DNA of 64,000 nt from Chromatiales bacterium (GTDB lineage: Bacteria > Pseudomonadota > Gammaproteobacteria > Steroidobacterales > GCA-2729495), in assembly GCA_016789845.1 (NCBI GenBank), contig JAEUQA010000013.1:62001-126000 (forward strand), written 5' to 3'. The stretch's first letter is position 1; the number at the start of each line of letters is the position of its first letter. The position numbers and the translations under genes are program-made. Below the pieces are notes generated by a model. The model did no database searches. It saw nothing but the letters and a program-made list of their open reading frames with translations, and was not told the DNA's origin. Shown one piece after another: positions 1 to 64,000 of the stretch.

Positions 1-66
1 GGCCGCCACGAAATGCAGCGCCGCCAGGATGGCGAGGAACAGTCGCCGGTCAGTGATGCGGGTCAT
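1..66 (-). CDS. N-terminal end of an exported or membrane protein (partial)
   Basis: Reading leftwards from an ATG at 66, the minus strand encodes MTRITDRRLFLAILAALHF and then leaves the window after 22 residues. The start is basic and followed by a hydrophobic stretch, which fits a signal peptide or a first membrane segment. The gene would be divergent from the phosphatase gene starting at 157, with about 90 bases between the two starts. Too little is visible to name a family. Confidence 0.45.
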   Translation of the reverse strand, partial: MTRITDRRLFLAILAALHFVAA

Positions 67-156
67 TTCAGGTGCCACGGACCTGACTATACTGCCGGCG
101 CGGCGCCACGGAAACGGCAGCCATCAGGAATCGACGCCCAGGCAAACGGACCCGCA

Positions 157-1122
157 GTGAAGCAGATCGCAGCAATCCTCCTCACCCTGGCCCTGTCCGG
201 CCCCGGCCTGTGTGCCGCGGAGCCCCTGCCCGGGTGGCGGGACACTCCCGTGCGCAAGCGGCTGCTGGACTTCGTCACCGCGGTGACCACGCCGGGCGGG
301 CCCGGATACGTCACACCGGCCGCGCGCATCGCGGTGTTCGACGACGACGGCACCCTCTGGCCCGAGAAGCCCCGGGCCCAGGGCATGTTCGCCCTGCAGC
401 GGCTGCGCGTCATGGCCCCCGGTCACCCGGAATGGCGGACCCGGATGCCCTACGCGGCGGCCCTGGAGCTTGGCAGCAAGTACCTGCAGGAGGCGACCGA
501 CGCCGACGTCCTGCAACTGGTCGCCACGGCCTCCGCCGGGCGCACCCAGGATGCCTTCCGCCAGGACGTTCGGGACTACTTCGCCACGGCCCGGCACCCC
601 CGCTTCGGCCGGCCCTGGACGCAACTCACCTACGGACCGATGCGCGAGCTGATCGCCCTCCTCAAGGCGAATGGCTTCCGGGTGTTCATCAGCACCACCG
701 GCAGCATCGACCTGGTGCGGGTCCTGGCGGAGGAGATGTACGGCATTCCCGCGGACGACGTGTTCGGCAGCAGCGTGGTCGCCACCCTGCGGGAGGAGGA
801 CGGGCAGCTCGTCCTCCGGCGCCTGGCCACGGTGCACGGGCTGAACGACGGGGCCATGAAGCCGCTGACGATCGACCTGCACGTGGGACGGCGCCCGATC
901 CTCGCCGTGGGCAACGTGAACTCGGGAGGCGACATCGACATGCTCCGCTACAGCCAGCAGCCGGGCGTGCCGAACCTGCAGATCCTGATCCGGCATGACG
1001 ACTTCGAGCGCGAGTACGCCTACGACGAGCCGGACGGCGCCTCCGTGAAGGCGGCGAATGCCAATGGCTGGCTGGTCGTGAGCATGCGTTACGACTGGCT
1101 GCGGATCTTCGGTGCGGAGTAG
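157..1122 (+). CDS. Exported HAD-superfamily phosphatase
   Basis: A 321-residue haloacid-dehalogenase-like hydrolase, probably a periplasmic phosphomonoesterase acting on a small phosphorylated substrate. The GTG at 157 is chosen because it opens a typical signal peptide (VKQIAAILLTLALSGPGLCA, cleavage near residue 21); upstream codons look non-coding. Motif I is FDDDGT at residues 61-66, with the nucleophilic and acid/base aspartates. A serine/threonine motif II (FISTTGS) lies in the middle and the acidic motif IV (GNVNSGGDID) near the C-terminus. Its last 11 bases overlap the start of glgX, so the two are probably co-transcribed. The substrate cannot be read from sequence; phosphoserine-phosphatase-like exported proteins of this type are common and mostly uncharacterised. 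Confidence 0.8.
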   Translation: MKQIAAILLTLALSGPGLCAAEPLPGWRDTPVRKRLLDFVTAVTTPGGPGYVTPAARIAVFDDDGTLWPEKPRAQGMFALQRLRVMAPGHPEWRTRMPYAAALELGSKYLQEATDADVLQLVATASAGRTQDAFRQDVRDYFATARHPRFGRPWTQLTYGPMRELIALLKANGFRVFISTTGSIDLVRVLAEEMYGIPADDVFGSSVVATLREEDGQLVLRRLATVHGLNDGAMKPLTIDLHVGRRPILAVGNVNSGGDIDMLRYSQQPGVPNLQILIRHDDFEREYAYDEPDGASVKAANANGWLVVSMRYDWLRIFGAE

Positions 1123-3142
1123 GTACGCGATCTCGGCCGGCACGCCCGGCCCGGCGGGGGCGCACCACGCGCCGGCGCGCACCAACTTCGCCGTCTATAG
1201 CCGCCAGGCCGCGGGCATGGCCCTGCTGCTGTACCGGGGCGCAGACGATGAGGCGCCCTTCCAGGAGATCACGCTCGCGCCGCCCGGCAACCGCCACTCG
1301 TTCTTCTGGCACGTGGCCGTCGAGAAGCTGCCGGCCGGCACCCACTACAACTGGCGCGTGGCGACGCGGAGCGCCGATGGCAGCGAAGTGGAGCTGGAGG
1401 TCCTGGATCCGTTCGCCCGGGCGGTCAGCATGGCGCGCTGGCGGCGCGGCGCCTGGCGCCCCGGGGAAGCCCTGGGCATGAGGGGCGTCGTCACGGCGCG
1501 GGCCGACGAGCCGCGCCCGCCGCCCATCGGGCTCGAGGGGGCGGTCATCTATGAGTTGCACGTGGGAGGTTTCACGCGCCACCCCTCCTCCGGCGTCCGC
1601 CAGCCAGGGACGTACAGCGGCCTCATCGAGAAGATTCCCTACCTGCGGGACCTGGGCGTCACGCACGTGCAGCTGCTGCCGGTCGCGGCCTTCGACGAGC
1701 AGGACGTGCCGGCCTCCGTGGCCGCCCTCGGCCTGGCGAACTACTGGGGCTACAGCCCCGTCGCGCTGGCCAGCCCGCACCCCGGCTATGCCGCCAGCGC
1801 GGATCCGGCGGCCCAGGAGGACGAGTTCCGGGCGATGGTGCGGGCCTTCCACGCCGCCGGCATCGGCGTGCTGCTGGACGTGGTACTGAACCACACGGCG
1901 GAAGGTGGCCAGAAAGGCCCGGTGCTGAACTACAAGGGACTCATGCCCGGCGAGTTCTACCACCGGGATGGCCAGGACTACCGGGACTACACCGGCTGCG
2001 GCAACACCATCAACACCAGTCACCCGCTGGTCACGCAAATGCTGGTGCAGACGCTGCGCATCTGGGCGGAGGAGCGGCACGTGGATGGCTTCCGCTTCGA
2101 CCTGGCGAGCGTGTTCGTCCGCGGCAGCGATGGCGCGCCCCTCGAGCAGCCGCCCGCTCCCTGGGCCATCGAGGCTGCGCTGCCCGGCATGCCGCTGATC
2201 GCCGAACCCTGGGACGCGGCGGGCCTCTATCACGTCGGCAACTTTCCCGGGCACGGCTGGTGCGAGTGGAACGGCCGCTACCGGGACGCCCTCCGGCGCT
2301 TCCTCCGCGGCGAGCCCGGCCTGACCGGCGAGATCGCCACCTGCCTTGCCGGCAGCAGCGACCTGTACCAGGCGAGCGACCGGCGCCCCGTGCACAGCGT
2401 CAACTACATCACCTGCCACGACGGCTTCACGCTACATGACCTGGTGAGCTACCGGGACAAGCACAACGGGGCCAACGGCGAGGAGAACAGGGACGGCTGG
2501 GAGCACAACCTGAGCTGGAACTGCGGCACGGAAGGCGACACGCTGGACGAGGCCACGCTGCGCCTCCGCAACCAGCACGCGCGGAACGCCCTGGCGCTGC
2601 TGCTGCTGTCCCAGGGCACGCCGATGCTGCTGGCCGGCGACGAGGTGCTGCGCACCCAGCGCGGCAACAACAATGCCTGGTGCCAGGACAACGAGCTGTC
2701 CTGGTTCGACTGGCGCCTCACGGAGACCAACGGGAACATGCTGGAATTCGTGCGGCAGATGATCGCCCTGCGGCGCCGGCACCCGAGCCTGTCCCGGCCC
2801 GCCTTCCTCACCGGCCGGATCGAGCCCGCCCGGGGCATCCCGGACATCACCTGGCACGGCGCGGTGCCCGGCGAGTCGCCCTGGAACGACGGGTCCCGCT
2901 ACCTGGCGTTCACCCTGGCGGGCTGCAGTGCGGAGGAAGAGGACCTGCACGTGCTCATCAACATGTCGGACCGGAGCGAGTCCGTTGACCTGCCCCCCAT
3001 TCCCGGGCGGCGCTGGCACCTGGCCATGGACACGGCCCGAGAGCCCCCCGGGGACATCGTCGCCCGGGACGCGCAGATGACCTGGGCGGCGCCCCGCTAC
3101 CTCAGCCAGCCCCGGAGCGTGGTGGTGCTGGAAGCGCGCTGA
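1112..3142 (+). CDS. glgX: Glycogen debranching enzyme GlgX
   Basis: A 676-residue cytoplasmic GH13 isoamylase-type enzyme that hydrolyses alpha-1,6 branches of glycogen limit dextrins after phosphorylase action. The N-terminal CBM48-like part (about residues 10-100) is followed by the catalytic barrel. The triad is visible: nucleophile Asp330 in GFRFDLAS, general acid Glu365 in LIAEPWD and transition-state Asp437 in TCHDGFTLHD. DVVLNHTAEG is conserved region I. Length is normal for GlgX. The start is a GTG at 1112 inside the end of the phosphatase gene. A glycogen phosphorylase lies at 23.5 kb, so both halves of glycogen breakdown are present but unlinked, the second probably on the mobile element. 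Confidence 0.93.
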   Translation: MRSRYAISAGTPGPAGAHHAPARTNFAVYSRQAAGMALLLYRGADDEAPFQEITLAPPGNRHSFFWHVAVEKLPAGTHYNWRVATRSADGSEVELEVLDPFARAVSMARWRRGAWRPGEALGMRGVVTARADEPRPPPIGLEGAVIYELHVGGFTRHPSSGVRQPGTYSGLIEKIPYLRDLGVTHVQLLPVAAFDEQDVPASVAALGLANYWGYSPVALASPHPGYAASADPAAQEDEFRAMVRAFHAAGIGVLLDVVLNHTAEGGQKGPVLNYKGLMPGEFYHRDGQDYRDYTGCGNTINTSHPLVTQMLVQTLRIWAEERHVDGFRFDLASVFVRGSDGAPLEQPPAPWAIEAALPGMPLIAEPWDAAGLYHVGNFPGHGWCEWNGRYRDALRRFLRGEPGLTGEIATCLAGSSDLYQASDRRPVHSVNYITCHDGFTLHDLVSYRDKHNGANGEENRDGWEHNLSWNCGTEGDTLDEATLRLRNQHARNALALLLLSQGTPMLLAGDEVLRTQRGNNNAWCQDNELSWFDWRLTETNGNMLEFVRQMIALRRRHPSLSRPAFLTGRIEPARGIPDITWHGAVPGESPWNDGSRYLAFTLAGCSAEEEDLHVLINMSDRSESVDLPPIPGRRWHLAMDTAREPPGDIVARDAQMTWAAPRYLSQPRSVVVLEAR

Positions 3143-3225
3143 GCCGTTCGTTGACAGCCCGCACCAGCGGGCCTCGCCTCGGCTGGACGCGGTCTCCATA
3201 AGAACCACCAAGAGGAGAGCACACC

Positions 3226-3332
3226 ATGTCCGTCGCCAAGGTCTCCGAAATCAGCAGCACGTCCGCGTCTCCAAGGGCAAGGTCGTCGAGTACCAGGTGA
3301 ACATGCTGGTCACGTTCGTGCTCGACGACTGA
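3226..3332 (+). pseudogene. Dodecin gene with internal deletion and frameshift
   Basis: A strong ribosome site (AAGAGGAGAG) precedes ATG 3226. The first 12 residues (MSVAKVSEISST) match the start of bacterial dodecins, the small flavin-storage proteins. From about 3252 the second frame continues with VRVSKGKVVEYQVNMLVTFV and ends in LDD at the TGA 3330-3332, which is the dodecin C-terminus. About 100 bases of the middle are missing, so the reading frame breaks and ends at an early stop after 24 residues. The join is at AGCAGCACGTCC (3253-3264), a sequence that can encode both flanks, so slippage between two short direct repeats is the likely cause (inference). Confidence 0.75.
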
Positions 3333-3821
3333 TCAGCGAGGGCGGGCGTCCTTCTTCGGCGAGACCCACATCCGGATCACCGCGCGGCACACCTCCTCCC
3401 CGTGGCTGTCGGTCACGCTGACGGGAACCGGCAGCTCGGCCGGCGGACCGAAAGCGGGCATCGCGGCCAGTTCGGCAACCGCGCGCAGGCTGGTGCCGGC
3501 CTTCTTCAGGTACTCGACCGTCATCCCCTTGGGAATCCACCGGTGGCTCGACGGCACCGTCGCCTCGCTCATGATCCCGGCCGCCAGCTCGGCCATGTTG
3601 CACATGGCGATGGCGTGGACGGTGCCCAGGTGGTTGGTCACGGCCCGGCGCTTGCGAATCGCGACCTCGCAGTAGCCGGGCCGGAGCGCGACGAAGCGCG
3701 GTCGCACGGACGAGAAATAGGGAGCCTTGAGGCAGATCAGGCGAGTGAAGAGCCACTTGCCGCCGGGCATCGCCGCGAGCCTGATCCACAGTTCCAGCAC
3801 GGAATTTGGTTGAGTCGTCAT
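3333..3821 (-). CDS. DUF4442 / hotdog-fold thioesterase-like protein
   Basis: A 162-residue soluble protein starting at ATG 3821 (MTTQPNSVLELWIRLAAMPG). The pattern resembles DUF4442 and PaaI-like hotdog proteins: an N-terminal helix, then NHLGTVHAIAMCNMAELAAG, where hotdog thioesterases place the central helix, then strands such as VPVSVTDSHGEEVCRAVIRM. Longer upstream in-frame sequence looks non-coding and lacks a good ribosome site, hence the shorter start. The gene converges on the broken dodecin gene, its stop abutting that gene's stop. A likely acyl-CoA or acyl-ACP substrate is family knowledge only; nothing here fixes the substrate. Confidence 0.7.
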   Translation of the reverse strand: MTTQPNSVLELWIRLAAMPGGKWLFTRLICLKAPYFSSVRPRFVALRPGYCEVAIRKRRAVTNHLGTVHAIAMCNMAELAAGIMSEATVPSSHRWIPKGMTVEYLKKAGTSLRAVAELAAMPAFGPPAELPVPVSVTDSHGEEVCRAVIRMWVSPKKDARPR

Positions 3822-3962
3822 TCCCGGGATCTCGCGGCGCCGACCTGCGGCTAGCTTAACGGCGTTTCCGTTGATTTCGGGCACTTTCTCGAGGCGACAA
3901 GGGGAACGCCAGCAGCCACTCTGGCTACCTTGCCGATTAGTAACACCTGTGGTACCAATATC

Positions 3963-4292
3963 GTGCCCGAAGTCCGTGAGTACCTGACCTCTGATGGCTT
4001 CAGTCCTTTTCGGAAGTGGTTTCAAGGCCTCGACCCGGTTCCCAGGGCGCGTATTGCAGCGGTGCTCCAGCGGCTCTCAGCCGGAAATCCCGGGGATCAC
4101 TACGGTGTGGGTCTGGGCGTTGTGGAGATCCGACTGCACACCGGGCCCGGGTACCGGATCTACGTCGGCAGGGATGGTGGCGAGGTCGTCATCCTGCTAG
4201 CCGGCGGCACCAAACGCCGGCAAGCCTCGGACATCCGCATGGCCCATGAGCGCTGGCAGGACTATCAACGACGCAAGAATCTGGAGCCCTGA
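3963..4292 (+). CDS. HigB/RelE-type toxin (addiction module killer protein)
   Basis: A 109-residue toxin of the RelE/ParE superfamily, the group that usually cleaves mRNA at the ribosome. The GTG at 3963 (PEVREYLTSDGFSPFRKW) matches the usual start of this subfamily; a TTG at 3930 would add 11 residues of no recognisable character. Typical features are the EVREYL strand, the R-rich middle (ARIAAVLQRLSAGNPGDHYG) and the core GVVEIRLHTGPGYRIYVGRD, whose Arg residues usually contact RNA. Toxin-first order with the antitoxin gene starting at the next base or four bases later is the HigBA arrangement. The pair is probably self-regulated through the antitoxin. Confidence 0.85.
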   Translation: MPEVREYLTSDGFSPFRKWFQGLDPVPRARIAAVLQRLSAGNPGDHYGVGLGVVEIRLHTGPGYRIYVGRDGGEVVILLAGGTKRRQASDIRMAHERWQDYQRRKNLEP

Positions 4293-4295
4293 GTG

Positions 4296-4649
4296 ATGCC
4301 GATTACACGAGCATTTCGCGAGACGCTCGGCGATGAACTCCGTAGTGACCGGGCCTTCCGCGTGGCGTATCTCGAGGAGGCAATCAGTTGCCTGCACTCC
4401 GGGGATATTGGCACGGGTAAGGCCATGCTGCGTGACCTTATAAATGGCACGCTGGGCTTCGGCAATCTCGGCAAGGCGGTGCAAACCTCGCCGAAGAGCC
4501 TGATGCGCATGCTCAGCGCCAGTGGCAATCCCCATGCCGAAAGGCTGTTCGCCATTCTCCATCACCTGCAGAAGCAGGAGCAGGTCGCGGTACGCGTGGT
4601 GCCCATTGGCCGCCGGGGCACGGGTCGCCGGAAGCGCAAGGCCGGCTGA
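4296..4649 (+). CDS. HigA-like antitoxin with HTH domain
   Basis: A 117-residue partner of the toxin at 3963-4292. ATG 4296 follows the toxin stop by three bases; a GTG at 4293 is the alternative. The N-terminal part (ITRAFRETLGDELRSDRAFR, then AYLEEAISCL) is typical of addiction-module antidote proteins. The C-terminal half carries an HTH-like segment (GFGNLGKAVQTSPKSLMRML), expected to bind the operon promoter. A basic tail (RRGTGRRKRKAG) ends the protein. Family knowledge: the antitoxin binds and masks the toxin and represses the operon. Confidence 0.83.
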   Translation: MPITRAFRETLGDELRSDRAFRVAYLEEAISCLHSGDIGTGKAMLRDLINGTLGFGNLGKAVQTSPKSLMRMLSASGNPHAERLFAILHHLQKQEQVAVRVVPIGRRGTGRRKRKAG

Positions 4650-4679
4650 CGGTAGGGGTCGTTCGTACAAACCCTTATG

Positions 4680-4720
4680 TTCCTCCCCGCCCGGACCGGG
4701 CACTGTCCCCGGGGGAGGAA
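4680..4720 (+). promoter_or_regulatory. Hairpin that buries the ribosome site of the RIC gene
   Basis: TTCCTCCCC at 4680-4688 is a perfect 9-base inverted complement of GGGGAGGAA at 4712-4720. The second arm contains the Shine-Dalgarno sequence of the di-iron protein gene (ATG 4727). The 23-base loop contains a nested GCCCGG/CCGGGC palindrome (4689-4701). In mRNA this stem would hide the ribosome site. The repeat is directly seen; a role in translational control is inference. Confidence 0.5.
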
Positions 4721-4726
4721 GTGACG

Positions 4727-5485
4727 ATGCTGAACCTGACGGCCCAGACCACCATTCGCGAACTGCAGGAAGGCCCGCCGGCCCTGATGCAGGTACTCAG
4801 CTCCACCGGCATCTTCCGGGACGGGGACGACGCCTCGCTCACGATCGGCCAGCTTTGCCTCTCCTGGGGACTGAATCCCGGGATCCTGCTGATGATGCTC
4901 CGGCCGGCAAACGTGGTTAAGGCGGCTCCGCCCCTGGATATCGGTCCGTTCCTCCGCATGCCGCTGCCGGATTTCGTCACGCACATCGAAGAGGTCTACC
5001 ACGCCGGCCTGCGGGGCCAGCTGCCGCGGCTCCAGGCCCTCACCGCCGAAGCCGCCGGCGCGGCGCCGGACGACCCGCGCCTCGCGGAACTCCGCGACGG
5101 GGTCGGGCAGCTGGCCGAAGAGCTCATCGCCCACCTGGCCCACGAGGAAGAGGCGCTGTTTCCCATGATCCGCGGCCTGGCCGCGGGCACGGTGGTCGCC
5201 ACCCGCTGCGGCAGCGCCGTCGGCGGGCCCATTGCCTGCATGGAGAACGACCACGCGCTGGCGGAGCGCGCCCTGCTCCGGTTCCGCGAGCTGACGGATG
5301 ACTACTCGGCGCCGTCGGGCGCTGGCGCGATGCTCGACCTCCTCAGGGAGTTCGACCGGGACCTCCGGGAGCACATGTACAAGGAGAACGAGGCGCTCTT
5401 CCCCCGCGCGGTGGAAGCCCAGCGGGAGGCCGCGCAACGGCAGCAGGCGGGCGCCGTCCCGTCCCGGCCCGCGCAGTTCGCTTAA
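4727..5485 (+). CDS. RIC/YtfE/ScdA-type di-iron repair protein (hemerythrin-like)
   Basis: A 252-residue cytoplasmic protein of the repair-of-iron-centres family, known to restore Fe-S clusters after nitric oxide or oxidative damage. ATG 4727 has a GGAGG ribosome site six bases upstream. Residues 1-70 form the small N-terminal ScdA-like domain (TTIRELQEGPPALMQVLSST). The rest is a four-helix hemerythrin-like domain with iron ligands in HIEEVYHAGL, HLAHEEEALFPMI, MENDHALAE and HMYKENEALFPRA. The HxxxE pairs on successive helices are intact, so it should bind two irons. It is followed 11 bases later by an oxidoreductase gene and is possibly co-transcribed with it. The ribosome site lies in a hairpin. 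Confidence 0.88.
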   Translation: MLNLTAQTTIRELQEGPPALMQVLSSTGIFRDGDDASLTIGQLCLSWGLNPGILLMMLRPANVVKAAPPLDIGPFLRMPLPDFVTHIEEVYHAGLRGQLPRLQALTAEAAGAAPDDPRLAELRDGVGQLAEELIAHLAHEEEALFPMIRGLAAGTVVATRCGSAVGGPIACMENDHALAERALLRFRELTDDYSAPSGAGAMLDLLREFDRDLREHMYKENEALFPRAVEAQREAAQRQQAGAVPSRPAQFA

Positions 5486-5496
5486 GATCCCGTCCC

Positions 5497-6513
5497 ATGA
5501 AGATCGACGTCCTGCTGGAGCCGGACCAGACGCCGGAGCAGCTGACCGCCCTCGCCCAACTCTGCGAGGAAGTCGGCGTGCAGACCATGTGGCTGCAGAA
5601 CTACGTGTCCTGCCGGGACGCCTTCATGGCCCTGGTGCCGGCCGCCCTCGCCACCCGTCGCGTCGGCCTCGGCGTCTGCGTCATCAGCCCCTGGGAAATG
5701 CACCCGGTGAGGATGGCCAACGCGCTGCTCAGCCTGCAGGAGTACTCGAAGGGCCGCGCCAGCCTGGTGATCGGCGGCGGCGGCGAGTGGCTGGCGCGGC
5801 TCGCCATCAAGCCCGAGAAGCGGGTGCGTGCCGTGCGGGAGGCCATCGAGCTGGTCCGCGGCGGCTGCAGCGGCAAGCCGCTGACCTACCAGGGCGAGCT
5901 CTACAAGGTCTATGGCTACCGGCCCCAGTTCGGCGTCGGCTCCTCCCCGCCCCTGGTCTATGCCGGGGCCAACCAGCCCCAGATGCTGCGCGCCACGGTC
6001 CCGGCTGCCGACGGCGTGATGTACAGCGATATGGTGCGCCAGCTGGTCCACCGGGCCGTGGGCCAGACCACCGACGCCCTGGCGGCGAAGAACCGCGCGC
6101 CGGACGGCTACCGGATCAGCAACATCTGGGCCTGGCACATCAAGCCGGACCGGGCCACGGCCCGGCGCGAAGCGTGCCGCGAGATGCTCCTCCGGGGCCT
6201 GCTCGAGGCCTCGTACCTGGAGTCATTCCTGAGCCCCGACGACTGCGCGGTGGTGGCGCAGAAGAAGCAGGCCTTCTTCCAGGCCTACCGGGACAAGTCC
6301 GGCGTCATCAGGGACGTGCCGGATCGCATCGTCGACGCGCTGATCGCCAACTTCACCTTCACGGGCACGCCGGACGAGATCGAACACCGGCTGCCAGAGC
6401 TGCAGGCCTTCGCGAAGGCCGGCGTCACGGAACTGAACTTCCGGCTGCACGACGACCCGGCGGACGCGATCCGGCTGATCGGGGCGCGGGTGATCCCGGC
6501 GCTGGGCGGGTGA
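5497..6513 (+). CDS. LLM-class flavin (or F420)-dependent oxidoreductase
   Basis: A 338-residue luciferase-like monooxygenase-fold TIM-barrel protein. It begins MKIDVLLEPDQTPEQLTALA, a typical first strand and helix, and continues with VGLGVCVISPWEMHPVRMAN and the glycine-rich VIGGGGEW loop that contacts the flavin phosphate in this family. The C-terminal IEHRLPELQAFAKAGVTELN is the usual last barrel element. No signal peptide is present, so it is cytoplasmic. It lies 11 bases after the RIC gene. The substrate is unknown; the family covers monooxygenases, dehydrogenases and F420 enzymes, and cofactor choice cannot be read here. Confidence 0.82.
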   Translation: MKIDVLLEPDQTPEQLTALAQLCEEVGVQTMWLQNYVSCRDAFMALVPAALATRRVGLGVCVISPWEMHPVRMANALLSLQEYSKGRASLVIGGGGEWLARLAIKPEKRVRAVREAIELVRGGCSGKPLTYQGELYKVYGYRPQFGVGSSPPLVYAGANQPQMLRATVPAADGVMYSDMVRQLVHRAVGQTTDALAAKNRAPDGYRISNIWAWHIKPDRATARREACREMLLRGLLEASYLESFLSPDDCAVVAQKKQAFFQAYRDKSGVIRDVPDRIVDALIANFTFTGTPDEIEHRLPELQAFAKAGVTELNFRLHDDPADAIRLIGARVIPALGG

Positions 6514-6554
6514 TATCTTCGGCGCGGCAACCCATACCCGCGAGGTCCGGCACC

Positions 6555-7712
6555 ATGAACACCGCTCATCACCTCTCCCGCTGCACGCTCGCTCTAGCCG
6601 CCGCGCTGCTCGCGACAGCCGCCGGCGCCCAGCAGCCCGACGCCATGTCCGGCGCCAGCCCCGTCGCCACGGCGGCCGAGAGCAGCAGGGAGCTGCCGGT
6701 GCGCCGGATCCCCAACATCCCGCCGGCGGCCGAGGCCTACTACGCCCCCGACGGCCAGACCCTGATCGCCCAGGTGCGCGACCCCGACGCGCAGCAGTCG
6801 GGCGACGCGCGCATCGGCAGCGCGCTGACCTACATCTTCACCGAGGACGGCAAGACGTTCCGGCGGATCAACGATCACGGCCAGGACGCCTGCTCCTTTT
6901 TCTTCCCGGACGGGAAGCGCGTGATCTGGACCTCCACGCGGGACAACATGGACATGCCGCTCGGCAACTGGTCCGATCCGAAGGACTACCCGCCGGGCGC
7001 GGAGCTCTACACCTCCGACCTCTACGGCAAGGACATCAGGCGGCTCACCCGCAACCAGTGGTACGACGCGGAGGTCACGGTCTCGCCGAACGGCGAATGG
7101 ATCGTCTGGACGCGGGTGATCGACGGCAACGCGAACCTCTGGCGCATGCGAGCCGACGGGACCGGCGAGCAGCAGGTCACCTTCACCACGGACTGGCAGC
7201 CCGGCGCACCGTTCTACCTGCCCGACAACGACACGATCATCTTCCAGGCCTGGCGCGAGAGCGAATTCGGCAAGGTCGAGCCGACCCCCATGACGGTGTT
7301 CACCATCAAGGCCGACGGCACCGGGCTGACCCAGCGCACCTTCGACCGGGACATGACGTGGGGGCCGGGACCGGCCGCCGACGGACGCCACTACATCTTC
7401 ACGCGCATCATCGACGGCAACAACCACGAACTGTTCCTGGGGGACCTGGCCGGCGGCGAGCCGCGGCGGCTCACCTGGAACCCCGGCTTCGACGGCATGA
7501 AGTCCTTCTCGAGGGACAGCAGCAAGATGGTGTTCGTGCGGATGGCGAGCAATGGCGCGCTGAAGGGCCTGTACTCGCACGTGATGGACCTGTCGTCGCT
7601 GAAGCTCGGCCCGGAGAACTACAGGGGCATTCCCGAGACGCCGGTGCCCGCCAACGCGGTGCTGGTGACGGATTTCACGACCGGCGTGGGTGACCGCACC
7701 AATTCGCGTTAG
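6555..7712 (+). CDS. Exported TolB/PD40-type beta-propeller protein
   Basis: A 385-residue protein starting at ATG 6555 with a signal peptide (cleavage after ATAAGAQ, about residue 23). The rest is made of repeats of the WD40-like TolB/PD40 kind: YYAPDGQTLIAQ, FFPDGKRVIWTSTRD, VSPNGEWIVWTR, YLPDNDTIIFQAW, PAADGRHYIFTR and FSRDSSKMVFVRM. Six or seven blades fit a closed periplasmic propeller. It lacks the N-terminal domain of true TolB, so a role in the Pal/Tol system is not supported. The function may be binding or scaffolding in the periplasm. It is the last clearly chromosomal gene before the tRNA-derived attachment site. Confidence 0.8.
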   Translation: MNTAHHLSRCTLALAAALLATAAGAQQPDAMSGASPVATAAESSRELPVRRIPNIPPAAEAYYAPDGQTLIAQVRDPDAQQSGDARIGSALTYIFTEDGKTFRRINDHGQDACSFFFPDGKRVIWTSTRDNMDMPLGNWSDPKDYPPGAELYTSDLYGKDIRRLTRNQWYDAEVTVSPNGEWIVWTRVIDGNANLWRMRADGTGEQQVTFTTDWQPGAPFYLPDNDTIIFQAWRESEFGKVEPTPMTVFTIKADGTGLTQRTFDRDMTWGPGPAADGRHYIFTRIIDGNNHELFLGDLAGGEPRRLTWNPGFDGMKSFSRDSSKMVFVRMASNGALKGLYSHVMDLSSLKLGPENYRGIPETPVPANAVLVTDFTTGVGDRTNSR

Positions 7713-7807
7713 AGCCTGGACCGCGGCACTGCCGCCCGATGCCTCGAGCACCGGGCACTCTGGTTAGGCAGCAGCTACCTGCCGGAGTCACCTGAGCCAT
7801 TGAATCG

Positions 7808-7852
7808 TGGCGCGCCCGGAGAGATTCGAACTCCCGACCCTCAGGTTCGAAG
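7808..7852 (-). other. Attachment site: 3' end of a tRNA-Arg gene
   Basis: On the minus strand, reading from 7852 down to 7808, the sequence is the 3' part of a tRNA. It has an anticodon loop CTTCGAA (anticodon TCG, Arg), a variable region, a T-arm GGGAG-TTCGAAT-CTCTC, the acceptor strand CGGGCGC, discriminator G and encoded CCA (7808-7810). The sequence upstream of the anticodon loop does not form a normal D-arm or complete anticodon stem, so this is a fragment. Tyrosine integrases commonly recombine into tRNA 3' ends, leaving such a copy at one element end. The integrase at 7994 sits right next to it. No second copy of the core was found in the window. Confidence 0.7.
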
Positions 7853-7993
7853 CCTCGACCTCGAACTACGCCGGGGCACCCTGCAGTACTCTACACCTTA
7901 CCGTTCAATGCCTTATTTTATAGCACCTCTGCTGTTGTGCCCCCATATACGCCGAGGTACTCTTTGCCACGGTAACTCACTGGTCACTCAATC

Positions 7994-9511
7994 ATGCCGA
8001 TAGTGAGACTCAGGCAGGACAGCATTAGGTCCATACCCTACACGGGCAGCGACAACGCCCAGTGCATCTATTGGGACAATGGACTTGCATGCTTTGGTGT
8101 GCGGGTCTATCCGAATGGCCGCCGGAGCTACGTTTGCGCCTACCGCGTGAATGGCCGCAAGCGAATAGTAACTCTCGGGCGCGCGGATGTTCTTACCCTT
8201 GATAGAGCCCGAAAAAAGGCCCGCATATATCTCGGTCAAGCGGCTGACGGCGATGATCCACACGCCGCAGCGGACGCCCTGCATGCGTCTGGCACCGTGA
8301 AAACTCTTGCGGAGATCTATGTTGAACGCCACGCCAAAGCAAAAAAGCGGTCGTGGCGAAATGACGACAGCTACATGCGGCGATACGTCATCCCGAAGCT
8401 CGGCTCTCGGCTTGCAGGGAGCATCACGACTGCAGACATTGCGCGCATTCATTCTGAGATCGGCGAGAACCATCCGTATACGGCGAATCGTGTAATTGAG
8501 GTCGTGCGTAAGATGTACAACGCAGCGCGAACCTGGCACCTCATTCCGAGAGAGATGCAAAATCCTGCTGTGGGTATTGAGCGTTTTGCTGAAGCGAAGC
8601 GCCGCCGTTACGTTACTCCCGCCGAAATGCCGAACCTTGCGAAGGCGATTGATGCTGAACAGAATGAGTTCGCTAGGCACGCGATATGGCTGTTATTGCT
8701 AACGGGCCTACGTCGCAATGAGGTGCTCAACGCGAAGTGGTCGGATGTCGACTTGAAACAGCGCACGTTCTTCATTGGCCAGACGAAAAACGGCGAAGCC
8801 CTGCTGACACCGCTGAGCCGCGCGGCGGTTGCACTACTAAAGAACATTTCACGGATAGACGGCAATCCCTACATCATTTGTGGGAGTGTTTCGGGTCGAC
8901 CACTTGTGAACCTTAGATCGGCGTGGAAGCGCGTTCGCGATGCTGCGGGACTCCAGGATGTCAGAATTCACGACTTGCGACGTACCGTTGGCTCTTGGCT
9001 CGTACGGGATGGAACATCGCTACACTTGGTAGGCGCGGTTCTCAATCACAGTGATCAGAAAACTACGGCCGGTTACGCGTATTTCCAGACGCAGGATCGA
9101 CAACAGGCCCTCGATAGACATGGAAGGAACGTCACCAAACTGGCAAAAGGCCAGTTAACGAATCAGGGCAAGCGCGGCACACAAGCTGCCGGAAGCTCTG
9201 CGGGCGCACCCTCGCGCCCAGCGGTACATAGGTTTTCGCGTCAAAAGCTGCACAAACTCGTCTGGAGCGAGCCGGTGGCAACGGTTGCAGAGCGCATCGG
9301 TGTCTCCGATGTTGCCCTTTCGAAGGCATGTCGACGAGCAGGCGTTCCTGTGCCACCACGGGGTTATTGGGCGAAGGTTCAAACGGGAAAGCCGACGCGG
9401 AAAGTGGAACTGCCCCTACGCTCGGCCACTACTGAAGACAGTATCAAGATCAGAGTTAGGTCGCCCTCGGCCAGGGCCGCACTCAGTTCTGGTGCGCCCG
9501 TCGACGGCTAA
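7994..9511 (+). CDS. Tyrosine site-specific integrase with extra C-terminal domain
   Basis: A 505-residue integrase, longer than the usual 390-430. The N-terminal arm-binding region (about 1-100, like DUF4102) is followed by the core-binding domain (about 100-195) and the catalytic domain with all key residues: Arg240 (TGLRRNE), His326 and Arg329 (HDLRRT), His352 (LNHSDQ) and nucleophile Tyr361 (AGYAYF). After a low-complexity linker, residues 412-472 form an additional domain (HRFSRQKLHKLVWSEPVATV, then AERIGVSDVALSKACRRAGV and PPRGYW). I know this motif from separate small DNA-binding-like proteins on mobile elements. The gene starts 140 bases from the tRNA-Arg fragment and should drive integration and excision there. 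GC is lower than in flanking genes. Confidence 0.9.
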   Translation: MPIVRLRQDSIRSIPYTGSDNAQCIYWDNGLACFGVRVYPNGRRSYVCAYRVNGRKRIVTLGRADVLTLDRARKKARIYLGQAADGDDPHAAADALHASGTVKTLAEIYVERHAKAKKRSWRNDDSYMRRYVIPKLGSRLAGSITTADIARIHSEIGENHPYTANRVIEVVRKMYNAARTWHLIPREMQNPAVGIERFAEAKRRRYVTPAEMPNLAKAIDAEQNEFARHAIWLLLLTGLRRNEVLNAKWSDVDLKQRTFFIGQTKNGEALLTPLSRAAVALLKNISRIDGNPYIICGSVSGRPLVNLRSAWKRVRDAAGLQDVRIHDLRRTVGSWLVRDGTSLHLVGAVLNHSDQKTTAGYAYFQTQDRQQALDRHGRNVTKLAKGQLTNQGKRGTQAAGSSAGAPSRPAVHRFSRQKLHKLVWSEPVATVAERIGVSDVALSKACRRAGVPVPPRGYWAKVQTGKPTRKVELPLRSATTEDSIKIRVRSPSARAALSSGAPVDG

Positions 9512-9564
9512 GCGCTTCAATAGACTAGAAGTGGGTGCCCAAGGAACTGTAGCGCTCTTGGACG

Positions 9565-9586
9565 AAGGCCTGGATCGCGAGGCCTT
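9565..9586 (+). terminator. Stem-loop after the integrase gene
   Basis: AAGGCCT (9565-9571) and AGGCCTT (9580-9586) form a perfect 7-base stem with an 8-base loop, 54 bases after the integrase stop. A second stem, CCCCCTC (9599-9605) with GAGGGGG (9619-9625), follows. Neither has a T-run, so factor-independent termination is uncertain. They lie between two convergent genes. Confidence 0.3.
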
Positions 9587-9605
9587 GCCACTGCGTCGCC
9601 CCCTC

Positions 9606-9893
9606 TCACTCGCGACCTGAGGGGGCCTGGGGATCAGGAGTCAATCGCTCACCCGACGGCAACCAACCCCTGCGCGAAAGACACTTGGCGATGTGCTCCT
9701 CCGTTGCGGGAAGCGCAATGTTCCGATTTGTCGGTCCAGAATGCTGGAAGCGACAGACTGAGAGCGCATAGGGAAATGCTGTTTTGTCCCTGGGTTCTAA
9801 CAGGGCACAACTCGAGACGCAGAAACTGACCACGTGGACCCCTACCAGGAATCGCGCGGACTGTTGGTGACTAAGGGCATCGTGAAGTTGCAT
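9606..9893 (-). CDS. Small lipoprotein-like protein, copy A of a three-member family
   Basis: A 95-residue protein that I do not recognise from any named family. It shares its core with the proteins at 36729-37022 and 59843-60115: LSVCRFQHSGPTNRNIAL, then TEEHIAKCLSRRGW, then P-x-G. Two cysteines, one histidine and the RGW motif are constant. The N-terminus (MQLHDALSHQQSARFLVGVH, then VVSFCVSSC) has a hydrophobic stretch ending in a lipobox-like VSSC, weaker than in the other copies, so the start may be a later GTG. It lies convergent with the integrase gene in a recombination scar zone. Export and lipid attachment are predictions. Confidence 0.6.
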   Translation of the reverse strand: MQLHDALSHQQSARFLVGVHVVSFCVSSCALLEPRDKTAFPYALSVCRFQHSGPTNRNIALPATEEHIAKCLSRRGWLPSGERLTPDPQAPSGRE

Positions 9894-10094
9894 TGTGAGG
9901 GCCTGCGACTAGGTTGCGTTTCTTGGATGACGGTTGCTACGTCCCGCAACCCGGCAATGTGAAAGACATGGCTTACTGGAACGTACTGAATCCGATTCGT
10001 TCACTCAGGTCGATACAACTTCTCGAAGAAGCCACTCAGCTTCACCGTTACAGTTACCGGCGCCTCACCTCGATTTCGCCAGTACCAACCGTGA

Positions 10095-10784
10095 GTCGCC
10101 CGCGATTCTGGCAACGCCTGGCGCCGGGAGCGGCATAGGACGCTGCTCCGCCGGCTGACCCGCTACGGTGATCACATGACGCCCGCCGTCCTGATCAGCC
10201 TGAACACGGGGTTGCGCCGCGGAGAGCTACTGGCACTGCGTTGGAACGACATCAACTTCCGGCTGGCCATGCTGTCCGTCCAGTCCACATCGGCCAAGAC
10301 CGGGCAGACGCGCCACGTCCCTCTGAATAAGGAAGCCATTCAGACCCTTAAAGAGTGGCGGGCGCAGAACCCCGACGTTTCGGGGATCGACAAGGTTTTT
10401 TCGGCCACGACCTCATTCAAGACCGCCTGGTCCGGCATTCTGAAGGCAGCGAAGATCAAGAAGTTTCGCTGGCACGACCTCCGACACCACTTCGCCTCGC
10501 GACTGGTCCAGGCCGACGTCAATCTCAATACGGTGCGGGAACACCTTGGGCATGGCTCGCTGGCAATGACGGTGCGGTATGCCCACCTTGGCCCCGATCA
10601 GAAGCGGGAGGCTGTAGCCCTTCTCTGCGGGCAGCGGGAAGAAGCACCTGACACTCAGAGCACGATATCGGGTCTGCCGGGCTGGCGAACGGAGGAAATA
10701 CCCCCGCCGGGGTATTTCCCACCGTGTGCATTTCAAAGTGAATTCAGTCACACGCACACCAAGGAGTCGGAAGCCTGCAGGTGA
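10095..10784 (+). pseudogene. Tyrosine integrase remnant, N-terminus lost
   Basis: An open frame begins right after a TGA at 10092 and at once reads as integrase core (VARDSGNAWRRERHRTLLR, then RYGDHMTPAVLISLNTGLRR). The catalytic domain is complete: Arg in TGLRRGEL, HDLRHHFASRL, HLGHGSLAM and Tyr in RYAHLG. The N-terminal 170 or so residues of a normal integrase are missing, and the sequence before 10092 has no integrase similarity. The first ATG in frame is 10176. It is a different lineage from the integrase at 7994, so it marks a second, older insertion. Any product would lack core and arm DNA-binding domains, so it is probably inactive. Confidence 0.75.
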
Positions 10785-10866
10785 CGGCGCCCGGCCTCTG
10801 TGCGATCGCGCACGAGCGCGCTGCGGCGGCCTAGTTGCAGATTACGGATCTCCGATCCTGAGCCCT

Positions 10867-11235
10867 CTACTGGGCCGCCATATCTCGGTGCATCTTCGCC
10901 ATCTCTCGGGCCTCTGCCGCAGCATTGCTATACGCCTTCGACAAACGCTCACAGTGCTTGTACATACCGTGCTGCGCGTTGGACTGCTTGCCGCTCATGC
11001 CTTTCATCCTGGCCTTGTACCTCGCAGCCCGTTCCGCGTGACTAACGGCCTTTGCCTCGAGGTCGAGACTTTCCTTCTCGTACCTTGCAGCCTCGGCCGC
11101 GTGTTCGGTCGGCGTTTCGGGCAGGGTCATTTCGGCATCGGCCGCATTGCCAAGGGACGGCGTTAACACAACGAGTCCGGTGGTGAGTAGTGCGACAGTC
11201 GCCAGCGCTGCAATGCTGCTCTTCATTCGGTTCAT
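10867..11235 (-). CDS. Small exported helical protein beside the Cus-type operon
   Basis: A 122-residue protein with a clear signal peptide (about residues 1-32, ending LGNAADA). The mature part is rich in Ala, Glu, Lys, Met and His and predicted to be helical (AAEAARYEKESLDLEAKAVS, later HGMYKHCERLSKAYSNAAAE, EMAKMHRDMAAQ). One Cys, several His and several Met residues could bind metal, but no known motif is present. It lies 84 bases downstream of the CusA-like gene in the same direction, so it may be the last gene of that operon. I do not recognise a named family. CusF-like function is not supported, because the CusF OB-fold motifs are absent. Confidence 0.65.
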   Translation of the reverse strand: MNRMKSSIAALATVALLTTGLVVLTPSLGNAADAEMTLPETPTEHAAEAARYEKESLDLEAKAVSHAERAARYKARMKGMSGKQSNAQHGMYKHCERLSKAYSNAAAEAREMAKMHRDMAAQ

Positions 11236-11318
11236 GTTGGTCTCCTCAGTTGATTGCTGTACTTGCTAACCTTATGGGCGTTTCCGTTGACGTAGGTATC
11301 CTCGGAGGCAGCTGGTCA

Positions 11319-14300
11319 TCACCTTCCGCCAACTGTATGGCGGACGTCGACCTGCCAGCGCCAAATCACATACACGGCGGGTATAGCGAGAAGGGTCAGG
11401 AGCATCGCCGAGAATACGCCCCCGACCATGGGAGCGGCCAGGCGTTTCATGACGTCCGCGCCCGTCCCCGTCGCCCACATCACGGGCAGCAGGCCAATGA
11501 TGTTTGCCAGCCCCGCCATGGCCATTGGCCGTACCCGCTCCAGTGCACCCTGGTGGACAGTGTCCAGGAGGTCCGCCATGGATTCCAGTTTTCCGGCCGC
11601 TTTGCGCCGCTTACAGGCCTCGTTCAGATACGCCAGCATTACGGCACTGGTTTCGGCCGCTACCCCGGCCAGGGCTATGAGGCCCACCCACACCGCGATG
11701 CTCATGTTGTAGCCGAGAAAGACCAGGAGCCAGACCCCACCCACCAGTGACAGAGGCACGCCCAGCATCACCATGAGCGTCTGAGCGATCGAGCGGAACG
11801 TGAAGTAGAAGAGGACGAAGATGATCGCCAGTGTCAGGGGAATGAAGATCTGCAGCCGCCGTTCCACCCGCTCCATGAATTCGTACTGCCCGGACCAGGC
11901 AATCGTGTAGCCAGCGGGCAATGTGACTTTGGCTGCCACCGCACGCTTGAGTTCCTCCACGTATCCACCGAGGTCGCGCCCGGTCATATCCACGTAGACA
12001 TAACCGGCCAGCATCCCTCCTTCGTTACGAATCATGGCCGGGCCACTGACGAGTTCCAGGTCAGCGAGCTGTCCGAGCGGCACTTGGGCACCGGTGGGTG
12101 TTGCGACCAGCACTCGCCTCAGTTCATCGGGGTCATCACGATATTCACGCAGGTAGCGGACATTGATGGGATATCGCTCGCGCCCTTCGATAGTCGTGGC
12201 GATGCTCTCACCCCCAATGGCGGACTCGATGATGCGGCCCACATCCATCACCGTAAGTCCATATCGGGCCAGTGCGTCCCGCTTGATGACGAAATCCAGG
12301 AAGAAGCCGCCAGCCACCTTCTCGGCGAACACGCTCCGGGTGCCGGGTACGGGCCCGGCCGCCATCTCGATCTGCTGGCCGATCGACTCAATTACTTTCA
12401 GGTCCGGCCCGAAGATCTTTATGCCGACCGGGGTTCGCACCCCCGTCGTGAGCATGTCGATGCGCGCCTTGATCGGCATGGTCCAGGCATTGGCGACCCC
12501 CGGGAACTGCAGGGCAGCGTCCATCTCGCCGATCAGATCCTCGTAGGTGACACCCGGCCGCCACGACTCCCGGGCCTTGAGTTCAACCACCACCTCCATC
12601 ATGGAGAAGGGCGCCGAGTCTGTGGCAGTCTCGGCCCGCCCGGCCTTGCCGAACACCCGCTCCACCTCCGAAAACGACTTCAGCTTCTGGTCCATCTGCT
12701 GCAGCAGTTTCCCGGCCTCGGTGACCGACAGCCCGGGCTGTGTGACGGGCATGTACAGGAGGGTCCCCTCGTACAGAGGCGGCATGAACTCGGATCCGAG
12801 CCGCTGAAAGGCGGGAATGACGCTAGCCGTCATGAGGAGCGCCATGATCACGACGGCGAACCGGTGCTCCAGGGCAAGCCGCAGGGGCCAGCTGTACAGC
12901 CGTTGCAGTAGTCGCGTAACCGGATGCTCCTCCTCGGACCGGATTCGACCGCGAATCAGGAGCGTCAGAAGCGCTGGGATCAGGGTGATCGCGAGCAGTG
13001 CGCTCATGGCAATGGCCAGGTTCTTGGTCAGGGCCAGGGGCCTGAACAGGCGGCCCTCCTGACCCTCCAGGGTGAACACCGGCATGAAGGCCACCGCTAT
13101 CACCAGCAAGGACGCGAAGATTGCCGGACCCACCTCCTTGGCGGAGTCGATCAGCACCTGGTTGCGATCACCCTTTCGCCCGTCGCGTTCCCATTCCGCC
13201 AGACGCTTGTGGGCGTTGTCGACCATGATGATCGCGCCGTCGACCATGTCGCCAATGGCCACGATGATCCCTCCGAGGGACATGATGTTCAGACCAACGC
13301 CGAGGTAGTACATCGGGATGAAGGCGATGAGAATTGCCAGGGGCACGGTGATGATGGGGATCAGCGCGGAGCGCATGTGCAGGAGAAACCCAATGATCAG
13401 CACACCGACCACGATCAGTTCCTCGGTGAGGTTTAGGCTGGCCGTCCTCACCGATTCACTGATGAGATCACTGCGATCGTAGGCAGTGACAATCTTGACC
13501 CCCTTGGGCAGCGACGGCTCGATCTCCTTCAGCCTCGCCTTGACTCGCTCGATGACCTTCTGGGCATCCTCGCCGAAGCGCATGACGACGATGCCCCCGG
13601 CCACCTCTCCCCGGCCATCCAGCTCCACCAGACCGCGCCGCATGTCGGGACCCAGCGTCACCCATGCCACATCGCGCAGGAGGATGGGCGTGCCGTTGTT
13701 GTTGACCCCGACGGCGATCATCTCAATGTCGGCAACCGACTTTATGTACCCCCGCCCGCGGATCATGTACTCGGCGCCGGAGAACTCGACGACCCGGCCG
13801 CCGACATCCATGTTGCTCATCCGGACCTTGTCGATGATCTCGGCGACGTTCAGTCCGTAGCCCGACAACCGACTGGGGTCCACATTGATCTGGTACTGCC
13901 GGACGAACCCACCAACGCTCGCGACCTCCGCCACGCCCTCAACGCCACGAAGCCAGTAGCGGAGATACCAGTCCTGGAAGGATCGCAGTGAGGCGAGATC
14001 CTGCTGCCCCGACTCGTCAACGAGGGCGTACTGGAATACCCAGCCGACGCCCGTCGCATCGGGCCCCAGCTGCGGCGAGATGCCTTCGGGCAGCCGGCCA
14101 GCCAGCTGGTTGAGGTACTCCAGCACCCGCGAACGGGCCCAGTAGATGTCAGTGCCGTCCTTGAACAGGACATAAACGTAGGAGTAGCCAAAGTCCGAGA
14201 AACCGCGAACCACCGTCACGTTCGGTGCCGACAGCAAGGCGGTAACTATGGGATAGGTGATCTGGTCCTCGACGAGGTCCGGTGAGCGCCCCATCCACGT

Positions 14301-14453
14301 TGTGTAGATGATCACCTGGGTATCGGAGAGATCTGGGATCGCATCAATCGGCGTGCTGCGCATGGCCCACAACCCGCCGCTCGCCAGCGCGAACACCAGC
14401 AGAAACACGATGGTCCGGTTCCGGGCGCAGAACTCGATAATATTCTCAACCAT
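11319..14453 (-). CDS. cusA: CusA-type copper/silver RND efflux pump
   Basis: A 1044-residue inner-membrane HME-RND transporter, the proton-driven part of a tripartite pump exporting Cu(I)/Ag(I) from periplasm and cytoplasm. The N-terminus (VFLLVFALASGGLWAMRSTP) is the first membrane helix; GGRVVEFSGAEYMIRGRGY, PPLYEGTLLYMPVTQPGLSV and ATGTGADVMKRLAAPMVGG resemble CusA rather than CzcA. The membrane acidic residue of the proton path is in GDMVDGAIIMVDNAHK. Length is normal. It is the third gene of cusC-cusB-cusA, 15 bases after cusB. No cusF or cusRS is in the operon; regulation may come from elsewhere. Substrate assignment rests on similarity, not on mapped methionines. Confidence 0.88.
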   Translation of the reverse strand: MVENIIEFCARNRTIVFLLVFALASGGLWAMRSTPIDAIPDLSDTQVIIYTTWMGRSPDLVEDQITYPIVTALLSAPNVTVVRGFSDFGYSYVYVLFKDGTDIYWARSRVLEYLNQLAGRLPEGISPQLGPDATGVGWVFQYALVDESGQQDLASLRSFQDWYLRYWLRGVEGVAEVASVGGFVRQYQINVDPSRLSGYGLNVAEIIDKVRMSNMDVGGRVVEFSGAEYMIRGRGYIKSVADIEMIAVGVNNNGTPILLRDVAWVTLGPDMRRGLVELDGRGEVAGGIVVMRFGEDAQKVIERVKARLKEIEPSLPKGVKIVTAYDRSDLISESVRTASLNLTEELIVVGVLIIGFLLHMRSALIPIITVPLAILIAFIPMYYLGVGLNIMSLGGIIVAIGDMVDGAIIMVDNAHKRLAEWERDGRKGDRNQVLIDSAKEVGPAIFASLLVIAVAFMPVFTLEGQEGRLFRPLALTKNLAIAMSALLAITLIPALLTLLIRGRIRSEEEHPVTRLLQRLYSWPLRLALEHRFAVVIMALLMTASVIPAFQRLGSEFMPPLYEGTLLYMPVTQPGLSVTEAGKLLQQMDQKLKSFSEVERVFGKAGRAETATDSAPFSMMEVVVELKARESWRPGVTYEDLIGEMDAALQFPGVANAWTMPIKARIDMLTTGVRTPVGIKIFGPDLKVIESIGQQIEMAAGPVPGTRSVFAEKVAGGFFLDFVIKRDALARYGLTVMDVGRIIESAIGGESIATTIEGRERYPINVRYLREYRDDPDELRRVLVATPTGAQVPLGQLADLELVSGPAMIRNEGGMLAGYVYVDMTGRDLGGYVEELKRAVAAKVTLPAGYTIAWSGQYEFMERVERRLQIFIPLTLAIIFVLFYFTFRSIAQTLMVMLGVPLSLVGGVWLLVFLGYNMSIAVWVGLIALAGVAAETSAVMLAYLNEACKRRKAAGKLESMADLLDTVHQGALERVRPMAMAGLANIIGLLPVMWATGTGADVMKRLAAPMVGGVFSAMLLTLLAIPAVYVIWRWQVDVRHTVGGR

Positions 14454-14468
14454 GTGGGGCGACGTCGC

Positions 14469-15779
14469 TCAGGGATCGGGTTTCGGCATGTTTTGCATGC
14501 CGCTGGGCTCTGGATCGGCACCACCAGGGGCGTCCATTCCGGCCATACCCGCCATCGCCCCCTTCACCTGACTCTCGGAATCAATCAGGAAGTTCGCCGA
14601 TGTAACGACCTCCTCGCCCTCACTCAATCCCTCGACGATCTCGACCCAATCCCCTGCCCTGGCCCCGATCCTCACCTGGCGCCAGGCCAGCTTCCCGCCG
14701 CTCCGCCGGACGAAGATGATCTGCCGCTGACCCGACTCCAGGACCGCATCTTTAGGAACGATCAGACGGTCGCCCAGCGGGACCGCCAGCGAGACATTGA
14801 CGAACATCTCGGGCTTGAGCCTCCCCTCAGGGTTGTCCAGCTCGAACCGCGCCGTGGCGGTTCGGGTCTCGCGGTCAATCGTGGGATAGATAAAGGAAAG
14901 TCGGCCGGTCAGACGCGCCGCAGGGTCGTAGGACGACGTGATCAGGGCCGACTGGCCCACCTGGATATATGGCAGTTCGTACTCGTAGACGTCGGCCAGG
15001 ACCCAGACGTGGCTCAGATCAGCAATCACGTAGAGGTCCTCGCCGGGCATCACTTTCATGCCGGCGACTGCCATCTTCTCAATGACAGTGCCACTGAGTG
15101 GGGTATGAATAGGCAACGTCCTCTGAATTTTCCCGGACTGCTCCAGCGCGCGAACGTGGCTGTCGGCAATGTCCCAGAGCTGAAAGCGTCGCCGGGCAGC
15201 CTCCAGCATCGATTTAGCCCCCTCGGCCACCTCGGGAAACTCACTGGTGCCGAGTGTCCGCGCACTGCGCAGGGCCAGCAGGTACTCCTCCTGGGTCGCC
15301 ACCAGTTCCGGACTGTAGAGCGTCAATAGCGGCTGCCCGCGTGTGACCACCTGCCCGGTGCTGTTCACGTAGAGCTGGTCGATCCAGCCCTCGATTTTGA
15401 CGTTGACTCGGGCAAGGCGCGTTTCATCGATCGCCACCCGCCCCACCGTCCGGATCTCGCGATCCAGCGAGCGACGGGTTACCCGTTCATACCTGACACC
15501 AATGCTTTGCAGGCGCTCGGGCGCCACGTCCAGCTCGCCCCCGGTCCCGGCCACCGGCGTGGGGGCCGGCATCTGCGCCATCTCCTCGGGGGTCATGCCG
15601 TCACCCGAGGCGGGCTCGGTGGCCGGGCCCGCTGAACCCATCGTCGCCATCTCTGCCGGGGTCATGGCCTCGTCGCGGTCCTCGCACCCGGCCAGCATAA
15701 CCAGGGCGATGGCGAGCCCCGCGAGCTGCAGGCCGGGGGTCTCGCGTCGCGGCCGCCGCGGGCGGAACCGGCCATTCAT
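14469..15779 (-). CDS. cusB: CusB-type periplasmic adaptor (membrane fusion) lipoprotein
   Basis: A 436-residue adaptor linking the RND pump to the outer-membrane channel. It starts with a lipoprotein signal (LAGLAIALVMLAGC, lipobox LAGC). Next is a Met-containing linker (EMATMGSAGPA, MTPEEMAQMPAP), similar to the metal-binding N-terminus of CusB. The barrel-sandwich hybrid and helical hairpin cover the middle (GWIDQLYVNSTGQVVTRGQP, HTPLSGTVIEKMAVAGMKV), followed by beta-barrel and membrane-proximal domains (VWVLADVYEYELPYIQVGQS). The C-terminal tail is Met-rich (AMAGMAGMDAPG, GMQNMP), possibly for metal handling. Its start overlaps the cusC stop by four bases. Confidence 0.87.
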   Translation of the reverse strand: MNGRFRPRRPRRETPGLQLAGLAIALVMLAGCEDRDEAMTPAEMATMGSAGPATEPASGDGMTPEEMAQMPAPTPVAGTGGELDVAPERLQSIGVRYERVTRRSLDREIRTVGRVAIDETRLARVNVKIEGWIDQLYVNSTGQVVTRGQPLLTLYSPELVATQEEYLLALRSARTLGTSEFPEVAEGAKSMLEAARRRFQLWDIADSHVRALEQSGKIQRTLPIHTPLSGTVIEKMAVAGMKVMPGEDLYVIADLSHVWVLADVYEYELPYIQVGQSALITSSYDPAARLTGRLSFIYPTIDRETRTATARFELDNPEGRLKPEMFVNVSLAVPLGDRLIVPKDAVLESGQRQIIFVRRSGGKLAWRQVRIGARAGDWVEIVEGLSEGEEVVTSANFLIDSESQVKGAMAGMAGMDAPGGADPEPSGMQNMPKPDP

Positions 15780-17065
15780 GGCTCTTCTCCAATGATCGCT
15801 TCAAGGCGCGCTCGCGCCTTTTCGTGCTCGGCGGTCTCCGTCACCAGCTCGAGCTCGTTCTCCTGGAGCGCGTAGAGGCTGTTCAACAGGGTCAGGAAAT
15901 CCACTCGCCCCACCGCGTAGGCGGACCGGGCCGAAGCCAGCGTGAGCTGGACCTGAGGCACGATGGCGCCCTCCAACAGGGCAATCAGCTTTTCGGCGCG
16001 CTCGATCTGCGCCACTTCGTCCCGGACCTGCATCGTGAGCTCCTGCCGGACTGCCTCCAGGTCGCTGGCCGCTCCCGCCCGCGCGGCCCGAGCCTCCCGC
16101 TCCGCGTAGCGCTGCTTGTTGGCGAAGTAGAGCGGCACCGTGACGTTGAGCATCAGCTGGTAGCCGCTGTCGCCCATGGGCTCCTCCCGGATTCCCTGCA
16201 CGCCGACCTCGAAATCCGGCAGATATTCGCGCCGGGCGAGTGCGACTGACGCGTCGCCCCGCTCCACCACCTTCCCCGTGGCGCGCACCATTGGCGCATC
16301 ATCAAGGCGCTCGAGAAGATCGTTGAGACTCAAGCGCAACGGCGTCGGCCGCACTTCGCCTCGCGTCTCCACCGGCACGGCGGAACTCCGGTTGAGGAGG
16401 CGCGACATTTCCGCGCCCAGGGACTGCTCCCGCTGTCGCAACGTGGCGAGCCGGGCAAGGCCCCGGGAAACTTCCGCCTGGGCGCGGAACACATCCGCCT
16501 GGGCCATCGTTCCAACCTCGTAGCCGGCCTCCGAAACCGCCGCAAACTGCTTCAGGAGTTGCTGGTTCCTCTCGATGATTGCTGTCGCCCGACGAGTCAG
16601 GTACAGGTCGTAGTACGTCTCCTTCAGGCGCGCGATCACCCGAAGACGTACCGCCACGTAGTCCTGCTCCATGGCCTCGGCGCCCCGGGCGGCAACCTCG
16701 CCTTTCAGCCGGAGCTTGCCGGGAAACGGGATTTCCTGACTGACTCCATACATGGTTTCGCGCACGGGCATGTCTTCGTAGCTGAGGCTCAACATCGGAT
16801 CGGGCAAGGTGCGCGCCTGGGGAATCATCGCCTTGCCGGCTTCGACGCGCTGGGCGGCCGCCCTGATCTCGGGATTGCTCTCGATAGCCTCCTGGATCAG
16901 TGCCGGTAGGTCATCGGCTTCCGGCCGCGGGCCAACGTCGACAGCGGGTGAAGGCGTCGCCCAGGCAGCGGCACCCAGCAGCGTGGCAATCAGCCCCCAC
17001 TCTGCGCGGCCGAGTGCCGCCGGGCGTGCCATCACGCGCCCGGGCGACGTCAGGACCTCTCCCAT
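15776..17065 (-). CDS. cusC: CusC/TolC-type outer-membrane efflux protein
   Basis: A 429-residue member of the outer-membrane efflux protein family, forming the trimeric exit duct of the Cus-type pump. An N-terminal signal region is followed by the helical-barrel pattern: LIQEAIESNPEIRAAAQRVE, SLSYEDMPVRETMYGVSQEI and EQDYVAVRLRVIARLKETYY in the first half, and the internal repeat with FEVGVQGIREEPMGDSGYQL in the second. Length is slightly under the average for CusC. The start ATG overlaps the stop of the small lipoprotein gene upstream by one base, so the order lipoprotein-cusC-cusB-cusA forms one operon. Confidence 0.85.
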   Translation of the reverse strand: MGEVLTSPGRVMARPAALGRAEWGLIATLLGAAAWATPSPAVDVGPRPEADDLPALIQEAIESNPEIRAAAQRVEAGKAMIPQARTLPDPMLSLSYEDMPVRETMYGVSQEIPFPGKLRLKGEVAARGAEAMEQDYVAVRLRVIARLKETYYDLYLTRRATAIIERNQQLLKQFAAVSEAGYEVGTMAQADVFRAQAEVSRGLARLATLRQREQSLGAEMSRLLNRSSAVPVETRGEVRPTPLRLSLNDLLERLDDAPMVRATGKVVERGDASVALARREYLPDFEVGVQGIREEPMGDSGYQLMLNVTVPLYFANKQRYAEREARAARAGAASDLEAVRQELTMQVRDEVAQIERAEKLIALLEGAIVPQVQLTLASARSAYAVGRVDFLTLLNSLYALQENELELVTETAEHEKARARLEAIIGEEP

Positions 17066-17421
17066 CAGCGCTTCAGCTCGACCATATTGTTGACCTGAAC
17101 GCTCCCGCTGGTGACTTTCGCCCGGGCAAAGTGTTCGTCGACCACCTGCTCAATTCGCACCGTTCCCACCGGGATCTTCTCCCAGCGCGTGGGGTTCTTC
17201 GGTCCCCCGACATTGCTCGACACCATCTTGTAGGCTGTCAGCTCCTGGCTGACCTTGGCGCCATCCCCGGACCCGACACACAGCACCACCTCGCTGCCAT
17301 TCGCCTCAACGACCTGGCCACGCATCAGGTATTGGTGACCGGCACCCTGGAGCGTTGAACAGGCGGCGGAACTCAGTACGATCGCCGTAAGGACGGCGGC
17401 AAGCGGCAAGCGGATATTCAC
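17065..17421 (-). CDS. Small lipoprotein at the head of the Cus-type operon
   Basis: A 118-residue predicted lipoprotein. The GTG start at 17421 has an AAGGAG ribosome site. The signal peptide runs LPLAAVLTAIVLSSAAC with a lipobox SAAC at residue 21. The mature domain is mostly beta-strand (HQYLMRGQVVEANGSEVVLC, then KIPVGTVRIEQVVDEHFARA). I do not recognise a named family; the strand pattern resembles small OB-like or SH3-like lipoproteins. It lies directly before cusC with a one-base overlap, so it probably works at the envelope with this pump. An accessory metal-binding role is only a guess. Confidence 0.7.
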   Translation of the reverse strand: MNIRLPLAAVLTAIVLSSAACSTLQGAGHQYLMRGQVVEANGSEVVLCVGSGDGAKVSQELTAYKMVSSNVGGPKNPTRWEKIPVGTVRIEQVVDEHFARAKVTSGSVQVNNMVELKR

Positions 17422-17449
17422 AGGCTTCTCCTTTGTGGTTGACAGACAA

Positions 17450-20239
17450 CTACGCGATTAGCGTTCTCGGCCCGGCGTCCTCGTGCTCCCGCATTTGACG
17501 AAGCAGCTTCCTGCCCTCCAATGCCAGCAGCGGGACCAATCCCAGCGCCGTCCAGGCCAGGCACTGCTCGACGGTAATCGGGACCGTTCCAAACACCGCC
17601 TGCAGAACTCCGATGTGGTGAATTGCCAGCTGAAAACCGAAGCTCACCATCACGATCATCAGCAGGCGAATGTTGGACAGCAGCCCGACCTGCCAGACCG
17701 TCCGTGTGCTGCTGCGCGCGCCAAAAGACCGCAGCAACTCGGCAATCACCAGGACGGTAAAGGCGGCATCGCGGGCCCGTTCGGGACTCCCATCGACATA
17801 GAGTTCGTAGGCAAAGGCCGCCAGGGTCACGGCCGCCGTCAACAGCCCCGTCATGGCCGTCAGCTTCAGGAACCCGGCATCCATGAGCTGAACGTCCGGC
17901 CGGCGGGGTGGCCGGTTGAGGACCCCCGGCTCGACGGGATCCGTGGCCAGTGCCAGTGCCGGCAGGCCGTCGGTGACGAGATTGATCCACAGCAGGTGCA
18001 GCGGGAGCAGTGGCAGTGGCCAGCCCACCAGCACGGCGATCAGCATGACCATCAGCTCTCCGGCATTACCTGCCAGCAGATAGGCCAGGGTCTTGGCGAT
18101 GTTGTCGTAGATGCCGCGGCCCTCCTCCACGGCGGCAACGATGGAGGCGAAGTTGTCGTCCGTGATGATGATGTCGGCCGCCTGCTTCGTCACCTCGGTG
18201 CCAGTGAGCCCCATGGCGATACCGACCGACGCCTCCTTGAGTGCCGGGGCGTCATTGACCCCGTCACCGGTCATCGCCACGATCGCCCCGCGGGCCTTCC
18301 AGGCCCGAACGATGCGGAGCTTGTGCTCCGCGGTGACCCGGGCGTACACGCCAATGTCGGCCACCCGTTCGACCAGGGCACCATCGGTCATCCGCTCGAG
18401 GTCAACTCCCAGCAGCAGCCCATCCCCAGAACCGAGGATGCCCAGCTCCCGGGCTATGGCCCGGGCAGTGTCCGGATGATCACCGGTGATCATCACCGTC
18501 TTGATGCCGGCACGCCGGCACTTGGCCACTGCCTCGCGCGCCTCGGGTCGGGGCGGGTCCTGCAGGCCGAGGAGACCGATCAGCACCAACCCTTTCTCGA
18601 CGGAGTCGCTGTCGTCTGCTGGCAATGGCGGCGTGACCGGCCGTCGGGCCAGCGCCAGGACCCGCAGGGCGTCGTTGGCCAACAGGGCGCTGGCCTGTGC
18701 CAGCCGTGCGCGGTCGGTACCCGACAAGTCGACCGGGCCGTGCTCGGTCAGCAGATGGGTGCAGCGTTCGAGGATCACCTCCGGTGCACCCTTGACGTAG
18801 GCCATCGCACCGTCCGGCAACTGACGCACGACGGTCATGCGCTTGCGGTCGGAATCGAATGGCAGGGTCCGCAACCGTGGCATCCCGGACTCGATCGCCC
18901 CTCGCCCCAGCCCGCCCTTCGCCGCCGCCACCAGCAGTGCTCCCTCGGTGGGGTCACCGACCACGACGGGCCGGCCGCGCTGATCCTGAAGCTCGGCGTC
19001 GTTGCAGGCCGCAGCCACTTGCAGCAGGGCAAACAGCAGCGGCTCAGCACTGACCGCGCGCTCAATACCGTCCGACAGAAACACGCCCTCGGAGGCGTAG
19101 CCCTCCCCGCTGATCTGGTACAGCCGGTCTGCGGTCACGGCCTTCCGGGCCGTCATCTCGCCCACGGTCAGAGTGCCCGTCTTGTCCGTGCAGATCACCT
19201 GGGCACAACCGAGGGTTTCAACCGCAGGCAGGCGCCTCACCAGCGCATTCCGGCGGACCATCCGCTGCACTCCGAGCGCCAGGGCCACCGTAACCACCGC
19301 CGGCAGACCCTCAGGCACCGCGGCGATGGCGAGACTGACTGCCGTCAGGAACAGCTCGAACGGTGCGCTGCCGCGCAGGGCGCCGAGGGCAAAGACCACG
19401 GCCACGATGGCGAGGCAGGTCCACAGCAGGCGACGCGCCACCTGGTCGAGGCGCCGCTGCAGGGGCGTGGCATCGTCGGCGGCACCTTCGAGCAGCTGCG
19501 CGATGCGGCCAATCTCCGTATTCATTCCCGTTGCGACCACCAGCGCTCGACCGGCTCCGGCCGCCACACCGGTTCCCACAAAGACCATGTTCCGGCGATC
19601 CGCGATGGCGGTTTCCCGGGGGAACAGTCCCGTGCGCTTGTCGGACGGCTCGGACTCGCCGGTCAGGGCCGCTTCCGTCGTACGGAGGGCGGATGCCTCG
19701 ATCAAGCGGGCATCGGCCGCCACCAGGTCGCCGGCTTCGAGAAGAAGGACATCCCCCCGCACCACTTCCCTGGCCGGCACTACCCGTGCCAAGCCGTCCC
19801 GGACGACCCGAGCCCGGGGGGCTGTCAGTTGCGCCAGAGCCGCGGCCGCCGTCTCGGCGCGGTATTCTTGGAAGAATCCGATGAGCGCGTTCACGGCGAC
19901 GATCGCGATGATCGCCACGCCATCGACCACCTCTCCCAGCGACACCGATGCCGCGGCAGCGGCAATCAGGACCCAGATCACTAGGCTGTCGAACTGCGCC
20001 ACCAGAATCGCGAGGGCTGAAATGCCGCTGCCACGGCGTAGCTCGTTGGGTCCGTCGGCGGCCAGGCGCAGGGCCGCCTCGGCTGCCACAAGTCCCGTCG
20101 ACAGGTGCGACCTCAGCTCACGAACGGCTTCATCCAGCGCCCGGTCGTGCCAGCTGTCCGTGGGCACCCGCTGTGCGGGCCGGGAGTGTCCGCCGACGGC
20201 CCCACGGTCCGCGTTTCTGGCTTGCAACTGACTGTTCAT
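17450..20239 (-). CDS. P2-type cation-transporting ATPase (PacL/SERCA-like)
   Basis: A 929-residue inner-membrane ATPase. The N-terminal cation-ATPase domain (LSTGLVAAEAALRLAADGPN) and TM4 motif PEGLPAVVTVALALG are typical of P2-type pumps, as is LLWINLVTDGLPALALATDP in the C-terminal membrane part. The phosphorylation motif is DKTGTLT and the hinge [20 protein letters not shown]. There is no CPC or SPC motif, so it is not a heavy-metal P1B pump; Ca2+, Mn2+ or Mg2+ are the likely substrates by family. It is divergent from the response-regulator gene, 136 bases away, so the shared promoter region may be controlled by that regulator. It is not part of the Cus operon promoter-proximally, but could read into it from 17450 to 17421. 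Confidence 0.88.
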   Translation of the reverse strand: MNSQLQARNADRGAVGGHSRPAQRVPTDSWHDRALDEAVRELRSHLSTGLVAAEAALRLAADGPNELRRGSGISALAILVAQFDSLVIWVLIAAAAASVSLGEVVDGVAIIAIVAVNALIGFFQEYRAETAAAALAQLTAPRARVVRDGLARVVPAREVVRGDVLLLEAGDLVAADARLIEASALRTTEAALTGESEPSDKRTGLFPRETAIADRRNMVFVGTGVAAGAGRALVVATGMNTEIGRIAQLLEGAADDATPLQRRLDQVARRLLWTCLAIVAVVFALGALRGSAPFELFLTAVSLAIAAVPEGLPAVVTVALALGVQRMVRRNALVRRLPAVETLGCAQVICTDKTGTLTVGEMTARKAVTADRLYQISGEGYASEGVFLSDGIERAVSAEPLLFALLQVAAACNDAELQDQRGRPVVVGDPTEGALLVAAAKGGLGRGAIESGMPRLRTLPFDSDRKRMTVVRQLPDGAMAYVKGAPEVILERCTHLLTEHGPVDLSGTDRARLAQASALLANDALRVLALARRPVTPPLPADDSDSVEKGLVLIGLLGLQDPPRPEAREAVAKCRRAGIKTVMITGDHPDTARAIARELGILGSGDGLLLGVDLERMTDGALVERVADIGVYARVTAEHKLRIVRAWKARGAIVAMTGDGVNDAPALKEASVGIAMGLTGTEVTKQAADIIITDDNFASIVAAVEEGRGIYDNIAKTLAYLLAGNAGELMVMLIAVLVGWPLPLLPLHLLWINLVTDGLPALALATDPVEPGVLNRPPRRPDVQLMDAGFLKLTAMTGLLTAAVTLAAFAYELYVDGSPERARDAAFTVLVIAELLRSFGARSSTRTVWQVGLLSNIRLLMIVMVSFGFQLAIHHIGVLQAVFGTVPITVEQCLAWTALGLVPLLALEGRKLLRQMREHEDAGPRTLIA

Positions 20240-20273
20240 TTGAGTGAGGAAACACTATCTCGCCACCCCGTTG

Positions 20274-20320
20274 AATATGTCTCGGAAAGGTCTCGATCGG
20301 TTCGCCTACGTACAAGTGCC
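20274..20320 (+). promoter_or_regulatory. Shared promoter element, copy 1 (upstream of response regulator)
   Basis: This 47-base stretch aligns without gaps to 23371-23417, upstream of the glycogen phosphorylase gene, with 32 identities. Conserved blocks in order are AAT, TCTC, GAAAG, TC, CGAT and TACGTA-Y-AAGT. It lies 55 bases before the response-regulator GTG (20376) and within the divergent spacer of the P2 ATPase gene. A common binding site, perhaps for the regulator itself, is inference. Confidence 0.5.
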
Positions 20321-20375
20321 TATCCCGGGACTGTCGGGCTATCATCGCCATGCAATACTCAAAGGACGGCATCGA

Positions 20376-21101
20376 GTGGATTCCACGAAGCGGCGCGTGC
20401 TGATCATCGAGGACGAGCAGGAACTCGCCGGGCTCCTGAAACGCCATCTGGAGGACAACGGCTTTGCCGCCCAGACCGTCGGCCGGGGTGATGACGGCGT
20501 GCGGCTGGCCGAGGCCGACGCCTTCGACCTGATCCTGCTGGACCTCATGCTGCCAGGAATGGACGGCATCGAAGTGTGCCGACGGCTCCGCGCCCGGTCT
20601 CTCCGAACCCCGATTGTCATGGTCACGGCGCGCTCGACCGAGGTCGAAAAAGTTCTGGGCCTCGAGATGGGCGCTGACGACTACATCGCCAAGCCCTTCG
20701 GACTGGCCGAACTGACGGCCCGCGTGAAGGCCATCCTCCGCCGCGTCGACACATTGCAGACGACTGGCGACGCCGACGCGGTGCCGATCAGCCTGAGTAA
20801 CAGCGTAAGGATCGACCCGCCAACGCGGCAGGTACTGGTGCGCGGCCAGGCCGTGAGCCTGACCCCGAAGGAGTACGACCTCCTGCTGCACTTCGCGCGA
20901 AATCCCGGGCGGGTCTACAGCCGCTCGCAACTCCTCGACGCGGTGTGGGGCTACAGTCACGACGGCTACGAACATGCCGTTAACTGCCACATCAACCGGC
21001 TGCGGAGCAAGATCGAGAAAAATCATGCCCGGCCCGAACTCCTCCTCACGGTGTGGGGAGTCGGCTACAAGCTTGCCGAGCCGTCCGCGGGTGAGCCGTA
21101 G
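20376..21101 (+). CDS. OmpR-family response regulator
   Basis: A 241-residue two-component DNA-binding response regulator. The GTG at 20376 is preferred: an AAAGGA ribosome site lies about nine bases before it, and the homologous region starts there (RRVLIIEDEQELAGLLKRHL). The acidic pocket is in IIEDEQ, the phosphorylated residue is Asp56 (LILLDLMLPGMDG) and the conserved Lys lies in AKPFGL. Residues 135-241 are the winged-helix output domain (SLTPKEYDLLLHFARNPGRV, later HINRLRSKIEK). The kinase gene follows after two bases. A 47-base element upstream is shared with the glycogen phosphorylase promoter, so this regulator may control the downstream block. Confidence 0.9.
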   Translation: MDSTKRRVLIIEDEQELAGLLKRHLEDNGFAAQTVGRGDDGVRLAEADAFDLILLDLMLPGMDGIEVCRRLRARSLRTPIVMVTARSTEVEKVLGLEMGADDYIAKPFGLAELTARVKAILRRVDTLQTTGDADAVPISLSNSVRIDPPTRQVLVRGQAVSLTPKEYDLLLHFARNPGRVYSRSQLLDAVWGYSHDGYEHAVNCHINRLRSKIEKNHARPELLLTVWGVGYKLAEPSAGEP

Positions 21102-21103
21102 CC

Positions 21104-22594
21104 GTGTTCCGGACCCTCTATCGGCGCCTGCTGGTCGTCGTCCTGGGATTCGGCATGGCGATGACTGCGATCTTTGCCGTCATCCTGCTGGGTTATCACG
21201 AGGCCTATCACACCGAGGCCGACCAGACCGTAAACCGGCGAATCGCACAGCAGTATGCCGACGCACGGCTCCTCATCACCGACGAGCCATTGACCGTCCT
21301 CAACTTTCATCAAGGCATACAGAAGCTGGCCGAACTCAATCCCGACGTCGATATCTACCTGCTGGATGACAGCGGCGCGATCGTGGCCTCGTCCGTCCCG
21401 GCCGAACAGTGGGCGCGAAGGCGCGTGGATCCGGCACCCCTGCGAGCGTTCCTGAGCGGCTCCGCCCAACTCCCCATACTGGGCGATGATCCGCGATTCG
21501 CCAGTGGCACGGAGATCTTCTCGGTCGCGCCCGTGGACATTCGGGACTGCCCGGCCCGCCTCCTGTACGTCGTCCTGCACCGTGAGCGCTACGAAAGCGC
21601 GGTGCGACAGCTGCGCCGGACCTACGCCATCAACGAAAGCCTCAGTCTGCTGATTTCCTGCGGGATTCTGGCGATCGCCACAACCCTAATACTCATCCGC
21701 TCGATCACCCGGCGACTGAGCACTCTGAAGGGCGAGATGGAGACGTTCTACGCCACTGCCCTTTCGGGCAGCAGTAACCTGGGTGGCCAGGGCGCCACGC
21801 AGGGCGACGAAATCGAGCGCCTTGCTGCCCTTTTCAGTGATCTCTCGGGTCGGGTCCGCAGCCAGATGGCCACCTTGCGGGAAACCGACGACATGCGGCG
21901 CAGCATGGTCGCGAATATTTCCCATGACCTGCGGACGCCGTTGACGACGCTGCAGGCCCACCTGGACACCTTGTCGATGAAGGACGGCGAGCTGACACCC
22001 GTCGAGCGCCGTCAGTATCTGGCAACCGCCATCTCGCAGTGCCGACGCCTGACGCGCCTGATCGCTCAACTACTCGAACTGGCCAAGCTGGACGCGGGCC
22101 AGGTGGAGCCGCTGCCGGAGCCCTTCCAGCTGACTGAGCTGGTTCAGGACATTGTCCAGAAGTTTTCCCTCACGGCGTCGACTAGGGAAGTCTCGCTGCG
22201 CGCCGAGTGCGACGACGCGCTGCCGCTAGTCACGGGCGACATCAGCCTGATCGAACGCGTCATCGACAATCTCATGGACAACGCCGTTCAACATTCCCCG
22301 CCCGGTGGAACGGTGGTGCTGAGGGCAACCCCGGGCAACCCCGGCCACGTTCGCCTGGAGGTCGAAGATGGCGGCCCTGGCATTGCGCCAGAGGACCGCG
22401 ACAGAATCTTCGACCGCTTCTTTCGCGGTGACCGGAGCCGATCCGGGAGCCAGGCCAATGCCGGACTCGGCCTGGCCATTGTCAAGAGCATCCTGGACCT
22501 GCACGGCATCGCCATCACCGTGCGCAGCGAGCCCGGGGCTGGAGCCTGCTTCAGCTTCGAACTGCCACTGTACGAGCCTCAAGTGCCGCCGTAG
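21104..22594 (+). CDS. Membrane sensor histidine kinase
   Basis: A 496-residue inner-membrane kinase partnering the regulator at 20376-21101. TM1 is near residues 8-28 (LLVVVLGFGMAMTAIFAVIL), a periplasmic sensor domain of about 145 residues follows, and TM2 is near 177-200 (LLISCGILAIATTLILIRSI). A HAMP linker precedes the H-box NISHDLRTPLTTL with phospho-acceptor His274. N-box NLMDNAVQHSPPGG, G1 VEDGGPGIAPEDRDRIFDRF and G2 GLGLAIVKSI complete the ATPase domain. The GTG start follows the regulator stop by two bases. The signal cannot be deduced; no PAS or metal-binding motif is visible. Confidence 0.9.
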   Translation: MFRTLYRRLLVVVLGFGMAMTAIFAVILLGYHEAYHTEADQTVNRRIAQQYADARLLITDEPLTVLNFHQGIQKLAELNPDVDIYLLDDSGAIVASSVPAEQWARRRVDPAPLRAFLSGSAQLPILGDDPRFASGTEIFSVAPVDIRDCPARLLYVVLHRERYESAVRQLRRTYAINESLSLLISCGILAIATTLILIRSITRRLSTLKGEMETFYATALSGSSNLGGQGATQGDEIERLAALFSDLSGRVRSQMATLRETDDMRRSMVANISHDLRTPLTTLQAHLDTLSMKDGELTPVERRQYLATAISQCRRLTRLIAQLLELAKLDAGQVEPLPEPFQLTELVQDIVQKFSLTASTREVSLRAECDDALPLVTGDISLIERVIDNLMDNAVQHSPPGGTVVLRATPGNPGHVRLEVEDGGPGIAPEDRDRIFDRFFRGDRSRSGSQANAGLGLAIVKSILDLHGIAITVRSEPGAGACFSFELPLYEPQVPP

Positions 22595-22961
22595 AGGCGT
22601 TACCGCGAATCCTTCCGGTCGCTACCGTGTCGGCCCGAATCGCAGCAGCAGGTTCGTCGTATCCGGGACGCGCAGAGAGCAAGGCCAACAGAGACGAATT
22701 CAGTTCGTCGAACAGGAGGGCCACGCCATCGGGTGTTACGCGAACGATCATGGCAGCTGCCACGCAAACGCAAATGCCCTCGGACGTGGCACGCTCGGCA
22801 CTCACTTCAACGGTCGTGAGAGGCCGCCACCCGTGGCCCGATATCTCCACGAAGGCGCCACTGATGCTCGCTGAGCGGACCGTCGCAGTGATCGAGCCCC
22901 CGGGGCCGCTCAGGCATATCGATGCCCCTGAATATCGCCGTACGCCACAGCGGTGATCCAT
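22551..22961 (-). CDS. Short PilZ-like domain protein
   Basis: A 136-residue protein read from ATG 22961 (MDHRCGVRRYSGASICL). Residues 20-80 show the PilZ-like pattern of strands (GGSITATVRSASISGAFVEI, later MIVRVTPDGVALLFDEL). The expected c-di-GMP signature RxxxR and D/NxSxxG is only partly present (SASISGAF), so ligand binding is doubtful. It overlaps the end of the histidine kinase gene by 44 bases on the opposite strand. Sequence further upstream in this frame is rejected as coding. The next gene upstream in the same direction is the DUF2934 protein, so they may form a pair. Confidence 0.5.
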   Translation of the reverse strand: MDHRCGVRRYSGASICLSGPGGSITATVRSASISGAFVEISGHGWRPLTTVEVSAERATSEGICVCVAAAMIVRVTPDGVALLFDELNSSLLALLSARPGYDEPAAAIRADTVATGRIRGNASTAALEARTVAVRS

Positions 22962-22998
22962 TCCTCCCGACGAACGCCCGGTTGCGTTGGGTTCGGCG

Positions 22999-23301
22999 CT
23001 ACTCGATGCCATCACCGGACTCCTGACGGGCTCCCTGCGCACTCCCGGTCTGTACCGAACTGTGGAGCCCGGCGTCCACCTCCTGCTCCGCCTGCAACCA
23101 GTCGTCAAGTTCGCGACCGGGGGTAAAGTGACGCTCGAGCGCGAGGAAGTAGGCTCGTTCAGCGATGCGGCAAACGCGTTGCTCGCCATCGGGCAATTCG
23201 CTCCCGGCACACTCCCGATCCTCGGAACCCTCAGCGTGGTATGCAGCCGCGGTTCCCTTGGATGTCCGGCCTTCACGGATCTTGGTTCCAAATTTGTTCA
23301 T
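22999..23301 (-). CDS. DUF2934 domain protein
   Basis: A 100-residue soluble protein. ATG 23301 is chosen over 23307 because the AAAGGAG ribosome site directly abuts the latter. The DUF2934 signature is RIAERAYFLALERHFTPG followed by ELDDWLQAEQEV, here at about residues 44-73. This short helical domain is widespread in soil and environmental bacteria, with no established function. It is divergent from the glycogen phosphorylase gene across a 233-base spacer containing the shared 47-base element. Confidence 0.7.
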   Translation of the reverse strand: MNKFGTKIREGRTSKGTAAAYHAEGSEDRECAGSELPDGEQRVCRIAERAYFLALERHFTPGRELDDWLQAEQEVDAGLHSSVQTGSAQGARQESGDGIE

Positions 23302-23370
23302 GCGCATCTCCTTTGGATCAGATCACAGAGCCACCACTTGGAACGAAATTTTTACGCGCACACAGTCCCC

Positions 23371-23417
23371 AATGCATCTCTGAAAGATCGCGATTCGGCC
23401 GTGTACGTATAAGTCCG
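23371..23417 (+). promoter_or_regulatory. Shared promoter element, copy 2 (upstream of glycogen phosphorylase)
   Basis: Gapless 47-base alignment with 20274-20320, 32 positions identical, ending in TACGTATAAGTCC. It lies about 120 bases before the phosphorylase ATG and about 70 bases before the divergent DUF2934 start, so it could serve either gene. The similarity is directly seen; the regulator is unknown. Confidence 0.5.
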
Positions 23418-23500
23418 TAACTGCGGCGATCTGGGCGGCGCTCGTTTCGCCAGGTTCTAGACGTTCAGTCCGCGACTGTTTCGCGAGAATCGACTGCTAT

Positions 23501-23540
23501 TAAGTGGTCACAACCTGCGATAAGCGGTGACAACATGCGA
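23501..23540. repeat. 20-base tandem repeat over the phosphorylase start codon
   Basis: TAAGTGGTCACAACCTGCGA (23501-23520) is followed at once by TAAGCGGTGACAACATGCGA (23521-23540), 17 of 20 identical. The second copy contains the ATG at 23535. No Shine-Dalgarno sequence is obvious, so the repeat may hold a translation or operator signal, or mark a duplication at the start. Confidence 0.6.
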
Positions 23541-25211
23541 TCTGATGCAACTATCGCCTACTTCTCCATGGAGATTGCGCTGCGCAACGAGATTCCGACC
23601 TACAGTGGCGGGCTCGGGATCCTCGCCGGCGACACGGTTCGTGCGGCTGCCGACCTCGGCCTGCCCCTGGTCGGCGTCACGCTGGCGAGCCGCGCCGGCT
23701 ACTTCCGGCAGGAACTGCGCGACGGAAACCAGCACGAACTGCCCGATCCCTGGGATCCCTCCCGTTGGGGGTCGCGCCTCGAGGCCAAGGTGGCCGTTCC
23801 GGTGGAAGGCCGCCCGGTGTGGGTCGGCGGCTGGGCGTACGTCCACGAGGGGCACATGGGGGGCCGGCTCCCGGTCATCCTGCTCGACACGGACCTCGAT
23901 GAGAATTCACCCGATGACCGGCGCCTGACCGACCATTTGTACGGTGGTGATGAGGCGTACCGGCTCAAGCAGGAGATCGTCCTGGGTATCGGCGGCGCGC
24001 GCATGCTGCAGGCCCTGGGATTCAGTATCCGCCAGTACCACATGAATGAAGGCCACGCCGCGCTCCTTGCACTCGAACTGATGCGGCGCCGGGCCTACGC
24101 ACCGGAGCACGTTCAGCCGGGGGACCCGGCCTTTGACCTGCAGGGCGTACGCGCTCGGTGCTGCTTTACAACCCACACCCCGGTCGACGCCGGGCAGGAC
24201 AAGTTCCGCTACGAGCTTGCCCAGCGGGTCCTTGGCGATTTCGTCGACCTGCCCGCCCTGAAACGCGTGGCTGGCGATGACTGCCTCAATATGACCCGGC
24301 TGGCCCTCAATCTGAGCGACTATGTCAACGGAGTGGCCAAGCGGCACGCCGAGACCTCGCGGGGGCTATTCCCCGGCTATCGCGTGCACGCGATTACCAA
24401 CGGCGTGCATCCCTTCACCTGGACGGCACCGAGCTTCATCCAGCTGTACAACCGCGCCCTGGCCGGCTGGTGTCACGAGCCCGAACTTCTCGTGCGTGCC
24501 GAGTGCTGCATTTCTGATCAGGCCATCTGGTCGGCGCACGAGACGGCCAAGCGACACCTGATTGATACCGTCCAGGCCAGGTCCGGGGTGGAGCTGGACG
24601 CCGGTGTGGCCACCATCGGCTTCGCCAGGCGCATGACAGCATACAAGCGGCCCGACCTGCTGTTCTCCGATCTCGCGCGCCTGCGTGAGTTGTCGGCCGA
24701 CACGCCCCTGCAGGTCGTCCTGGCGGGCAAGGCCCACCCGCGGGACGAGGACGGGAAGCGCCTGATAAAGCTCCTGCACGATCACATGCAAGCCCTGGCG
24801 CCGGCGGTCCGGCTGGCCTACCTGCCGAACTACGACATGGCCACGGCCCTCGCCATGGTGTCGGGAGTCGACCTCTGGTTGAACACGCCCCTCCCGCCTC
24901 TGGAGGCGTCCGGCACCAGCGGGATGAAGGCGGCCTTCAATGGGGTGCCGAGCTTCAGTGTGCTGGACGGCTGGTGGCTCGAAGGCTGCATCGAGGGTGT
25001 TACCGGCTGGGCCATTGGCCAAGCGGATGCCGCCAGTGACGGCCATGCCGAGGCACTTTACGGCAAGCTGGCCACCACCATTCTCCCCCTGTACTACAGC
25101 GACCGGCCCGGGTGGATCGCAGTGATGAAGGGCGCCATCAGCCGCAATGCCTCCTTCTTCAACTCGCACCGGATGATGAGGCGCTACGTGGCTGAGGCCT
25201 ATGTCCGCTAG
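23535..25211 (+). CDS. glgP: Glycogen/alpha-glucan phosphorylase (GT35)
   Basis: A 558-residue phosphorylase of the shorter alpha-glucan type, which releases glucose-1-phosphate from glycogen or maltodextrin using pyridoxal phosphate. Signatures are [20 protein letters not shown] at the N-terminus, [56 protein letters not shown] and [20 protein letters not shown], the last being the phosphate and PLP region. Length is below the 800-residue animal and E. coli type but normal for the short bacterial branch. It heads a block with phosphoketolase (11-base overlap), an AraC regulator and a hydroxylase. Together with phosphoketolase it can feed acetyl phosphate from stored glycogen. Confidence 0.9.
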
Positions 25212-27573
25212 CGAACTCTTGCCCGGCAACGTCGACCTGCTCCGGCTCGACGCCTACTGGCGCGCCTGCAACTACCTGGCTGCCGGCATGATCTACCTGC
25301 AAGACAACCCACTGCTGCGCGAGCCGCTGCGGCGGGACCACATCAAGCAACGACTGCTCGGGCATTGGGGCACGAGTCCGGGCCTGGCCTTCATGTACGT
25401 GCACCTGAACCGGCTGATCCTGCGCCATGACGTCAACGCGATCTTTCTCGCCGGACCGGGGCACGGGGCGCCGGGCGTCCTCGCTCCCGTCTATCTGGAA
25501 GGGACCTACAGCGAGGTCTATCCGCACAAGAGTGAGACCGTCGCGGGGATGGGCCGATTCTTCCACGACTTCTCGTTCCCCGGGGGCATCGGCAGCCACT
25601 GCACACCGGAGCTGCCCGGCTCGATTCACGAGGGTGGCGAACTCGGGTACAGCCTGTCCCACGGGTTCGGCGCGGCCTTCGACAACCCGGATCTGCTCGT
25701 GGCCGTCGCGGTGGGCGACGGCGAGGCCGAGACGGGGCCTCTCGCCACCGCCTGGCACTCGAACAAGTTCCTCAATCCCGCCCGTGACGGCGCGGTGCTG
25801 CCCATCCTGCACCTCAACGGCTACAAGATTAACAACCCAACGATACTGGCGCGCATTCCGCACGAGGAACTGGATGCCCTGCTCCGGGGCTACGGGTGGT
25901 CACCCCGGTTTGTCGAGGGCGAAGACCCCCTGACCATGCACCGGCTGATGGCGGCAACGCTGGACCGGTGCCTGAAGGACATCCGGCGGCTCCAGCAGGA
26001 CGCGCGCACCCGCGGGGACGCGCCGCGGCCGCGCTGGCCAATGATTGTGCTCCGCAGCCCCAAGGGGTGGACAGGCCCGGCCGAAGTCGACGGACACCGC
26101 ATCGTGAATTCCTGGCGGGCACATCAGGTGCCGCTGACCGCCGTGCGGGAGAATCCGGCGCAGCTCGCGACACTGGAGGCCTGGCTGCGGAGTTATCGGC
26201 CCGAAGAACTGTTCGACAGTTCGGGCCGGCTGATCGCCGACTTGCGTCGGCTCGCGCCAACCGGCCAGCGGCGGATGAGTGCGAATCCCCACGCCAATGG
26301 CGGACTGCTCCGGCACCCACTGCGCCTGCCCGACGTTCGCACCTACGCCGTGCCGGTTGATGGGCCGGGCCGCAGCGAAGCCGAAAGCACCCGCCCCCTC
26401 GCCGCGTATCTCCGGGACATCCTGCGGCAGAATCCCCACGGCTTCCGGGTCTTCGGCCCGGACGAAACGACGTCGAACAGGCTCGATGCAGTCTACGCGG
26501 TCAGCGGGAAGACCTGGATGGCGGATCTGCTTCCGGCCGATGCCGACGGCGGCCACCTGGCGCGGGACGGCCGGGTGATGGAAATGCTGTCCGAGCACAC
26601 CATCGAGGGCTGGCTGGAGGGCTACCTGCTCACGGGCCGTCACGGCCTCCTGGCCACCTACGAGGCCTTCGTGCACGTCATCGATTCCATGTTCAACCAG
26701 TACGCCAAATGGCTTGACACCTGCCAGGACATCGCCTGGCGGGCGCCCGTCTCATCGCTCAACCTGCTGATCACGTCGACGGTCTGGCGGCAGGATCACA
26801 ACGGCTTCACTCACCAGGACCCCGGCTTCCTCGACATCGTCGTCAACAAGAGCCCCCGGGTCACGCGGATTTACCTGCCGCCGGACGCGAACTGCCTCCT
26901 GGCCGTGGGCGATCATTGCCTGAAGAGTACCGGACACATCAACGTGGTCGTCGCGGACAAGCAACGGCACCTCCAGTACCTGGACATGGACAGCGCCCTT
27001 CGTCACTGCGAGAAGGGCATCGGGACCTGGGACTGGGCGGGCAGCGAGCGGGCCGGTGAACCAGACGTCGTGCTGGCCGGCTGCGGGGATGTAGCCACCC
27101 GGGAGGCGCTGGGGGCGGCCGCGCTCCTGCGGGAGTTCGTTCCCGACCTGCGGGTCCGCTTTGTCAACGTCGTTGATCTCTACACGCTGACCCCACCGCG
27201 GGAGCACCCCCACGGCCTGCCGGACGCCGACTTCGATGCGTTGTTCACGACCGACAAGCCGATCGTCTTCAACTTTCACGGCTACCCGTGGCTCATTCAT
27301 CGCCTTGCCTACCGGCGCACGAACCACGGCAACCTCCACGTCCGGGGCTACAAGGAAAAGGGCAACATCAACACGCCCCTCGAACTGGCCATCCGGAATG
27401 AGGTGGACCGCTTCAGCCTGGCCCTCGACGTCATCGGCCGGGTGCCGCGGCTGCGAACGTCTACAGGAATGGCTCAGAACACCCTCAGGAGTCTCCAGGC
27501 CGATTGTCTCCGTCATGCCCGCGAACACGGGATTGACCACGCGCGGTACCGGGACTGGCGATGGCCCGGCTGA
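25201..27573 (+). CDS. xfp: Phosphoketolase (xylulose-5-P/fructose-6-P)
   Basis: A 790-residue thiamine-diphosphate enzyme that splits xylulose-5-phosphate or fructose-6-phosphate with phosphate to acetyl phosphate. Signatures are [60 protein letters not shown] and [20 protein letters not shown] (the thiamine site), then [11 protein letters not shown] and EFRDAY-equivalent [12 protein letters not shown]. The C-terminal [20 protein letters not shown] and [20 protein letters not shown] are intact. Length is normal. ATG 25201 overlaps the end of glgP, indicating translational coupling. Such genes often appear in anoxic-stress or energy-saving clusters. Confidence 0.95.
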
Positions 27574-27613
27574 CCGGTCGGGTCCCGGAGCACTCCCTGG
27601 GCAGCCGAGTGTG

Positions 27614-28402
27614 ATGCGACCAGTGCCCTGGCAAGGTCGAGCGGTGCTCGGTATGGGCTGGGGCGGCTTCGCGGGGCTCACCGGCGATAACGTGCAGCAC
27701 TCCCACCACGCGCTGCAGATTTGCGTGGCCGACACGGGATGCATCGTGGAGGACGAGCCCGGTCGCCGGACCGGCGGTCCGGTGCTGGTCGTCAACGCCC
27801 GGGCAACGCACCGGCTGTTGCCCAGCGCCAGGCCGGTCACCCTGTGGTACCTGGATCCGCAAACCCGTTTGGCGCGCACGCTGATGACGACCCGGCAAGC
27901 GTCGAACCGGGTGTGGCCAGCGACCGTGCCCCCGGAACGGCTGTCGCTGGACGCCATTTTGGGGGCGCTGCAACCACCCACCGAGGCGCTTGCAGAAGCC
28001 CTGGGCCTGACCCTGGGCCCAGCCCCGGTTGATGCCCGTATGGCCGACGCCGTCGCCTGGCTGCACGCGCGCGGCGGCGAGGCGATCAGCGCTTCGGCCG
28101 CTGCGCACGCGACCGGCCTGTCCGTTAGCCGCTACCTGCACCGCCTGCGCGCCTACACCGGGCTGCCATTCCGGCCCTACGTGCGGTGGCTGCGGATCCT
28201 GTTGGCCATCGAGTCGGTCCTGGCCGGGAGCAGCCTGACCGAGGCGGCCCATGCCGCCGGCTTTGCCGACGCGGCACACTTCTCCCGGACCTTTCGCCGC
28301 CACTTCGGCGCGGCGCCGCTCACCGTTCTTGGCCAGGTCCAGCCCGTCAGCAGCCGCAGCCAGATTGTTCAAGCGCCCGGGCTCACCCGCCAGGTACGGT
28401 AG
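27614..28402 (+). CDS. AraC-family transcriptional regulator
   Basis: A 262-residue regulator starting at ATG 27614, 40 bases after the phosphoketolase gene. The N-terminal 130 residues look like a cupin sensing domain (NVQHSHHALQICVADTGCIV). The C-terminal DNA-binding part has two HTH units: ISASAAAHATGLSVSRYLHR and LTEAAHAAGFADAAHFSRTF, the second being the AraC signature (FRRHFGAAPLTVLG). It may regulate the block it sits in. The ligand is unknown. Confidence 0.88.
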   Translation: MRPVPWQGRAVLGMGWGGFAGLTGDNVQHSHHALQICVADTGCIVEDEPGRRTGGPVLVVNARATHRLLPSARPVTLWYLDPQTRLARTLMTTRQASNRVWPATVPPERLSLDAILGALQPPTEALAEALGLTLGPAPVDARMADAVAWLHARGGEAISASAAAHATGLSVSRYLHRLRAYTGLPFRPYVRWLRILLAIESVLAGSSLTEAAHAAGFADAAHFSRTFRRHFGAAPLTVLGQVQPVSSRSQIVQAPGLTRQVR

Positions 28403-28434
28403 TGACGAACTGCGATACCGAGGCGAACGTCCAC

Positions 28435-29268
28435 ATGCCAACACTTTGCCGCTACACCGCCTATCCGCTCATCTTCGGGGGCGCCACGACCGCCATCCTC
28501 GTGCTCGGCCCCCGGGACTTCTGGCCCGCTGTTCCGCTGGTGGTGGCAGTTGCCCTGCTGTCCGTCGCGCTCCTGGAACGGGTGCAGCCCTACCGGCGTG
28601 CGTGGAATCAGGACCACGGCGATACGATGACGGACGTCGTCCACAACATCGTGAACCTGGCCCTCATGGCGGCGGCCGTCACCGGGCTGGCGCTCCTTGA
28701 CGAGTCCCGCGGGTCCCTGCGCGGCTGGCCGGACAGCTGGCCCATCGGGCTTCAGGTGTTGCTCGCGGGCACCGTCCTCGACGTCAGCCTGTACGCAATG
28801 CATCGCCTGAGCCACCACGCCCGGCCCCTGTGGCGACTGCACACGCCCCATCACAGCCCGCGGCGCCTCTACTTTCTGAATGGCGAACGGCGCCATCCGT
28901 TGAGTGCTGTCGTTCTGGCCGCCCCGGGCCTCGCCATCCTCGCGGCACTGGGAGCGGAGCCGCTGGCGGTCCAGCTGTGGTTTGCCGTGCTGACGGTGCA
29001 CCTGGCGTTCCAGCACGCCAACATCGACTACAGCCTTGGTCCATTCGCGGGGCTCCTGGGCGTGGCTGAAACCCATCGGTGGCACCACCTCCGGGCCCTC
29101 GAAACATCCCAGGTCAACTTTGGCGAGTTCTGGATGTTGTGGGACCACCTTGGCGGCACCTACCACGGCGGGACCGAGGCTGACGATGAGGTGGGTCTGC
29201 GCCGGAACGACGTGCCGCCGGAGTACCTGGCGCAGCTGAGCTATCCGTTCCGCACGACATCGGGATAG
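28435..29268 (+). CDS. Sterol desaturase / fatty acid hydroxylase family membrane enzyme
   Basis: A 277-residue membrane di-iron enzyme. ATG 28435 is preferred over a GTG at 28402; a GAGG ribosome site lies about ten bases upstream. Four or five membrane segments (first at PLIFGGATTAILVLG, FWPAVPLVVAVALLSVALLE) surround the histidine clusters of the family: HRLSHH, HTPHHSPRR, HLAFQHANIDY and HRWHHL. These bind two irons and activate oxygen to hydroxylate a lipid. The gene ends the phosphorylase-phosphoketolase-AraC run. The substrate is unknown; bacterial members act on fatty acids, sterol-like lipids or carotenoids. Confidence 0.85.
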   Translation: MPTLCRYTAYPLIFGGATTAILVLGPRDFWPAVPLVVAVALLSVALLERVQPYRRAWNQDHGDTMTDVVHNIVNLALMAAAVTGLALLDESRGSLRGWPDSWPIGLQVLLAGTVLDVSLYAMHRLSHHARPLWRLHTPHHSPRRLYFLNGERRHPLSAVVLAAPGLAILAALGAEPLAVQLWFAVLTVHLAFQHANIDYSLGPFAGLLGVAETHRWHHLRALETSQVNFGEFWMLWDHLGGTYHGGTEADDEVGLRRNDVPPEYLAQLSYPFRTTSG

Positions 29269-29488
29269 TCACGCCACGCGGTGCCGTTCGCGCGTCGCCA
29301 CACCTCAGTCTTGAATGCGGCAGTAAACCACGGGCGTCGACTCATGATGCAACTTCGTAATCATCGCTCTTTTGGGTTGTTGCATCGACTGATTGAGAGC
29401 GCCGAGCAATGGGATTTCTAAACCGCCTCGCCCAGAGAATTACGGATAATCCCGTTGCAATGGCCCAATTGGGTCCCCCCAATTAATA

Positions 29489-30179
29489 GTTAGCTGTGTC
29501 ACAAACGGAGCAGTTATGCAGCAATATTCCAAATCAAAATACGTCCCAGCGTTGAGCTTTTACTGGCTTACTCCCTATTACGATACGGTCGTAGGCACAA
29601 CCACGCGACAGCGTTCGTTCAAGCACGCCCTCATCTTGCAAGCTGCCTTCAAGGCAGGGCACGAGGTTTTAGACCTTGCCTCTGGCACGGGCACGCTGGC
29701 CATTTGGGTCAAACAAAACCAGCCATTAGCCACTGTTACGGGCGTTGACGGCGACCCCGCTATATTGTCCATCGCTACGCGCAAAGCCCAAAACGCCAAT
29801 GTCGCGGTGCAGTTTGACCACGCACTTTCATACAGCCTGCCCTATCCAGCAGCGCACTTCGACCGCGTAGTTTCAAGCCTGTTTTTCCATCACCTCACTT
29901 GGGAAAGCAAACAACGAACAGCACAGGAACTGTTCCGCGTTCTCAAGCCCGGTGCAGAGCTGCACGTCGCTGATTGGGGCTATCCCACAAACGCCCTGAT
30001 GCGTTGTCTGTTCCTATCCGTCCAGCTTCTCGATGGGTTCACAAACACACAAGACAATGTATCGGGCAAGCTCATCGAGCTATTCCAGCAGGCTGGGTTT
30101 TCTGAGGTTGCACAACGGCAAACCTTCAGCACTATCTTCGGCACCATGGCTTTATACAGCGCGGTCAAACCCAGCTAAC
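29489..30179 (+). mobile_element. Cassette-like insertion bounded by GTTAGCTG / CAGCTAAC
   Basis: GTTAGCTG at 29489-29496 and its exact complement CAGCTAAC at 30172-30179 enclose the methyltransferase gene almost perfectly. Integron cassettes have this layout (a GTTRRRY-like core before the gene and an RYYYAAC-like inverse core after it). The first does not fully match the GTTRRRY consensus, and no complete attC fold or integron integrase is seen. The enclosed DNA is clearly less GC-rich than its surroundings. A captured cassette is a plausible inference. Confidence 0.35.
29516..30178 (+). CDS. SAM-dependent class I methyltransferase
   Basis: A 220-residue Rossmann-fold methyltransferase. 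SAM-binding motif I is EVLDLASGTGTLAIWVKQ, motif II the acidic GVDGDPAIL, and motif IV is in FDRVVSSLFFHHLTWES. The C-terminal part (ELFRVLKPGAELHVADWGYP) is typical of UbiE/Methyltransf_11 enzymes. Its base composition and codons (many AAA, CAA, ACT) differ from all neighbours, a sign of transfer. It is bounded by short inverted repeats and has its own 250-base upstream spacer. The substrate is unknown; no Cys pattern for arsenite methylation is present. Confidence 0.85.
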   Translation: MQQYSKSKYVPALSFYWLTPYYDTVVGTTTRQRSFKHALILQAAFKAGHEVLDLASGTGTLAIWVKQNQPLATVTGVDGDPAILSIATRKAQNANVAVQFDHALSYSLPYPAAHFDRVVSSLFFHHLTWESKQRTAQELFRVLKPGAELHVADWGYPTNALMRCLFLSVQLLDGFTNTQDNVSGKLIELFQQAGFSEVAQRQTFSTIFGTMALYSAVKPS

Positions 30180-30181
30180 AA

Positions 30182-30338
30182 GGCGCTCCTCGCCTCGTTG
30201 CAGGTTGCGCCGCTGTCCGATATCGAGGCACTCTGGGACCGGGAGATTGAGGCGCGCGTGGCCGCCTACGATCGCGGCGAGACCCAGACCTACGCGGCTG
30301 AGGATGTATTCGCCGAAGCACGGCGCTTGGCTCGGTGA
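30182..30338 (+). pseudogene. Antitoxin fragment, 5' end lost
   Basis: Just after the methyltransferase stop the frame reads ALLASLQVAPLSDIEALWDR and continues VAAYDRGETQTYAAEDVFAE. This is the C-terminal two thirds of a small addiction-module antitoxin (Unstab_antitox type, RelB-like). The first 20 or so residues and any start codon are missing, replaced at the cassette-like boundary. It overlaps the toxin start by four bases, the usual layout. Confidence 0.65.
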
Positions 30339-30670
30339 CATCTGCTCGGTTCGTACCGGCAGCGCGGCGTGAGTTCCTCGCCGAGATCGTCTACTACAAC
30401 CAGGAGCAGGCGGGCCTTGGCGCTCGCTTTACCGCCGCCGTCGAAGAGGCAGCAGCCCGGGCGCTGGCATTCCCTCATGCCGGATCGCCGGCAGCCGGAA
30501 ATACCCGGCGGGTGTTGCTTCAGGGCTTTCCCTTTTCCGTCGTCTACCGCGAAGTCCCCGCTGGCATTCTGGACCTGCCGGCCGGGTCATTGCCCGGAAC
30601 GGGCGATGAGATGAAGAAACTGCTGGACCGGGTCAGCCGGTGGCCGAATCCGGAACCGGTCGCACCTTAA
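30335..30670 (+). CDS. RelE/ParE-family toxin with altered C-terminus
   Basis: A 111-residue product starting at GTG 30335. The first 75 residues match RelE/ParE plasmid-stabilisation toxins (FVPAARREFLAEIVYYNQEQ, later FPHAGSPAAGNTRRVLLQGF, FSVVYREV). After GILDL the family's usual ending (a strand with a basic AHxxRRPxYW-like tail) is absent and replaced by GSLPGTGDEMKKLLDRVS. A late frameshift or recombination is likely. With the antitoxin truncated too, the pair is probably inactive, otherwise the unchecked toxin would be harmful (inference). Confidence 0.6.
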   Translation: MTSARFVPAARREFLAEIVYYNQEQAGLGARFTAAVEEAAARALAFPHAGSPAAGNTRRVLLQGFPFSVVYREVPAGILDLPAGSLPGTGDEMKKLLDRVSRWPNPEPVAP

Positions 30671-31578
30671 GTCAGGCGCTCGTGCCCCGTCACTACAGAG
30701 CTGCCGGCTGACTGCCGGGGTGGGGCTTCGGGTGGGGTGGAGGCCAGCAGCGCCGACAGCAGAATCACGAGGAGCATGACTGCCGCCTCGACGCGAATTC
30801 CCCAGCGCATGTGCCTGGCCGCACGCGCATCGCCGGCTGCCAGCCGAGGCGCCAGTCGCAGCTTGTGATACGCCGCAATGCCCATCAGCACCGTGAACCA
30901 GGTGAACTTCATGATGAGCAGCTGCCCGTACCAGGTCTTGAGCAGCGCAGCCGGGGCTTCCGCGTGAATCAGTGCGGTGATGATGCCGGCGGCTGCCAGG
31001 GTGCCGACGGCGGCAAGCGCCAGTCTTGAGAATCGGGCCACCGCGGGCGCCGAGATCGCGGGCGTCTCCCTGCCCAGCAGCCGGTGCAGCGGCCAGAGGG
31101 AGCCCGCCCAGTAAGCGGCGCAGGTCACGTGCAGGACCATCAGCGGCATCAGCAGGACGCCAGGGTCCAGGTTGGCCGGGTGGCCGATGAGAGAGCGGCT
31201 GATCGCCAGCGCCAGGGCCCCACCCAACAGCAGGCCGCGCTGACCTCGCCAGCCGCCGATCAGCAGCGCGATAAAACCCGCCAATGCCACGGCATTCAGC
31301 TGGGGCAGGTTGAGCGCCCCCACCAGCAATCCGCCGGCCGCAAACAGGGCCAGGCCCCGGCGCAGGGTAGCTGGCATCGGCTCGGGCACCGGGACCAGCA
31401 ACAGGAACCAGGCGGTGCCCACAGCCAGGAGCAGCAGGCCGACGTAAATGGCTCGACTGAATATCAGCGCATCCACGGGCGGCGCCGCCGCGGCGAGCGC
31501 CGGCAGCGCGGCCAGCATGAGGCTGGCCAGCGCGGCGGCCAACCACGACCGCCGGGAAGATTTACCACTGAAATTCAT
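30667..31578 (-). CDS. copD: CopD-family copper resistance membrane protein
   Basis: A 303-residue inner-membrane protein starting at ATG 31578. An N-terminal signal/anchor segment (LAAALASLMLAALPALAAAA) and about eight membrane helices follow. Features of the CopD domain are seen in LHVTCAAYWAGSLWPLHRLL, SRLALAAVGTLAAAGIITAL and TWYGQLLIMKFTWFTVLMGI. CopD proteins are thought to move copper across the inner membrane together with CopC; no copC gene is next to it. Just upstream lie two and a half 16-base direct repeats (31598-31637), a possible operator. The gene points away from the small membrane protein gene at 31681. Confidence 0.83.
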   Translation of the reverse strand: MNFSGKSSRRSWLAAALASLMLAALPALAAAAPPVDALIFSRAIYVGLLLLAVGTAWFLLLVPVPEPMPATLRRGLALFAAGGLLVGALNLPQLNAVALAGFIALLIGGWRGQRGLLLGGALALAISRSLIGHPANLDPGVLLMPLMVLHVTCAAYWAGSLWPLHRLLGRETPAISAPAVARFSRLALAAVGTLAAAGIITALIHAEAPAALLKTWYGQLLIMKFTWFTVLMGIAAYHKLRLAPRLAAGDARAARHMRWGIRVEAAVMLLVILLSALLASTPPEAPPRQSAGSSVVTGHERLT

Positions 31579-31597
31579 GGAGACCAAGATCTTAGTG

Positions 31598-31637
31598 TGG
31601 GGAGGTTTGACTATGGGTAGGTTTGATAGTGGGGAGG
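31598..31637. repeat. 16-base tandem repeats between copD and a divergent gene
   Basis: TGGGGAGGTTTGACTA (31598-31613), TGGGTAGGTTTGATAG (31614-31629) and the half copy TGGGGAGG (31630-31637) follow each other without gaps. The spacing is one and a half helical turns. The repeats lie 20 bases before the copD start on the minus strand. An operator for a copper-responsive regulator is plausible but not shown. Confidence 0.65.
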
Positions 31638-31680
31638 CTACTGATAAGGTAGCCCGGTGTCCTAGCGTCATCCAGAGTCA

Positions 31681-32118
31681 ATGTTGAACGTGAGCAGGCG
31701 GAACCCAATGATGCTGGCGGCCGTCTATGCACTGGCCCTGGCCAGCATCCTGTGCACACGGGTCCTCAAGGCGTTTACCCTGGCCGAGGGGCTCGCCGTT
31801 GCCGCCTTTATCTGCGGCCTCCTCCTGCTCTGGCGCCATCGACGCCAGCACCCCGGGATCCCACTGGCCTGGCCCGAGCGATTGATCGTGACCGGCTCCC
31901 TGGTCGGCCTGGCCGGAGTGCCACTGAAACTGCTGTTCAGCCTGCTCGGCATCGGTGCGCCGGCCCATGACATGGCCGATCACGCGAACACTGCAGGGAA
32001 CCCGTTATTGCTCCACATCAACCACCTGTTTTTCAATTTCGGCTTCCTGGTGTTGCTGTTCTCAGCCATCGCCTGGATAGCCGCCGCGATCCGGCGCGAG
32101 GATCGGCGGGCCACCTAA
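31681..32118 (+). CDS. Small four-helix membrane protein
   Basis: A 145-residue inner-membrane protein (or 136 residues from ATG 31708). Four hydrophobic segments are visible: MMLAAVYALALASILCTRVL, LAVAAFICGLLLLWRHRR, LIVTGSLVGLAGVPLKLLFS and LLHINHLFFNFGFLVLLFSA. Histidines in HDMADHANT and HINH are near the membrane surface and could bind metal. I do not recognise a named family. It is divergent from copD across a 102-base spacer with direct repeats, so it may respond to copper as well. Confidence 0.65.
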   Translation: MLNVSRRNPMMLAAVYALALASILCTRVLKAFTLAEGLAVAAFICGLLLLWRHRRQHPGIPLAWPERLIVTGSLVGLAGVPLKLLFSLLGIGAPAHDMADHANTAGNPLLLHINHLFFNFGFLVLLFSAIAWIAAAIRREDRRAT

Positions 32119-32157
32119 ATCGAAGCAGCTCGCCTGCGTCGATCCGGCGGCTCTTCA

Positions 32158-32398
32158 CAGTTCCCGGCGCGGAATATTGAACGCACCGTTCTCGATGACG
32201 GTGACCCGGTCGTCGAGGACCCAGAGGGGCTCCATCGCGTACAGGTCACCGGCTTCGAACGCCCGGGGCATGGCGCGAATCGTCATGCCGGGCCCCGGGG
32301 TGTCCGCTACCGAAGGCCAGGGCACACCGAAGGCCATTTGCCGTGACGGCGATCAGACGCCAACGATAAAGCCAGGCACGGCTCTCCAGCGTCTTCAT
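32158..32398 (-). pseudogene. Frameshifted small exported protein
   Basis: ATG 32398 has a very good ribosome site (GGAGAGGAA) and begins MKTLESRAWLYRWRLIAVTA, a signal-peptide-like start. A shift of frame near 32338 is needed to continue with MAFGVPWPSVAD, which completes the signal peptide, and then with MPRAFEAGDLYAMEPLWVLD, ending in NIPRREL at 32158. Without the shift the frame runs into unrelated sequence. It follows the propeller gene (stop 32411) in the same direction. The family is unknown; a sequencing error could also explain the break. Confidence 0.4.
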
Positions 32399-32410
32399 GA
32401 CTTCCTCTCC

Positions 32411-33379
32411 TCAATGAAACGTGGCAACGCCGGCCAGGCTCCGCCGGGGGGCCGAGTAGCCGGTGTCGATCAGGCCGACGATCTGCCCGGACTCCAGGTC
32501 GAGCTTGGCGACAACGCCGGTCCAGATACTGGCCACGAGCACAAACCGCGGGTCGGGACACACGGCGATCTCCGCCCAGCCGTAGCCGCCGCCGAGGTCA
32601 TACTCCCGGAGCACCCGCCCCGCCTCGTCCAGCAAATCCATGGTCTTGCCCCGGGTCACCAGCAGGCGTCCGTCCGGGAGATAGCGCAAGGCAATGCCCC
32701 AGACGCCGTCGGTGATGTCGGTGCCGGGATAGCGCACCAGATCCTCCATCTGCCGGCCCGCGAGCACGTCGAAGCGACAGATACGCTTGCTGGTTTCTGC
32801 CATGTAGGTGATGAAACGGTCGCTGGGGTGCAGGGTGGAGTGGGTCACGCCCTTGAAGCCGGTGGGCTCGGGACAATGATCCACCTCGAACGTCTTCACC
32901 AGATTCCAGTCCCGGTCGTACTGGTAGATGTTCCCGTGGCCGAGTACGCCCGTGTCCGGGGTGCGCGGAAACTTGATGGTCGTGCGCTTCTCGATGCCCG
33001 GGGGTGGATCCTTCGCGAGCATGTGCTCACCCAGATAGACCGTGCCGTCCCGGGCGAAACTGGCGCTGCGGCAGACCCGCGGCAGAAACTTGTCGGACAG
33101 CGGCAGCTGCCGACCGGTCCGCGGATCAACATGGATCACCGACAAGTCATTGAAGGCCCACAGCAGGCCATTGCGATCGAACGTCAGACCACCAACCAGG
33201 TGGCTGCCACCCTGAGTCCACAGCGTACCCTTGAGCCGCATCTGGCCGTCGTACTGGAGAATTCGTCCCCGGCCGGCGTGGTCGTCCGACGGGTCGTCCA
33301 GTTCCGTCAAGCCAAGAAAGATGTCGCCGCGGGTGAACGGCTGCAGGGTGTCGTCCTTACTCACTACGCAAATCTCCAT
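32411..33379 (-). CDS. Cytoplasmic beta-propeller protein (SMP-30/NHL-like)
   Basis: A 322-residue protein without signal peptide, starting MEICVVSKDDTLQPF. Repeated strand blocks such as HLVGGLTFDRNGLLWAFNDL, SASFARDGTVYLGEHML, GVTHSTLHPSDRFITYMAET and GIALRYLPDGRLLVTRGKTM suggest a six-bladed propeller like gluconolactonase/SMP-30 or NHL proteins. No catalytic metal-site residues can be assigned with confidence. It lies between the cytochrome gene (75 bases) and the broken small gene, so it may be part of the copper operon. The function is unknown. Confidence 0.65.
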   Translation of the reverse strand: MEICVVSKDDTLQPFTRGDIFLGLTELDDPSDDHAGRGRILQYDGQMRLKGTLWTQGGSHLVGGLTFDRNGLLWAFNDLSVIHVDPRTGRQLPLSDKFLPRVCRSASFARDGTVYLGEHMLAKDPPPGIEKRTTIKFPRTPDTGVLGHGNIYQYDRDWNLVKTFEVDHCPEPTGFKGVTHSTLHPSDRFITYMAETSKRICRFDVLAGRQMEDLVRYPGTDITDGVWGIALRYLPDGRLLVTRGKTMDLLDEAGRVLREYDLGGGYGWAEIAVCPDPRFVLVASIWTGVVAKLDLESGQIVGLIDTGYSAPRRSLAGVATFH

Positions 33380-33453
33380 TTAATGAACTTGAGCACGCCC
33401 AGGCCGGTGCGATCCCTCCCCGCATGGCGGTATCGGTCTTCCCGAGCGCCGGA

Positions 33454-34092
33454 TCAGTGCTCGTGCGCGTGGTGGTCGTCGCCTTCATGGTCAGCGGCGA
33501 CGGGCTTCTCGCCGCCGGGCTCCTCGCGAGCGTCTTCGTGGCCGGCTGACGGTGACGGGGCGTCACTGCCATCACCGTGAGAGTGCCCGCTGCTGGCGGC
33601 CACCGCGGTCGTGTATCCCTCCCGGCTCTGGGCGGGAAGGGTGCGGAGAAAGGCGACCATGCCCCAGATGGCCTCGTCCTCCATGCTGCGGCCCCAAGCC
33701 GGCATGCCGGTTGCCTTCAGGCCGTGCTTGATGATCCAGAAATCACGGGCCGGGTCGCTGGCTGTGCGCATCGCGAGCGCGGGCGGCTGCGGATACAGGC
33801 CTCGCCGCAGCTCACTGTCGCCAACGCCCGGGCGAAGATGACACCCCTCGCACATGGCGGCGTAATTGCCGGCGCCCTGGCTCACGAGTTCAGGACGGTC
33901 CAGCGCGGGCACCCGGACGCGGGCGGCCCGTACGGCCACCGAGCGCTCGCGGCCCAGTTCCAGCAACCGGTGCAGCGTTCGACTGTGGGGCTCGTCCGCC
34001 GCCACGCTCAGTGTTCCGGACCACAGCACCCCCAGCCCAGCCAAACCGGCGGCCAGCACCAGGACCAGCAGTGACAAGGCGACCTTCTTCAT
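33454..34092 (-). CDS. Exported c-type cytochrome with His-rich tail
   Basis: A 212-residue protein with an N-terminal signal/anchor (VALSLLVLVLAAGLAGLGVL). A single haem c site CEGCH lies near residue 80, with the distal Met probably in TGMPAWG near residue 130. The C-terminus is unusual: about 45 residues rich in His, Asp and Glu (HSHGDGSDAPSPSAGHEDAR, then DHEGDDHHAHEH), a likely metal-binding tail. Such cytochromes are commonly encoded with copA/copB copper-resistance genes and may accept electrons from the oxidase. It starts 11 bases after copB. Confidence 0.82.
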   Translation of the reverse strand: MKKVALSLLVLVLAAGLAGLGVLWSGTLSVAADEPHSRTLHRLLELGRERSVAVRAARVRVPALDRPELVSQGAGNYAAMCEGCHLRPGVGDSELRRGLYPQPPALAMRTASDPARDFWIIKHGLKATGMPAWGRSMEDEAIWGMVAFLRTLPAQSREGYTTAVAASSGHSHGDGSDAPSPSAGHEDAREEPGGEKPVAADHEGDDHHAHEH

Positions 34093-34103
34093 TACCGCTC
34101 TCC

Positions 34104-34844
34104 TCAGAACCAGAACCGCAGACCGGCAACCAGACGCACATCGCGCACGTCCTCATCCGCCGCGCGGGCGAGATCGGCGGTGTCGCCCACCACGCCGCTC
34201 CACTCCACGCCCAGATAGGGGGCAAACTCCCGCCGAATCTCGTAGCGCAACCGCAGGCCGAACTCGGCACTGCTCAGGCCACTGCCGACTCCGGTGTCAT
34301 CGTCGTCCTTGCCCCAGGCCTGAATCTCCGCCCGCGGCTGCAGGATCAGGCGGTTGGTCAGGAGGACGTCGTACTGGGCCTCGGCCCGTGCGCCCACCTG
34401 GCCGCGCTCCCCGGCGAACAGGTCCGCCTCCACGTGGAACCAGTAGGGCGCAAGGCCCTGGACCCCAATCAGTCCGTAGGTGCGGCCCGGCCCGGTCCCG
34501 GCGTCCTGGCGGACCCCCCCCACCACTTCCCACCAGGGAGAGAAGTAGCGGGCCCAGAGCAGCTCGCTGCGGCTGCTTTCGACGTCCCCGTCGGGCATTT
34601 CCCCCTCGGACCGGAACCAGACGCGCTGGGTGTCATTGCCGAGACGGGCGGAAACGTTCCAGACCAGCGGGTCGCCGGAAGCCTTCTGCCACTCGAGCTG
34701 ATCGACGAGGAACATGCCAACCCGCGGGTTGTCGTTCATGTGGACGTGACCCGGGTCAGCTTCGCTGGCGCCGCCGTAACGCGAAACCGCCAAGAGAAGC
34801 AGACCCACTGCCATCACCGCTTCCGTTCGACACTGCCTACTCAT
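34104..34844 (-). CDS. copB: Copper resistance protein B (outer membrane)
   Basis: A 246-residue outer-membrane beta-barrel of the CopB/PcoB family. A signal peptide (VMAVGLLLLAVSRYGGA) is followed by DPGHVHMNDNP, a very short version of the Met/His-rich N-terminus of longer CopB proteins. The barrel part is clear: LVDQLEWQKASGDPLVWNVS, AQYDVLLTNRLILQPRAEIQ, GLRLRYEIRREFAPYLGVEW and the final LVAGLRFWF, ending in Phe as barrels do. The start overlaps the copA stop by eight bases, so it is translated with the multicopper oxidase. Confidence 0.88.
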   Translation of the reverse strand: MSRQCRTEAVMAVGLLLLAVSRYGGASEADPGHVHMNDNPRVGMFLVDQLEWQKASGDPLVWNVSARLGNDTQRVWFRSEGEMPDGDVESSRSELLWARYFSPWWEVVGGVRQDAGTGPGRTYGLIGVQGLAPYWFHVEADLFAGERGQVGARAEAQYDVLLTNRLILQPRAEIQAWGKDDDDTGVGSGLSSAEFGLRLRYEIRREFAPYLGVEWSGVVGDTADLARAADEDVRDVRLVAGLRFWF

Positions 34845-36675
34845 CGACCCGAACCTCGCGGAACATCCCCGACTCCATGTGCATCAGGAGATGGCAGTGG
34901 TACGCCCAGCGGCCCAGCGCGTCGGCGCTGACCCGGTAGGTCACTCTTTCACCGGGCTTGACGCTGATCGTGTGTTTGCGCACCAGGAACCGGCCCTGTT
35001 CGTCCTCCAGGTCGCTCCACATCCCGTGGAGATGGATCGGGTGGCTCATCATTCCGTCGTTCACCAGCACGAAACGCACGCGCTCGCCGTATTTGAGGCG
35101 GACGGGCGCGGCGTCGGATGACCTGACCCCGTCGAACGACCAGATGTACCGCTCCATGTGCCCCGTCAGATGCAACTCGATCGTGCTCGTGGGTTCCCGG
35201 CCGTCCGGGTCGGGGAATGCGCTCCGCAGGTCGGCGTAGGTGAGAACCCGTCGACCGTTGTCCCGGAGCCCGATACCCGGATCCCCGAGCCGCGCAACGG
35301 GGCTCATGGCACGCATGTCCACGGCGGGGCCGAATTCGGTTGGGGCATGCCGGACCGATGGGGTGGCAGACTCAGTCGTGGCCATGCCCGGCATGTCCGC
35401 CATGCCAGCCATGTCGTGCCCTGCATGGGGATCCGCGGCGGCCGCCGGCGCGGCGTTCATGTCACGGCCGGCGTGTGCGTCCGCCGTAGGCATGGCGGCC
35501 ATGTCGTGCCCCGCCATGTCGTGGCCCATGTCAGCCATCGTCAGCGCTACGGGTGCATCCAGCGCCGGCACGGGCGCGTTTAGCCCGGACCGGGTGGCCA
35601 GGGTGCCGCGGGCAAAGCCGGTGCGGTCCATGGACTGCGCGAAGATGGTGTAAGACTCTTCGCCTTCCGGAGTGACGAGCACGTCAAAAGTCTCCGCGAC
35701 GGCGATGCGGAACTCGTCGACGTTCACCGGGTTTACCGGTTGCCCATCGGCGGCAATCACGGTCATCTTCAGGCCCGGGATCCTGACGTCGAAGTAAGTC
35801 ATTCCGGAGCCGTTGATGAAGCGCAACCGGATGCGCTCGCCGGGCCGGAACAAGCCGGTCCAGTTTTCCTCCGGCCCCTGCCCGTTAATCAGGTAGGTGT
35901 AGGTGTAGCCGCTGACGTCCGCGAGGTCGGTGCGATTCATGCGCATCTCGCCCCACATGGCGCGCTCGGCGACGGCGGCCCGCCAGCCCAGCCGCCGAAC
36001 TTCGCTGATCAGGTCACCCACGGTGGGCTGATTGAAGTTGTAGTAGTCCGCCTGCTTCTTCAGCTTCGCGAGGACGCGGGCCGGATTCTCGTCGGTCCAG
36101 TCGGAGAGCAGTACGACGTAGTCCTGGTCGAACGTTGCGCCGTCGGGCTCCCGCGGGTGAATGACCAGTGCCCCGTAGAGCCCCAGCTGCTCCTGGAATC
36201 CGGAATGGCTGTGGTACCAATAAGTGCCGCTCTGGCGCACCGGGAACTGGTAGGTGAAGGTCTCGCCGGGCGCAATGCCGGGAAAGCTCAGGCCGGGAAC
36301 GCCGTCCATTCCGCTCGGCAGCAGGATGCCGTGCCAGTGGATGGAGGTGGGCTCCGGGAGTTCATTCGTAACTCGCAAGGTCACCGTGTCGCCTTCCTGC
36401 CAGTGTAGGACGGGGGCCGGCAACGAGCCGTTCACGGTGACGGCGCGGCGCTCACGGCCGGTGATGTTCACGGCGGTGTGACCGATAGTGAGGGCGAAGT
36501 CGGAGCCGCTGAGGTGGGCCGCACTGCGGGAACGGTCCGTGGCCCAGGACCGCGCGCCCACGCTGCCAAGGAGACCAACAGCGCCAGCACCCATCACAAA
36601 CTGACGCCGGCTGTGGTCAGCGGCGCTGAGAGCGCCGGTAGTCGATCGGGCATTCCGCCCGCTTCGGATGGTCAT
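34837..36675 (-). CDS. copA: CopA multicopper oxidase (copper resistance, Tat-exported)
   Basis: A 612-residue periplasmic oxidase of the PcoA/CopA family, thought to oxidise Cu(I) to the less toxic Cu(II). The Tat signal is SRRQFVMGAGAVGLLGS near residue 23. Copper ligands are in SIHWHGILLP and YWYHSHSGFQ in the first cupredoxin domain, and in HPIHLHGMWS and YHCHLLMHMESGM at the C-terminus, giving the full type 1 and trinuclear sites. Between domains is a Met/His-rich insert (MADMGHDMAGHDMAAM, later HAGHDMAGMADMPGMA) that probably collects copper. It begins the copA-copB-cytochrome run. The copper P1B ATPase at 38.7 kb is a different protein also called CopA. Confidence 0.94.
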   Translation of the reverse strand: MTIRSGRNARSTTGALSAADHSRRQFVMGAGAVGLLGSVGARSWATDRSRSAAHLSGSDFALTIGHTAVNITGRERRAVTVNGSLPAPVLHWQEGDTVTLRVTNELPEPTSIHWHGILLPSGMDGVPGLSFPGIAPGETFTYQFPVRQSGTYWYHSHSGFQEQLGLYGALVIHPREPDGATFDQDYVVLLSDWTDENPARVLAKLKKQADYYNFNQPTVGDLISEVRRLGWRAAVAERAMWGEMRMNRTDLADVSGYTYTYLINGQGPEENWTGLFRPGERIRLRFINGSGMTYFDVRIPGLKMTVIAADGQPVNPVNVDEFRIAVAETFDVLVTPEGEESYTIFAQSMDRTGFARGTLATRSGLNAPVPALDAPVALTMADMGHDMAGHDMAAMPTADAHAGRDMNAAPAAAADPHAGHDMAGMADMPGMATTESATPSVRHAPTEFGPAVDMRAMSPVARLGDPGIGLRDNGRRVLTYADLRSAFPDPDGREPTSTIELHLTGHMERYIWSFDGVRSSDAAPVRLKYGERVRFVLVNDGMMSHPIHLHGMWSDLEDEQGRFLVRKHTISVKPGERVTYRVSADALGRWAYHCHLLMHMESGMFREVRVDE

Positions 36676-36728
36676 GCAGAATTCCTTGCTTGTCTTGTTG
36701 CCCGAGGCTAGCGCAATGCTGCGACCCC

Positions 36729-37022
36729 TTACGACAAGACTGGTGATCCACTTCCTGGGGGAGCTTTCCTCGTGACGTTGCTATCCGGCGGCAACCGCAC
36801 TCCCGCCGGCGACCATCCACGAGGCGCAAGGCAACGCGCAATGCCTTCATGAGTGGGTTTCAACCGCATCTTCCGGTTCGTCCGCCCCGGATGCTGGAAT
36901 CGGCAGACGGACAAGTCGTGCGCAAACGTCTGGCGGTCGGCCTCCGTTGTTGGCGCATCCAACATCGCGCAGGCGGCGACCAGAAATACAATTGGTGCCA
37001 GCGCGAAAGGTCGACAAGCCAT
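36729..37022 (-). CDS. Small lipoprotein-like protein, copy B of a three-member family
   Basis: A 97-residue predicted lipoprotein (FALAPIVFLVAAC, lipobox VAAC at residue 18). The mature part contains the family core: DLSVCRFQHPGRTNRKMRL, then THEGIARCLAPRGW, then SPAGVRL. Both cysteines, the His of CRFQH and the RGW are kept, but several positions differ from copies A and C, so it is the most divergent. It lies 53 bases upstream of the multicopper oxidase start, in the same direction, and may be the first gene of the copper operon. I know no named family with this core. Confidence 0.65.
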   Translation of the reverse strand: MACRPFALAPIVFLVAACAMLDAPTTEADRQTFAHDLSVCRFQHPGRTNRKMRLKPTHEGIARCLAPRGWSPAGVRLPPDSNVTRKAPPGSGSPVLS

Positions 37023-37347
37023 GACCGCAACGGTACCGTGCGGCGCCCGGAATGGTATCTTGGAATTATCTCAACGCTGGTGGACTGGCGTTCAGCCACG
37101 CCGAAGCGTGCAGTCCCCGGGCGGTAATGCCGCCTTCAATTCAGGGACGGCATTTGTTTACCTCCTTTATCGGTGGCCCCGCTCAAATCGCACGTCAATG
37201 ACGGACGTGACGCGGGGACGCTCCACCCGTACCCGGACCTCAGCGCAATTCGTCACGCCCCACCCTCAATTGCTCACCTCACCCGATTTGACGCCGGCAC
37301 GGGTTTGCACGACTCTTGCGCCTGACTCGTGTCACCGGCGGTACCTC
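37023..37347. other. Spacer with small inverted repeats, no gene seen
   Basis: This 325-base spacer separates two divergent genes. CACGTC and GACGTG (around 37190-37208) form a 6-base inverted repeat with a 7-base loop, a candidate operator. A -35-like TTGACG is present near 37288 but its -10 partner is poor. In-frame sequence upstream of the membrane protein start looks non-coding. Confidence 0.4.
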
Positions 37348-38229
37348 ATGGCACAAACTGGGCCCACGCACGCGGCATTCTGGCATCGCCGGCCGGTGAT
37401 CGGTCTTCTCGCTCTCGTCGCCGGCCTGCTCGGACAGTGGTTTCGCCACGCGGCATTCCCGGTGGCCGAAGCCGCCTTCGGCGACTACTACTACGGCAGC
37501 CTCATCGTTCTTGGCCTCGTCGGCGTGGTGCTGGTCTGGCGCGGCCTCCAGGAGGCCGAGATTCCCGCGACATGGAAGGGCTATCTGGGCGGTCTGTTCA
37601 TCTGGGTCGGCTGGTTCGAGTTTGGCTTCCACTACTTCGCTGAAACCTTCAACGTGCCATCCTTCCAGGCCACGCCGCGCCTCGTGTCTACTCCCGATCT
37701 GAATTTGGTCCAGGCCAGCTTTCCAAGCTTCCTCGGGATATTCGTGCTCTTCGGCCTGTTCAATCGGCAGACCAAATGCAACATGATGCGGTGGATCCAC
37801 CGGAACCTGCGCCTCAGTCCAGGCATGCCAGTTCCGGGTGTGCAACGGAGTTTCGCCCGCATCACGGCTCTGGAGACCGTGTTTGTGGTCTGGTTCTGTT
37901 ACACCGTCTGGCTGTTCATCACGTACTTTGGCGCGTCCATGCCCATCCTCCTGGGAGCCTATAGCCTTTGGGCGGCATGGTTTGTCTACCTGCTCGTTCG
38001 CCTGCTCCGGATCCCCAACGCGGGCTACGCTTTCCGCTACGGCATTCCGGTGGGCATTATCGGCTGGGTGCTCATTGCGACACCGTCGCACATGGGACTG
38101 TTCCCCGTGATTTGGCTGCACCCCTTCGACTTCCCGCTAAGTTCGCTGGCCGCTCTGGTGGCCTTTGTAGGCGCCGTACTGCTGTTCGCCCGGTCACCAG
38201 GGACGGGAAGCGCGGTGGCGCCGGAGTAG
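37348..38229 (+). CDS. Polytopic membrane protein of unknown function
   Basis: A 293-residue inner-membrane protein starting at ATG 37348 (MAQTGPTHAAFWHRRPVIGL). Seven or eight hydrophobic segments are visible, among them VIGLLALVAGLLGQWF, YGSLIVLGLVGVVLVWRGL, FLGIFVLFGLF, TVFVVWFCYTVWLFITYFGA and SLAALVAFVGAVLLFARSPG. The motif GWFEFGFHYFAETFNVPSF between helices is unusual, with aromatic and acidic residues. I do not recognise a family. It is divergent from lipoprotein copy B and lies between the copper oxidase and the copper ATPase, so a copper-related role is likely only by position. Confidence 0.65.
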   Translation: MAQTGPTHAAFWHRRPVIGLLALVAGLLGQWFRHAAFPVAEAAFGDYYYGSLIVLGLVGVVLVWRGLQEAEIPATWKGYLGGLFIWVGWFEFGFHYFAETFNVPSFQATPRLVSTPDLNLVQASFPSFLGIFVLFGLFNRQTKCNMMRWIHRNLRLSPGMPVPGVQRSFARITALETVFVVWFCYTVWLFITYFGASMPILLGAYSLWAAWFVYLLVRLLRIPNAGYAFRYGIPVGIIGWVLIATPSHMGLFPVIWLHPFDFPLSSLAALVAFVGAVLLFARSPGTGSAVAPE

Positions 38230-38674
38230 CCCCCAAGTCGATCGATTGCCATTCGGGTGAGTGACTGCAAGGGCCCGCAAGAGCCATACACTCACTACAA
38301 CCAAGGAACGCGCACGCGTCCACAAGGGCCGGTCAGGAGGGCTACCGGAGGCTCTGCCCAGTCAGTACATGGCGGCATGATCATGCTTCGACGGTCGCCG
38401 ACTTCCATCGCCGCTTCTAGATCAAATTGCTGCTGACGCCGCCGGTACTGGGCGGACCGTCGAAGGATAAGTTGACCTTACCACGGTGGTAAGGCTGAGG
38501 ATCAGCATCCCATCACACCGGGTGGATGTTGAAGTGGGCTTTCATGGGCTTGGGACCTGCACTGCCTGCTCGGCGCGCGTACGACATCCACTTGTTCAGG
38601 GGGCGCGAGTCAGCTGCTGTTCCCACTATTGTTCCCCAACGGCCAAATGTATGGCGGGCTCCCGTGCGCCTCGG
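38230..38674. other. Spacer with MerR-type promoter and inverted repeats, no supported gene
   Basis: This 445-base stretch has no convincing gene. It holds an inverted repeat GTGAGTG (38257-38263) / CACTCAC (38289-38295), an 11-base inverted repeat CTTCGACGGTC (38386-38396) / GACCGTCGAAG (38455-38465), and the MerR-type promoter at 38472-38502. Short open frames after the promoter, such as one starting MLKWAFMGLGPALPARRAYD, match nothing I know. It is probably a recombination scar where the gene once driven by the promoter was lost. Confidence 0.5.
38472..38502 (+). promoter_or_regulatory. CueR/MerR-type promoter and operator, apparently orphaned
   Basis: TTGACC (38472-38477), a 19-base spacer and GAGGAT (38497-38502) make a MerR-family promoter with the typical over-long spacer. 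The operator CCTTACCA-CGG-TGGTAAGG (38476-38494) is a perfect dyad. This is very like copper-responsive CueR/HmrR sites. It points rightwards, but no recognisable gene follows; the ATPase gene there is on the opposite strand and ends at 38675. Confidence 0.65.
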
Positions 38675-40999
<2,325 letters not shown>

Positions 41000-41023
41000 C
41001 GCGCTCTCCTGTTCGTGTTGTGC

Positions 41024-41054
41024 AGTCTCGACTCTCCCATCGTTGGGAGGTCAA
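41024..41054 (-). promoter_or_regulatory. CueR/MerR-type promoter of the copper ATPase gene
   Basis: On the minus strand: -35 TTGACC (41054-41049), a 19-base spacer, -10 GAGACT (41029-41024). The spacer holds the perfect dyad CTCCCA-N4-TGGGAG (41034-41049). The predicted transcript starts about 17 bases before the ATG region of the copper ATPase (40999). The layout matches copper-activated MerR-family promoters. Confidence 0.7.
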
Positions 41055-41233
41055 GGGGGGCGCGCTATCGAGCGGTGGCGAAGGCGACGGAAGCCAGAGG
41101 CCGAGCGCGGCCAGGCAGGCCCAGAATAGCCAGAACAAGAGGCTCCTACCAGCGGGTCCCGCCACCAAGTCAGCCTGTTCAACCAAGGTAAGCTGCTGAA
41201 CCTCCGCGAGCGTGACCGGACTGAGATCGGCAG

Positions 41234-41267
41234 TCGCAATCGCAATCGCAATCGCAATCGCAATCGC
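41234..41267. repeat. Hexanucleotide repeat (TCGCAA)5.7
   Basis: Five full TCGCAA units (41234-41263) and TCGC. On the minus strand one frame reads alternating Ala-Ile. Copy-number changes would not shift any reading frame because the unit is six bases, but would change spacing in the region upstream of the copper ATPase. Confidence 0.85.
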
Positions 41268-41583
41268 GGGGATTGGGGCGCCGAGGGGAACGAGCAGCAC
41301 GCTTAAGCGCCTCGCGACCACACTCCGGTGCGGCACCGGGCAACAGGCATGACGCATCTTCACGTCGAAGCGAGGAACGGCAACCCGCCGGGAAGGCCGG
41401 ATTCAACTCGAGCGCGGGAGAAGGCAGGTGGTCTGAAGGGAGACCCGAGGCGAGAACCGAACAGGACACAGGACATTAGGCGTTCGTCAACACCACCGCA
41501 CCGACATCGTGTGGAACGCCTACTCCGATGGAGTACGACTGAGCCCGTTGTGCCAGACCCTTCGGCCTGCCATAAAGCGGCAC

Positions 41584-42525
41584 ATGGAATTGCGCCACCT
41601 GCGACACTTCGTCGCCGTTGCCGAGGAGCGGCACTTCGGCCGAGCTGCCGCTCGGCTTGGCATCGAGCAATCACCGCTTTCACGGTCGATTCGCCACCTG
41701 GAGGCGCAGCTCCGCACCGCTCTCCTGGAGCGCCGCTCGCGGGGCAGTCAACTGACCCAGGCCGGCACTGTGCTCCTCCCGCAAGCGCGCGCGATCCTGG
41801 CCCAGGTGGCGCGTCTGAAGTCCCTCAGTGTTGCTACTCAGGCGAGTAGCACGCCTCGGTTGCGTATTGGTGTCTGCGATGCGGTCGCCACAAGTCGTCT
41901 GAGCATGTGCCTGTCGGCCTTACGCGAACGGCATCCCGACCTCGCGGTCGAGGTCTTGCCATTGGGTCCGACAGAGGCAATCAATGCCGTCGAAGCTGGT
42001 GCGGTCGAGGTGAGCGTCGCACTTGATCCGGTGGCCTCGACAGCGATTGCCCGGGTGCACTGCTGGACTGAGCGGTTCGTGGTCGCCATGACCAACGAGT
42101 GGAACTTCTCTCGGCGGACCCAAATTCCCGTTGCTGACCTCCTCGAGGTGGACGAAGTCCTGGTGGCGGAAGCCTGGGCCCCAGCGGCCGAGCGTTGGCT
42201 CCATGAAGTGGCGGCCGGGACTACGGGGGGTATACCGCCGGTGCGGCACCTCCCCTCTTGCCTGGGGTTATTCACCTCGATCGGCATGGACTTTGGCATC
42301 GGTCTGGTGCCGTCCGGATTCGAGGACGGGCTGGACTGGGCAGCCGTGTCCACCCGCGCCGTCGAAGGCCGTAACCCGCGCCTTCCCGTCGTACTCCTGT
42401 ATAGCGACGACAATCAACACCCCGGCATTGCCGCACTAAGAAGTGTCATCGGCACGCGCCCATGGCGTTGCGACACTATGGTTTCTGTCGCCGCGCCTGC
42501 TGAAATCCCCGATCATTCACCATGA
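41584..42525 (+). CDS. LysR-family transcriptional regulator of the conjugation module
   Basis: A 313-residue LysR-type regulator from ATG 41584. The HTH is at residues 1-60 (MELRHLRHFVAVAEERHFGR, AARLGIEQSPLSRSIRHLEA) and the effector-binding domain from about 90 (PRLRIGVCDAVATSRLSMCL). In Tn4371-like elements a LysR gene sits at this end of the trb cluster, so it may control conjugation or neighbouring cargo. Its last 50 bases overlap the DUF2274 gene tail to tail. A 7-base inverted repeat lies about 60-100 bases upstream. Confidence 0.88.
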   Translation: MELRHLRHFVAVAEERHFGRAAARLGIEQSPLSRSIRHLEAQLRTALLERRSRGSQLTQAGTVLLPQARAILAQVARLKSLSVATQASSTPRLRIGVCDAVATSRLSMCLSALRERHPDLAVEVLPLGPTEAINAVEAGAVEVSVALDPVASTAIARVHCWTERFVVAMTNEWNFSRRTQIPVADLLEVDEVLVAEAWAPAAERWLHEVAAGTTGGIPPVRHLPSCLGLFTSIGMDFGIGLVPSGFEDGLDWAAVSTRAVEGRNPRLPVVLLYSDDNQHPGIAALRSVIGTRPWRCDTMVSVAAPAEIPDHSP

Positions 42526-42691
42526 AGTTCTGCAGCATCACCGGAATGAGGGTTTCCGGCGTGACGGGCTGGCCGTGCATGTCGGTGTGTAGCCTGGCGT
42601 AATCGTCCAGGGCCTCCTTGAGTTCCACGGAGACCGCCACGGTGAGGCGCACTGGCTTGGCCGCAGGCAGCGGTCCGAGGCGCAGTTTCAC
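42476..42691 (-). CDS. DUF2274 protein at the end of the trb operon
   Basis: A 71-residue soluble protein (MKLRLGPLPAAKPVRLTVAV, then LKEALDDYARLHTDMHGQPV) typical of DUF2274, a family nearly always found right after trbI in Trb-type conjugation clusters. The first part resembles a ribbon-helix-helix fold. Its start overlaps the trbI stop by four bases. The function is not established. Confidence 0.88.
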   Translation of the reverse strand: MKLRLGPLPAAKPVRLTVAVSVELKEALDDYARLHTDMHGQPVTPETLIPVMLQNFMVNDRGFQQARRQKP

Positions 42692-43989
42692 AGTAATGCC
42701 TCCTTCGCTTCAGTTGGTCCGTAGGGCCGCAGCACCAGATCCCGATTGACGATCACCCGCACTGGATATCCCGGGCGAATAGTCAGCGTCGGCTGCTGAT
42801 TCAGATTGCGGCGCGTGAGCTGCTGGCCGATCTGGTTGATCGTGTCCTGGGCGCTATCGCGCGTAGCGATGATGATTGAACCCGAGTCGCCCGACCGATT
42901 CGGGGTGGCCAGCTCGGTGTTGATGCCAATCAGTGTGGCGAGGACCGCCCCGGTAAAGATCTGTTTCCAGTGCTGGTCAACCCCGTCTTCCAGTCCGGCG
43001 TAGCCGGCGAGGTCCACGCCAGGCAGTCGGTCCAGGACCAGCGACGAGCCGTCCGGAAGGAGTAGACGGGTCCAGACCAGTAGCACGCGTCGCTGGCCCC
43101 CGGCCACCTGGCTGTCGTACTGGCCGAGCAGCCTTGATCCCTGTGGAATCAGCAGGTGATCGCCGCTGACCGTGTCGAACACGTTGCCGGTCACCGTGGC
43201 AATGATCTGGCCGGGCAGGTCCGAGTTAATCCCCGTCAGCAACGCCGCGGGGATGACCGTGCCCGCCATGACCTCGTAGGGCGAGCGCGGCACCTGCAGC
43301 GTGCCGGTCGCGTAGATGGAAGGGTCCACGGCCTTGTCCAGGAACGCCTGCTTGGCGGACTGGCCGTTCCCGGGCGACCCGACATCGCCTTCTGATGGCG
43401 GACGATTAAGCCCGCTCACCTCCAAGGGTGCATCCGCATGGCGGGCCGCGGTCCCCTCACTGGGGTTCACGGCGCGCCGTTGGGCCAATGGAAAAAACAC
43501 CTGAGCCTTGGCCGCCGCCACTTCTTCGTCGTGCTGTTGCAGACGTCCCGAGCGGGCCGCGTCCTCCGCCGGATCCGGAAAGTAAGAGTCCCCGGCGGTG
43601 GCCCGATCAAAGCCGGCCTCCTCCTCTGCCCGCACCACCGGCCGACCGAGTTCGCCGACCGGCGCGCCGAGCACCGGGATTTTGGGGAGACTTCCATAGT
43701 CCCGCGGCAGAGCGCTTAAGCCCTCCGGCCGCGGAACCCGCTCCGCTCGCGGGGCCGCGGCGGCCTCCACGGCTCGCGGCGTTTGCGGCCGCAGCGCCCA
43801 CCATGTCGCGCCGAAAACCCCGAGACCCACGAGGCCCGTCGCAATCATCAAATTGCGGCGATTCAAGCGCACCACCGGTCGCGGCGGCGCGCGCAAGGCG
43901 AGGTGGTCGGCCGGCTCCTTAGCCTGATCGCCCCCCGAATTCAGCGCCGGTTCGCTCGCCTGGGGCGCCCCCGAACTGGGCTCGCTCAT
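42688..43989 (-). CDS. trbI: TrbI, VirB10-like channel scaffold
   Basis: A 433-residue inner-membrane-anchored protein that spans the periplasm and forms the core channel of the conjugative T4SS. A short cytoplasmic N-terminus is followed by one membrane helix near residues 47-66 (LMIATGLVGLGVFGATWWAL), a long proline- and charge-rich periplasmic linker and the C-terminal VirB10 domain (YEVMAGTVIPAALLTGINSD, QIIATVTGNVFDTVSGDHLL, PQGSRLLGQYDSQVAGGQRR). It overlaps trbG by four bases. Confidence 0.93.
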   Translation of the reverse strand: MSEPSSGAPQASEPALNSGGDQAKEPADHLALRAPPRPVVRLNRRNLMIATGLVGLGVFGATWWALRPQTPRAVEAAAAPRAERVPRPEGLSALPRDYGSLPKIPVLGAPVGELGRPVVRAEEEAGFDRATAGDSYFPDPAEDAARSGRLQQHDEEVAAAKAQVFFPLAQRRAVNPSEGTAARHADAPLEVSGLNRPPSEGDVGSPGNGQSAKQAFLDKAVDPSIYATGTLQVPRSPYEVMAGTVIPAALLTGINSDLPGQIIATVTGNVFDTVSGDHLLIPQGSRLLGQYDSQVAGGQRRVLLVWTRLLLPDGSSLVLDRLPGVDLAGYAGLEDGVDQHWKQIFTGAVLATLIGINTELATPNRSGDSGSIIIATRDSAQDTINQIGQQLTRRNLNQQPTLTIRPGYPVRVIVNRDLVLRPYGPTEAKEALL

Positions 43990-44945
43990 CGCCGGCGCTC
44001 CGCGGCCGGCAGGCGGCTGATCCGCACCGCCTGCTGGGAATCCGCGCCGAGCCGCAACTCCGCCGCCTCAAACAGCCGGTCGACCAGGTAGTACGGGGGC
44101 CGACTGCGGTAGTTCACCAACTCGACTTGGCCTTTCGGACCGACCGTGAAGAGCGGCGGGAGATCGCTGACCCCCGCCGGAAACTGGATATAGACCTTCT
44201 CCCCGTCATCGAAGGCCCGCAGCGGCCGCCAGGCGGGGCTGTCGCCGCTGATGCTGTAGCGAAAGTTCAGCCGCTCCAATGCCACGCCAGTGGCGACCGG
44301 CGCCACGGCCTGCGCGCTGGCCGTACTGGTCTTGAGCATCGCCAGTCGGTCCAGCGGGTAGCGCCAGGCCACCGCGGCAATCCAGGTGTCCGGGGTGGCG
44401 GTCAGCTCCAGGTGATAACTGCGGCGGTTGGTGTGAATGACCAGGTTGGTGGTCAGATCCGGGCGAACCGGTTTGACGAGCACGTGGACCCGCTCCTCGG
44501 CACCCGAGCCACTTAAGGTGTCGCCAATGACCCACCGGACCGTGTCGCCAGCCGACACGGAGATCAAGGTCTCGCCGGCCTCGAGCGCGATGTCCGTCAC
44601 CCGCTCGGGGCTTAAGTAGACCTGGTACAAGGCATCCGGGCTGTAAGGCCACAGCTGCGTGGCGTTGACGTAGTTGTCGAGGGTCGGCTCGACTCGGGCC
44701 GCCTCGTGGGCCACGCCCACCGCGCCGCGCGGATCGACAGCACCGGGTTCGGCCGGTTTTAGTTTGAGCTGGCCGGGCAGTGGTAGCAGCTTCGGGACCT
44801 CCACCACTTCCACCGGCTTCGGCGGTTCCGGGAGCCGCGCGGCCAGTACCAGCTCGTCGGGCGGCGCTTCCAACGGGGGCGGCGTCGCACACGCGACCAG
44901 GGCACCGGACAGGGTCAGCAACACCAATAGATTTCGCACAGACAT
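43986..44945 (-). CDS. trbG: TrbG, VirB9-like outer-ring protein
   Basis: A 319-residue exported protein with a lipobox-like signal end (LSGALVACATPP). The VirB9 domain is seen in YSPDALYQVYLSPERVTDIA, LEAGETLISVSAGDTVRWVI, VLVKPVRPDLTTNLVIHTNR and YSISGDSPAWRPLRAFDDGE. It forms, with TrbI, the outer-membrane part of the channel. Six bases separate it from trbF. A lipid anchor could take the place of VirB7, for which no gene is seen. Confidence 0.92.
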   Translation of the reverse strand: MSVRNLLVLLTLSGALVACATPPPLEAPPDELVLAARLPEPPKPVEVVEVPKLLPLPGQLKLKPAEPGAVDPRGAVGVAHEAARVEPTLDNYVNATQLWPYSPDALYQVYLSPERVTDIALEAGETLISVSAGDTVRWVIGDTLSGSGAEERVHVLVKPVRPDLTTNLVIHTNRRSYHLELTATPDTWIAAVAWRYPLDRLAMLKTSTASAQAVAPVATGVALERLNFRYSISGDSPAWRPLRAFDDGEKVYIQFPAGVSDLPPLFTVGPKGQVELVNYRSRPPYYLVDRLFEAAELRLGADSQQAVRISRLPAAERRR

Positions 44946-44951
44946 ACTCCT

Positions 44952-45644
44952 TCAACCGGTCGCGTTCAGCTCCCGGCTCCAGTTCAGACCATCGACATAA
45001 ATTCCTAAGGGGTTCTGACGCAGCCGCTGCTCGTCCCGCGGCGGATTGAGCAGGACAGTGAGAATGGCCGTCCAGCGCTCGGTGGTGGCCAGCGCCCCGT
45101 TGGCGTACGCGCGCTCGAGCCACCGCACCTGAAACGAGTTCTCCGAGGCCCGGACCACACTGGTGACCTCAACCGCCACCGACGTTTGCCCGACCCGGGC
45201 GAAGGGGTCGTTGGTGCGGGCGTAGTCGTTGAGCGTGGCCGCGCCGCGATCCGTGACCGTGTCATAGGCGGCCAGCCAGTTGTCCCGGAGCACGATCGGA
45301 TCGATGGAGCGGGACCGCACGCGGCGAATGAACTGCTCCAGGTGGTAGGCGAGTTGCGCTTCGCTGGGCCGGTAGGTCTCGGTGGCGGGCCCCACCGCCC
45401 GCACGGCACCCAGCCGGTCGACCTCCACCACGTAGGGCGTGATGGTCGAGCGGCCGAGCTGGGCCAGCAGCCCGCCCGCGATGAATCCCGAGAGGATCAG
45501 ACAGCCAAAGGCCATCCGCCGCCAGTTCAGCGCCTGGACGCGGGCGCCGCCGATGCGCTCGTCCCAGAGCTGCTGAGCAGACTGATAGGGCGTCGCCGGT
45601 GGCGGCGTGGTCGAGTAACGGACACTGGGTCGTCGAAAGCGCAC
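44952..45644 (-). CDS. trbF: TrbF, VirB8-like assembly protein
   Basis: A 230-residue inner-membrane protein with one membrane helix (MAFGCLILSGFIAGGLLAQL, residues 46-65) and a periplasmic NTF2-like VirB8 domain (VDRLGAVRAVGPATETYRPS, later SFQVRWLERAY, ATTERWTAILTVLLNPPRDE). The start is GTG 45644, three bases after trbL. It nucleates assembly of the channel in the VirB8 model. Confidence 0.92.
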   Translation of the reverse strand: MRFRRPSVRYSTTPPPATPYQSAQQLWDERIGGARVQALNWRRMAFGCLILSGFIAGGLLAQLGRSTITPYVVEVDRLGAVRAVGPATETYRPSEAQLAYHLEQFIRRVRSRSIDPIVLRDNWLAAYDTVTDRGAATLNDYARTNDPFARVGQTSVAVEVTSVVRASENSFQVRWLERAYANGALATTERWTAILTVLLNPPRDEQRLRQNPLGIYVDGLNWSRELNATG

Positions 45645-45647
45645 GGT

Positions 45648-46856
45648 TCAGTCCTCCTGGCGTAGTGAAGGGTTGGCACCGGCACCGCCGGCGTCCGCGC
45701 CGCGCACGGTGTGGGCGGCGGTTGCAATTCCGTGAGTCATGGTCTGGCGGGACGCGAACTGGCGCGCCCAGCCCGGTGCCGCGCTGCTGCTGGCACTGGC
45801 TGGCGGCCCGCCGCCCGTGGCTGCCCTCGATGCGCCGGCCAGGGCGCTGCCGGCGCCAGACGCGGGTGCCGCTCGGCCACCACCGGTCATGGCCGCCACG
45901 GCGTTGGCCGCGCGCGCTTTCAGCCCGCTGGCGGCCTGCAGGCCGGCACTCGCCCCACCGGCAGCCAGGCGCGATCCGCCTGCCACGGCAGCGCCACCCG
46001 CCACCGCGAGGCCCGTGGCCGCCAGCGCCGTGCCGGCCGCCGCGCCGGCGCCCAGTTGCGGGGCACCAGACACGAGGCCAGCAGCGATGCCCGGACCGTA
46101 GATGCCGAGCCCGAACAGGGCCAGGGCGCCGAGCATGGTGGCCAGCGCCACGTCGAGGCTCGGGTCGGCGCCGGTGGGCGCCGTGAACTCACCAAAGATC
46201 CCACTGCCGATGCCAACAATCACCGCCAGCACGAGCACCTTGATCCCGGAGGCCACCACGTTGCCGAGCACCCGCTCGGCGAGGAACGCCGTCCGGTTCC
46301 ACAGGGCAAAGGGCACCAGAATGAAGCCTGCGAGGGTCGTCAACTTGAACTCGATGAGCGTCACGAACAGCTGCACCGCCAGAACAAAGAAACTGACGAT
46401 CACCACCAGCCAGGCGAGGAACAGCACGGCGATACTGTCGATGTTCAGGAACACCTCCGGGAAACCGGCGAGAGTCCCGATCTGGGCGAGCAGCGGCCGA
46501 CCCGCCTCGACACCCACCGCGGCGAGGCGCCCCGGCTGCAGCAGCTCCGCTTCCGTCAGCGCAGACCCGGTCGCGGTGAGCCCGAGTCCGGCAAAGGAGT
46601 GAAAGAGGATGCCGGACAGCTGGTTGAAGTTATTGAGAATGAAAGCGAAGGCCCCGACGTAGAGAATCTTCTTCAGCAGCTTCGCGATGACGTCATCGGT
46701 ACCCCCCATCGCCCAGAACAGGCCGGCGAGCGTCACGTCGAGGGCCACCAGGATGCCGGTCAGCCAGGCCACCTCCCCGCCCAGCAGGCCAAACCCTGAG
46801 TCGATGTACTGGGTGAAGATCGCCAGGAAGCGGTCGATGACGCCGAGATTGTCCAT
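45648..46856 (-). CDS. trbL: TrbL, VirB6-like inner-membrane channel protein
   Basis: A 402-residue polytopic protein with five or six membrane segments in the first 260 residues (VAWLTGILVALDVTLAGLFW, ILYVGAFAFILNNF, AVLFLAWLVVIVSFFVLAVQ, FALWNRTAFLAERVLGNVVA). The C-terminal third is low in complexity, Ala/Gly/Ser-rich, as in other TrbL/VirB6 proteins. It lies 35 bases after trbJ; there is no room for trbK, the entry-exclusion gene found here in RP4. Confidence 0.9.
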   Translation of the reverse strand: MDNLGVIDRFLAIFTQYIDSGFGLLGGEVAWLTGILVALDVTLAGLFWAMGGTDDVIAKLLKKILYVGAFAFILNNFNQLSGILFHSFAGLGLTATGSALTEAELLQPGRLAAVGVEAGRPLLAQIGTLAGFPEVFLNIDSIAVLFLAWLVVIVSFFVLAVQLFVTLIEFKLTTLAGFILVPFALWNRTAFLAERVLGNVVASGIKVLVLAVIVGIGSGIFGEFTAPTGADPSLDVALATMLGALALFGLGIYGPGIAAGLVSGAPQLGAGAAAGTALAATGLAVAGGAAVAGGSRLAAGGASAGLQAASGLKARAANAVAAMTGGGRAAPASGAGSALAGASRAATGGGPPASASSSAAPGWARQFASRQTMTHGIATAAHTVRGADAGGAGANPSLRQED

Positions 46857-46891
46857 GGATCAGAACCGAGTGAGTGCGGGTCAGTGAAGGG

Positions 46892-47620
46892 CTACGGCGC
46901 GAACATTTCGACGGTGGCGGGCGTGTAACGCGTGCCGTCACCGAGAAACTTCACGCGCACGGCCCGGGCCCGCTCGGCCGCGGCCACGGTCCGCGCCGAT
47001 TCGGTCGCGACCGCCCGCCCTTCGCTGATCGCGAGCTGCTGGGCCTGCAGCTGCTGGCGGATGGACAGCGCTAACAACTGATTGCCGGCCTGAGTCGCCT
47101 CCAGGGCGCCGGCGGCGCCCTGACTGCGGGTGACGAGATCCCCCAGCACCGACTCGTCGGTCCGGAAGTTCTCCTGCACCTGAGCCTGAACCCGCACCGC
47201 GGTGCGCAGGGCTTCAAGCGAGTTGCGCCAGTGCTCGCGAGCATCGGTGAGCAACTGCGAACCCGTGACCGTGCGGGCGTAGGTGTCGGGATAGAGGGTG
47301 GCAAACTGCGTTTCCACCTGCGTGACCTGGAACGCCAGACCCCGCGCTTCGGCGATGAGCCGGTCGGTGGCAGCCAGCGCGACCCGCAAGTCATTCAGCG
47401 CATTGAAATCCAGCGCGCGGAGATTGCGCGCCTGGTTCTGCAGCATCAGTGCCTCGTTCTGCAGCTGATGGATCTGGTTGTTCACCTGTTGCAAGGTGCG
47501 AGTCGCGGTCAACAGGTTCTGCGTGAAGTTCGACGCGTCGAAGACGGGGAATGCGTGGGCCGGTCCGGCCGTCAGGCCGACCAGCACCATGAGGGCAACG
47601 GTGTTTTTGATGGCGTTCAT
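46892..47620 (-). CDS. trbJ: TrbJ, VirB5-like pilus-associated protein
   Basis: A 242-residue periplasmic protein with signal peptide (MNAIKNTVALMVLVGLTAGP, AHA cleavage) and long amphipathic helices (TRTLQQVNNQIHQLQNEALM, RQQLQAQQLAISEGRAVATE), as in VirB5/TrbJ minor pilins. ATG 47620 is chosen because of the signal peptide; it overlaps the trbE stop by four bases. Confidence 0.92.
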   Translation of the reverse strand: MNAIKNTVALMVLVGLTAGPAHAFPVFDASNFTQNLLTATRTLQQVNNQIHQLQNEALMLQNQARNLRALDFNALNDLRVALAATDRLIAEARGLAFQVTQVETQFATLYPDTYARTVTGSQLLTDAREHWRNSLEALRTAVRVQAQVQENFRTDESVLGDLVTRSQGAAGALEATQAGNQLLALSIRQQLQAQQLAISEGRAVATESARTVAAAERARAVRVKFLGDGTRYTPATVEMFAP

Positions 47621-50061
47621 GAGGATCTCCCGGTTGAGGTGATGGAGGGAAAGTTCTCGGCGAGCACCGCGGCCCAGGCCAGGCCCCGGTGGCGCAGCCA
47701 CGCCGCGGCAAACTGCGCTGCGGCAGGCGGCGTGTGGAATGACTCACATATAGAGTCGATGGCCCGCTGGTCGGCGGGGGTCGAGGCGCCGGCGAATGCC
47801 AGGGCGATGGGCCCGAGGTCCAGGTCGAAGAGCCGGGCGCCGAGCGCTGACTGGTAGTAGTACTCGCGCTTGGGTGTGGCCCGGGCAATGATCCCGATCT
47901 GCCGGTCGTTGAGCCCGAAGCCCTGGTAGATCGTCTTGAGCTGGGGCTCGGTGGCCTGGGGCGAGGGCAGAAAGATCCGGCTCGGGCAGCTCTCGATCAG
48001 CGCCGGCGCAATCGACGAGCGCCCGATGTCCGCCAGGGACTGGGTGGCGAAGATCACTGATACGTTGCGCTTGCGGAGCGTCTTCAACCACTCGCGGATC
48101 CGCCCGGCGAAGGCCGGGTCGTCCAGAAACACCCAGGCCTCGTCGAGGATCAGCAAGGTCGGCGCGCCGTCGAAGCGCGCCTCCAGCCGATGAAAAAGAT
48201 ACGTCAACACCGGCAGCACGGCGCTCTTGCCGTGCATGAGGGCTTCCATCTCGAAGCCCTGCACGTCGGATGCACCCAGCCGGTCCTGATCCGCGTCGAG
48301 CAACCGCCCGTGGGCACCGCTCAGCGTGTAGGGCTGGAGCGCCTGGCGCAGGTCATGGGACTGCAGCAGGATCGAGAGCCCGGTCAGCGTGCGTTCCGCC
48401 GGTGGGGCGGACGAGAGGCTGCCGAGGGCCGACCACACGGCGTCCTTGACGGCGGGGGTCAGTTCCACACCTTCGTGGACCAGCAGCGTGGCCAGCCACT
48501 CGGCCGCCCAGGCACGCTCGGTGGAGTCATCAATGCGAGCGAGCGGCTGAAAGGCGATCGCGCCCTCCGCGCCCAAGTCATAGTGCTCGCCACCGAGCCC
48601 GAGGACCGTGGCGCGCACCGAACCGCCCTTGTCGAAGATGAAGAGTCGCGCACCCGGGTAGCGGCGGAACTGCAGGGCGAGCATGGCGAGCAGCACGGAC
48701 TTGCCGGCGCCGGTGGGGCCCACTACCAGGGTGTGCCCCACGTCGCCCACGTGGGTCACCAGCCGAAACGGCGTGGCCCCGCCGGTGCGGGTGACCATGA
48801 GCGGCGCGCCGTTGAGGTGCGCGTTGCGCTCTGGCCCGGCCCAGACCGCGGAAAACGGCATGAGGTGGGCCAGATTAAGCGTCGAGATCAGCGGCTGACG
48901 GACGTTGGCGTAGACCTGTCCCGGTATTGACGAGAGCCAGGCTTCCACCGCGTTGAAGGACTCGGGGACCGTCACAAAGCCCCGGCCCTGAATCACCCGC
49001 TCCACGGCTTTGCGCTGCTCGTCGGCCGCGGCTGGGTCGGGATCGCTCACCACCACGGTGGCCGTCACGTAGCCGTAAGCGACCGCATCACTGCCCAGCT
49101 CCTGGAGCGCCCGGTCCGCGTCGGCCGCCTGGTTGTCGGCGTCCGAGTCCACCAGGGGACTCGCCTCCTGAGTCAGCGTCTCGCGCAGCATCGCCACCAG
49201 ACCCTTGCGCTTGCTGAACCAGTGGCGGCGGAGCGTGGTGAGTTCGTGCTCGGCGGCCGCCTTGTCCAGGCACAGAAAGCGCGTGGTCCAGCGGTACGCA
49301 AAGCCGAGGTGATTGAGGTCATCGAGCAATCCCGGCCAGGTGGTCGCCGGAAAGCCCCGCACGGTCAGCACCCGCAGGTGCGCGTTCCCCAGCATCGGGC
49401 TCAAGCCCCCGGCCAACGGCGCGTCCGCCAGTAGCGCATCCAGATGAAACGGCACGTCGGGCACCGCCACCGGGTGACGAGTGCTTGAGACGCAGGCGTG
49501 CAGGTAGGTCAGCGTCTCCCCGTCGGTGAGCCACTGCACTTCGGGCAGCGCACTCTCCAGGAGCGACAACAACCGGTCGGTGGCGGTCACGAAGGCGGCC
49601 AGCTGCTCCCGCCAGTCAACGCTGGCCCGCGCCGGCTGCTCGAACAGCCACTGGGTGGCTCGCGCCCGAGACTCGGGCGGCGGCAGCCAAACCAGGGTCA
49701 GGTGGTAAGCGCTCTCGAAGTGCGACCCTGCCGACTCGAAGGCGGCCCGGCGCTCTTCGTCCACCATCAGGGACAGCGCGTCTGGAAAATCCTCCACCGG
49801 GTAAGCCGCCGCCGGTCGCCGGGCGGCCTCCACGCCCAAGGCCCAGCCGGAGCCGAGACGCTTCAGGGCGTTGTTGAGACGCGCGGTCGCGGCCAGTAGT
49901 TCGCTCTCACTGGCACTGTCCAGGTCCGGCCCGCGAAACTTGGCCGTGCGCTGGAAGGCGCCGTCCTTGTTCAAGACGACCCCCGGGGCCACCAGCCCCG
50001 CCCAGGGCAGGTAGTCGGCCAAAGCGCGCGGTCGCCTCTGATACTCAGCTAAAGACAACAC
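47617..50061 (-). CDS. trbE: TrbE, VirB4-like ATPase
   Basis: An 814-residue cytoplasmic/inner-membrane ATPase that powers pilus assembly and substrate transfer. The CagE/TrbE N-terminal domain covers about 1-400. The Walker A motif is VVGPTGAGKSVLLAML near residue 450 and Walker B is LLILDEAWVFLDDP, followed by SVIFATQSLADIG. Starts at GTG 50061 (MLSLAEYQRRPRALADYLPW), three bases after trbD. Length is normal. Confidence 0.95.
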   Translation of the reverse strand: MLSLAEYQRRPRALADYLPWAGLVAPGVVLNKDGAFQRTAKFRGPDLDSASESELLAATARLNNALKRLGSGWALGVEAARRPAAAYPVEDFPDALSLMVDEERRAAFESAGSHFESAYHLTLVWLPPPESRARATQWLFEQPARASVDWREQLAAFVTATDRLLSLLESALPEVQWLTDGETLTYLHACVSSTRHPVAVPDVPFHLDALLADAPLAGGLSPMLGNAHLRVLTVRGFPATTWPGLLDDLNHLGFAYRWTTRFLCLDKAAAEHELTTLRRHWFSKRKGLVAMLRETLTQEASPLVDSDADNQAADADRALQELGSDAVAYGYVTATVVVSDPDPAAADEQRKAVERVIQGRGFVTVPESFNAVEAWLSSIPGQVYANVRQPLISTLNLAHLMPFSAVWAGPERNAHLNGAPLMVTRTGGATPFRLVTHVGDVGHTLVVGPTGAGKSVLLAMLALQFRRYPGARLFIFDKGGSVRATVLGLGGEHYDLGAEGAIAFQPLARIDDSTERAWAAEWLATLLVHEGVELTPAVKDAVWSALGSLSSAPPAERTLTGLSILLQSHDLRQALQPYTLSGAHGRLLDADQDRLGASDVQGFEMEALMHGKSAVLPVLTYLFHRLEARFDGAPTLLILDEAWVFLDDPAFAGRIREWLKTLRKRNVSVIFATQSLADIGRSSIAPALIESCPSRIFLPSPQATEPQLKTIYQGFGLNDRQIGIIARATPKREYYYQSALGARLFDLDLGPIALAFAGASTPADQRAIDSICESFHTPPAAAQFAAAWLRHRGLAWAAVLAENFPSITSTGRSS

Positions 50062-50064
50062 CGG

Positions 50065-50328
50065 TCAGACCTCCAGGTGTGTCGGGTACTTGAGGTGCCG
50101 GGCAAACACCTCCAGAAACTGCGGGTCGGTTTTCGCCCCCCAGACCGCCAGCGTGTGTCCGACCACCGCCAGCACGGCGCCCAGGACCCAGAACTGCAGC
50201 CCGATGCCCACCGCGGCGGCCAGCGTGCCGCTGACAATCGCCAGCGGCCGTGGCGCCCCGCCGAGCAGGATCGGCTCGGTCAGTGAGCGGTGCAGCGGCA
50301 CTTCAAAGCCGTCGGTTAGGTCCGTCAC
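50065..50328 (-). CDS. trbD: TrbD, VirB3-like membrane protein
   Basis: An 87-residue inner-membrane protein with the VirB3 pattern: VPLHRSLTEPILLGGAPRPL, then two membrane segments (LAIVSGTLAAAVGIGLQFWV, LGAVLAVVGHTLAVWGAKTD) and the conserved end FLEVFARHLKYP. Starts at GTG 50328, overlapping the trbC stop by four bases. Confidence 0.92.
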   Translation of the reverse strand: MTDLTDGFEVPLHRSLTEPILLGGAPRPLAIVSGTLAAAVGIGLQFWVLGAVLAVVGHTLAVWGAKTDPQFLEVFARHLKYPTHLEV

Positions 50329-50657
50329 GCGACCAGCGCCCCGCCGGCGAAGCTGAAGAAGCTCAGGAAGAACGTCGAGGCGGCAAAGGCGATCGACAGG
50401 CCGAAGACAATCTGAATCAGCCGTCGGAAACCGCCACTGGTGTCGCCAAACGCGAGCGTCAACCCCGTGACGATGATGACCATGACGGCGATGATTCGGG
50501 CCACCGGCCCCTGGACGGAGTCGAGCACCGCCTGCAGTGGTGCCTCCCAGGGCATATTGGAGCCGGCCGCCTGAGCCTGGGCGACGACCAGAAGGGACAG
50601 GGGCAGGAACAGCGCCCGCCGCACGAACGGCTGCAGTCCACAGTCAATTTTCAGCAT
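50325..50657 (-). CDS. trbC: TrbC, VirB2-like pilin
   Basis: A 110-residue prepilin with signal peptide (ALFLPLSLLVVAQAQAAG) and two hydrophobic helices (ARIIAVMVIIVTGLTLAFGD, IQIVFGLSIAFAASTFFLSF), the usual pilin layout. ATG 50657 has a GGGAG ribosome site six bases upstream and overlaps the trbB stop by 14 bases; ATG 50663 is the alternative. In RP4 the TrbC pilin is cyclised; whether this one is cannot be seen. Confidence 0.9.
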   Translation of the reverse strand: MLKIDCGLQPFVRRALFLPLSLLVVAQAQAAGSNMPWEAPLQAVLDSVQGPVARIIAVMVIIVTGLTLAFGDTSGGFRRLIQIVFGLSIAFAASTFFLSFFSFAGGALVA

Positions 50658-51645
50658 GAGCATCTCCCGGGGGTGTTTCGATAGGCTCCAGGTGATAACC
50701 GTCCGGGGTGAGCCCAACGACCCGGACAATATCTTCGATGCGCCGGCGCTGGCCGCGCCCGGCGATGAACACCACGACATCAACGGCCTCGGCGATCAGG
50801 GCGCGGGGCACGGTGATGACAGTTTCCTGAATGAGTTGTTCGAGGCGGGTCAGGGCGCCGCGCGCGGAGCCCGCGTGCAACGTGGCAATGCCGCCCGGAT
50901 GACCGGTGCCCCAGGACTTGAGCAGGTCGAGCGCCTCACTGCCCCGCACCTCCCCGACCACAATCCGATCGGGACGCAGGCGCAGCGTGGATCGGACCAG
51001 GTCGGCCATGGAAACCACGCCCGGGCGCGTGCGCAACGGCACGTGGTCGTCCGCCAGACACTGCAATTCAACAGTGTCTTCCAGGACAATGACCCGGTCG
51101 CCCGTTCTCGCCACTTCCTGCAGCAGCGCATTCGCGAGCGTGGTCTTGCCGGTGGAGGTGCCGCCGGCGATGACAATGTTGGCGCGACTCCAGACGGCAC
51201 CCTGTAGGAACGTGGCCTGCGCCTCGGTGAGGACGCCGGTCGTGACGTATCGGCTTAGGGGAATCACCCCAGCCGACCGTTTCCGAATTGCGAAGGTGGG
51301 CGCGCGCACGATCGGGGGCAGCACGCCCTCAAAACGCTCGCCCGTCTCGGGCAGTTCGGCCGAGACCAGCGGCGCCCCGGCGTGCACCTCCTGGTGCACG
51401 TGGGAGGCCACCAACCGGATGATCCGTTCGGCCGCAGCCGCCGGCATGGTGATTCCCGAGGGCGTGCGACCCGCACCCAGCCGGTCAAACCACAGCAAAC
51501 CGTCTGGGTTAAGGAGAATCTCCACGATGTCCGGATCGGCCAGCGCGCCGGCAATGACCGGCCCCAGCGCGCTGCGGAGCATGCGACTCTGCCGGTCCAG
51601 CACCTGAGCGGCGGACGTGAGCGGCGAAATCAGCGGCCCGGTCAT
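50644..51645 (-). CDS. trbB: TrbB, VirB11-like secretion ATPase
   Basis: A 333-residue cytoplasmic hexameric ATPase of the T4SS. Walker A is AGGTSTGKTTLANALL near residue 160; the Asp box (VIVLEDTVELQC), Walker B (PDRIVVGEVRGSEALDLLKS) and His box (GTGHPGGIATLHAGS) follow. Starts at ATG 51645, overlapping the CopG-like gene by four bases. Length is normal. Confidence 0.95.
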   Translation of the reverse strand: MTGPLISPLTSAAQVLDRQSRMLRSALGPVIAGALADPDIVEILLNPDGLLWFDRLGAGRTPSGITMPAAAAERIIRLVASHVHQEVHAGAPLVSAELPETGERFEGVLPPIVRAPTFAIRKRSAGVIPLSRYVTTGVLTEAQATFLQGAVWSRANIVIAGGTSTGKTTLANALLQEVARTGDRVIVLEDTVELQCLADDHVPLRTRPGVVSMADLVRSTLRLRPDRIVVGEVRGSEALDLLKSWGTGHPGGIATLHAGSARGALTRLEQLIQETVITVPRALIAEAVDVVVFIAGRGQRRRIEDIVRVVGLTPDGYHLEPIETPPGDAHAEN

Positions 51646-52100
51646 GGCACGTCCTCCGGTGGGCTCGGGTCCGGCGCGAAGAACTCCGCGTCCTCCGGCC
51701 GGATCTCGGCGTGGACGGCCTTGACCAGGCTCCCGCCCCGCTGCAGATGCCGGCCAAGCTGCTCGACGAACTGGGCAAAGCGCGCCGCGCCCTGGGCCCG
51801 GGCCCGCTCCTGATGTTCGGTCGGAATGGGGAGATTCGCCGCCAGCGTGTAGCGCACGAAGAGCGCCAGCGTCTCGAGCCCGATCTGCTGGTCGCGCTCC
51901 AGCCGTTCAAACTGGCGAGTCAGTCGGTCCAGGCGCGTGGCGATGGCCGCCTCCCGGCGGTCGGCACCCTCCGGCGACAGAAAGGCGGCCAGTGCGGCGG
52001 CAACGATGCTCGACTTGGACAAGCCCCGCATGGTCGCCAGCTCGGCCAGCCGGCGCTCGTGCTCCCGCTCAAGAAAGATGTTGAGGCGGGCCCGACTCAC
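51642..52100 (-). CDS. CopG/RHH-family protein between traG and trbB
   Basis: A 152-residue protein with an N-terminal ribbon-helix-helix domain (MSRARLNIFLEREHERRLAE, TMRGLSKSSIVAAALAAFL) and a helical C-terminal part (RLDRLTRQFERLERDQQIGL). Genes like this occur between traG and trbB in Tn4371-type elements and are annotated as CopG-family regulators. It may regulate the transfer operon or help TraG. GTG 52100 overlaps the traG stop by four bases. Confidence 0.85.
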   Translation of the reverse strand: MSRARLNIFLEREHERRLAELATMRGLSKSSIVAAALAAFLSPEGADRREAAIATRLDRLTRQFERLERDQQIGLETLALFVRYTLAANLPIPTEHQERARAQGAARFAQFVEQLGRHLQRGGSLVKAVHAEIRPEDAEFFAPDPSPPEDVP

Positions 52101-54043
52101 AGGGCGATCTCATCGACAGGATTACGGGCCGACTGTCGAGGGGCTCGCCTGAATGGAAGTGCCGGCGACGGACGGACGTGAGGGGTTTCAGGCAACGTGC
52201 CCACGTCCATGCCCGGCTCGATCTCGGGAGACTGCCCGGGTTGGCCATCGTCGTCCCCACCGACCGGCCCGGGAGGTGGCAGGCTGGATTCGGTGGGAAC
52301 GACGACAGCGCGTTCGGTCCAGTCGTCGGCCCGGGGTGCGGGCCGATCGGTATAGCCAGCGGCAGACAGCACCGGAGGCGGCAACAGCCGTCGCGTGAAA
52401 TTGGCGTCCTCGTAATAGCGGAGCTTCTGCGCCCGCACCGGCGCGTGGCCAGCGACCATGACGATCTCTTCGTCCGGTGGCAGCTGCATGACCTCGCCCG
52501 GCGTCAGCAGCGCGCGCGCCGACTCCTGGCGGGAGACCATCAGGTGCCCAAGCCAGGGCGCCAGCCGGTGACCGGCGTAGTTGCGCTGGGCGCGGAGTTC
52601 AGTGGCCGTGCCCAAAGCGTCCGAGATTCGGCGGGCCGTGCGCTCGTCGTTGGTGGCGAAAGCGACCCGCACGTGGCAGTTGTCCAGGATCGCGTGGTTC
52701 GGCCCGTAGGCCTTCTCGATCTGGTTCAACGACTGGGCGATCAGGACCGCGCGCAGGCCGTACCCCGCCATAAAAGCCAGTGCCGACTCGAAGAAATCCA
52801 GCCGCCCGAGTGCCGGAAACTCATCCAGCATCAGCAGCAGCGTTCGGCCCGATCGCCCCCGATCCTCTAGCGACTCGGTCAGGCGCCGCCCGATCTGGTT
52901 CAGGAGCAGTCGAATGAGTGGCTTGGTGCGGGAGATGTCTGAAGGCGGCACCACGAGGTACAGCGAGACCGGGTGCGAACCCTCCGCCAAATCCGCAATC
53001 CGCCAGTCACACCGGGCCGTCACGGCAGCGACCGTCGGGTCCCGGTAGAGCCCCAGGAAACTCATCGCCGTGGACAGCACGCCGGAGCGCTCGTTGTCGC
53101 TCTTGTTCAGCACCTCCCGGGCGGCGGAGGCGACCACCGGGTGGGGTGCGCCCGCCACGTGCGGCGTGGCCATCATCGCCCACAGCGTTTGATCGAACGT
53201 CCGGGCCGGATCCGACAGAAAGTTCACGACGCCCCGCAGGGTCTTGTCGGGTTCCGCGTAGAGCACGTGGAGGATGGCGCCCACCAGCAGGGCGTGGGAG
53301 GTCTTCTCCCAGTGGTTGCGCCGCTCCAGTGCACCCTCCGGGTCCACCAGGATGTCCGCAATGTTCTGCACGTCGCGGACTTCGTGGACACCCTGGCGAA
53401 CTTCCAGTAGCGGGTTGTAGGCGGCCGAGCGCGCGTCGGTCGGGTTGAACAGCAGGCAGTGCGAACTCTTGGACCGCCAGCCCGCCGTCAGCTGCCAGTT
53501 CTCGCCCTTGATGTCGTGGATAACCGCGGACCCGGGCCAGGTGAGAAGCGTCGGCACCACCAGCCCCACGCCCTTGCCGGAGCGCGTCGGCGCAAAGGCC
53601 ATCACGTGCTCCGGTCCGTCGTGGCGCAGGTAGCTCTGCCCCACCCTGCCCAGAAAAACCCCCGCCGGTCGCGTCAGGCCGGCCTGCGCGACTTCGCGGG
53701 GTGTCGCCCAACGGGCGGAACCAAAAGTGGTGACCAGGCGAGACTGGCGGGCCCGCCACACCGAACCGAGGATGGCCGATAGAGCACCGAGCATGCCGCT
53801 GCCCCCGGCGATCAGGCCGCCCGTGTTGAACACGCGGGGCGCGTAGGCCTCGTAGACAAACCACCACTCGAAGAGCCGCCAGGGGTAGTAGACCGGCAGG
53901 CCCTGCAGCCGAAACCAGGGCGCGCCCAGCCGGCGCTGGAATCCCAACTGCCACGCGGTCCACTCGGTCGCCGTCCACGTCCCAAGCACGACGATGGCCA
54001 GCACCAGGAGCATTTGGCCGATGAGGATCTTGCCCGCCGTCAT
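52097..54043 (-). CDS. traG: TraG, VirD4-type coupling protein
   Basis: A 648-residue inner-membrane ATPase that hands the relaxase-DNA complex to the channel. Two N-terminal membrane helices (ILIGQMLLVLAIVVLGTWTA near residue 6, then LIAGGSGMLGALSAILGSVW near 78) precede the ATPase domain with Walker A in AFAPTRSGKGVGLVVPTLLT and Walker B in LLLMLDEFPALGRLDFFESA. ALIAQSLNQIEKAYG is the conserved sensor region. It is the first gene of the transfer operon; a 304-base spacer rich in inverted repeats lies upstream. Its presence makes the system conjugative rather than a pure secretion system, although no relaxase gene is in the window. Confidence 0.95.
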   Translation of the reverse strand: MTAGKILIGQMLLVLAIVVLGTWTATEWTAWQLGFQRRLGAPWFRLQGLPVYYPWRLFEWWFVYEAYAPRVFNTGGLIAGGSGMLGALSAILGSVWRARQSRLVTTFGSARWATPREVAQAGLTRPAGVFLGRVGQSYLRHDGPEHVMAFAPTRSGKGVGLVVPTLLTWPGSAVIHDIKGENWQLTAGWRSKSSHCLLFNPTDARSAAYNPLLEVRQGVHEVRDVQNIADILVDPEGALERRNHWEKTSHALLVGAILHVLYAEPDKTLRGVVNFLSDPARTFDQTLWAMMATPHVAGAPHPVVASAAREVLNKSDNERSGVLSTAMSFLGLYRDPTVAAVTARCDWRIADLAEGSHPVSLYLVVPPSDISRTKPLIRLLLNQIGRRLTESLEDRGRSGRTLLLMLDEFPALGRLDFFESALAFMAGYGLRAVLIAQSLNQIEKAYGPNHAILDNCHVRVAFATNDERTARRISDALGTATELRAQRNYAGHRLAPWLGHLMVSRQESARALLTPGEVMQLPPDEEIVMVAGHAPVRAQKLRYYEDANFTRRLLPPPVLSAAGYTDRPAPRADDWTERAVVVPTESSLPPPGPVGGDDDGQPGQSPEIEPGMDVGTLPETPHVRPSPALPFRRAPRQSARNPVDEIAL

Positions 54044-54347
54044 TACCGTCCCGCCTCCCTGCCCTGTCGTGCCGCGCTCGTGTAGCGCGGGCGGAGAATT
54101 GGGCTGGCGGCCGGGGGTGTCAAAGACGAATTGGGTCAGCCGTCAGACCCAAAAGGTCCGAAGTCGCAGGGTGACGAAGTGAGGGGTACTCAGTCGCGCT
54201 CAGAAAGGCGGGATTTCGTAGAGAAATGAAAATTGCCGGAGGCCCAGTGCTGGGACCGGCTCAGGGGTAGAACGACGACAGTTGCGCAACGGGGAGAACT
54301 CCCCGGAGCCCACGGCGGGCTTTTCGCCCGAGTTTGGTATGGATGGG
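54044..54347. other. Spacer upstream of traG rich in inverted repeats (candidate oriT or leader)
   Basis: No gene is seen in these 304 bases. Five perfect inverted repeats are present: CCGCGCT/AGCGCGG (54072-54090), TTGGGTC/GACCCAA (54131-54152), CCCAG/CTGGG (54243-54254), CGGGGAG/CTCCCCG (54290-54305) and CGGGC/GCCCG (54316-54330). GAATTGGG occurs twice. The spacer separates two genes of the same direction. An origin of transfer, a leader or terminators are possible; no known nic sequence is recognised. Confidence 0.45.
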
Positions 54348-55253
54348 CTATCTCGGCGCTCGCCACCCCGCCTGCCGAGCCTCGTCCTCACTGCAGAACC
54401 AGCGCTCGCCTGCCCCTTCGTTGATCTCCGTCTGCGCATAAGAGCCGCGACCGGGCACGTGGTATATCCGCTCGCCTTTGGAATTGATGTTTCCCTTAAT
54501 CAAGCAGCCCGACTTGGGCGCTACTGAAGGTGCCACCGTGGGCGAGCGCACCGCTCGCGGTCCCTGGCTCATCGCCGCGATACAGTTCTCGGCCGTCTCG
54601 TCCGAGTAGTCTGTGAATCTACCCCCGCCGTTGCGCTTGTCTGCCCGATATTCCCATGGTGGCAGTCTTTCACTGACGGGGAGGGACCAAAGTCCGAACC
54701 CCGCATCTCGAGCTTGATCCTCCAGACGACAGTAGTCCGCGTCACCCGCCAGTGCTCCTAGGTATTTGCGGTATGCCCATGCGTAACCGGTGCGGACCAT
54801 CTCGGCATTGACGTTGGTCTCACCGAGATACAGGACACCAACGATGCGATCGTAGGCGTCCTGATCGACGGGCAATACTTCCACCAACCTGCCTTGGATC
54901 ATGGTGGCCAGATGCGCGCCTGCTGCCTTGCCGAGAGGCTGAGACTTCTCGGGGGCATCAACGCCGTGGAAGCGGACGCGAATGGGCCCGCTGTCGAGCT
55001 GAACGTCCGCCGTGTCTCCGTCCAGAACGCGGATGACAGTCCCGGGTAGGACCAGGTCCGGCTGGGTACTGCCGGTGTCGGGCGGAAGTCGATCGGGGCG
55101 GGAATGGGTGGAAGGACCAGAGACCGTGGGAGGTGGGGCAACTGACGAGCCCGGCTTCTGATCGACCGGCGGGGGTAGGGTAATCCCCGAACATCCGGCC
55201 AGGATGCTCACGAGCGTCAGGCAGCCGATTGCCAAACGTTGGGGATTGTGCAC
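54348..55253 (-). CDS. Thermonuclease-family lipoprotein
   Basis: A 301-residue predicted lipoprotein from GTG 55253 (signal AIGCLTLVSILAGC). The staphylococcal-nuclease-like OB-fold lies in the middle (VIRVLDGDTADVQLDSGPIR, VRFHGVDAPEKSQPLGKAAG, EVLPVDQDAYDRIVGVLYLG), with the Arg/Asp/Glu residues of the active site largely present. A second small C-terminal domain (KGNINSKGERIYHVPGRGSY, later ERWFCSEDEARQAGWR) is often seen in nucleases of conjugative elements. It may cut DNA at the envelope or help DNA processing in transfer. It precedes traG in the same direction. Confidence 0.82.
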   Translation of the reverse strand: MHNPQRLAIGCLTLVSILAGCSGITLPPPVDQKPGSSVAPPPTVSGPSTHSRPDRLPPDTGSTQPDLVLPGTVIRVLDGDTADVQLDSGPIRVRFHGVDAPEKSQPLGKAAGAHLATMIQGRLVEVLPVDQDAYDRIVGVLYLGETNVNAEMVRTGYAWAYRKYLGALAGDADYCRLEDQARDAGFGLWSLPVSERLPPWEYRADKRNGGGRFTDYSDETAENCIAAMSQGPRAVRSPTVAPSVAPKSGCLIKGNINSKGERIYHVPGRGSYAQTEINEGAGERWFCSEDEARQAGWRAPR

Positions 55254-55464
55254 GGTCCCGAGTAGAAGGTCGTGGCCGACCAGAGGCCGCGGTCGCCTCA
55301 GGCGGTGACAGAATCCGCTCTGCCACGTGCGCCTCAGATTCCGCACTCGCAGTCGCAGAGCTTGCGCCGATAGACTTTTCCCCAGGGTAACTGTCCGTTT
55401 CGTGTTCAGGTCGGTCAGATTACGGTACCTTTCCCTATCTAGCGATACGCCATGTTTGACGGGT

Positions 55465-55639
55465 CTAAAGACTTACTTTGGCTATAAAGAACCAGGGTAT
55501 TTCCGGATGAATGTGGTGAACATAGACAACCAGCCCGACGAGTCCATTCCAGACAAGAAATGGCAGTGCAAAGGACAAGAGAATCGCAGCCCAGACTCCC
55601 GTGCCATTTGAGAAGCCGACATAGGCCGACAGACCGATT
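55465..55639 (-). pseudogene. Fatty acid desaturase fragment
   Basis: On the minus strand one frame reads LSAYVGFSNGTGVWAAILLS, then FALPFLVWNGLVGLVVYVHH and IHPEIPWF, which is the region around the last histidine box of membrane fatty acid desaturases (xHHxHPxxPWF). Both ends are missing: the frame begins after a stop and leaves homology at PWF, ending at 55465. It lies just after the P1B-4 ATPase stop. A remnant left by recombination. Confidence 0.65.
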
Positions 55640-55648
55640 CAGACCGAT

Positions 55649-58099
55649 CTACTTGGGTTGATACGCCAAGAGTCGGAGGGCGTTGAAAACCACTAAGAGC
55701 GTTGAACCCTCATGGAACACGACCGCGGCGCCCATTTGCAATCCGAGTACGGTTGCGGGAATAAGGAATGCGACAATGCCGAGGCTGAACCAGAGATTCT
55801 GCCGAATGATACGGCTCGTTTGCCGGCTCAGGCCGACGGCGAAGGGGAGATGGTTCAAGTCGTCAGCCATCAACGCCACATCGGCGGTTTCCAAGGCAAC
55901 GTCTGAACCAGCCGCGCCCATCGCGATCCCGACCGTGGCATTTGCCATCGCGGGAGCGTCGTTCACGCCGTCGCCAACCATTGCCACGCCCTCTTGTCGG
56001 GCGAGTTTCTTGATCGCCTCGAATTTGTCGTGGGGCATCAAGTCACCCAGGGCTTCGTCGATACCGACTTCTTTGGCGACCGTATTGGCTACCTGTTGAT
56101 TGTCACCCGAGAGCATAATCATTCGCCGGACGCCTAGCTCTCTCAAGCGGGTAATTACGTCTTTGGCCGCCTCACGCGGCGTGTCCATCAAGCCCAGCAC
56201 ACCGAGGTAGGTGTCACCACGCCGGACGATCATCGTTGTGCGTCCGCCGGCTTTCAGCTTCTCAACCGACTCGCGCAACGCGTCCGGGAGCGGCGGTCCC
56301 TCAACTTCCGCGAACAGGCTGTCTTTGCCGATGTAAACCGGCTGACCGTCAACGGTGGCTTTGACCCCGCGGCCGATGATGCTTTGCACGTCGTGGGCCT
56401 GCAGGCCCGCATCGCTCTTCAGTCGTTCTTTGGCACCCAGCACCACGGCGGCGGCCAGCGGATGGTCGCTGAGTTTTTCGACGGCCACGGCAACTCGCAA
56501 CAACTCGTCTTCGGCGACGCGATCTGCACCGACCACGTCGGTCAGCCGCGGTTTTCCTTGCGTCAATGTGCCGGTCTTGTCGAAGGCGATGGCGCCGAGT
56601 GTTCCCAGGTGTTCCAGCGGGCCGCCGCCTTTGACGAGCACTCCGCCGCGTGCCGCGCGAGCCACGCCGCTCAACACCGCGCTCGGCGTCGAAATCGCCA
56701 GGGCGCAGGGGCTGGCCGCCACCAACACCGCCATCGCGCGGTAGAACGACTCGCTGAACGGTTCATCGATGACAACCCCGGCGAACAACAGCAGGGTGAC
56801 TAATGCCAGCGCTGCGGGGACGAAATAGCGCTCGAACTTGTCGGTGAAAAGCTGAGTCGGGGACTTTTGCGTCTCGGCCTCATTCACCATTTTCACGACG
56901 CGGGCCAGCGTGGATTCGCTGGCAAGCTTGGTCACCTGTATCTCCAGAGCGCCGCTGCCATTGATCGTGCCGGCGAACACGCGATACTCCGGATCGAGTT
57001 GATCAGCATTCGCGGCCGCCTTATGCGGATCATCCACTGCCCGCTTGTCCACGGGGACGCTTTCGCCGGTGATCGGGGCCTGATTGACACTCCCCTCCCC
57101 CTTGATCACGAACCCATCCGCGGGAAGCCGCTCGTTCGGTTTAACGATCACGACATCCCCAGGCCGCAGCTGCTCCACCGGTAATTCCGTGGTGTTTCCC
57201 GCGCGCCGGATGACTGCGGTCTGGGGCGCAAGTTCGGCGAGGGCTTCGATGGCCCGTTTGGCGCGGCCCATCGCATAGTGTTCCAGCGCGTGTCCGAGGC
57301 TGAATAGAAACAGCAGAAGAGCACCTTCGGCCCATTTTCCGAGCGTGGCGGCGCCTATGGCTGCCACCAGCATCAGAAAGTCAATTTCAAACCGGCCGGC
57401 GCGAATGTTCTGGATCGCTTCTCGAAACGTGAAAAAGCCGCCGAACCCGTACGCCGTTAGATACAGGCTCCAAGGCATCCACGGTGGGATCCTGGTCAAT
57501 CCTGACAGCAGCCAGCCGCTGAGGAGTAGTCCGCCGGAGAGCGCGGCGAAAACCAACTCCGTCCGCTCGCCAAATAGGCCGCCATGTTCCTGTTCCTCCT
57601 GTGCTCGCTTGCCTCCGACTTCAGATGGTTCGACTTCGGTCCGCGGGGTTGCCAGTTGGATGATTCGCACACCGATCTTTTGCACCCCCGCCACTATGGC
57701 TTCTCCGTCGGCTGCTTGGCGATCAAACTCGATGCGCAGCACGCCGGCGGGAGACGCGGCGGCTTCCAGCACTCCGGCGATTTTTCTCGCTCGCGCCTCG
57801 ACGGTCCGCGCCTGCCGAGCGTGCATCGGTTCCGTCTTCAGCAACAGGTGCCCGAACCGGTTGGCGAGTTTCACTCCGGCTCGGTGGGCCAAAGCGCGAA
57901 CTTCACCGATCGACAGCCGCGCGGGATCATAGTGAATGCAGATTTGGTCGGGTCCCTCGTTTTTTATGTCTGCAAGGTGTGCGTCATCGATTCCTTCCGT
58001 CGCTTTCAGCAAGTCGCCGAGTCGCCGAATGCATGTGTCGCGCGCATCCGGCACCTCGGGCAACAACAGAGCGATTGCGATACGCGCCTTCTCAGTCAT
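55649..58099 (-). CDS. P1B-4-type heavy-metal ATPase (Co/Zn/Fe type)
   Basis: An 816-residue inner-membrane ATPase. The transport motif is SPC (VAASPCALAISTPSAVLSG) instead of CPC, and the last membrane part has HEGST (VVFHEGSTLLVVFNALRLL); this pair defines the P1B-4 group (CoaT/CtpD), which exports Co2+, Fe2+, Zn2+ or Ni2+. The phosphorylation motif is DKTGTLTQGKP, with the HP-locus SDHPLA and [12 protein letters not shown]. The 170-residue N-terminus looks like two degenerate HMA domains (ARIAIALLLPEVPDARDTCI, RLSIGEVRALAHRAGVKLA) with no CxxC metal site. A broken CDF transporter gene lies upstream in the same direction. Confidence 0.9.
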   Translation of the reverse strand: MTEKARIAIALLLPEVPDARDTCIRRLGDLLKATEGIDDAHLADIKNEGPDQICIHYDPARLSIGEVRALAHRAGVKLANRFGHLLLKTEPMHARQARTVEARARKIAGVLEAAASPAGVLRIEFDRQAADGEAIVAGVQKIGVRIIQLATPRTEVEPSEVGGKRAQEEQEHGGLFGERTELVFAALSGGLLLSGWLLSGLTRIPPWMPWSLYLTAYGFGGFFTFREAIQNIRAGRFEIDFLMLVAAIGAATLGKWAEGALLLFLFSLGHALEHYAMGRAKRAIEALAELAPQTAVIRRAGNTTELPVEQLRPGDVVIVKPNERLPADGFVIKGEGSVNQAPITGESVPVDKRAVDDPHKAAANADQLDPEYRVFAGTINGSGALEIQVTKLASESTLARVVKMVNEAETQKSPTQLFTDKFERYFVPAALALVTLLLFAGVVIDEPFSESFYRAMAVLVAASPCALAISTPSAVLSGVARAARGGVLVKGGGPLEHLGTLGAIAFDKTGTLTQGKPRLTDVVGADRVAEDELLRVAVAVEKLSDHPLAAAVVLGAKERLKSDAGLQAHDVQSIIGRGVKATVDGQPVYIGKDSLFAEVEGPPLPDALRESVEKLKAGGRTTMIVRRGDTYLGVLGLMDTPREAAKDVITRLRELGVRRMIMLSGDNQQVANTVAKEVGIDEALGDLMPHDKFEAIKKLARQEGVAMVGDGVNDAPAMANATVGIAMGAAGSDVALETADVALMADDLNHLPFAVGLSRQTSRIIRQNLWFSLGIVAFLIPATVLGLQMGAAVVFHEGSTLLVVFNALRLLAYQPK

Positions 58100-58261
58100 A
58101 CGTTTCTTTCTGACCCATTTTCGACACTGCCGCGCACTTGGGTACTGCTACCCCCCTCCCTGATCAGGGGCCGGCGCACCTGCCTCCTGATCGTGACGCG
58201 CCGCGGCCGTGAAGTGGGATGGGATGGGTTGGGTTGGACCTCTCTGGCCGGCAGGAGCCGT

Positions 58262-58480
58262 CGATGCGCCAGCTGATGGCGACGGCGATGAGGGGGTCGA
58301 CCCATATTGACGTTGAGACCTCCGAACTTGCCCGCGGAGAGCATCCCATCGCGACCAGGGTGACCACCAGCGCCACAACAGCCACGCCGAGCATTTCCAG
58401 CGGTTCGATCTCCTGCGGCGGCCGAGCCGTCGCCGGGCCTCATACATGAAGTAGAGGGCAACCAGAAACAAGGGCGTTGC
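58262..58480 (-). pseudogene. Broken cation diffusion facilitator (CzcD/ZitB-like) gene
   Basis: Pieces of a CDF transporter appear in three frames on the minus strand: LFLVALYFMYEARRRL, then EIEPLEMLGVAVVALVVTLV after a one-base shift, then MLSAGKFGGLNV in the next frame, and WVDPLIAVAISW after a deletion. Order matches CDF proteins such as CzcD, but the region between LNV and WVDP (a membrane helix with the metal site) is missing. The remainder up to 58100 is not recognisable. It once stood next to the P1B-4 ATPase, as CDF genes do in Co/Zn/Cd islands. Confidence 0.7.
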
Positions 58481-58563
58481 ACGCTAAGCTCGGCGTTCAA
58501 GTCTTTCGGTCCAACGCACGACCCGGATTCATCGCCGCCGGCATCGTTAAACAAGTCCGACTT

Positions 58564-59697
58564 CTAGCTACTGCTACCTTCACGCACCGTATTGCTAATC
58601 CATCCCTGGAACGCCGGATGTTCGATGAGGCCCTTGTTGGCAAATTTATAGTTCAGCCCGGCGAGGTCCTTCTGCAAACGAGCGTGAAAGCCGCCCTTAG
58701 TGAGAATCATCGGCACAATGACCACGTCGAGACCTTTGTCAGTCGCTTCCTTGATGAGGCCGCGAAGCTCCGCCACGTGGGCAGCGCGAATGGGCGGCAC
58801 CGCGTCGTCTTCAAGGGAAACCACCTTGATGTCCTTGAAATTGCTCGTATTGCGAATACTGGTCGCGTGATTCTCCAGAAGCTTCAGCTCTGCAGGATTA
58901 TCCTTCGGATCCTCTGGGCCGTGAGAAACGAGGATCAACCGATCCTTATCGGGATGTGCGCTGGCTTCAATGGCATAGTCCCTCATGATGGTAGAGATAC
59001 GCGAGTCCGCGGCTGGCGACTTCGTAAACACGACTTTGGCTTCCGTCCTGACACGAGGCACCGCGAGGTAGGGCGCCTCCTCCCGCAGACCGAAAATATA
59101 CTGCCATTGATGGATCAGGGAGGTATCGTCACCCGGTTCCATCGGCACGACCACGATGGTCTTGACGCCGTGCTTGCTGGTGAGCTCGTCGACGGCTTGC
59201 TGGATATGCGCCGATGACATCATCGCCATGCCTGGCGCCACAGCCGTGGGATATTCCTTTGATATGGGCTGCGCATAGTTCTCGAATTGCTCATTGCCGC
59301 CCAACTTGTAGCCGTGCCCCAGCGCCAGCACGCCAATATTGCCTTGCATATCCTTGGTGCTGATGAGACCCCAGAAATCGGGCGGCATGCGCGTCATGTT
59401 CGTCATAATGTCTTCGTCAGACATTACTTCGTAGAGCGGAATTTTTTCCCTCAGCTCGGCCATCTGTGCGGGCGTCATCATCTTTGAATGATCCATCCCT
59501 GCCATGTCGGGCATCCCTTCCATGGACTTGGCAGCGGCGGCTGCGGCGTCCTCTTTCGCCGGCGTTCGACTGGGCGCCGCGGTGGACGCTGGGGTGTTCG
59601 GATTGCAGGCTGCAACGCTGAGTGCAAATATGCTCGAGACCAAAGCGGTCCTAGCCCAGCGCAAGCCATCCGTACTGGTAGGTATGATACGTTTCAT
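58564..59697 (-). CDS. Lipoprotein with tandem CbiX/SirB chelatase-like halves
   Basis: A 377-residue predicted lipoprotein (signal ALVSSIFALSVAAC, lipid Cys31). A Met/His-rich linker follows (residues 59-80: MEGMPDMAGMDHSKMMTPAQ). Residues 118-215 and 250-345 resemble the two halves of sirohydrochlorin/cobalt chelatase proteins. The first has LALGHGY (His128) and PMEPGDDTSLIHQW; the second has ILVSHGPED (His259) and PMILTKGGFHARLQKDL (His338), matching the metal-binding GHG and PxxLxxGxHxxxD motifs. Cytoplasmic CbiX inserts cobalt into precorrin; an exported, lipid-anchored version cannot do that easily, so a metal-binding or sensing role is more likely (inference). It sits between the P1B-4/CDF remnant and the CzcA operon. 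Confidence 0.75.
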   Translation of the reverse strand: MKRIIPTSTDGLRWARTALVSSIFALSVAACNPNTPASTAAPSRTPAKEDAAAAAAKSMEGMPDMAGMDHSKMMTPAQMAELREKIPLYEVMSDEDIMTNMTRMPPDFWGLISTKDMQGNIGVLALGHGYKLGGNEQFENYAQPISKEYPTAVAPGMAMMSSAHIQQAVDELTSKHGVKTIVVVPMEPGDDTSLIHQWQYIFGLREEAPYLAVPRVRTEAKVVFTKSPAADSRISTIMRDYAIEASAHPDKDRLILVSHGPEDPKDNPAELKLLENHATSIRNTSNFKDIKVVSLEDDAVPPIRAAHVAELRGLIKEATDKGLDVVIVPMILTKGGFHARLQKDLAGLNYKFANKGLIEHPAFQGWISNTVREGSSS

Positions 59698-59842
59698 CGC
59701 CTATCTCCTCTTTGCCTTCAGTTGGGGTTCGGTGGTTACACGATATCGTCGGAGGCAGATACGCGCCCACGGCTGGATCGATCTCCAGCCAAATCGTCGC
59801 GTGGCCGATAGTCAACAGCTTGCCTTGCTCGGGATCGGACCA

Positions 59843-60115
59843 TTAGTTGGATGACTCCTGATCCGGCTCGGACGCCGAGAGTGGCTCACCGGTCGGTGTC
59901 CACCCCCGACGTGCCAGGCACTTCGCTACGTGCTCTTCAGTCGCCTTCAGGGCAATGCGCTGATTCATAGCGCCCGTGTGTTGGAAACGACACACGGATA
60001 AAGCCTTCCGGAATTGGCTGTCGGGACTGGCCGCAGATTGTTCTTGCAGGGTGCAACTGGCGACACCGATGAGGATGGCAGTTACCAATGGAAACCAAAT
60101 GGAGCGGAGCTGCAT
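59843..60115 (-). CDS. Small lipoprotein-like protein, copy C of a three-member family
   Basis: A 90-residue predicted lipoprotein from ATG 60115, with a GAGGAGG ribosome site upstream. Signal FPLVTAILIGVASC has a lipobox VASC at about residue 21. The core is the best-preserved one: KALSVCRFQHTGAMNQRIAL, then KATEEHVAKCLARRGWTPTG. It is closest to copy A (9606-9893). It lies 19 bases after the PII-like gene in the same direction, so it is probably the last or next-to-last gene of the czcB-czcA-PII operon. A role in envelope metal handling is inferred from position. Confidence 0.72.
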   Translation of the reverse strand: MQLRSIWFPLVTAILIGVASCTLQEQSAASPDSQFRKALSVCRFQHTGAMNQRIALKATEEHVAKCLARRGWTPTGEPLSASEPDQESSN

Positions 60116-60134
60116 CGCATTCCTCCTCGATGGG

Positions 60135-64000
<3,866 letters not shown>

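Follow-up and report, generated by a model that had tools for sequence, protein, structure and literature searches.

What would a protein with the fold of a class II chelatase do outside the cytoplasm, encoded among genes for metal efflux? This question is raised by one gene in the window, by which we mean the whole stretch of 64,000 nucleotides that was analysed (contig JAEUQA010000013.1 of the Chromatiales bacterium assembly GCA_016789845.1). To our knowledge, exported class II chelatases are represented by a few isolated cases only. It is also an open question, for many bacteria, how iron is freed from haem once the haem is not in the cytoplasm.

Results

The gene encodes a lipoprotein with a Met-rich linker

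The open reading frame is found exactly where the initial annotation had placed it, and the lipoprotein signal that had been claimed is present (Table 1): a positive n-region and then a hydrophobic stretch precede the lipobox L-S-V-A-A-C31. Next come a low-complexity stretch, the linker and a pair of alpha/beta lobes. Residues 57-79 or so form the linker, which had been described as Met/His-rich. It is indeed rich in methionine, with 8 Met, but because it contains a single histidine this description overstates the histidine content of the window copy. The same N-terminal region is His-rich in the other members of the family (88 copies were aligned); a tail of the MDHSxH type is found family-wide, and position 70 is a histidine in 84 of the 88.

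Table 1. Features of the window around the chelatase-fold gene.
Feature	Position	Strand	Basis
Exported, lipid-anchored protein of predicted class II chelatase fold, 377 aa	58564..59697	(-)	ORF, Pfam, AF2 model, Foldseek
Signal peptide and lipobox LSVAAC; lipidated Cys31, Asn at +2	59605..59697	(-)	by sequence
Met-rich linker, residues 57-79 (KSMEGMPDMAGMDHSKMMTPAQM)	59461..59529	(-)	sequence; family tail of MDHSxH type
Lobe 1, about residues 120-246: H128, M159 (for CfbA Glu42), S193 (for CfbA His75)	58960..59340	(-)	CfbA alignment, AF2 model, 88-copy alignment
Lobe 2, about residues 247-372: H259, D298, H338	58582..58959	(-)	88-copy alignment, AF2 model
P1B-type heavy-metal ATPase, SPC and HEGST motifs	55649..58099	(-)	motifs, family match
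Non-coding or broken stretch resembling a CzcD-type CDF fragment	58164..58470	(-)	by eye only
Small putative lipoprotein, no family, between the P-II-like and chelatase-fold genes	59843..60115	(-)	ORF, Pfam
P-II-like protein	60135..60455	(-)	Pfam
CzcA/CusA-family RND pump	60452..63601	(-)	family models
End of periplasmic adaptor (CzcB-like); whole gene in locus L012	63613..63999	(-)	ORF
trb/TraG-type conjugation genes (TrbI, TrbL, TrbE, ATPase, coupling protein); island carrying the metal genes	42688..54043	(-)	

The protein has a predicted class II chelatase fold

The Pfam CbiX model matches the first half of the protein at 24.9 bits (cut-off 22), and the NCBIfam CfbA models match the same half (4e-9) at 36.5 bits, far below their cut-off of 120. 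The second half is matched by no family model and was identified from its position and fold. When the PDB was searched by sequence with the window protein as the sole query, only a chance match was returned; a search with the family profile gave a weak match to CfbA. An AlphaFold2 (AF2) model, for which 33 family sequences were used as input, has a pLDDT of 87 and a pTM of 0.83 and consists of two beta-alpha lobes with pseudo-twofold symmetry, in line with the two CbiX-like halves described in the initial annotation. The top match of this model in the PDB by Foldseek was Bacillus subtilis SirB (2.5e-8; TM 0.71 by target length). Other matches were the periplasmic CbiKP (1.7e-6), HemH (5e-6) and FetB (2e-4), and Deinococcus radiodurans DR2241 and ferrochelatases were also among the best. 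Because of the model and these matches, we consider a class II chelatase fold well supported; the comparison with CbiX and SirB that had been proposed as a check did not yield an unlike fold. The premise that such chelatases are always cytoplasmic proved wrong, as CbiKP (2xvz) and IhtB/FetB (9b86) are exported and have the same fold (PMC11301274, PMC6460266).

CfbA residues His9, Glu42 and His75 align to H128, M159 and S193 of lobe 1. The site in lobe 2 was assigned from this alignment and from the position of residues after the corresponding strands in the model. H259 and H338, the two histidines that had been claimed to be intact, are both present and would occupy the lobe-2 counterparts of His9 and His75, where they form a predicted H-D-H site with D298. 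A direct comparison of the two lobe sequences gave a weak alignment only (P 0.004), which pairs H128 with H259. H196 was considered as a second ligand in lobe 1 and rejected: CfbA His75 aligns to Ser193, and position 196 is an arginine in most copies. We infer that the window copy has one complete lobe plus the first histidine of the other. Bilobal chelatases keep the His pair in just one lobe (PMC7689651), and in reported SirB variants an extra His9-type histidine in the second lobe confers nickel chelatase activity (PMC11301274). By alignment and position, such a His9/His75-type pair within one lobe is present in the window copy and absent from most of its family.

The family is exported and largely confined to one order

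The source genome contains six exported paralogues, including the window copy. Relatives were found in 35 of 60 near genomes and in 55 of 396 genomes of the order. At class level the count falls to 6 of 369 genomes, where the distant relatives are long proteins, and at phylum level to 2 of 299. The family is thus expanded and largely confined to one bacterial order. Its named members come from MAGs of Gammaproteobacteria and, in a few cases, of Alphaproteobacteria; one Alphaproteobacteria MAG has three copies on one short stretch (L071:1384-8520). No relative was found when the named genomes were scanned with the window copy as single query, and phage records contain none.

An exported-type hydrophobic N-terminus is present in 85 of the 88 copies and a lipobox in a handful. 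No cobalamin or sirohaem gene was recognised among the neighbours of the family copies examined. The location and neighbourhood of the relatives had been suggested as a test of the exported assignment, and cytoplasmic relatives in cobalamin or sirohaem operons were not what we found. It is highly improbable that the signal is spurious and that the window protein is a normal anabolic chelatase for sirohydrochlorin or cobalt. The CbiX and CfbA models do match its first half, but the matches are weak, with the NCBIfam cut-offs missed by far, and both the export signal and the neighbours speak against such a role.

Across the 88 copies, H128 is present in all, H259 and D298 each in 87 and M159 in 85. 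W198, N267, R304 and D344 are strictly conserved, as is H259 with D298. H338 is not a feature of the family: it occurs in 6 copies, all of them from the same clade as the window copy, and in the other clades the residue is almost always a glutamine. Separately, one copy from the clade encoded with HrtBA-like genes (L016:1633-2571) has an asparagine (GNGPED) at the position of the second-lobe histidine, which is otherwise invariant.

Because lobe 1 lacks two of the three chelatase ligands and most of the family has a glutamine at position 338, catalysis by the family is uncertain. It is possible that the protein is a pseudo-chelatase turned sensor or carrier: haem or porphyrin would be bound but not chemically altered, and the protein would signal its presence or shuttle it. 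The loss of these canonical ligands and the expansion to six copies in the lineage are consistent with this, and the constant His128 and His259, which face the cleft, could act as ligands. However, the strictly conserved residues (H259 together with D298, as well as W198, N267, R304 and D344) look like those of a working site, and no signalling partner is encoded beside the window copy. We regard this explanation as quite unlikely.

The family tree has several clades. In it, the window copy pairs with one chromosomal paralogue (54-56% identity) within clade C, which has no constant neighbour partner. Two associations were observed elsewhere. Clade B copies (L078, L109, L089 and L084) have genes for UbiD-type decarboxylases close upstream. 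A protein of about 190 amino acids with a conserved MDRLHEQDQ motif and no Pfam match adjoins family genes in 11 genomes, mostly just upstream (loci include L112:7294-7872, L110, L114 and L071).

The window copy lies in a metal module on a conjugative island

The genes of the module are all on the minus strand, in the order czcCBA, P-II-like gene, small lipoprotein gene, chelatase-fold gene and P1B ATPase gene. The initial annotation had placed the protein between a P1B-4 ATPase with a CDF remnant and a CzcA pump. The P-type ATPase and CzcA were borne out, but the remnant is unproven: the stretch has no Pfam match and no tblastn match with one plasmid cation transporter, and its resemblance to a CzcD-type piece with a frameshift was judged by eye. 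No haem- or iron-uptake genes lie beside the window copy, whose neighbours are genes for metal efflux and conjugation. Also on this island are genes for a multicopper oxidase and for a copper-type P-ATPase that contains a heavy-metal-binding domain (34837-40999), and a further RND pump is found in the window at 11319-14453.

The GC3 of the window gene (0.69) is like that of the P1B ATPase gene (0.71) and the P-II gene (0.74) and unlike that of the chromosomal paralogues (0.88-0.92). For this reason the gene probably arrived with the metal-resistance cargo of the island; its insertion into the czc module from the chromosome was rejected on the same grounds. As its composition suggests arrival with metal cargo, the window copy may have a role in metal resistance.

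The initial annotation had gone further and proposed a Co2+ or Ni2+ buffer or sensor feeding the RND pump. Export, anchor and fold have held up; the buffer role, which draws solely on the neighbours of the window copy, is disfavoured. Under this explanation the protein would buffer or chaperone Co, Ni or Zn (or Cu) in the periplasm and pass the metal on to CzcCBA, and the fold would provide a metal site only, with no tetrapyrrole. The co-directional position of the gene between czcCBA/P-II and the P1B ATPase, its GC3, the Met-rich tail and the complete predicted H259/D298/H338 site all fit. However, similar czc modules are common on plasmids, and the two plasmid modules that were read in detail have no chelatase-fold gene, so the czc pump does not need the window protein. 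No other family copy among those examined is in a czc operon, and the tail and both lobe histidines are common to copies in unrelated contexts. Thus we consider a buffer for CzcCBA rather unlikely.

Clade A is encoded with a HrtBA-like exporter

Clade A copies, unlike the window copy, are encoded in a tight operon with an FtsX/MacB-type permease, a LolD-like ATPase and usually a TetR regulator. The single close PDB match of the permease is HrtB (7w78_B, 6e-38; 2.7e-37 for the permease of the source genome), and the best PDB match of the ATPase is HrtA. 7w78_B belongs to the Corynebacterium diphtheriae HrtBA series, of which 7W7D is named as HrtBA in PMC11442138. Glu219 is a haem ligand of HrtB (PMC11442138), and in our alignment the equivalent residue is a glutamate in all full-length permeases of the set. 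The permease was found in 22 of 60 relatives, and in 20 of these 22 the operon also contains the family gene; in the remaining 2 the contig ends before the place expected for it. The operon reaches other families of the order, and no HrtB-like permease was found elsewhere in 185 genomes of the class or in 299 of the phylum. According to a 2024 review, no HrtBA homologue has been identified in Gram-negatives (PMC11442138). HrtBA-like loci in Gram-negatives, usually with TetR and with the haem-ligand Glu kept, were observed here at L131:5476-7909 and at further loci such as L011:6645-9293, L186 and L190.

Distant cousins adjoin genes suggestive of haem or iron handling

At the other end of the family, exported CbiX-like proteins with four lobes (565-681 aa) were observed at L182-L185, L013 and L014. 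Such distant cousins adjoin genes for TonB-dependent receptors, PepSY_TM, ExbBD, ferritin, Fur or NnrS, and four-lobe relatives on Candidatus Manganitrophus plasmids are in such TonB/PepSY/iron-type settings. The HrtBA-like partner of clade A and the TonB/PepSY/ExbBD/ferritin/Fur genes beside the cousins thus indicate haem or iron at either end of the family.

Discussion

We propose that the family handles tetrapyrroles or their metal in the cell envelope, by haem or porphyrin binding and possibly demetallation, and that the window copy has been co-opted into metal resistance. We give this reading a probability of about 0.5. The analysis shows the family, the fold (as a model), the export signal (from the sequence) and the operon link of clade A; the ligand, the activity and the role of the window copy are what we infer. 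In our model, an exported paralogue of the class II chelatases (SirB/CbiX/CbiK) would have its site of action in the cell envelope, where it would act on a tetrapyrrole together with its metal. Haem or a related porphyrin (the most likely ligand) may bind in the cleft that separates the lobes and then be held, handed over or demetallated, while the His/Met-rich N-terminal tail may take up or deliver the metal. The clade A protein would be the periplasmic partner of the HrtBA-like exporter. The window copy, with its full predicted H-D-H site in lobe 2, would have come on the conjugative island and may there have taken on a role under stress from divalent metals or haem. Three points argue against this model. 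The window copy is in a clade with no constant partner and its own neighbours are genes for divalent-metal efflux; catalysis is uncertain for the reasons given above; and HrtBA-like transporters could carry other hydrophobic cargo.

A more specific version can be put forward only tentatively. It is possible that Gram-negative bacteria of this order have an HrtBA-type haem or porphyrin exporter with a dedicated periplasmic chelatase-fold partner, which captures or demetallates what is exported, and that a conjugative metal-resistance island has recruited a lipid-anchored mobile version of this partner. A large exported family with multiple copies and a link to an HrtBA-like exporter in Gram-negatives would offer a testable system in which to study how haem or porphyrin is exported, captured and demetallated in the periplasm. 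The window copy would be a case of an exported chelatase-fold protein spreading with metal-resistance genes.

Comparison with known systems

SirB, CbiX and CfbA share with the window copy the fold, the histidine at the His9 position in both lobes and the histidine at the His75 position in lobe 2. Unlike them, the window copy is exported, has Met159 and Ser193 in place of the lobe-1 Glu42 and His75, and is not in a biosynthetic operon.

CbiKP, the periplasmic cobaltochelatase of Desulfovibrio vulgaris (PDB 2xvz), resembles the window copy in fold, export and lobe-2 type metal site. The two are about 12% identical in the structural match; the window copy differs in its lipid anchor and in Asp298, which takes the place of a glutamate ligand. 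We know of no Met-rich tail in CbiKP. The title of a paper cited in PMC11301274 reports CbiKP as a haem-binding protein.

IhtB/FetB of Porphyromonas gingivalis is an exported, CbiK-like haem protein of the outer membrane, which is thought to take iron from haem (PMC6460266). It (PDB 9b86) and the window copy are both exported and have a CbiK-like fold, although the match is structural only. Its TonB-receptor context resembles that of the distant cousins, whereas the window copy is in a metal-efflux module.

HrtBA with HrtR is the counterpart of the clade A operon, in which HrtB- and HrtA-like proteins and TetR are encoded with the family gene and the haem-ligand Glu is kept. The known HrtBA systems are Gram-positive (PMC11442138) and have no chelatase-like partner, and the window copy is outside an HrtBA-like operon. 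Exported chelatases were already known in CbiKP and IhtB/FetB, whereas the family described here and its link to HrtBA look new.
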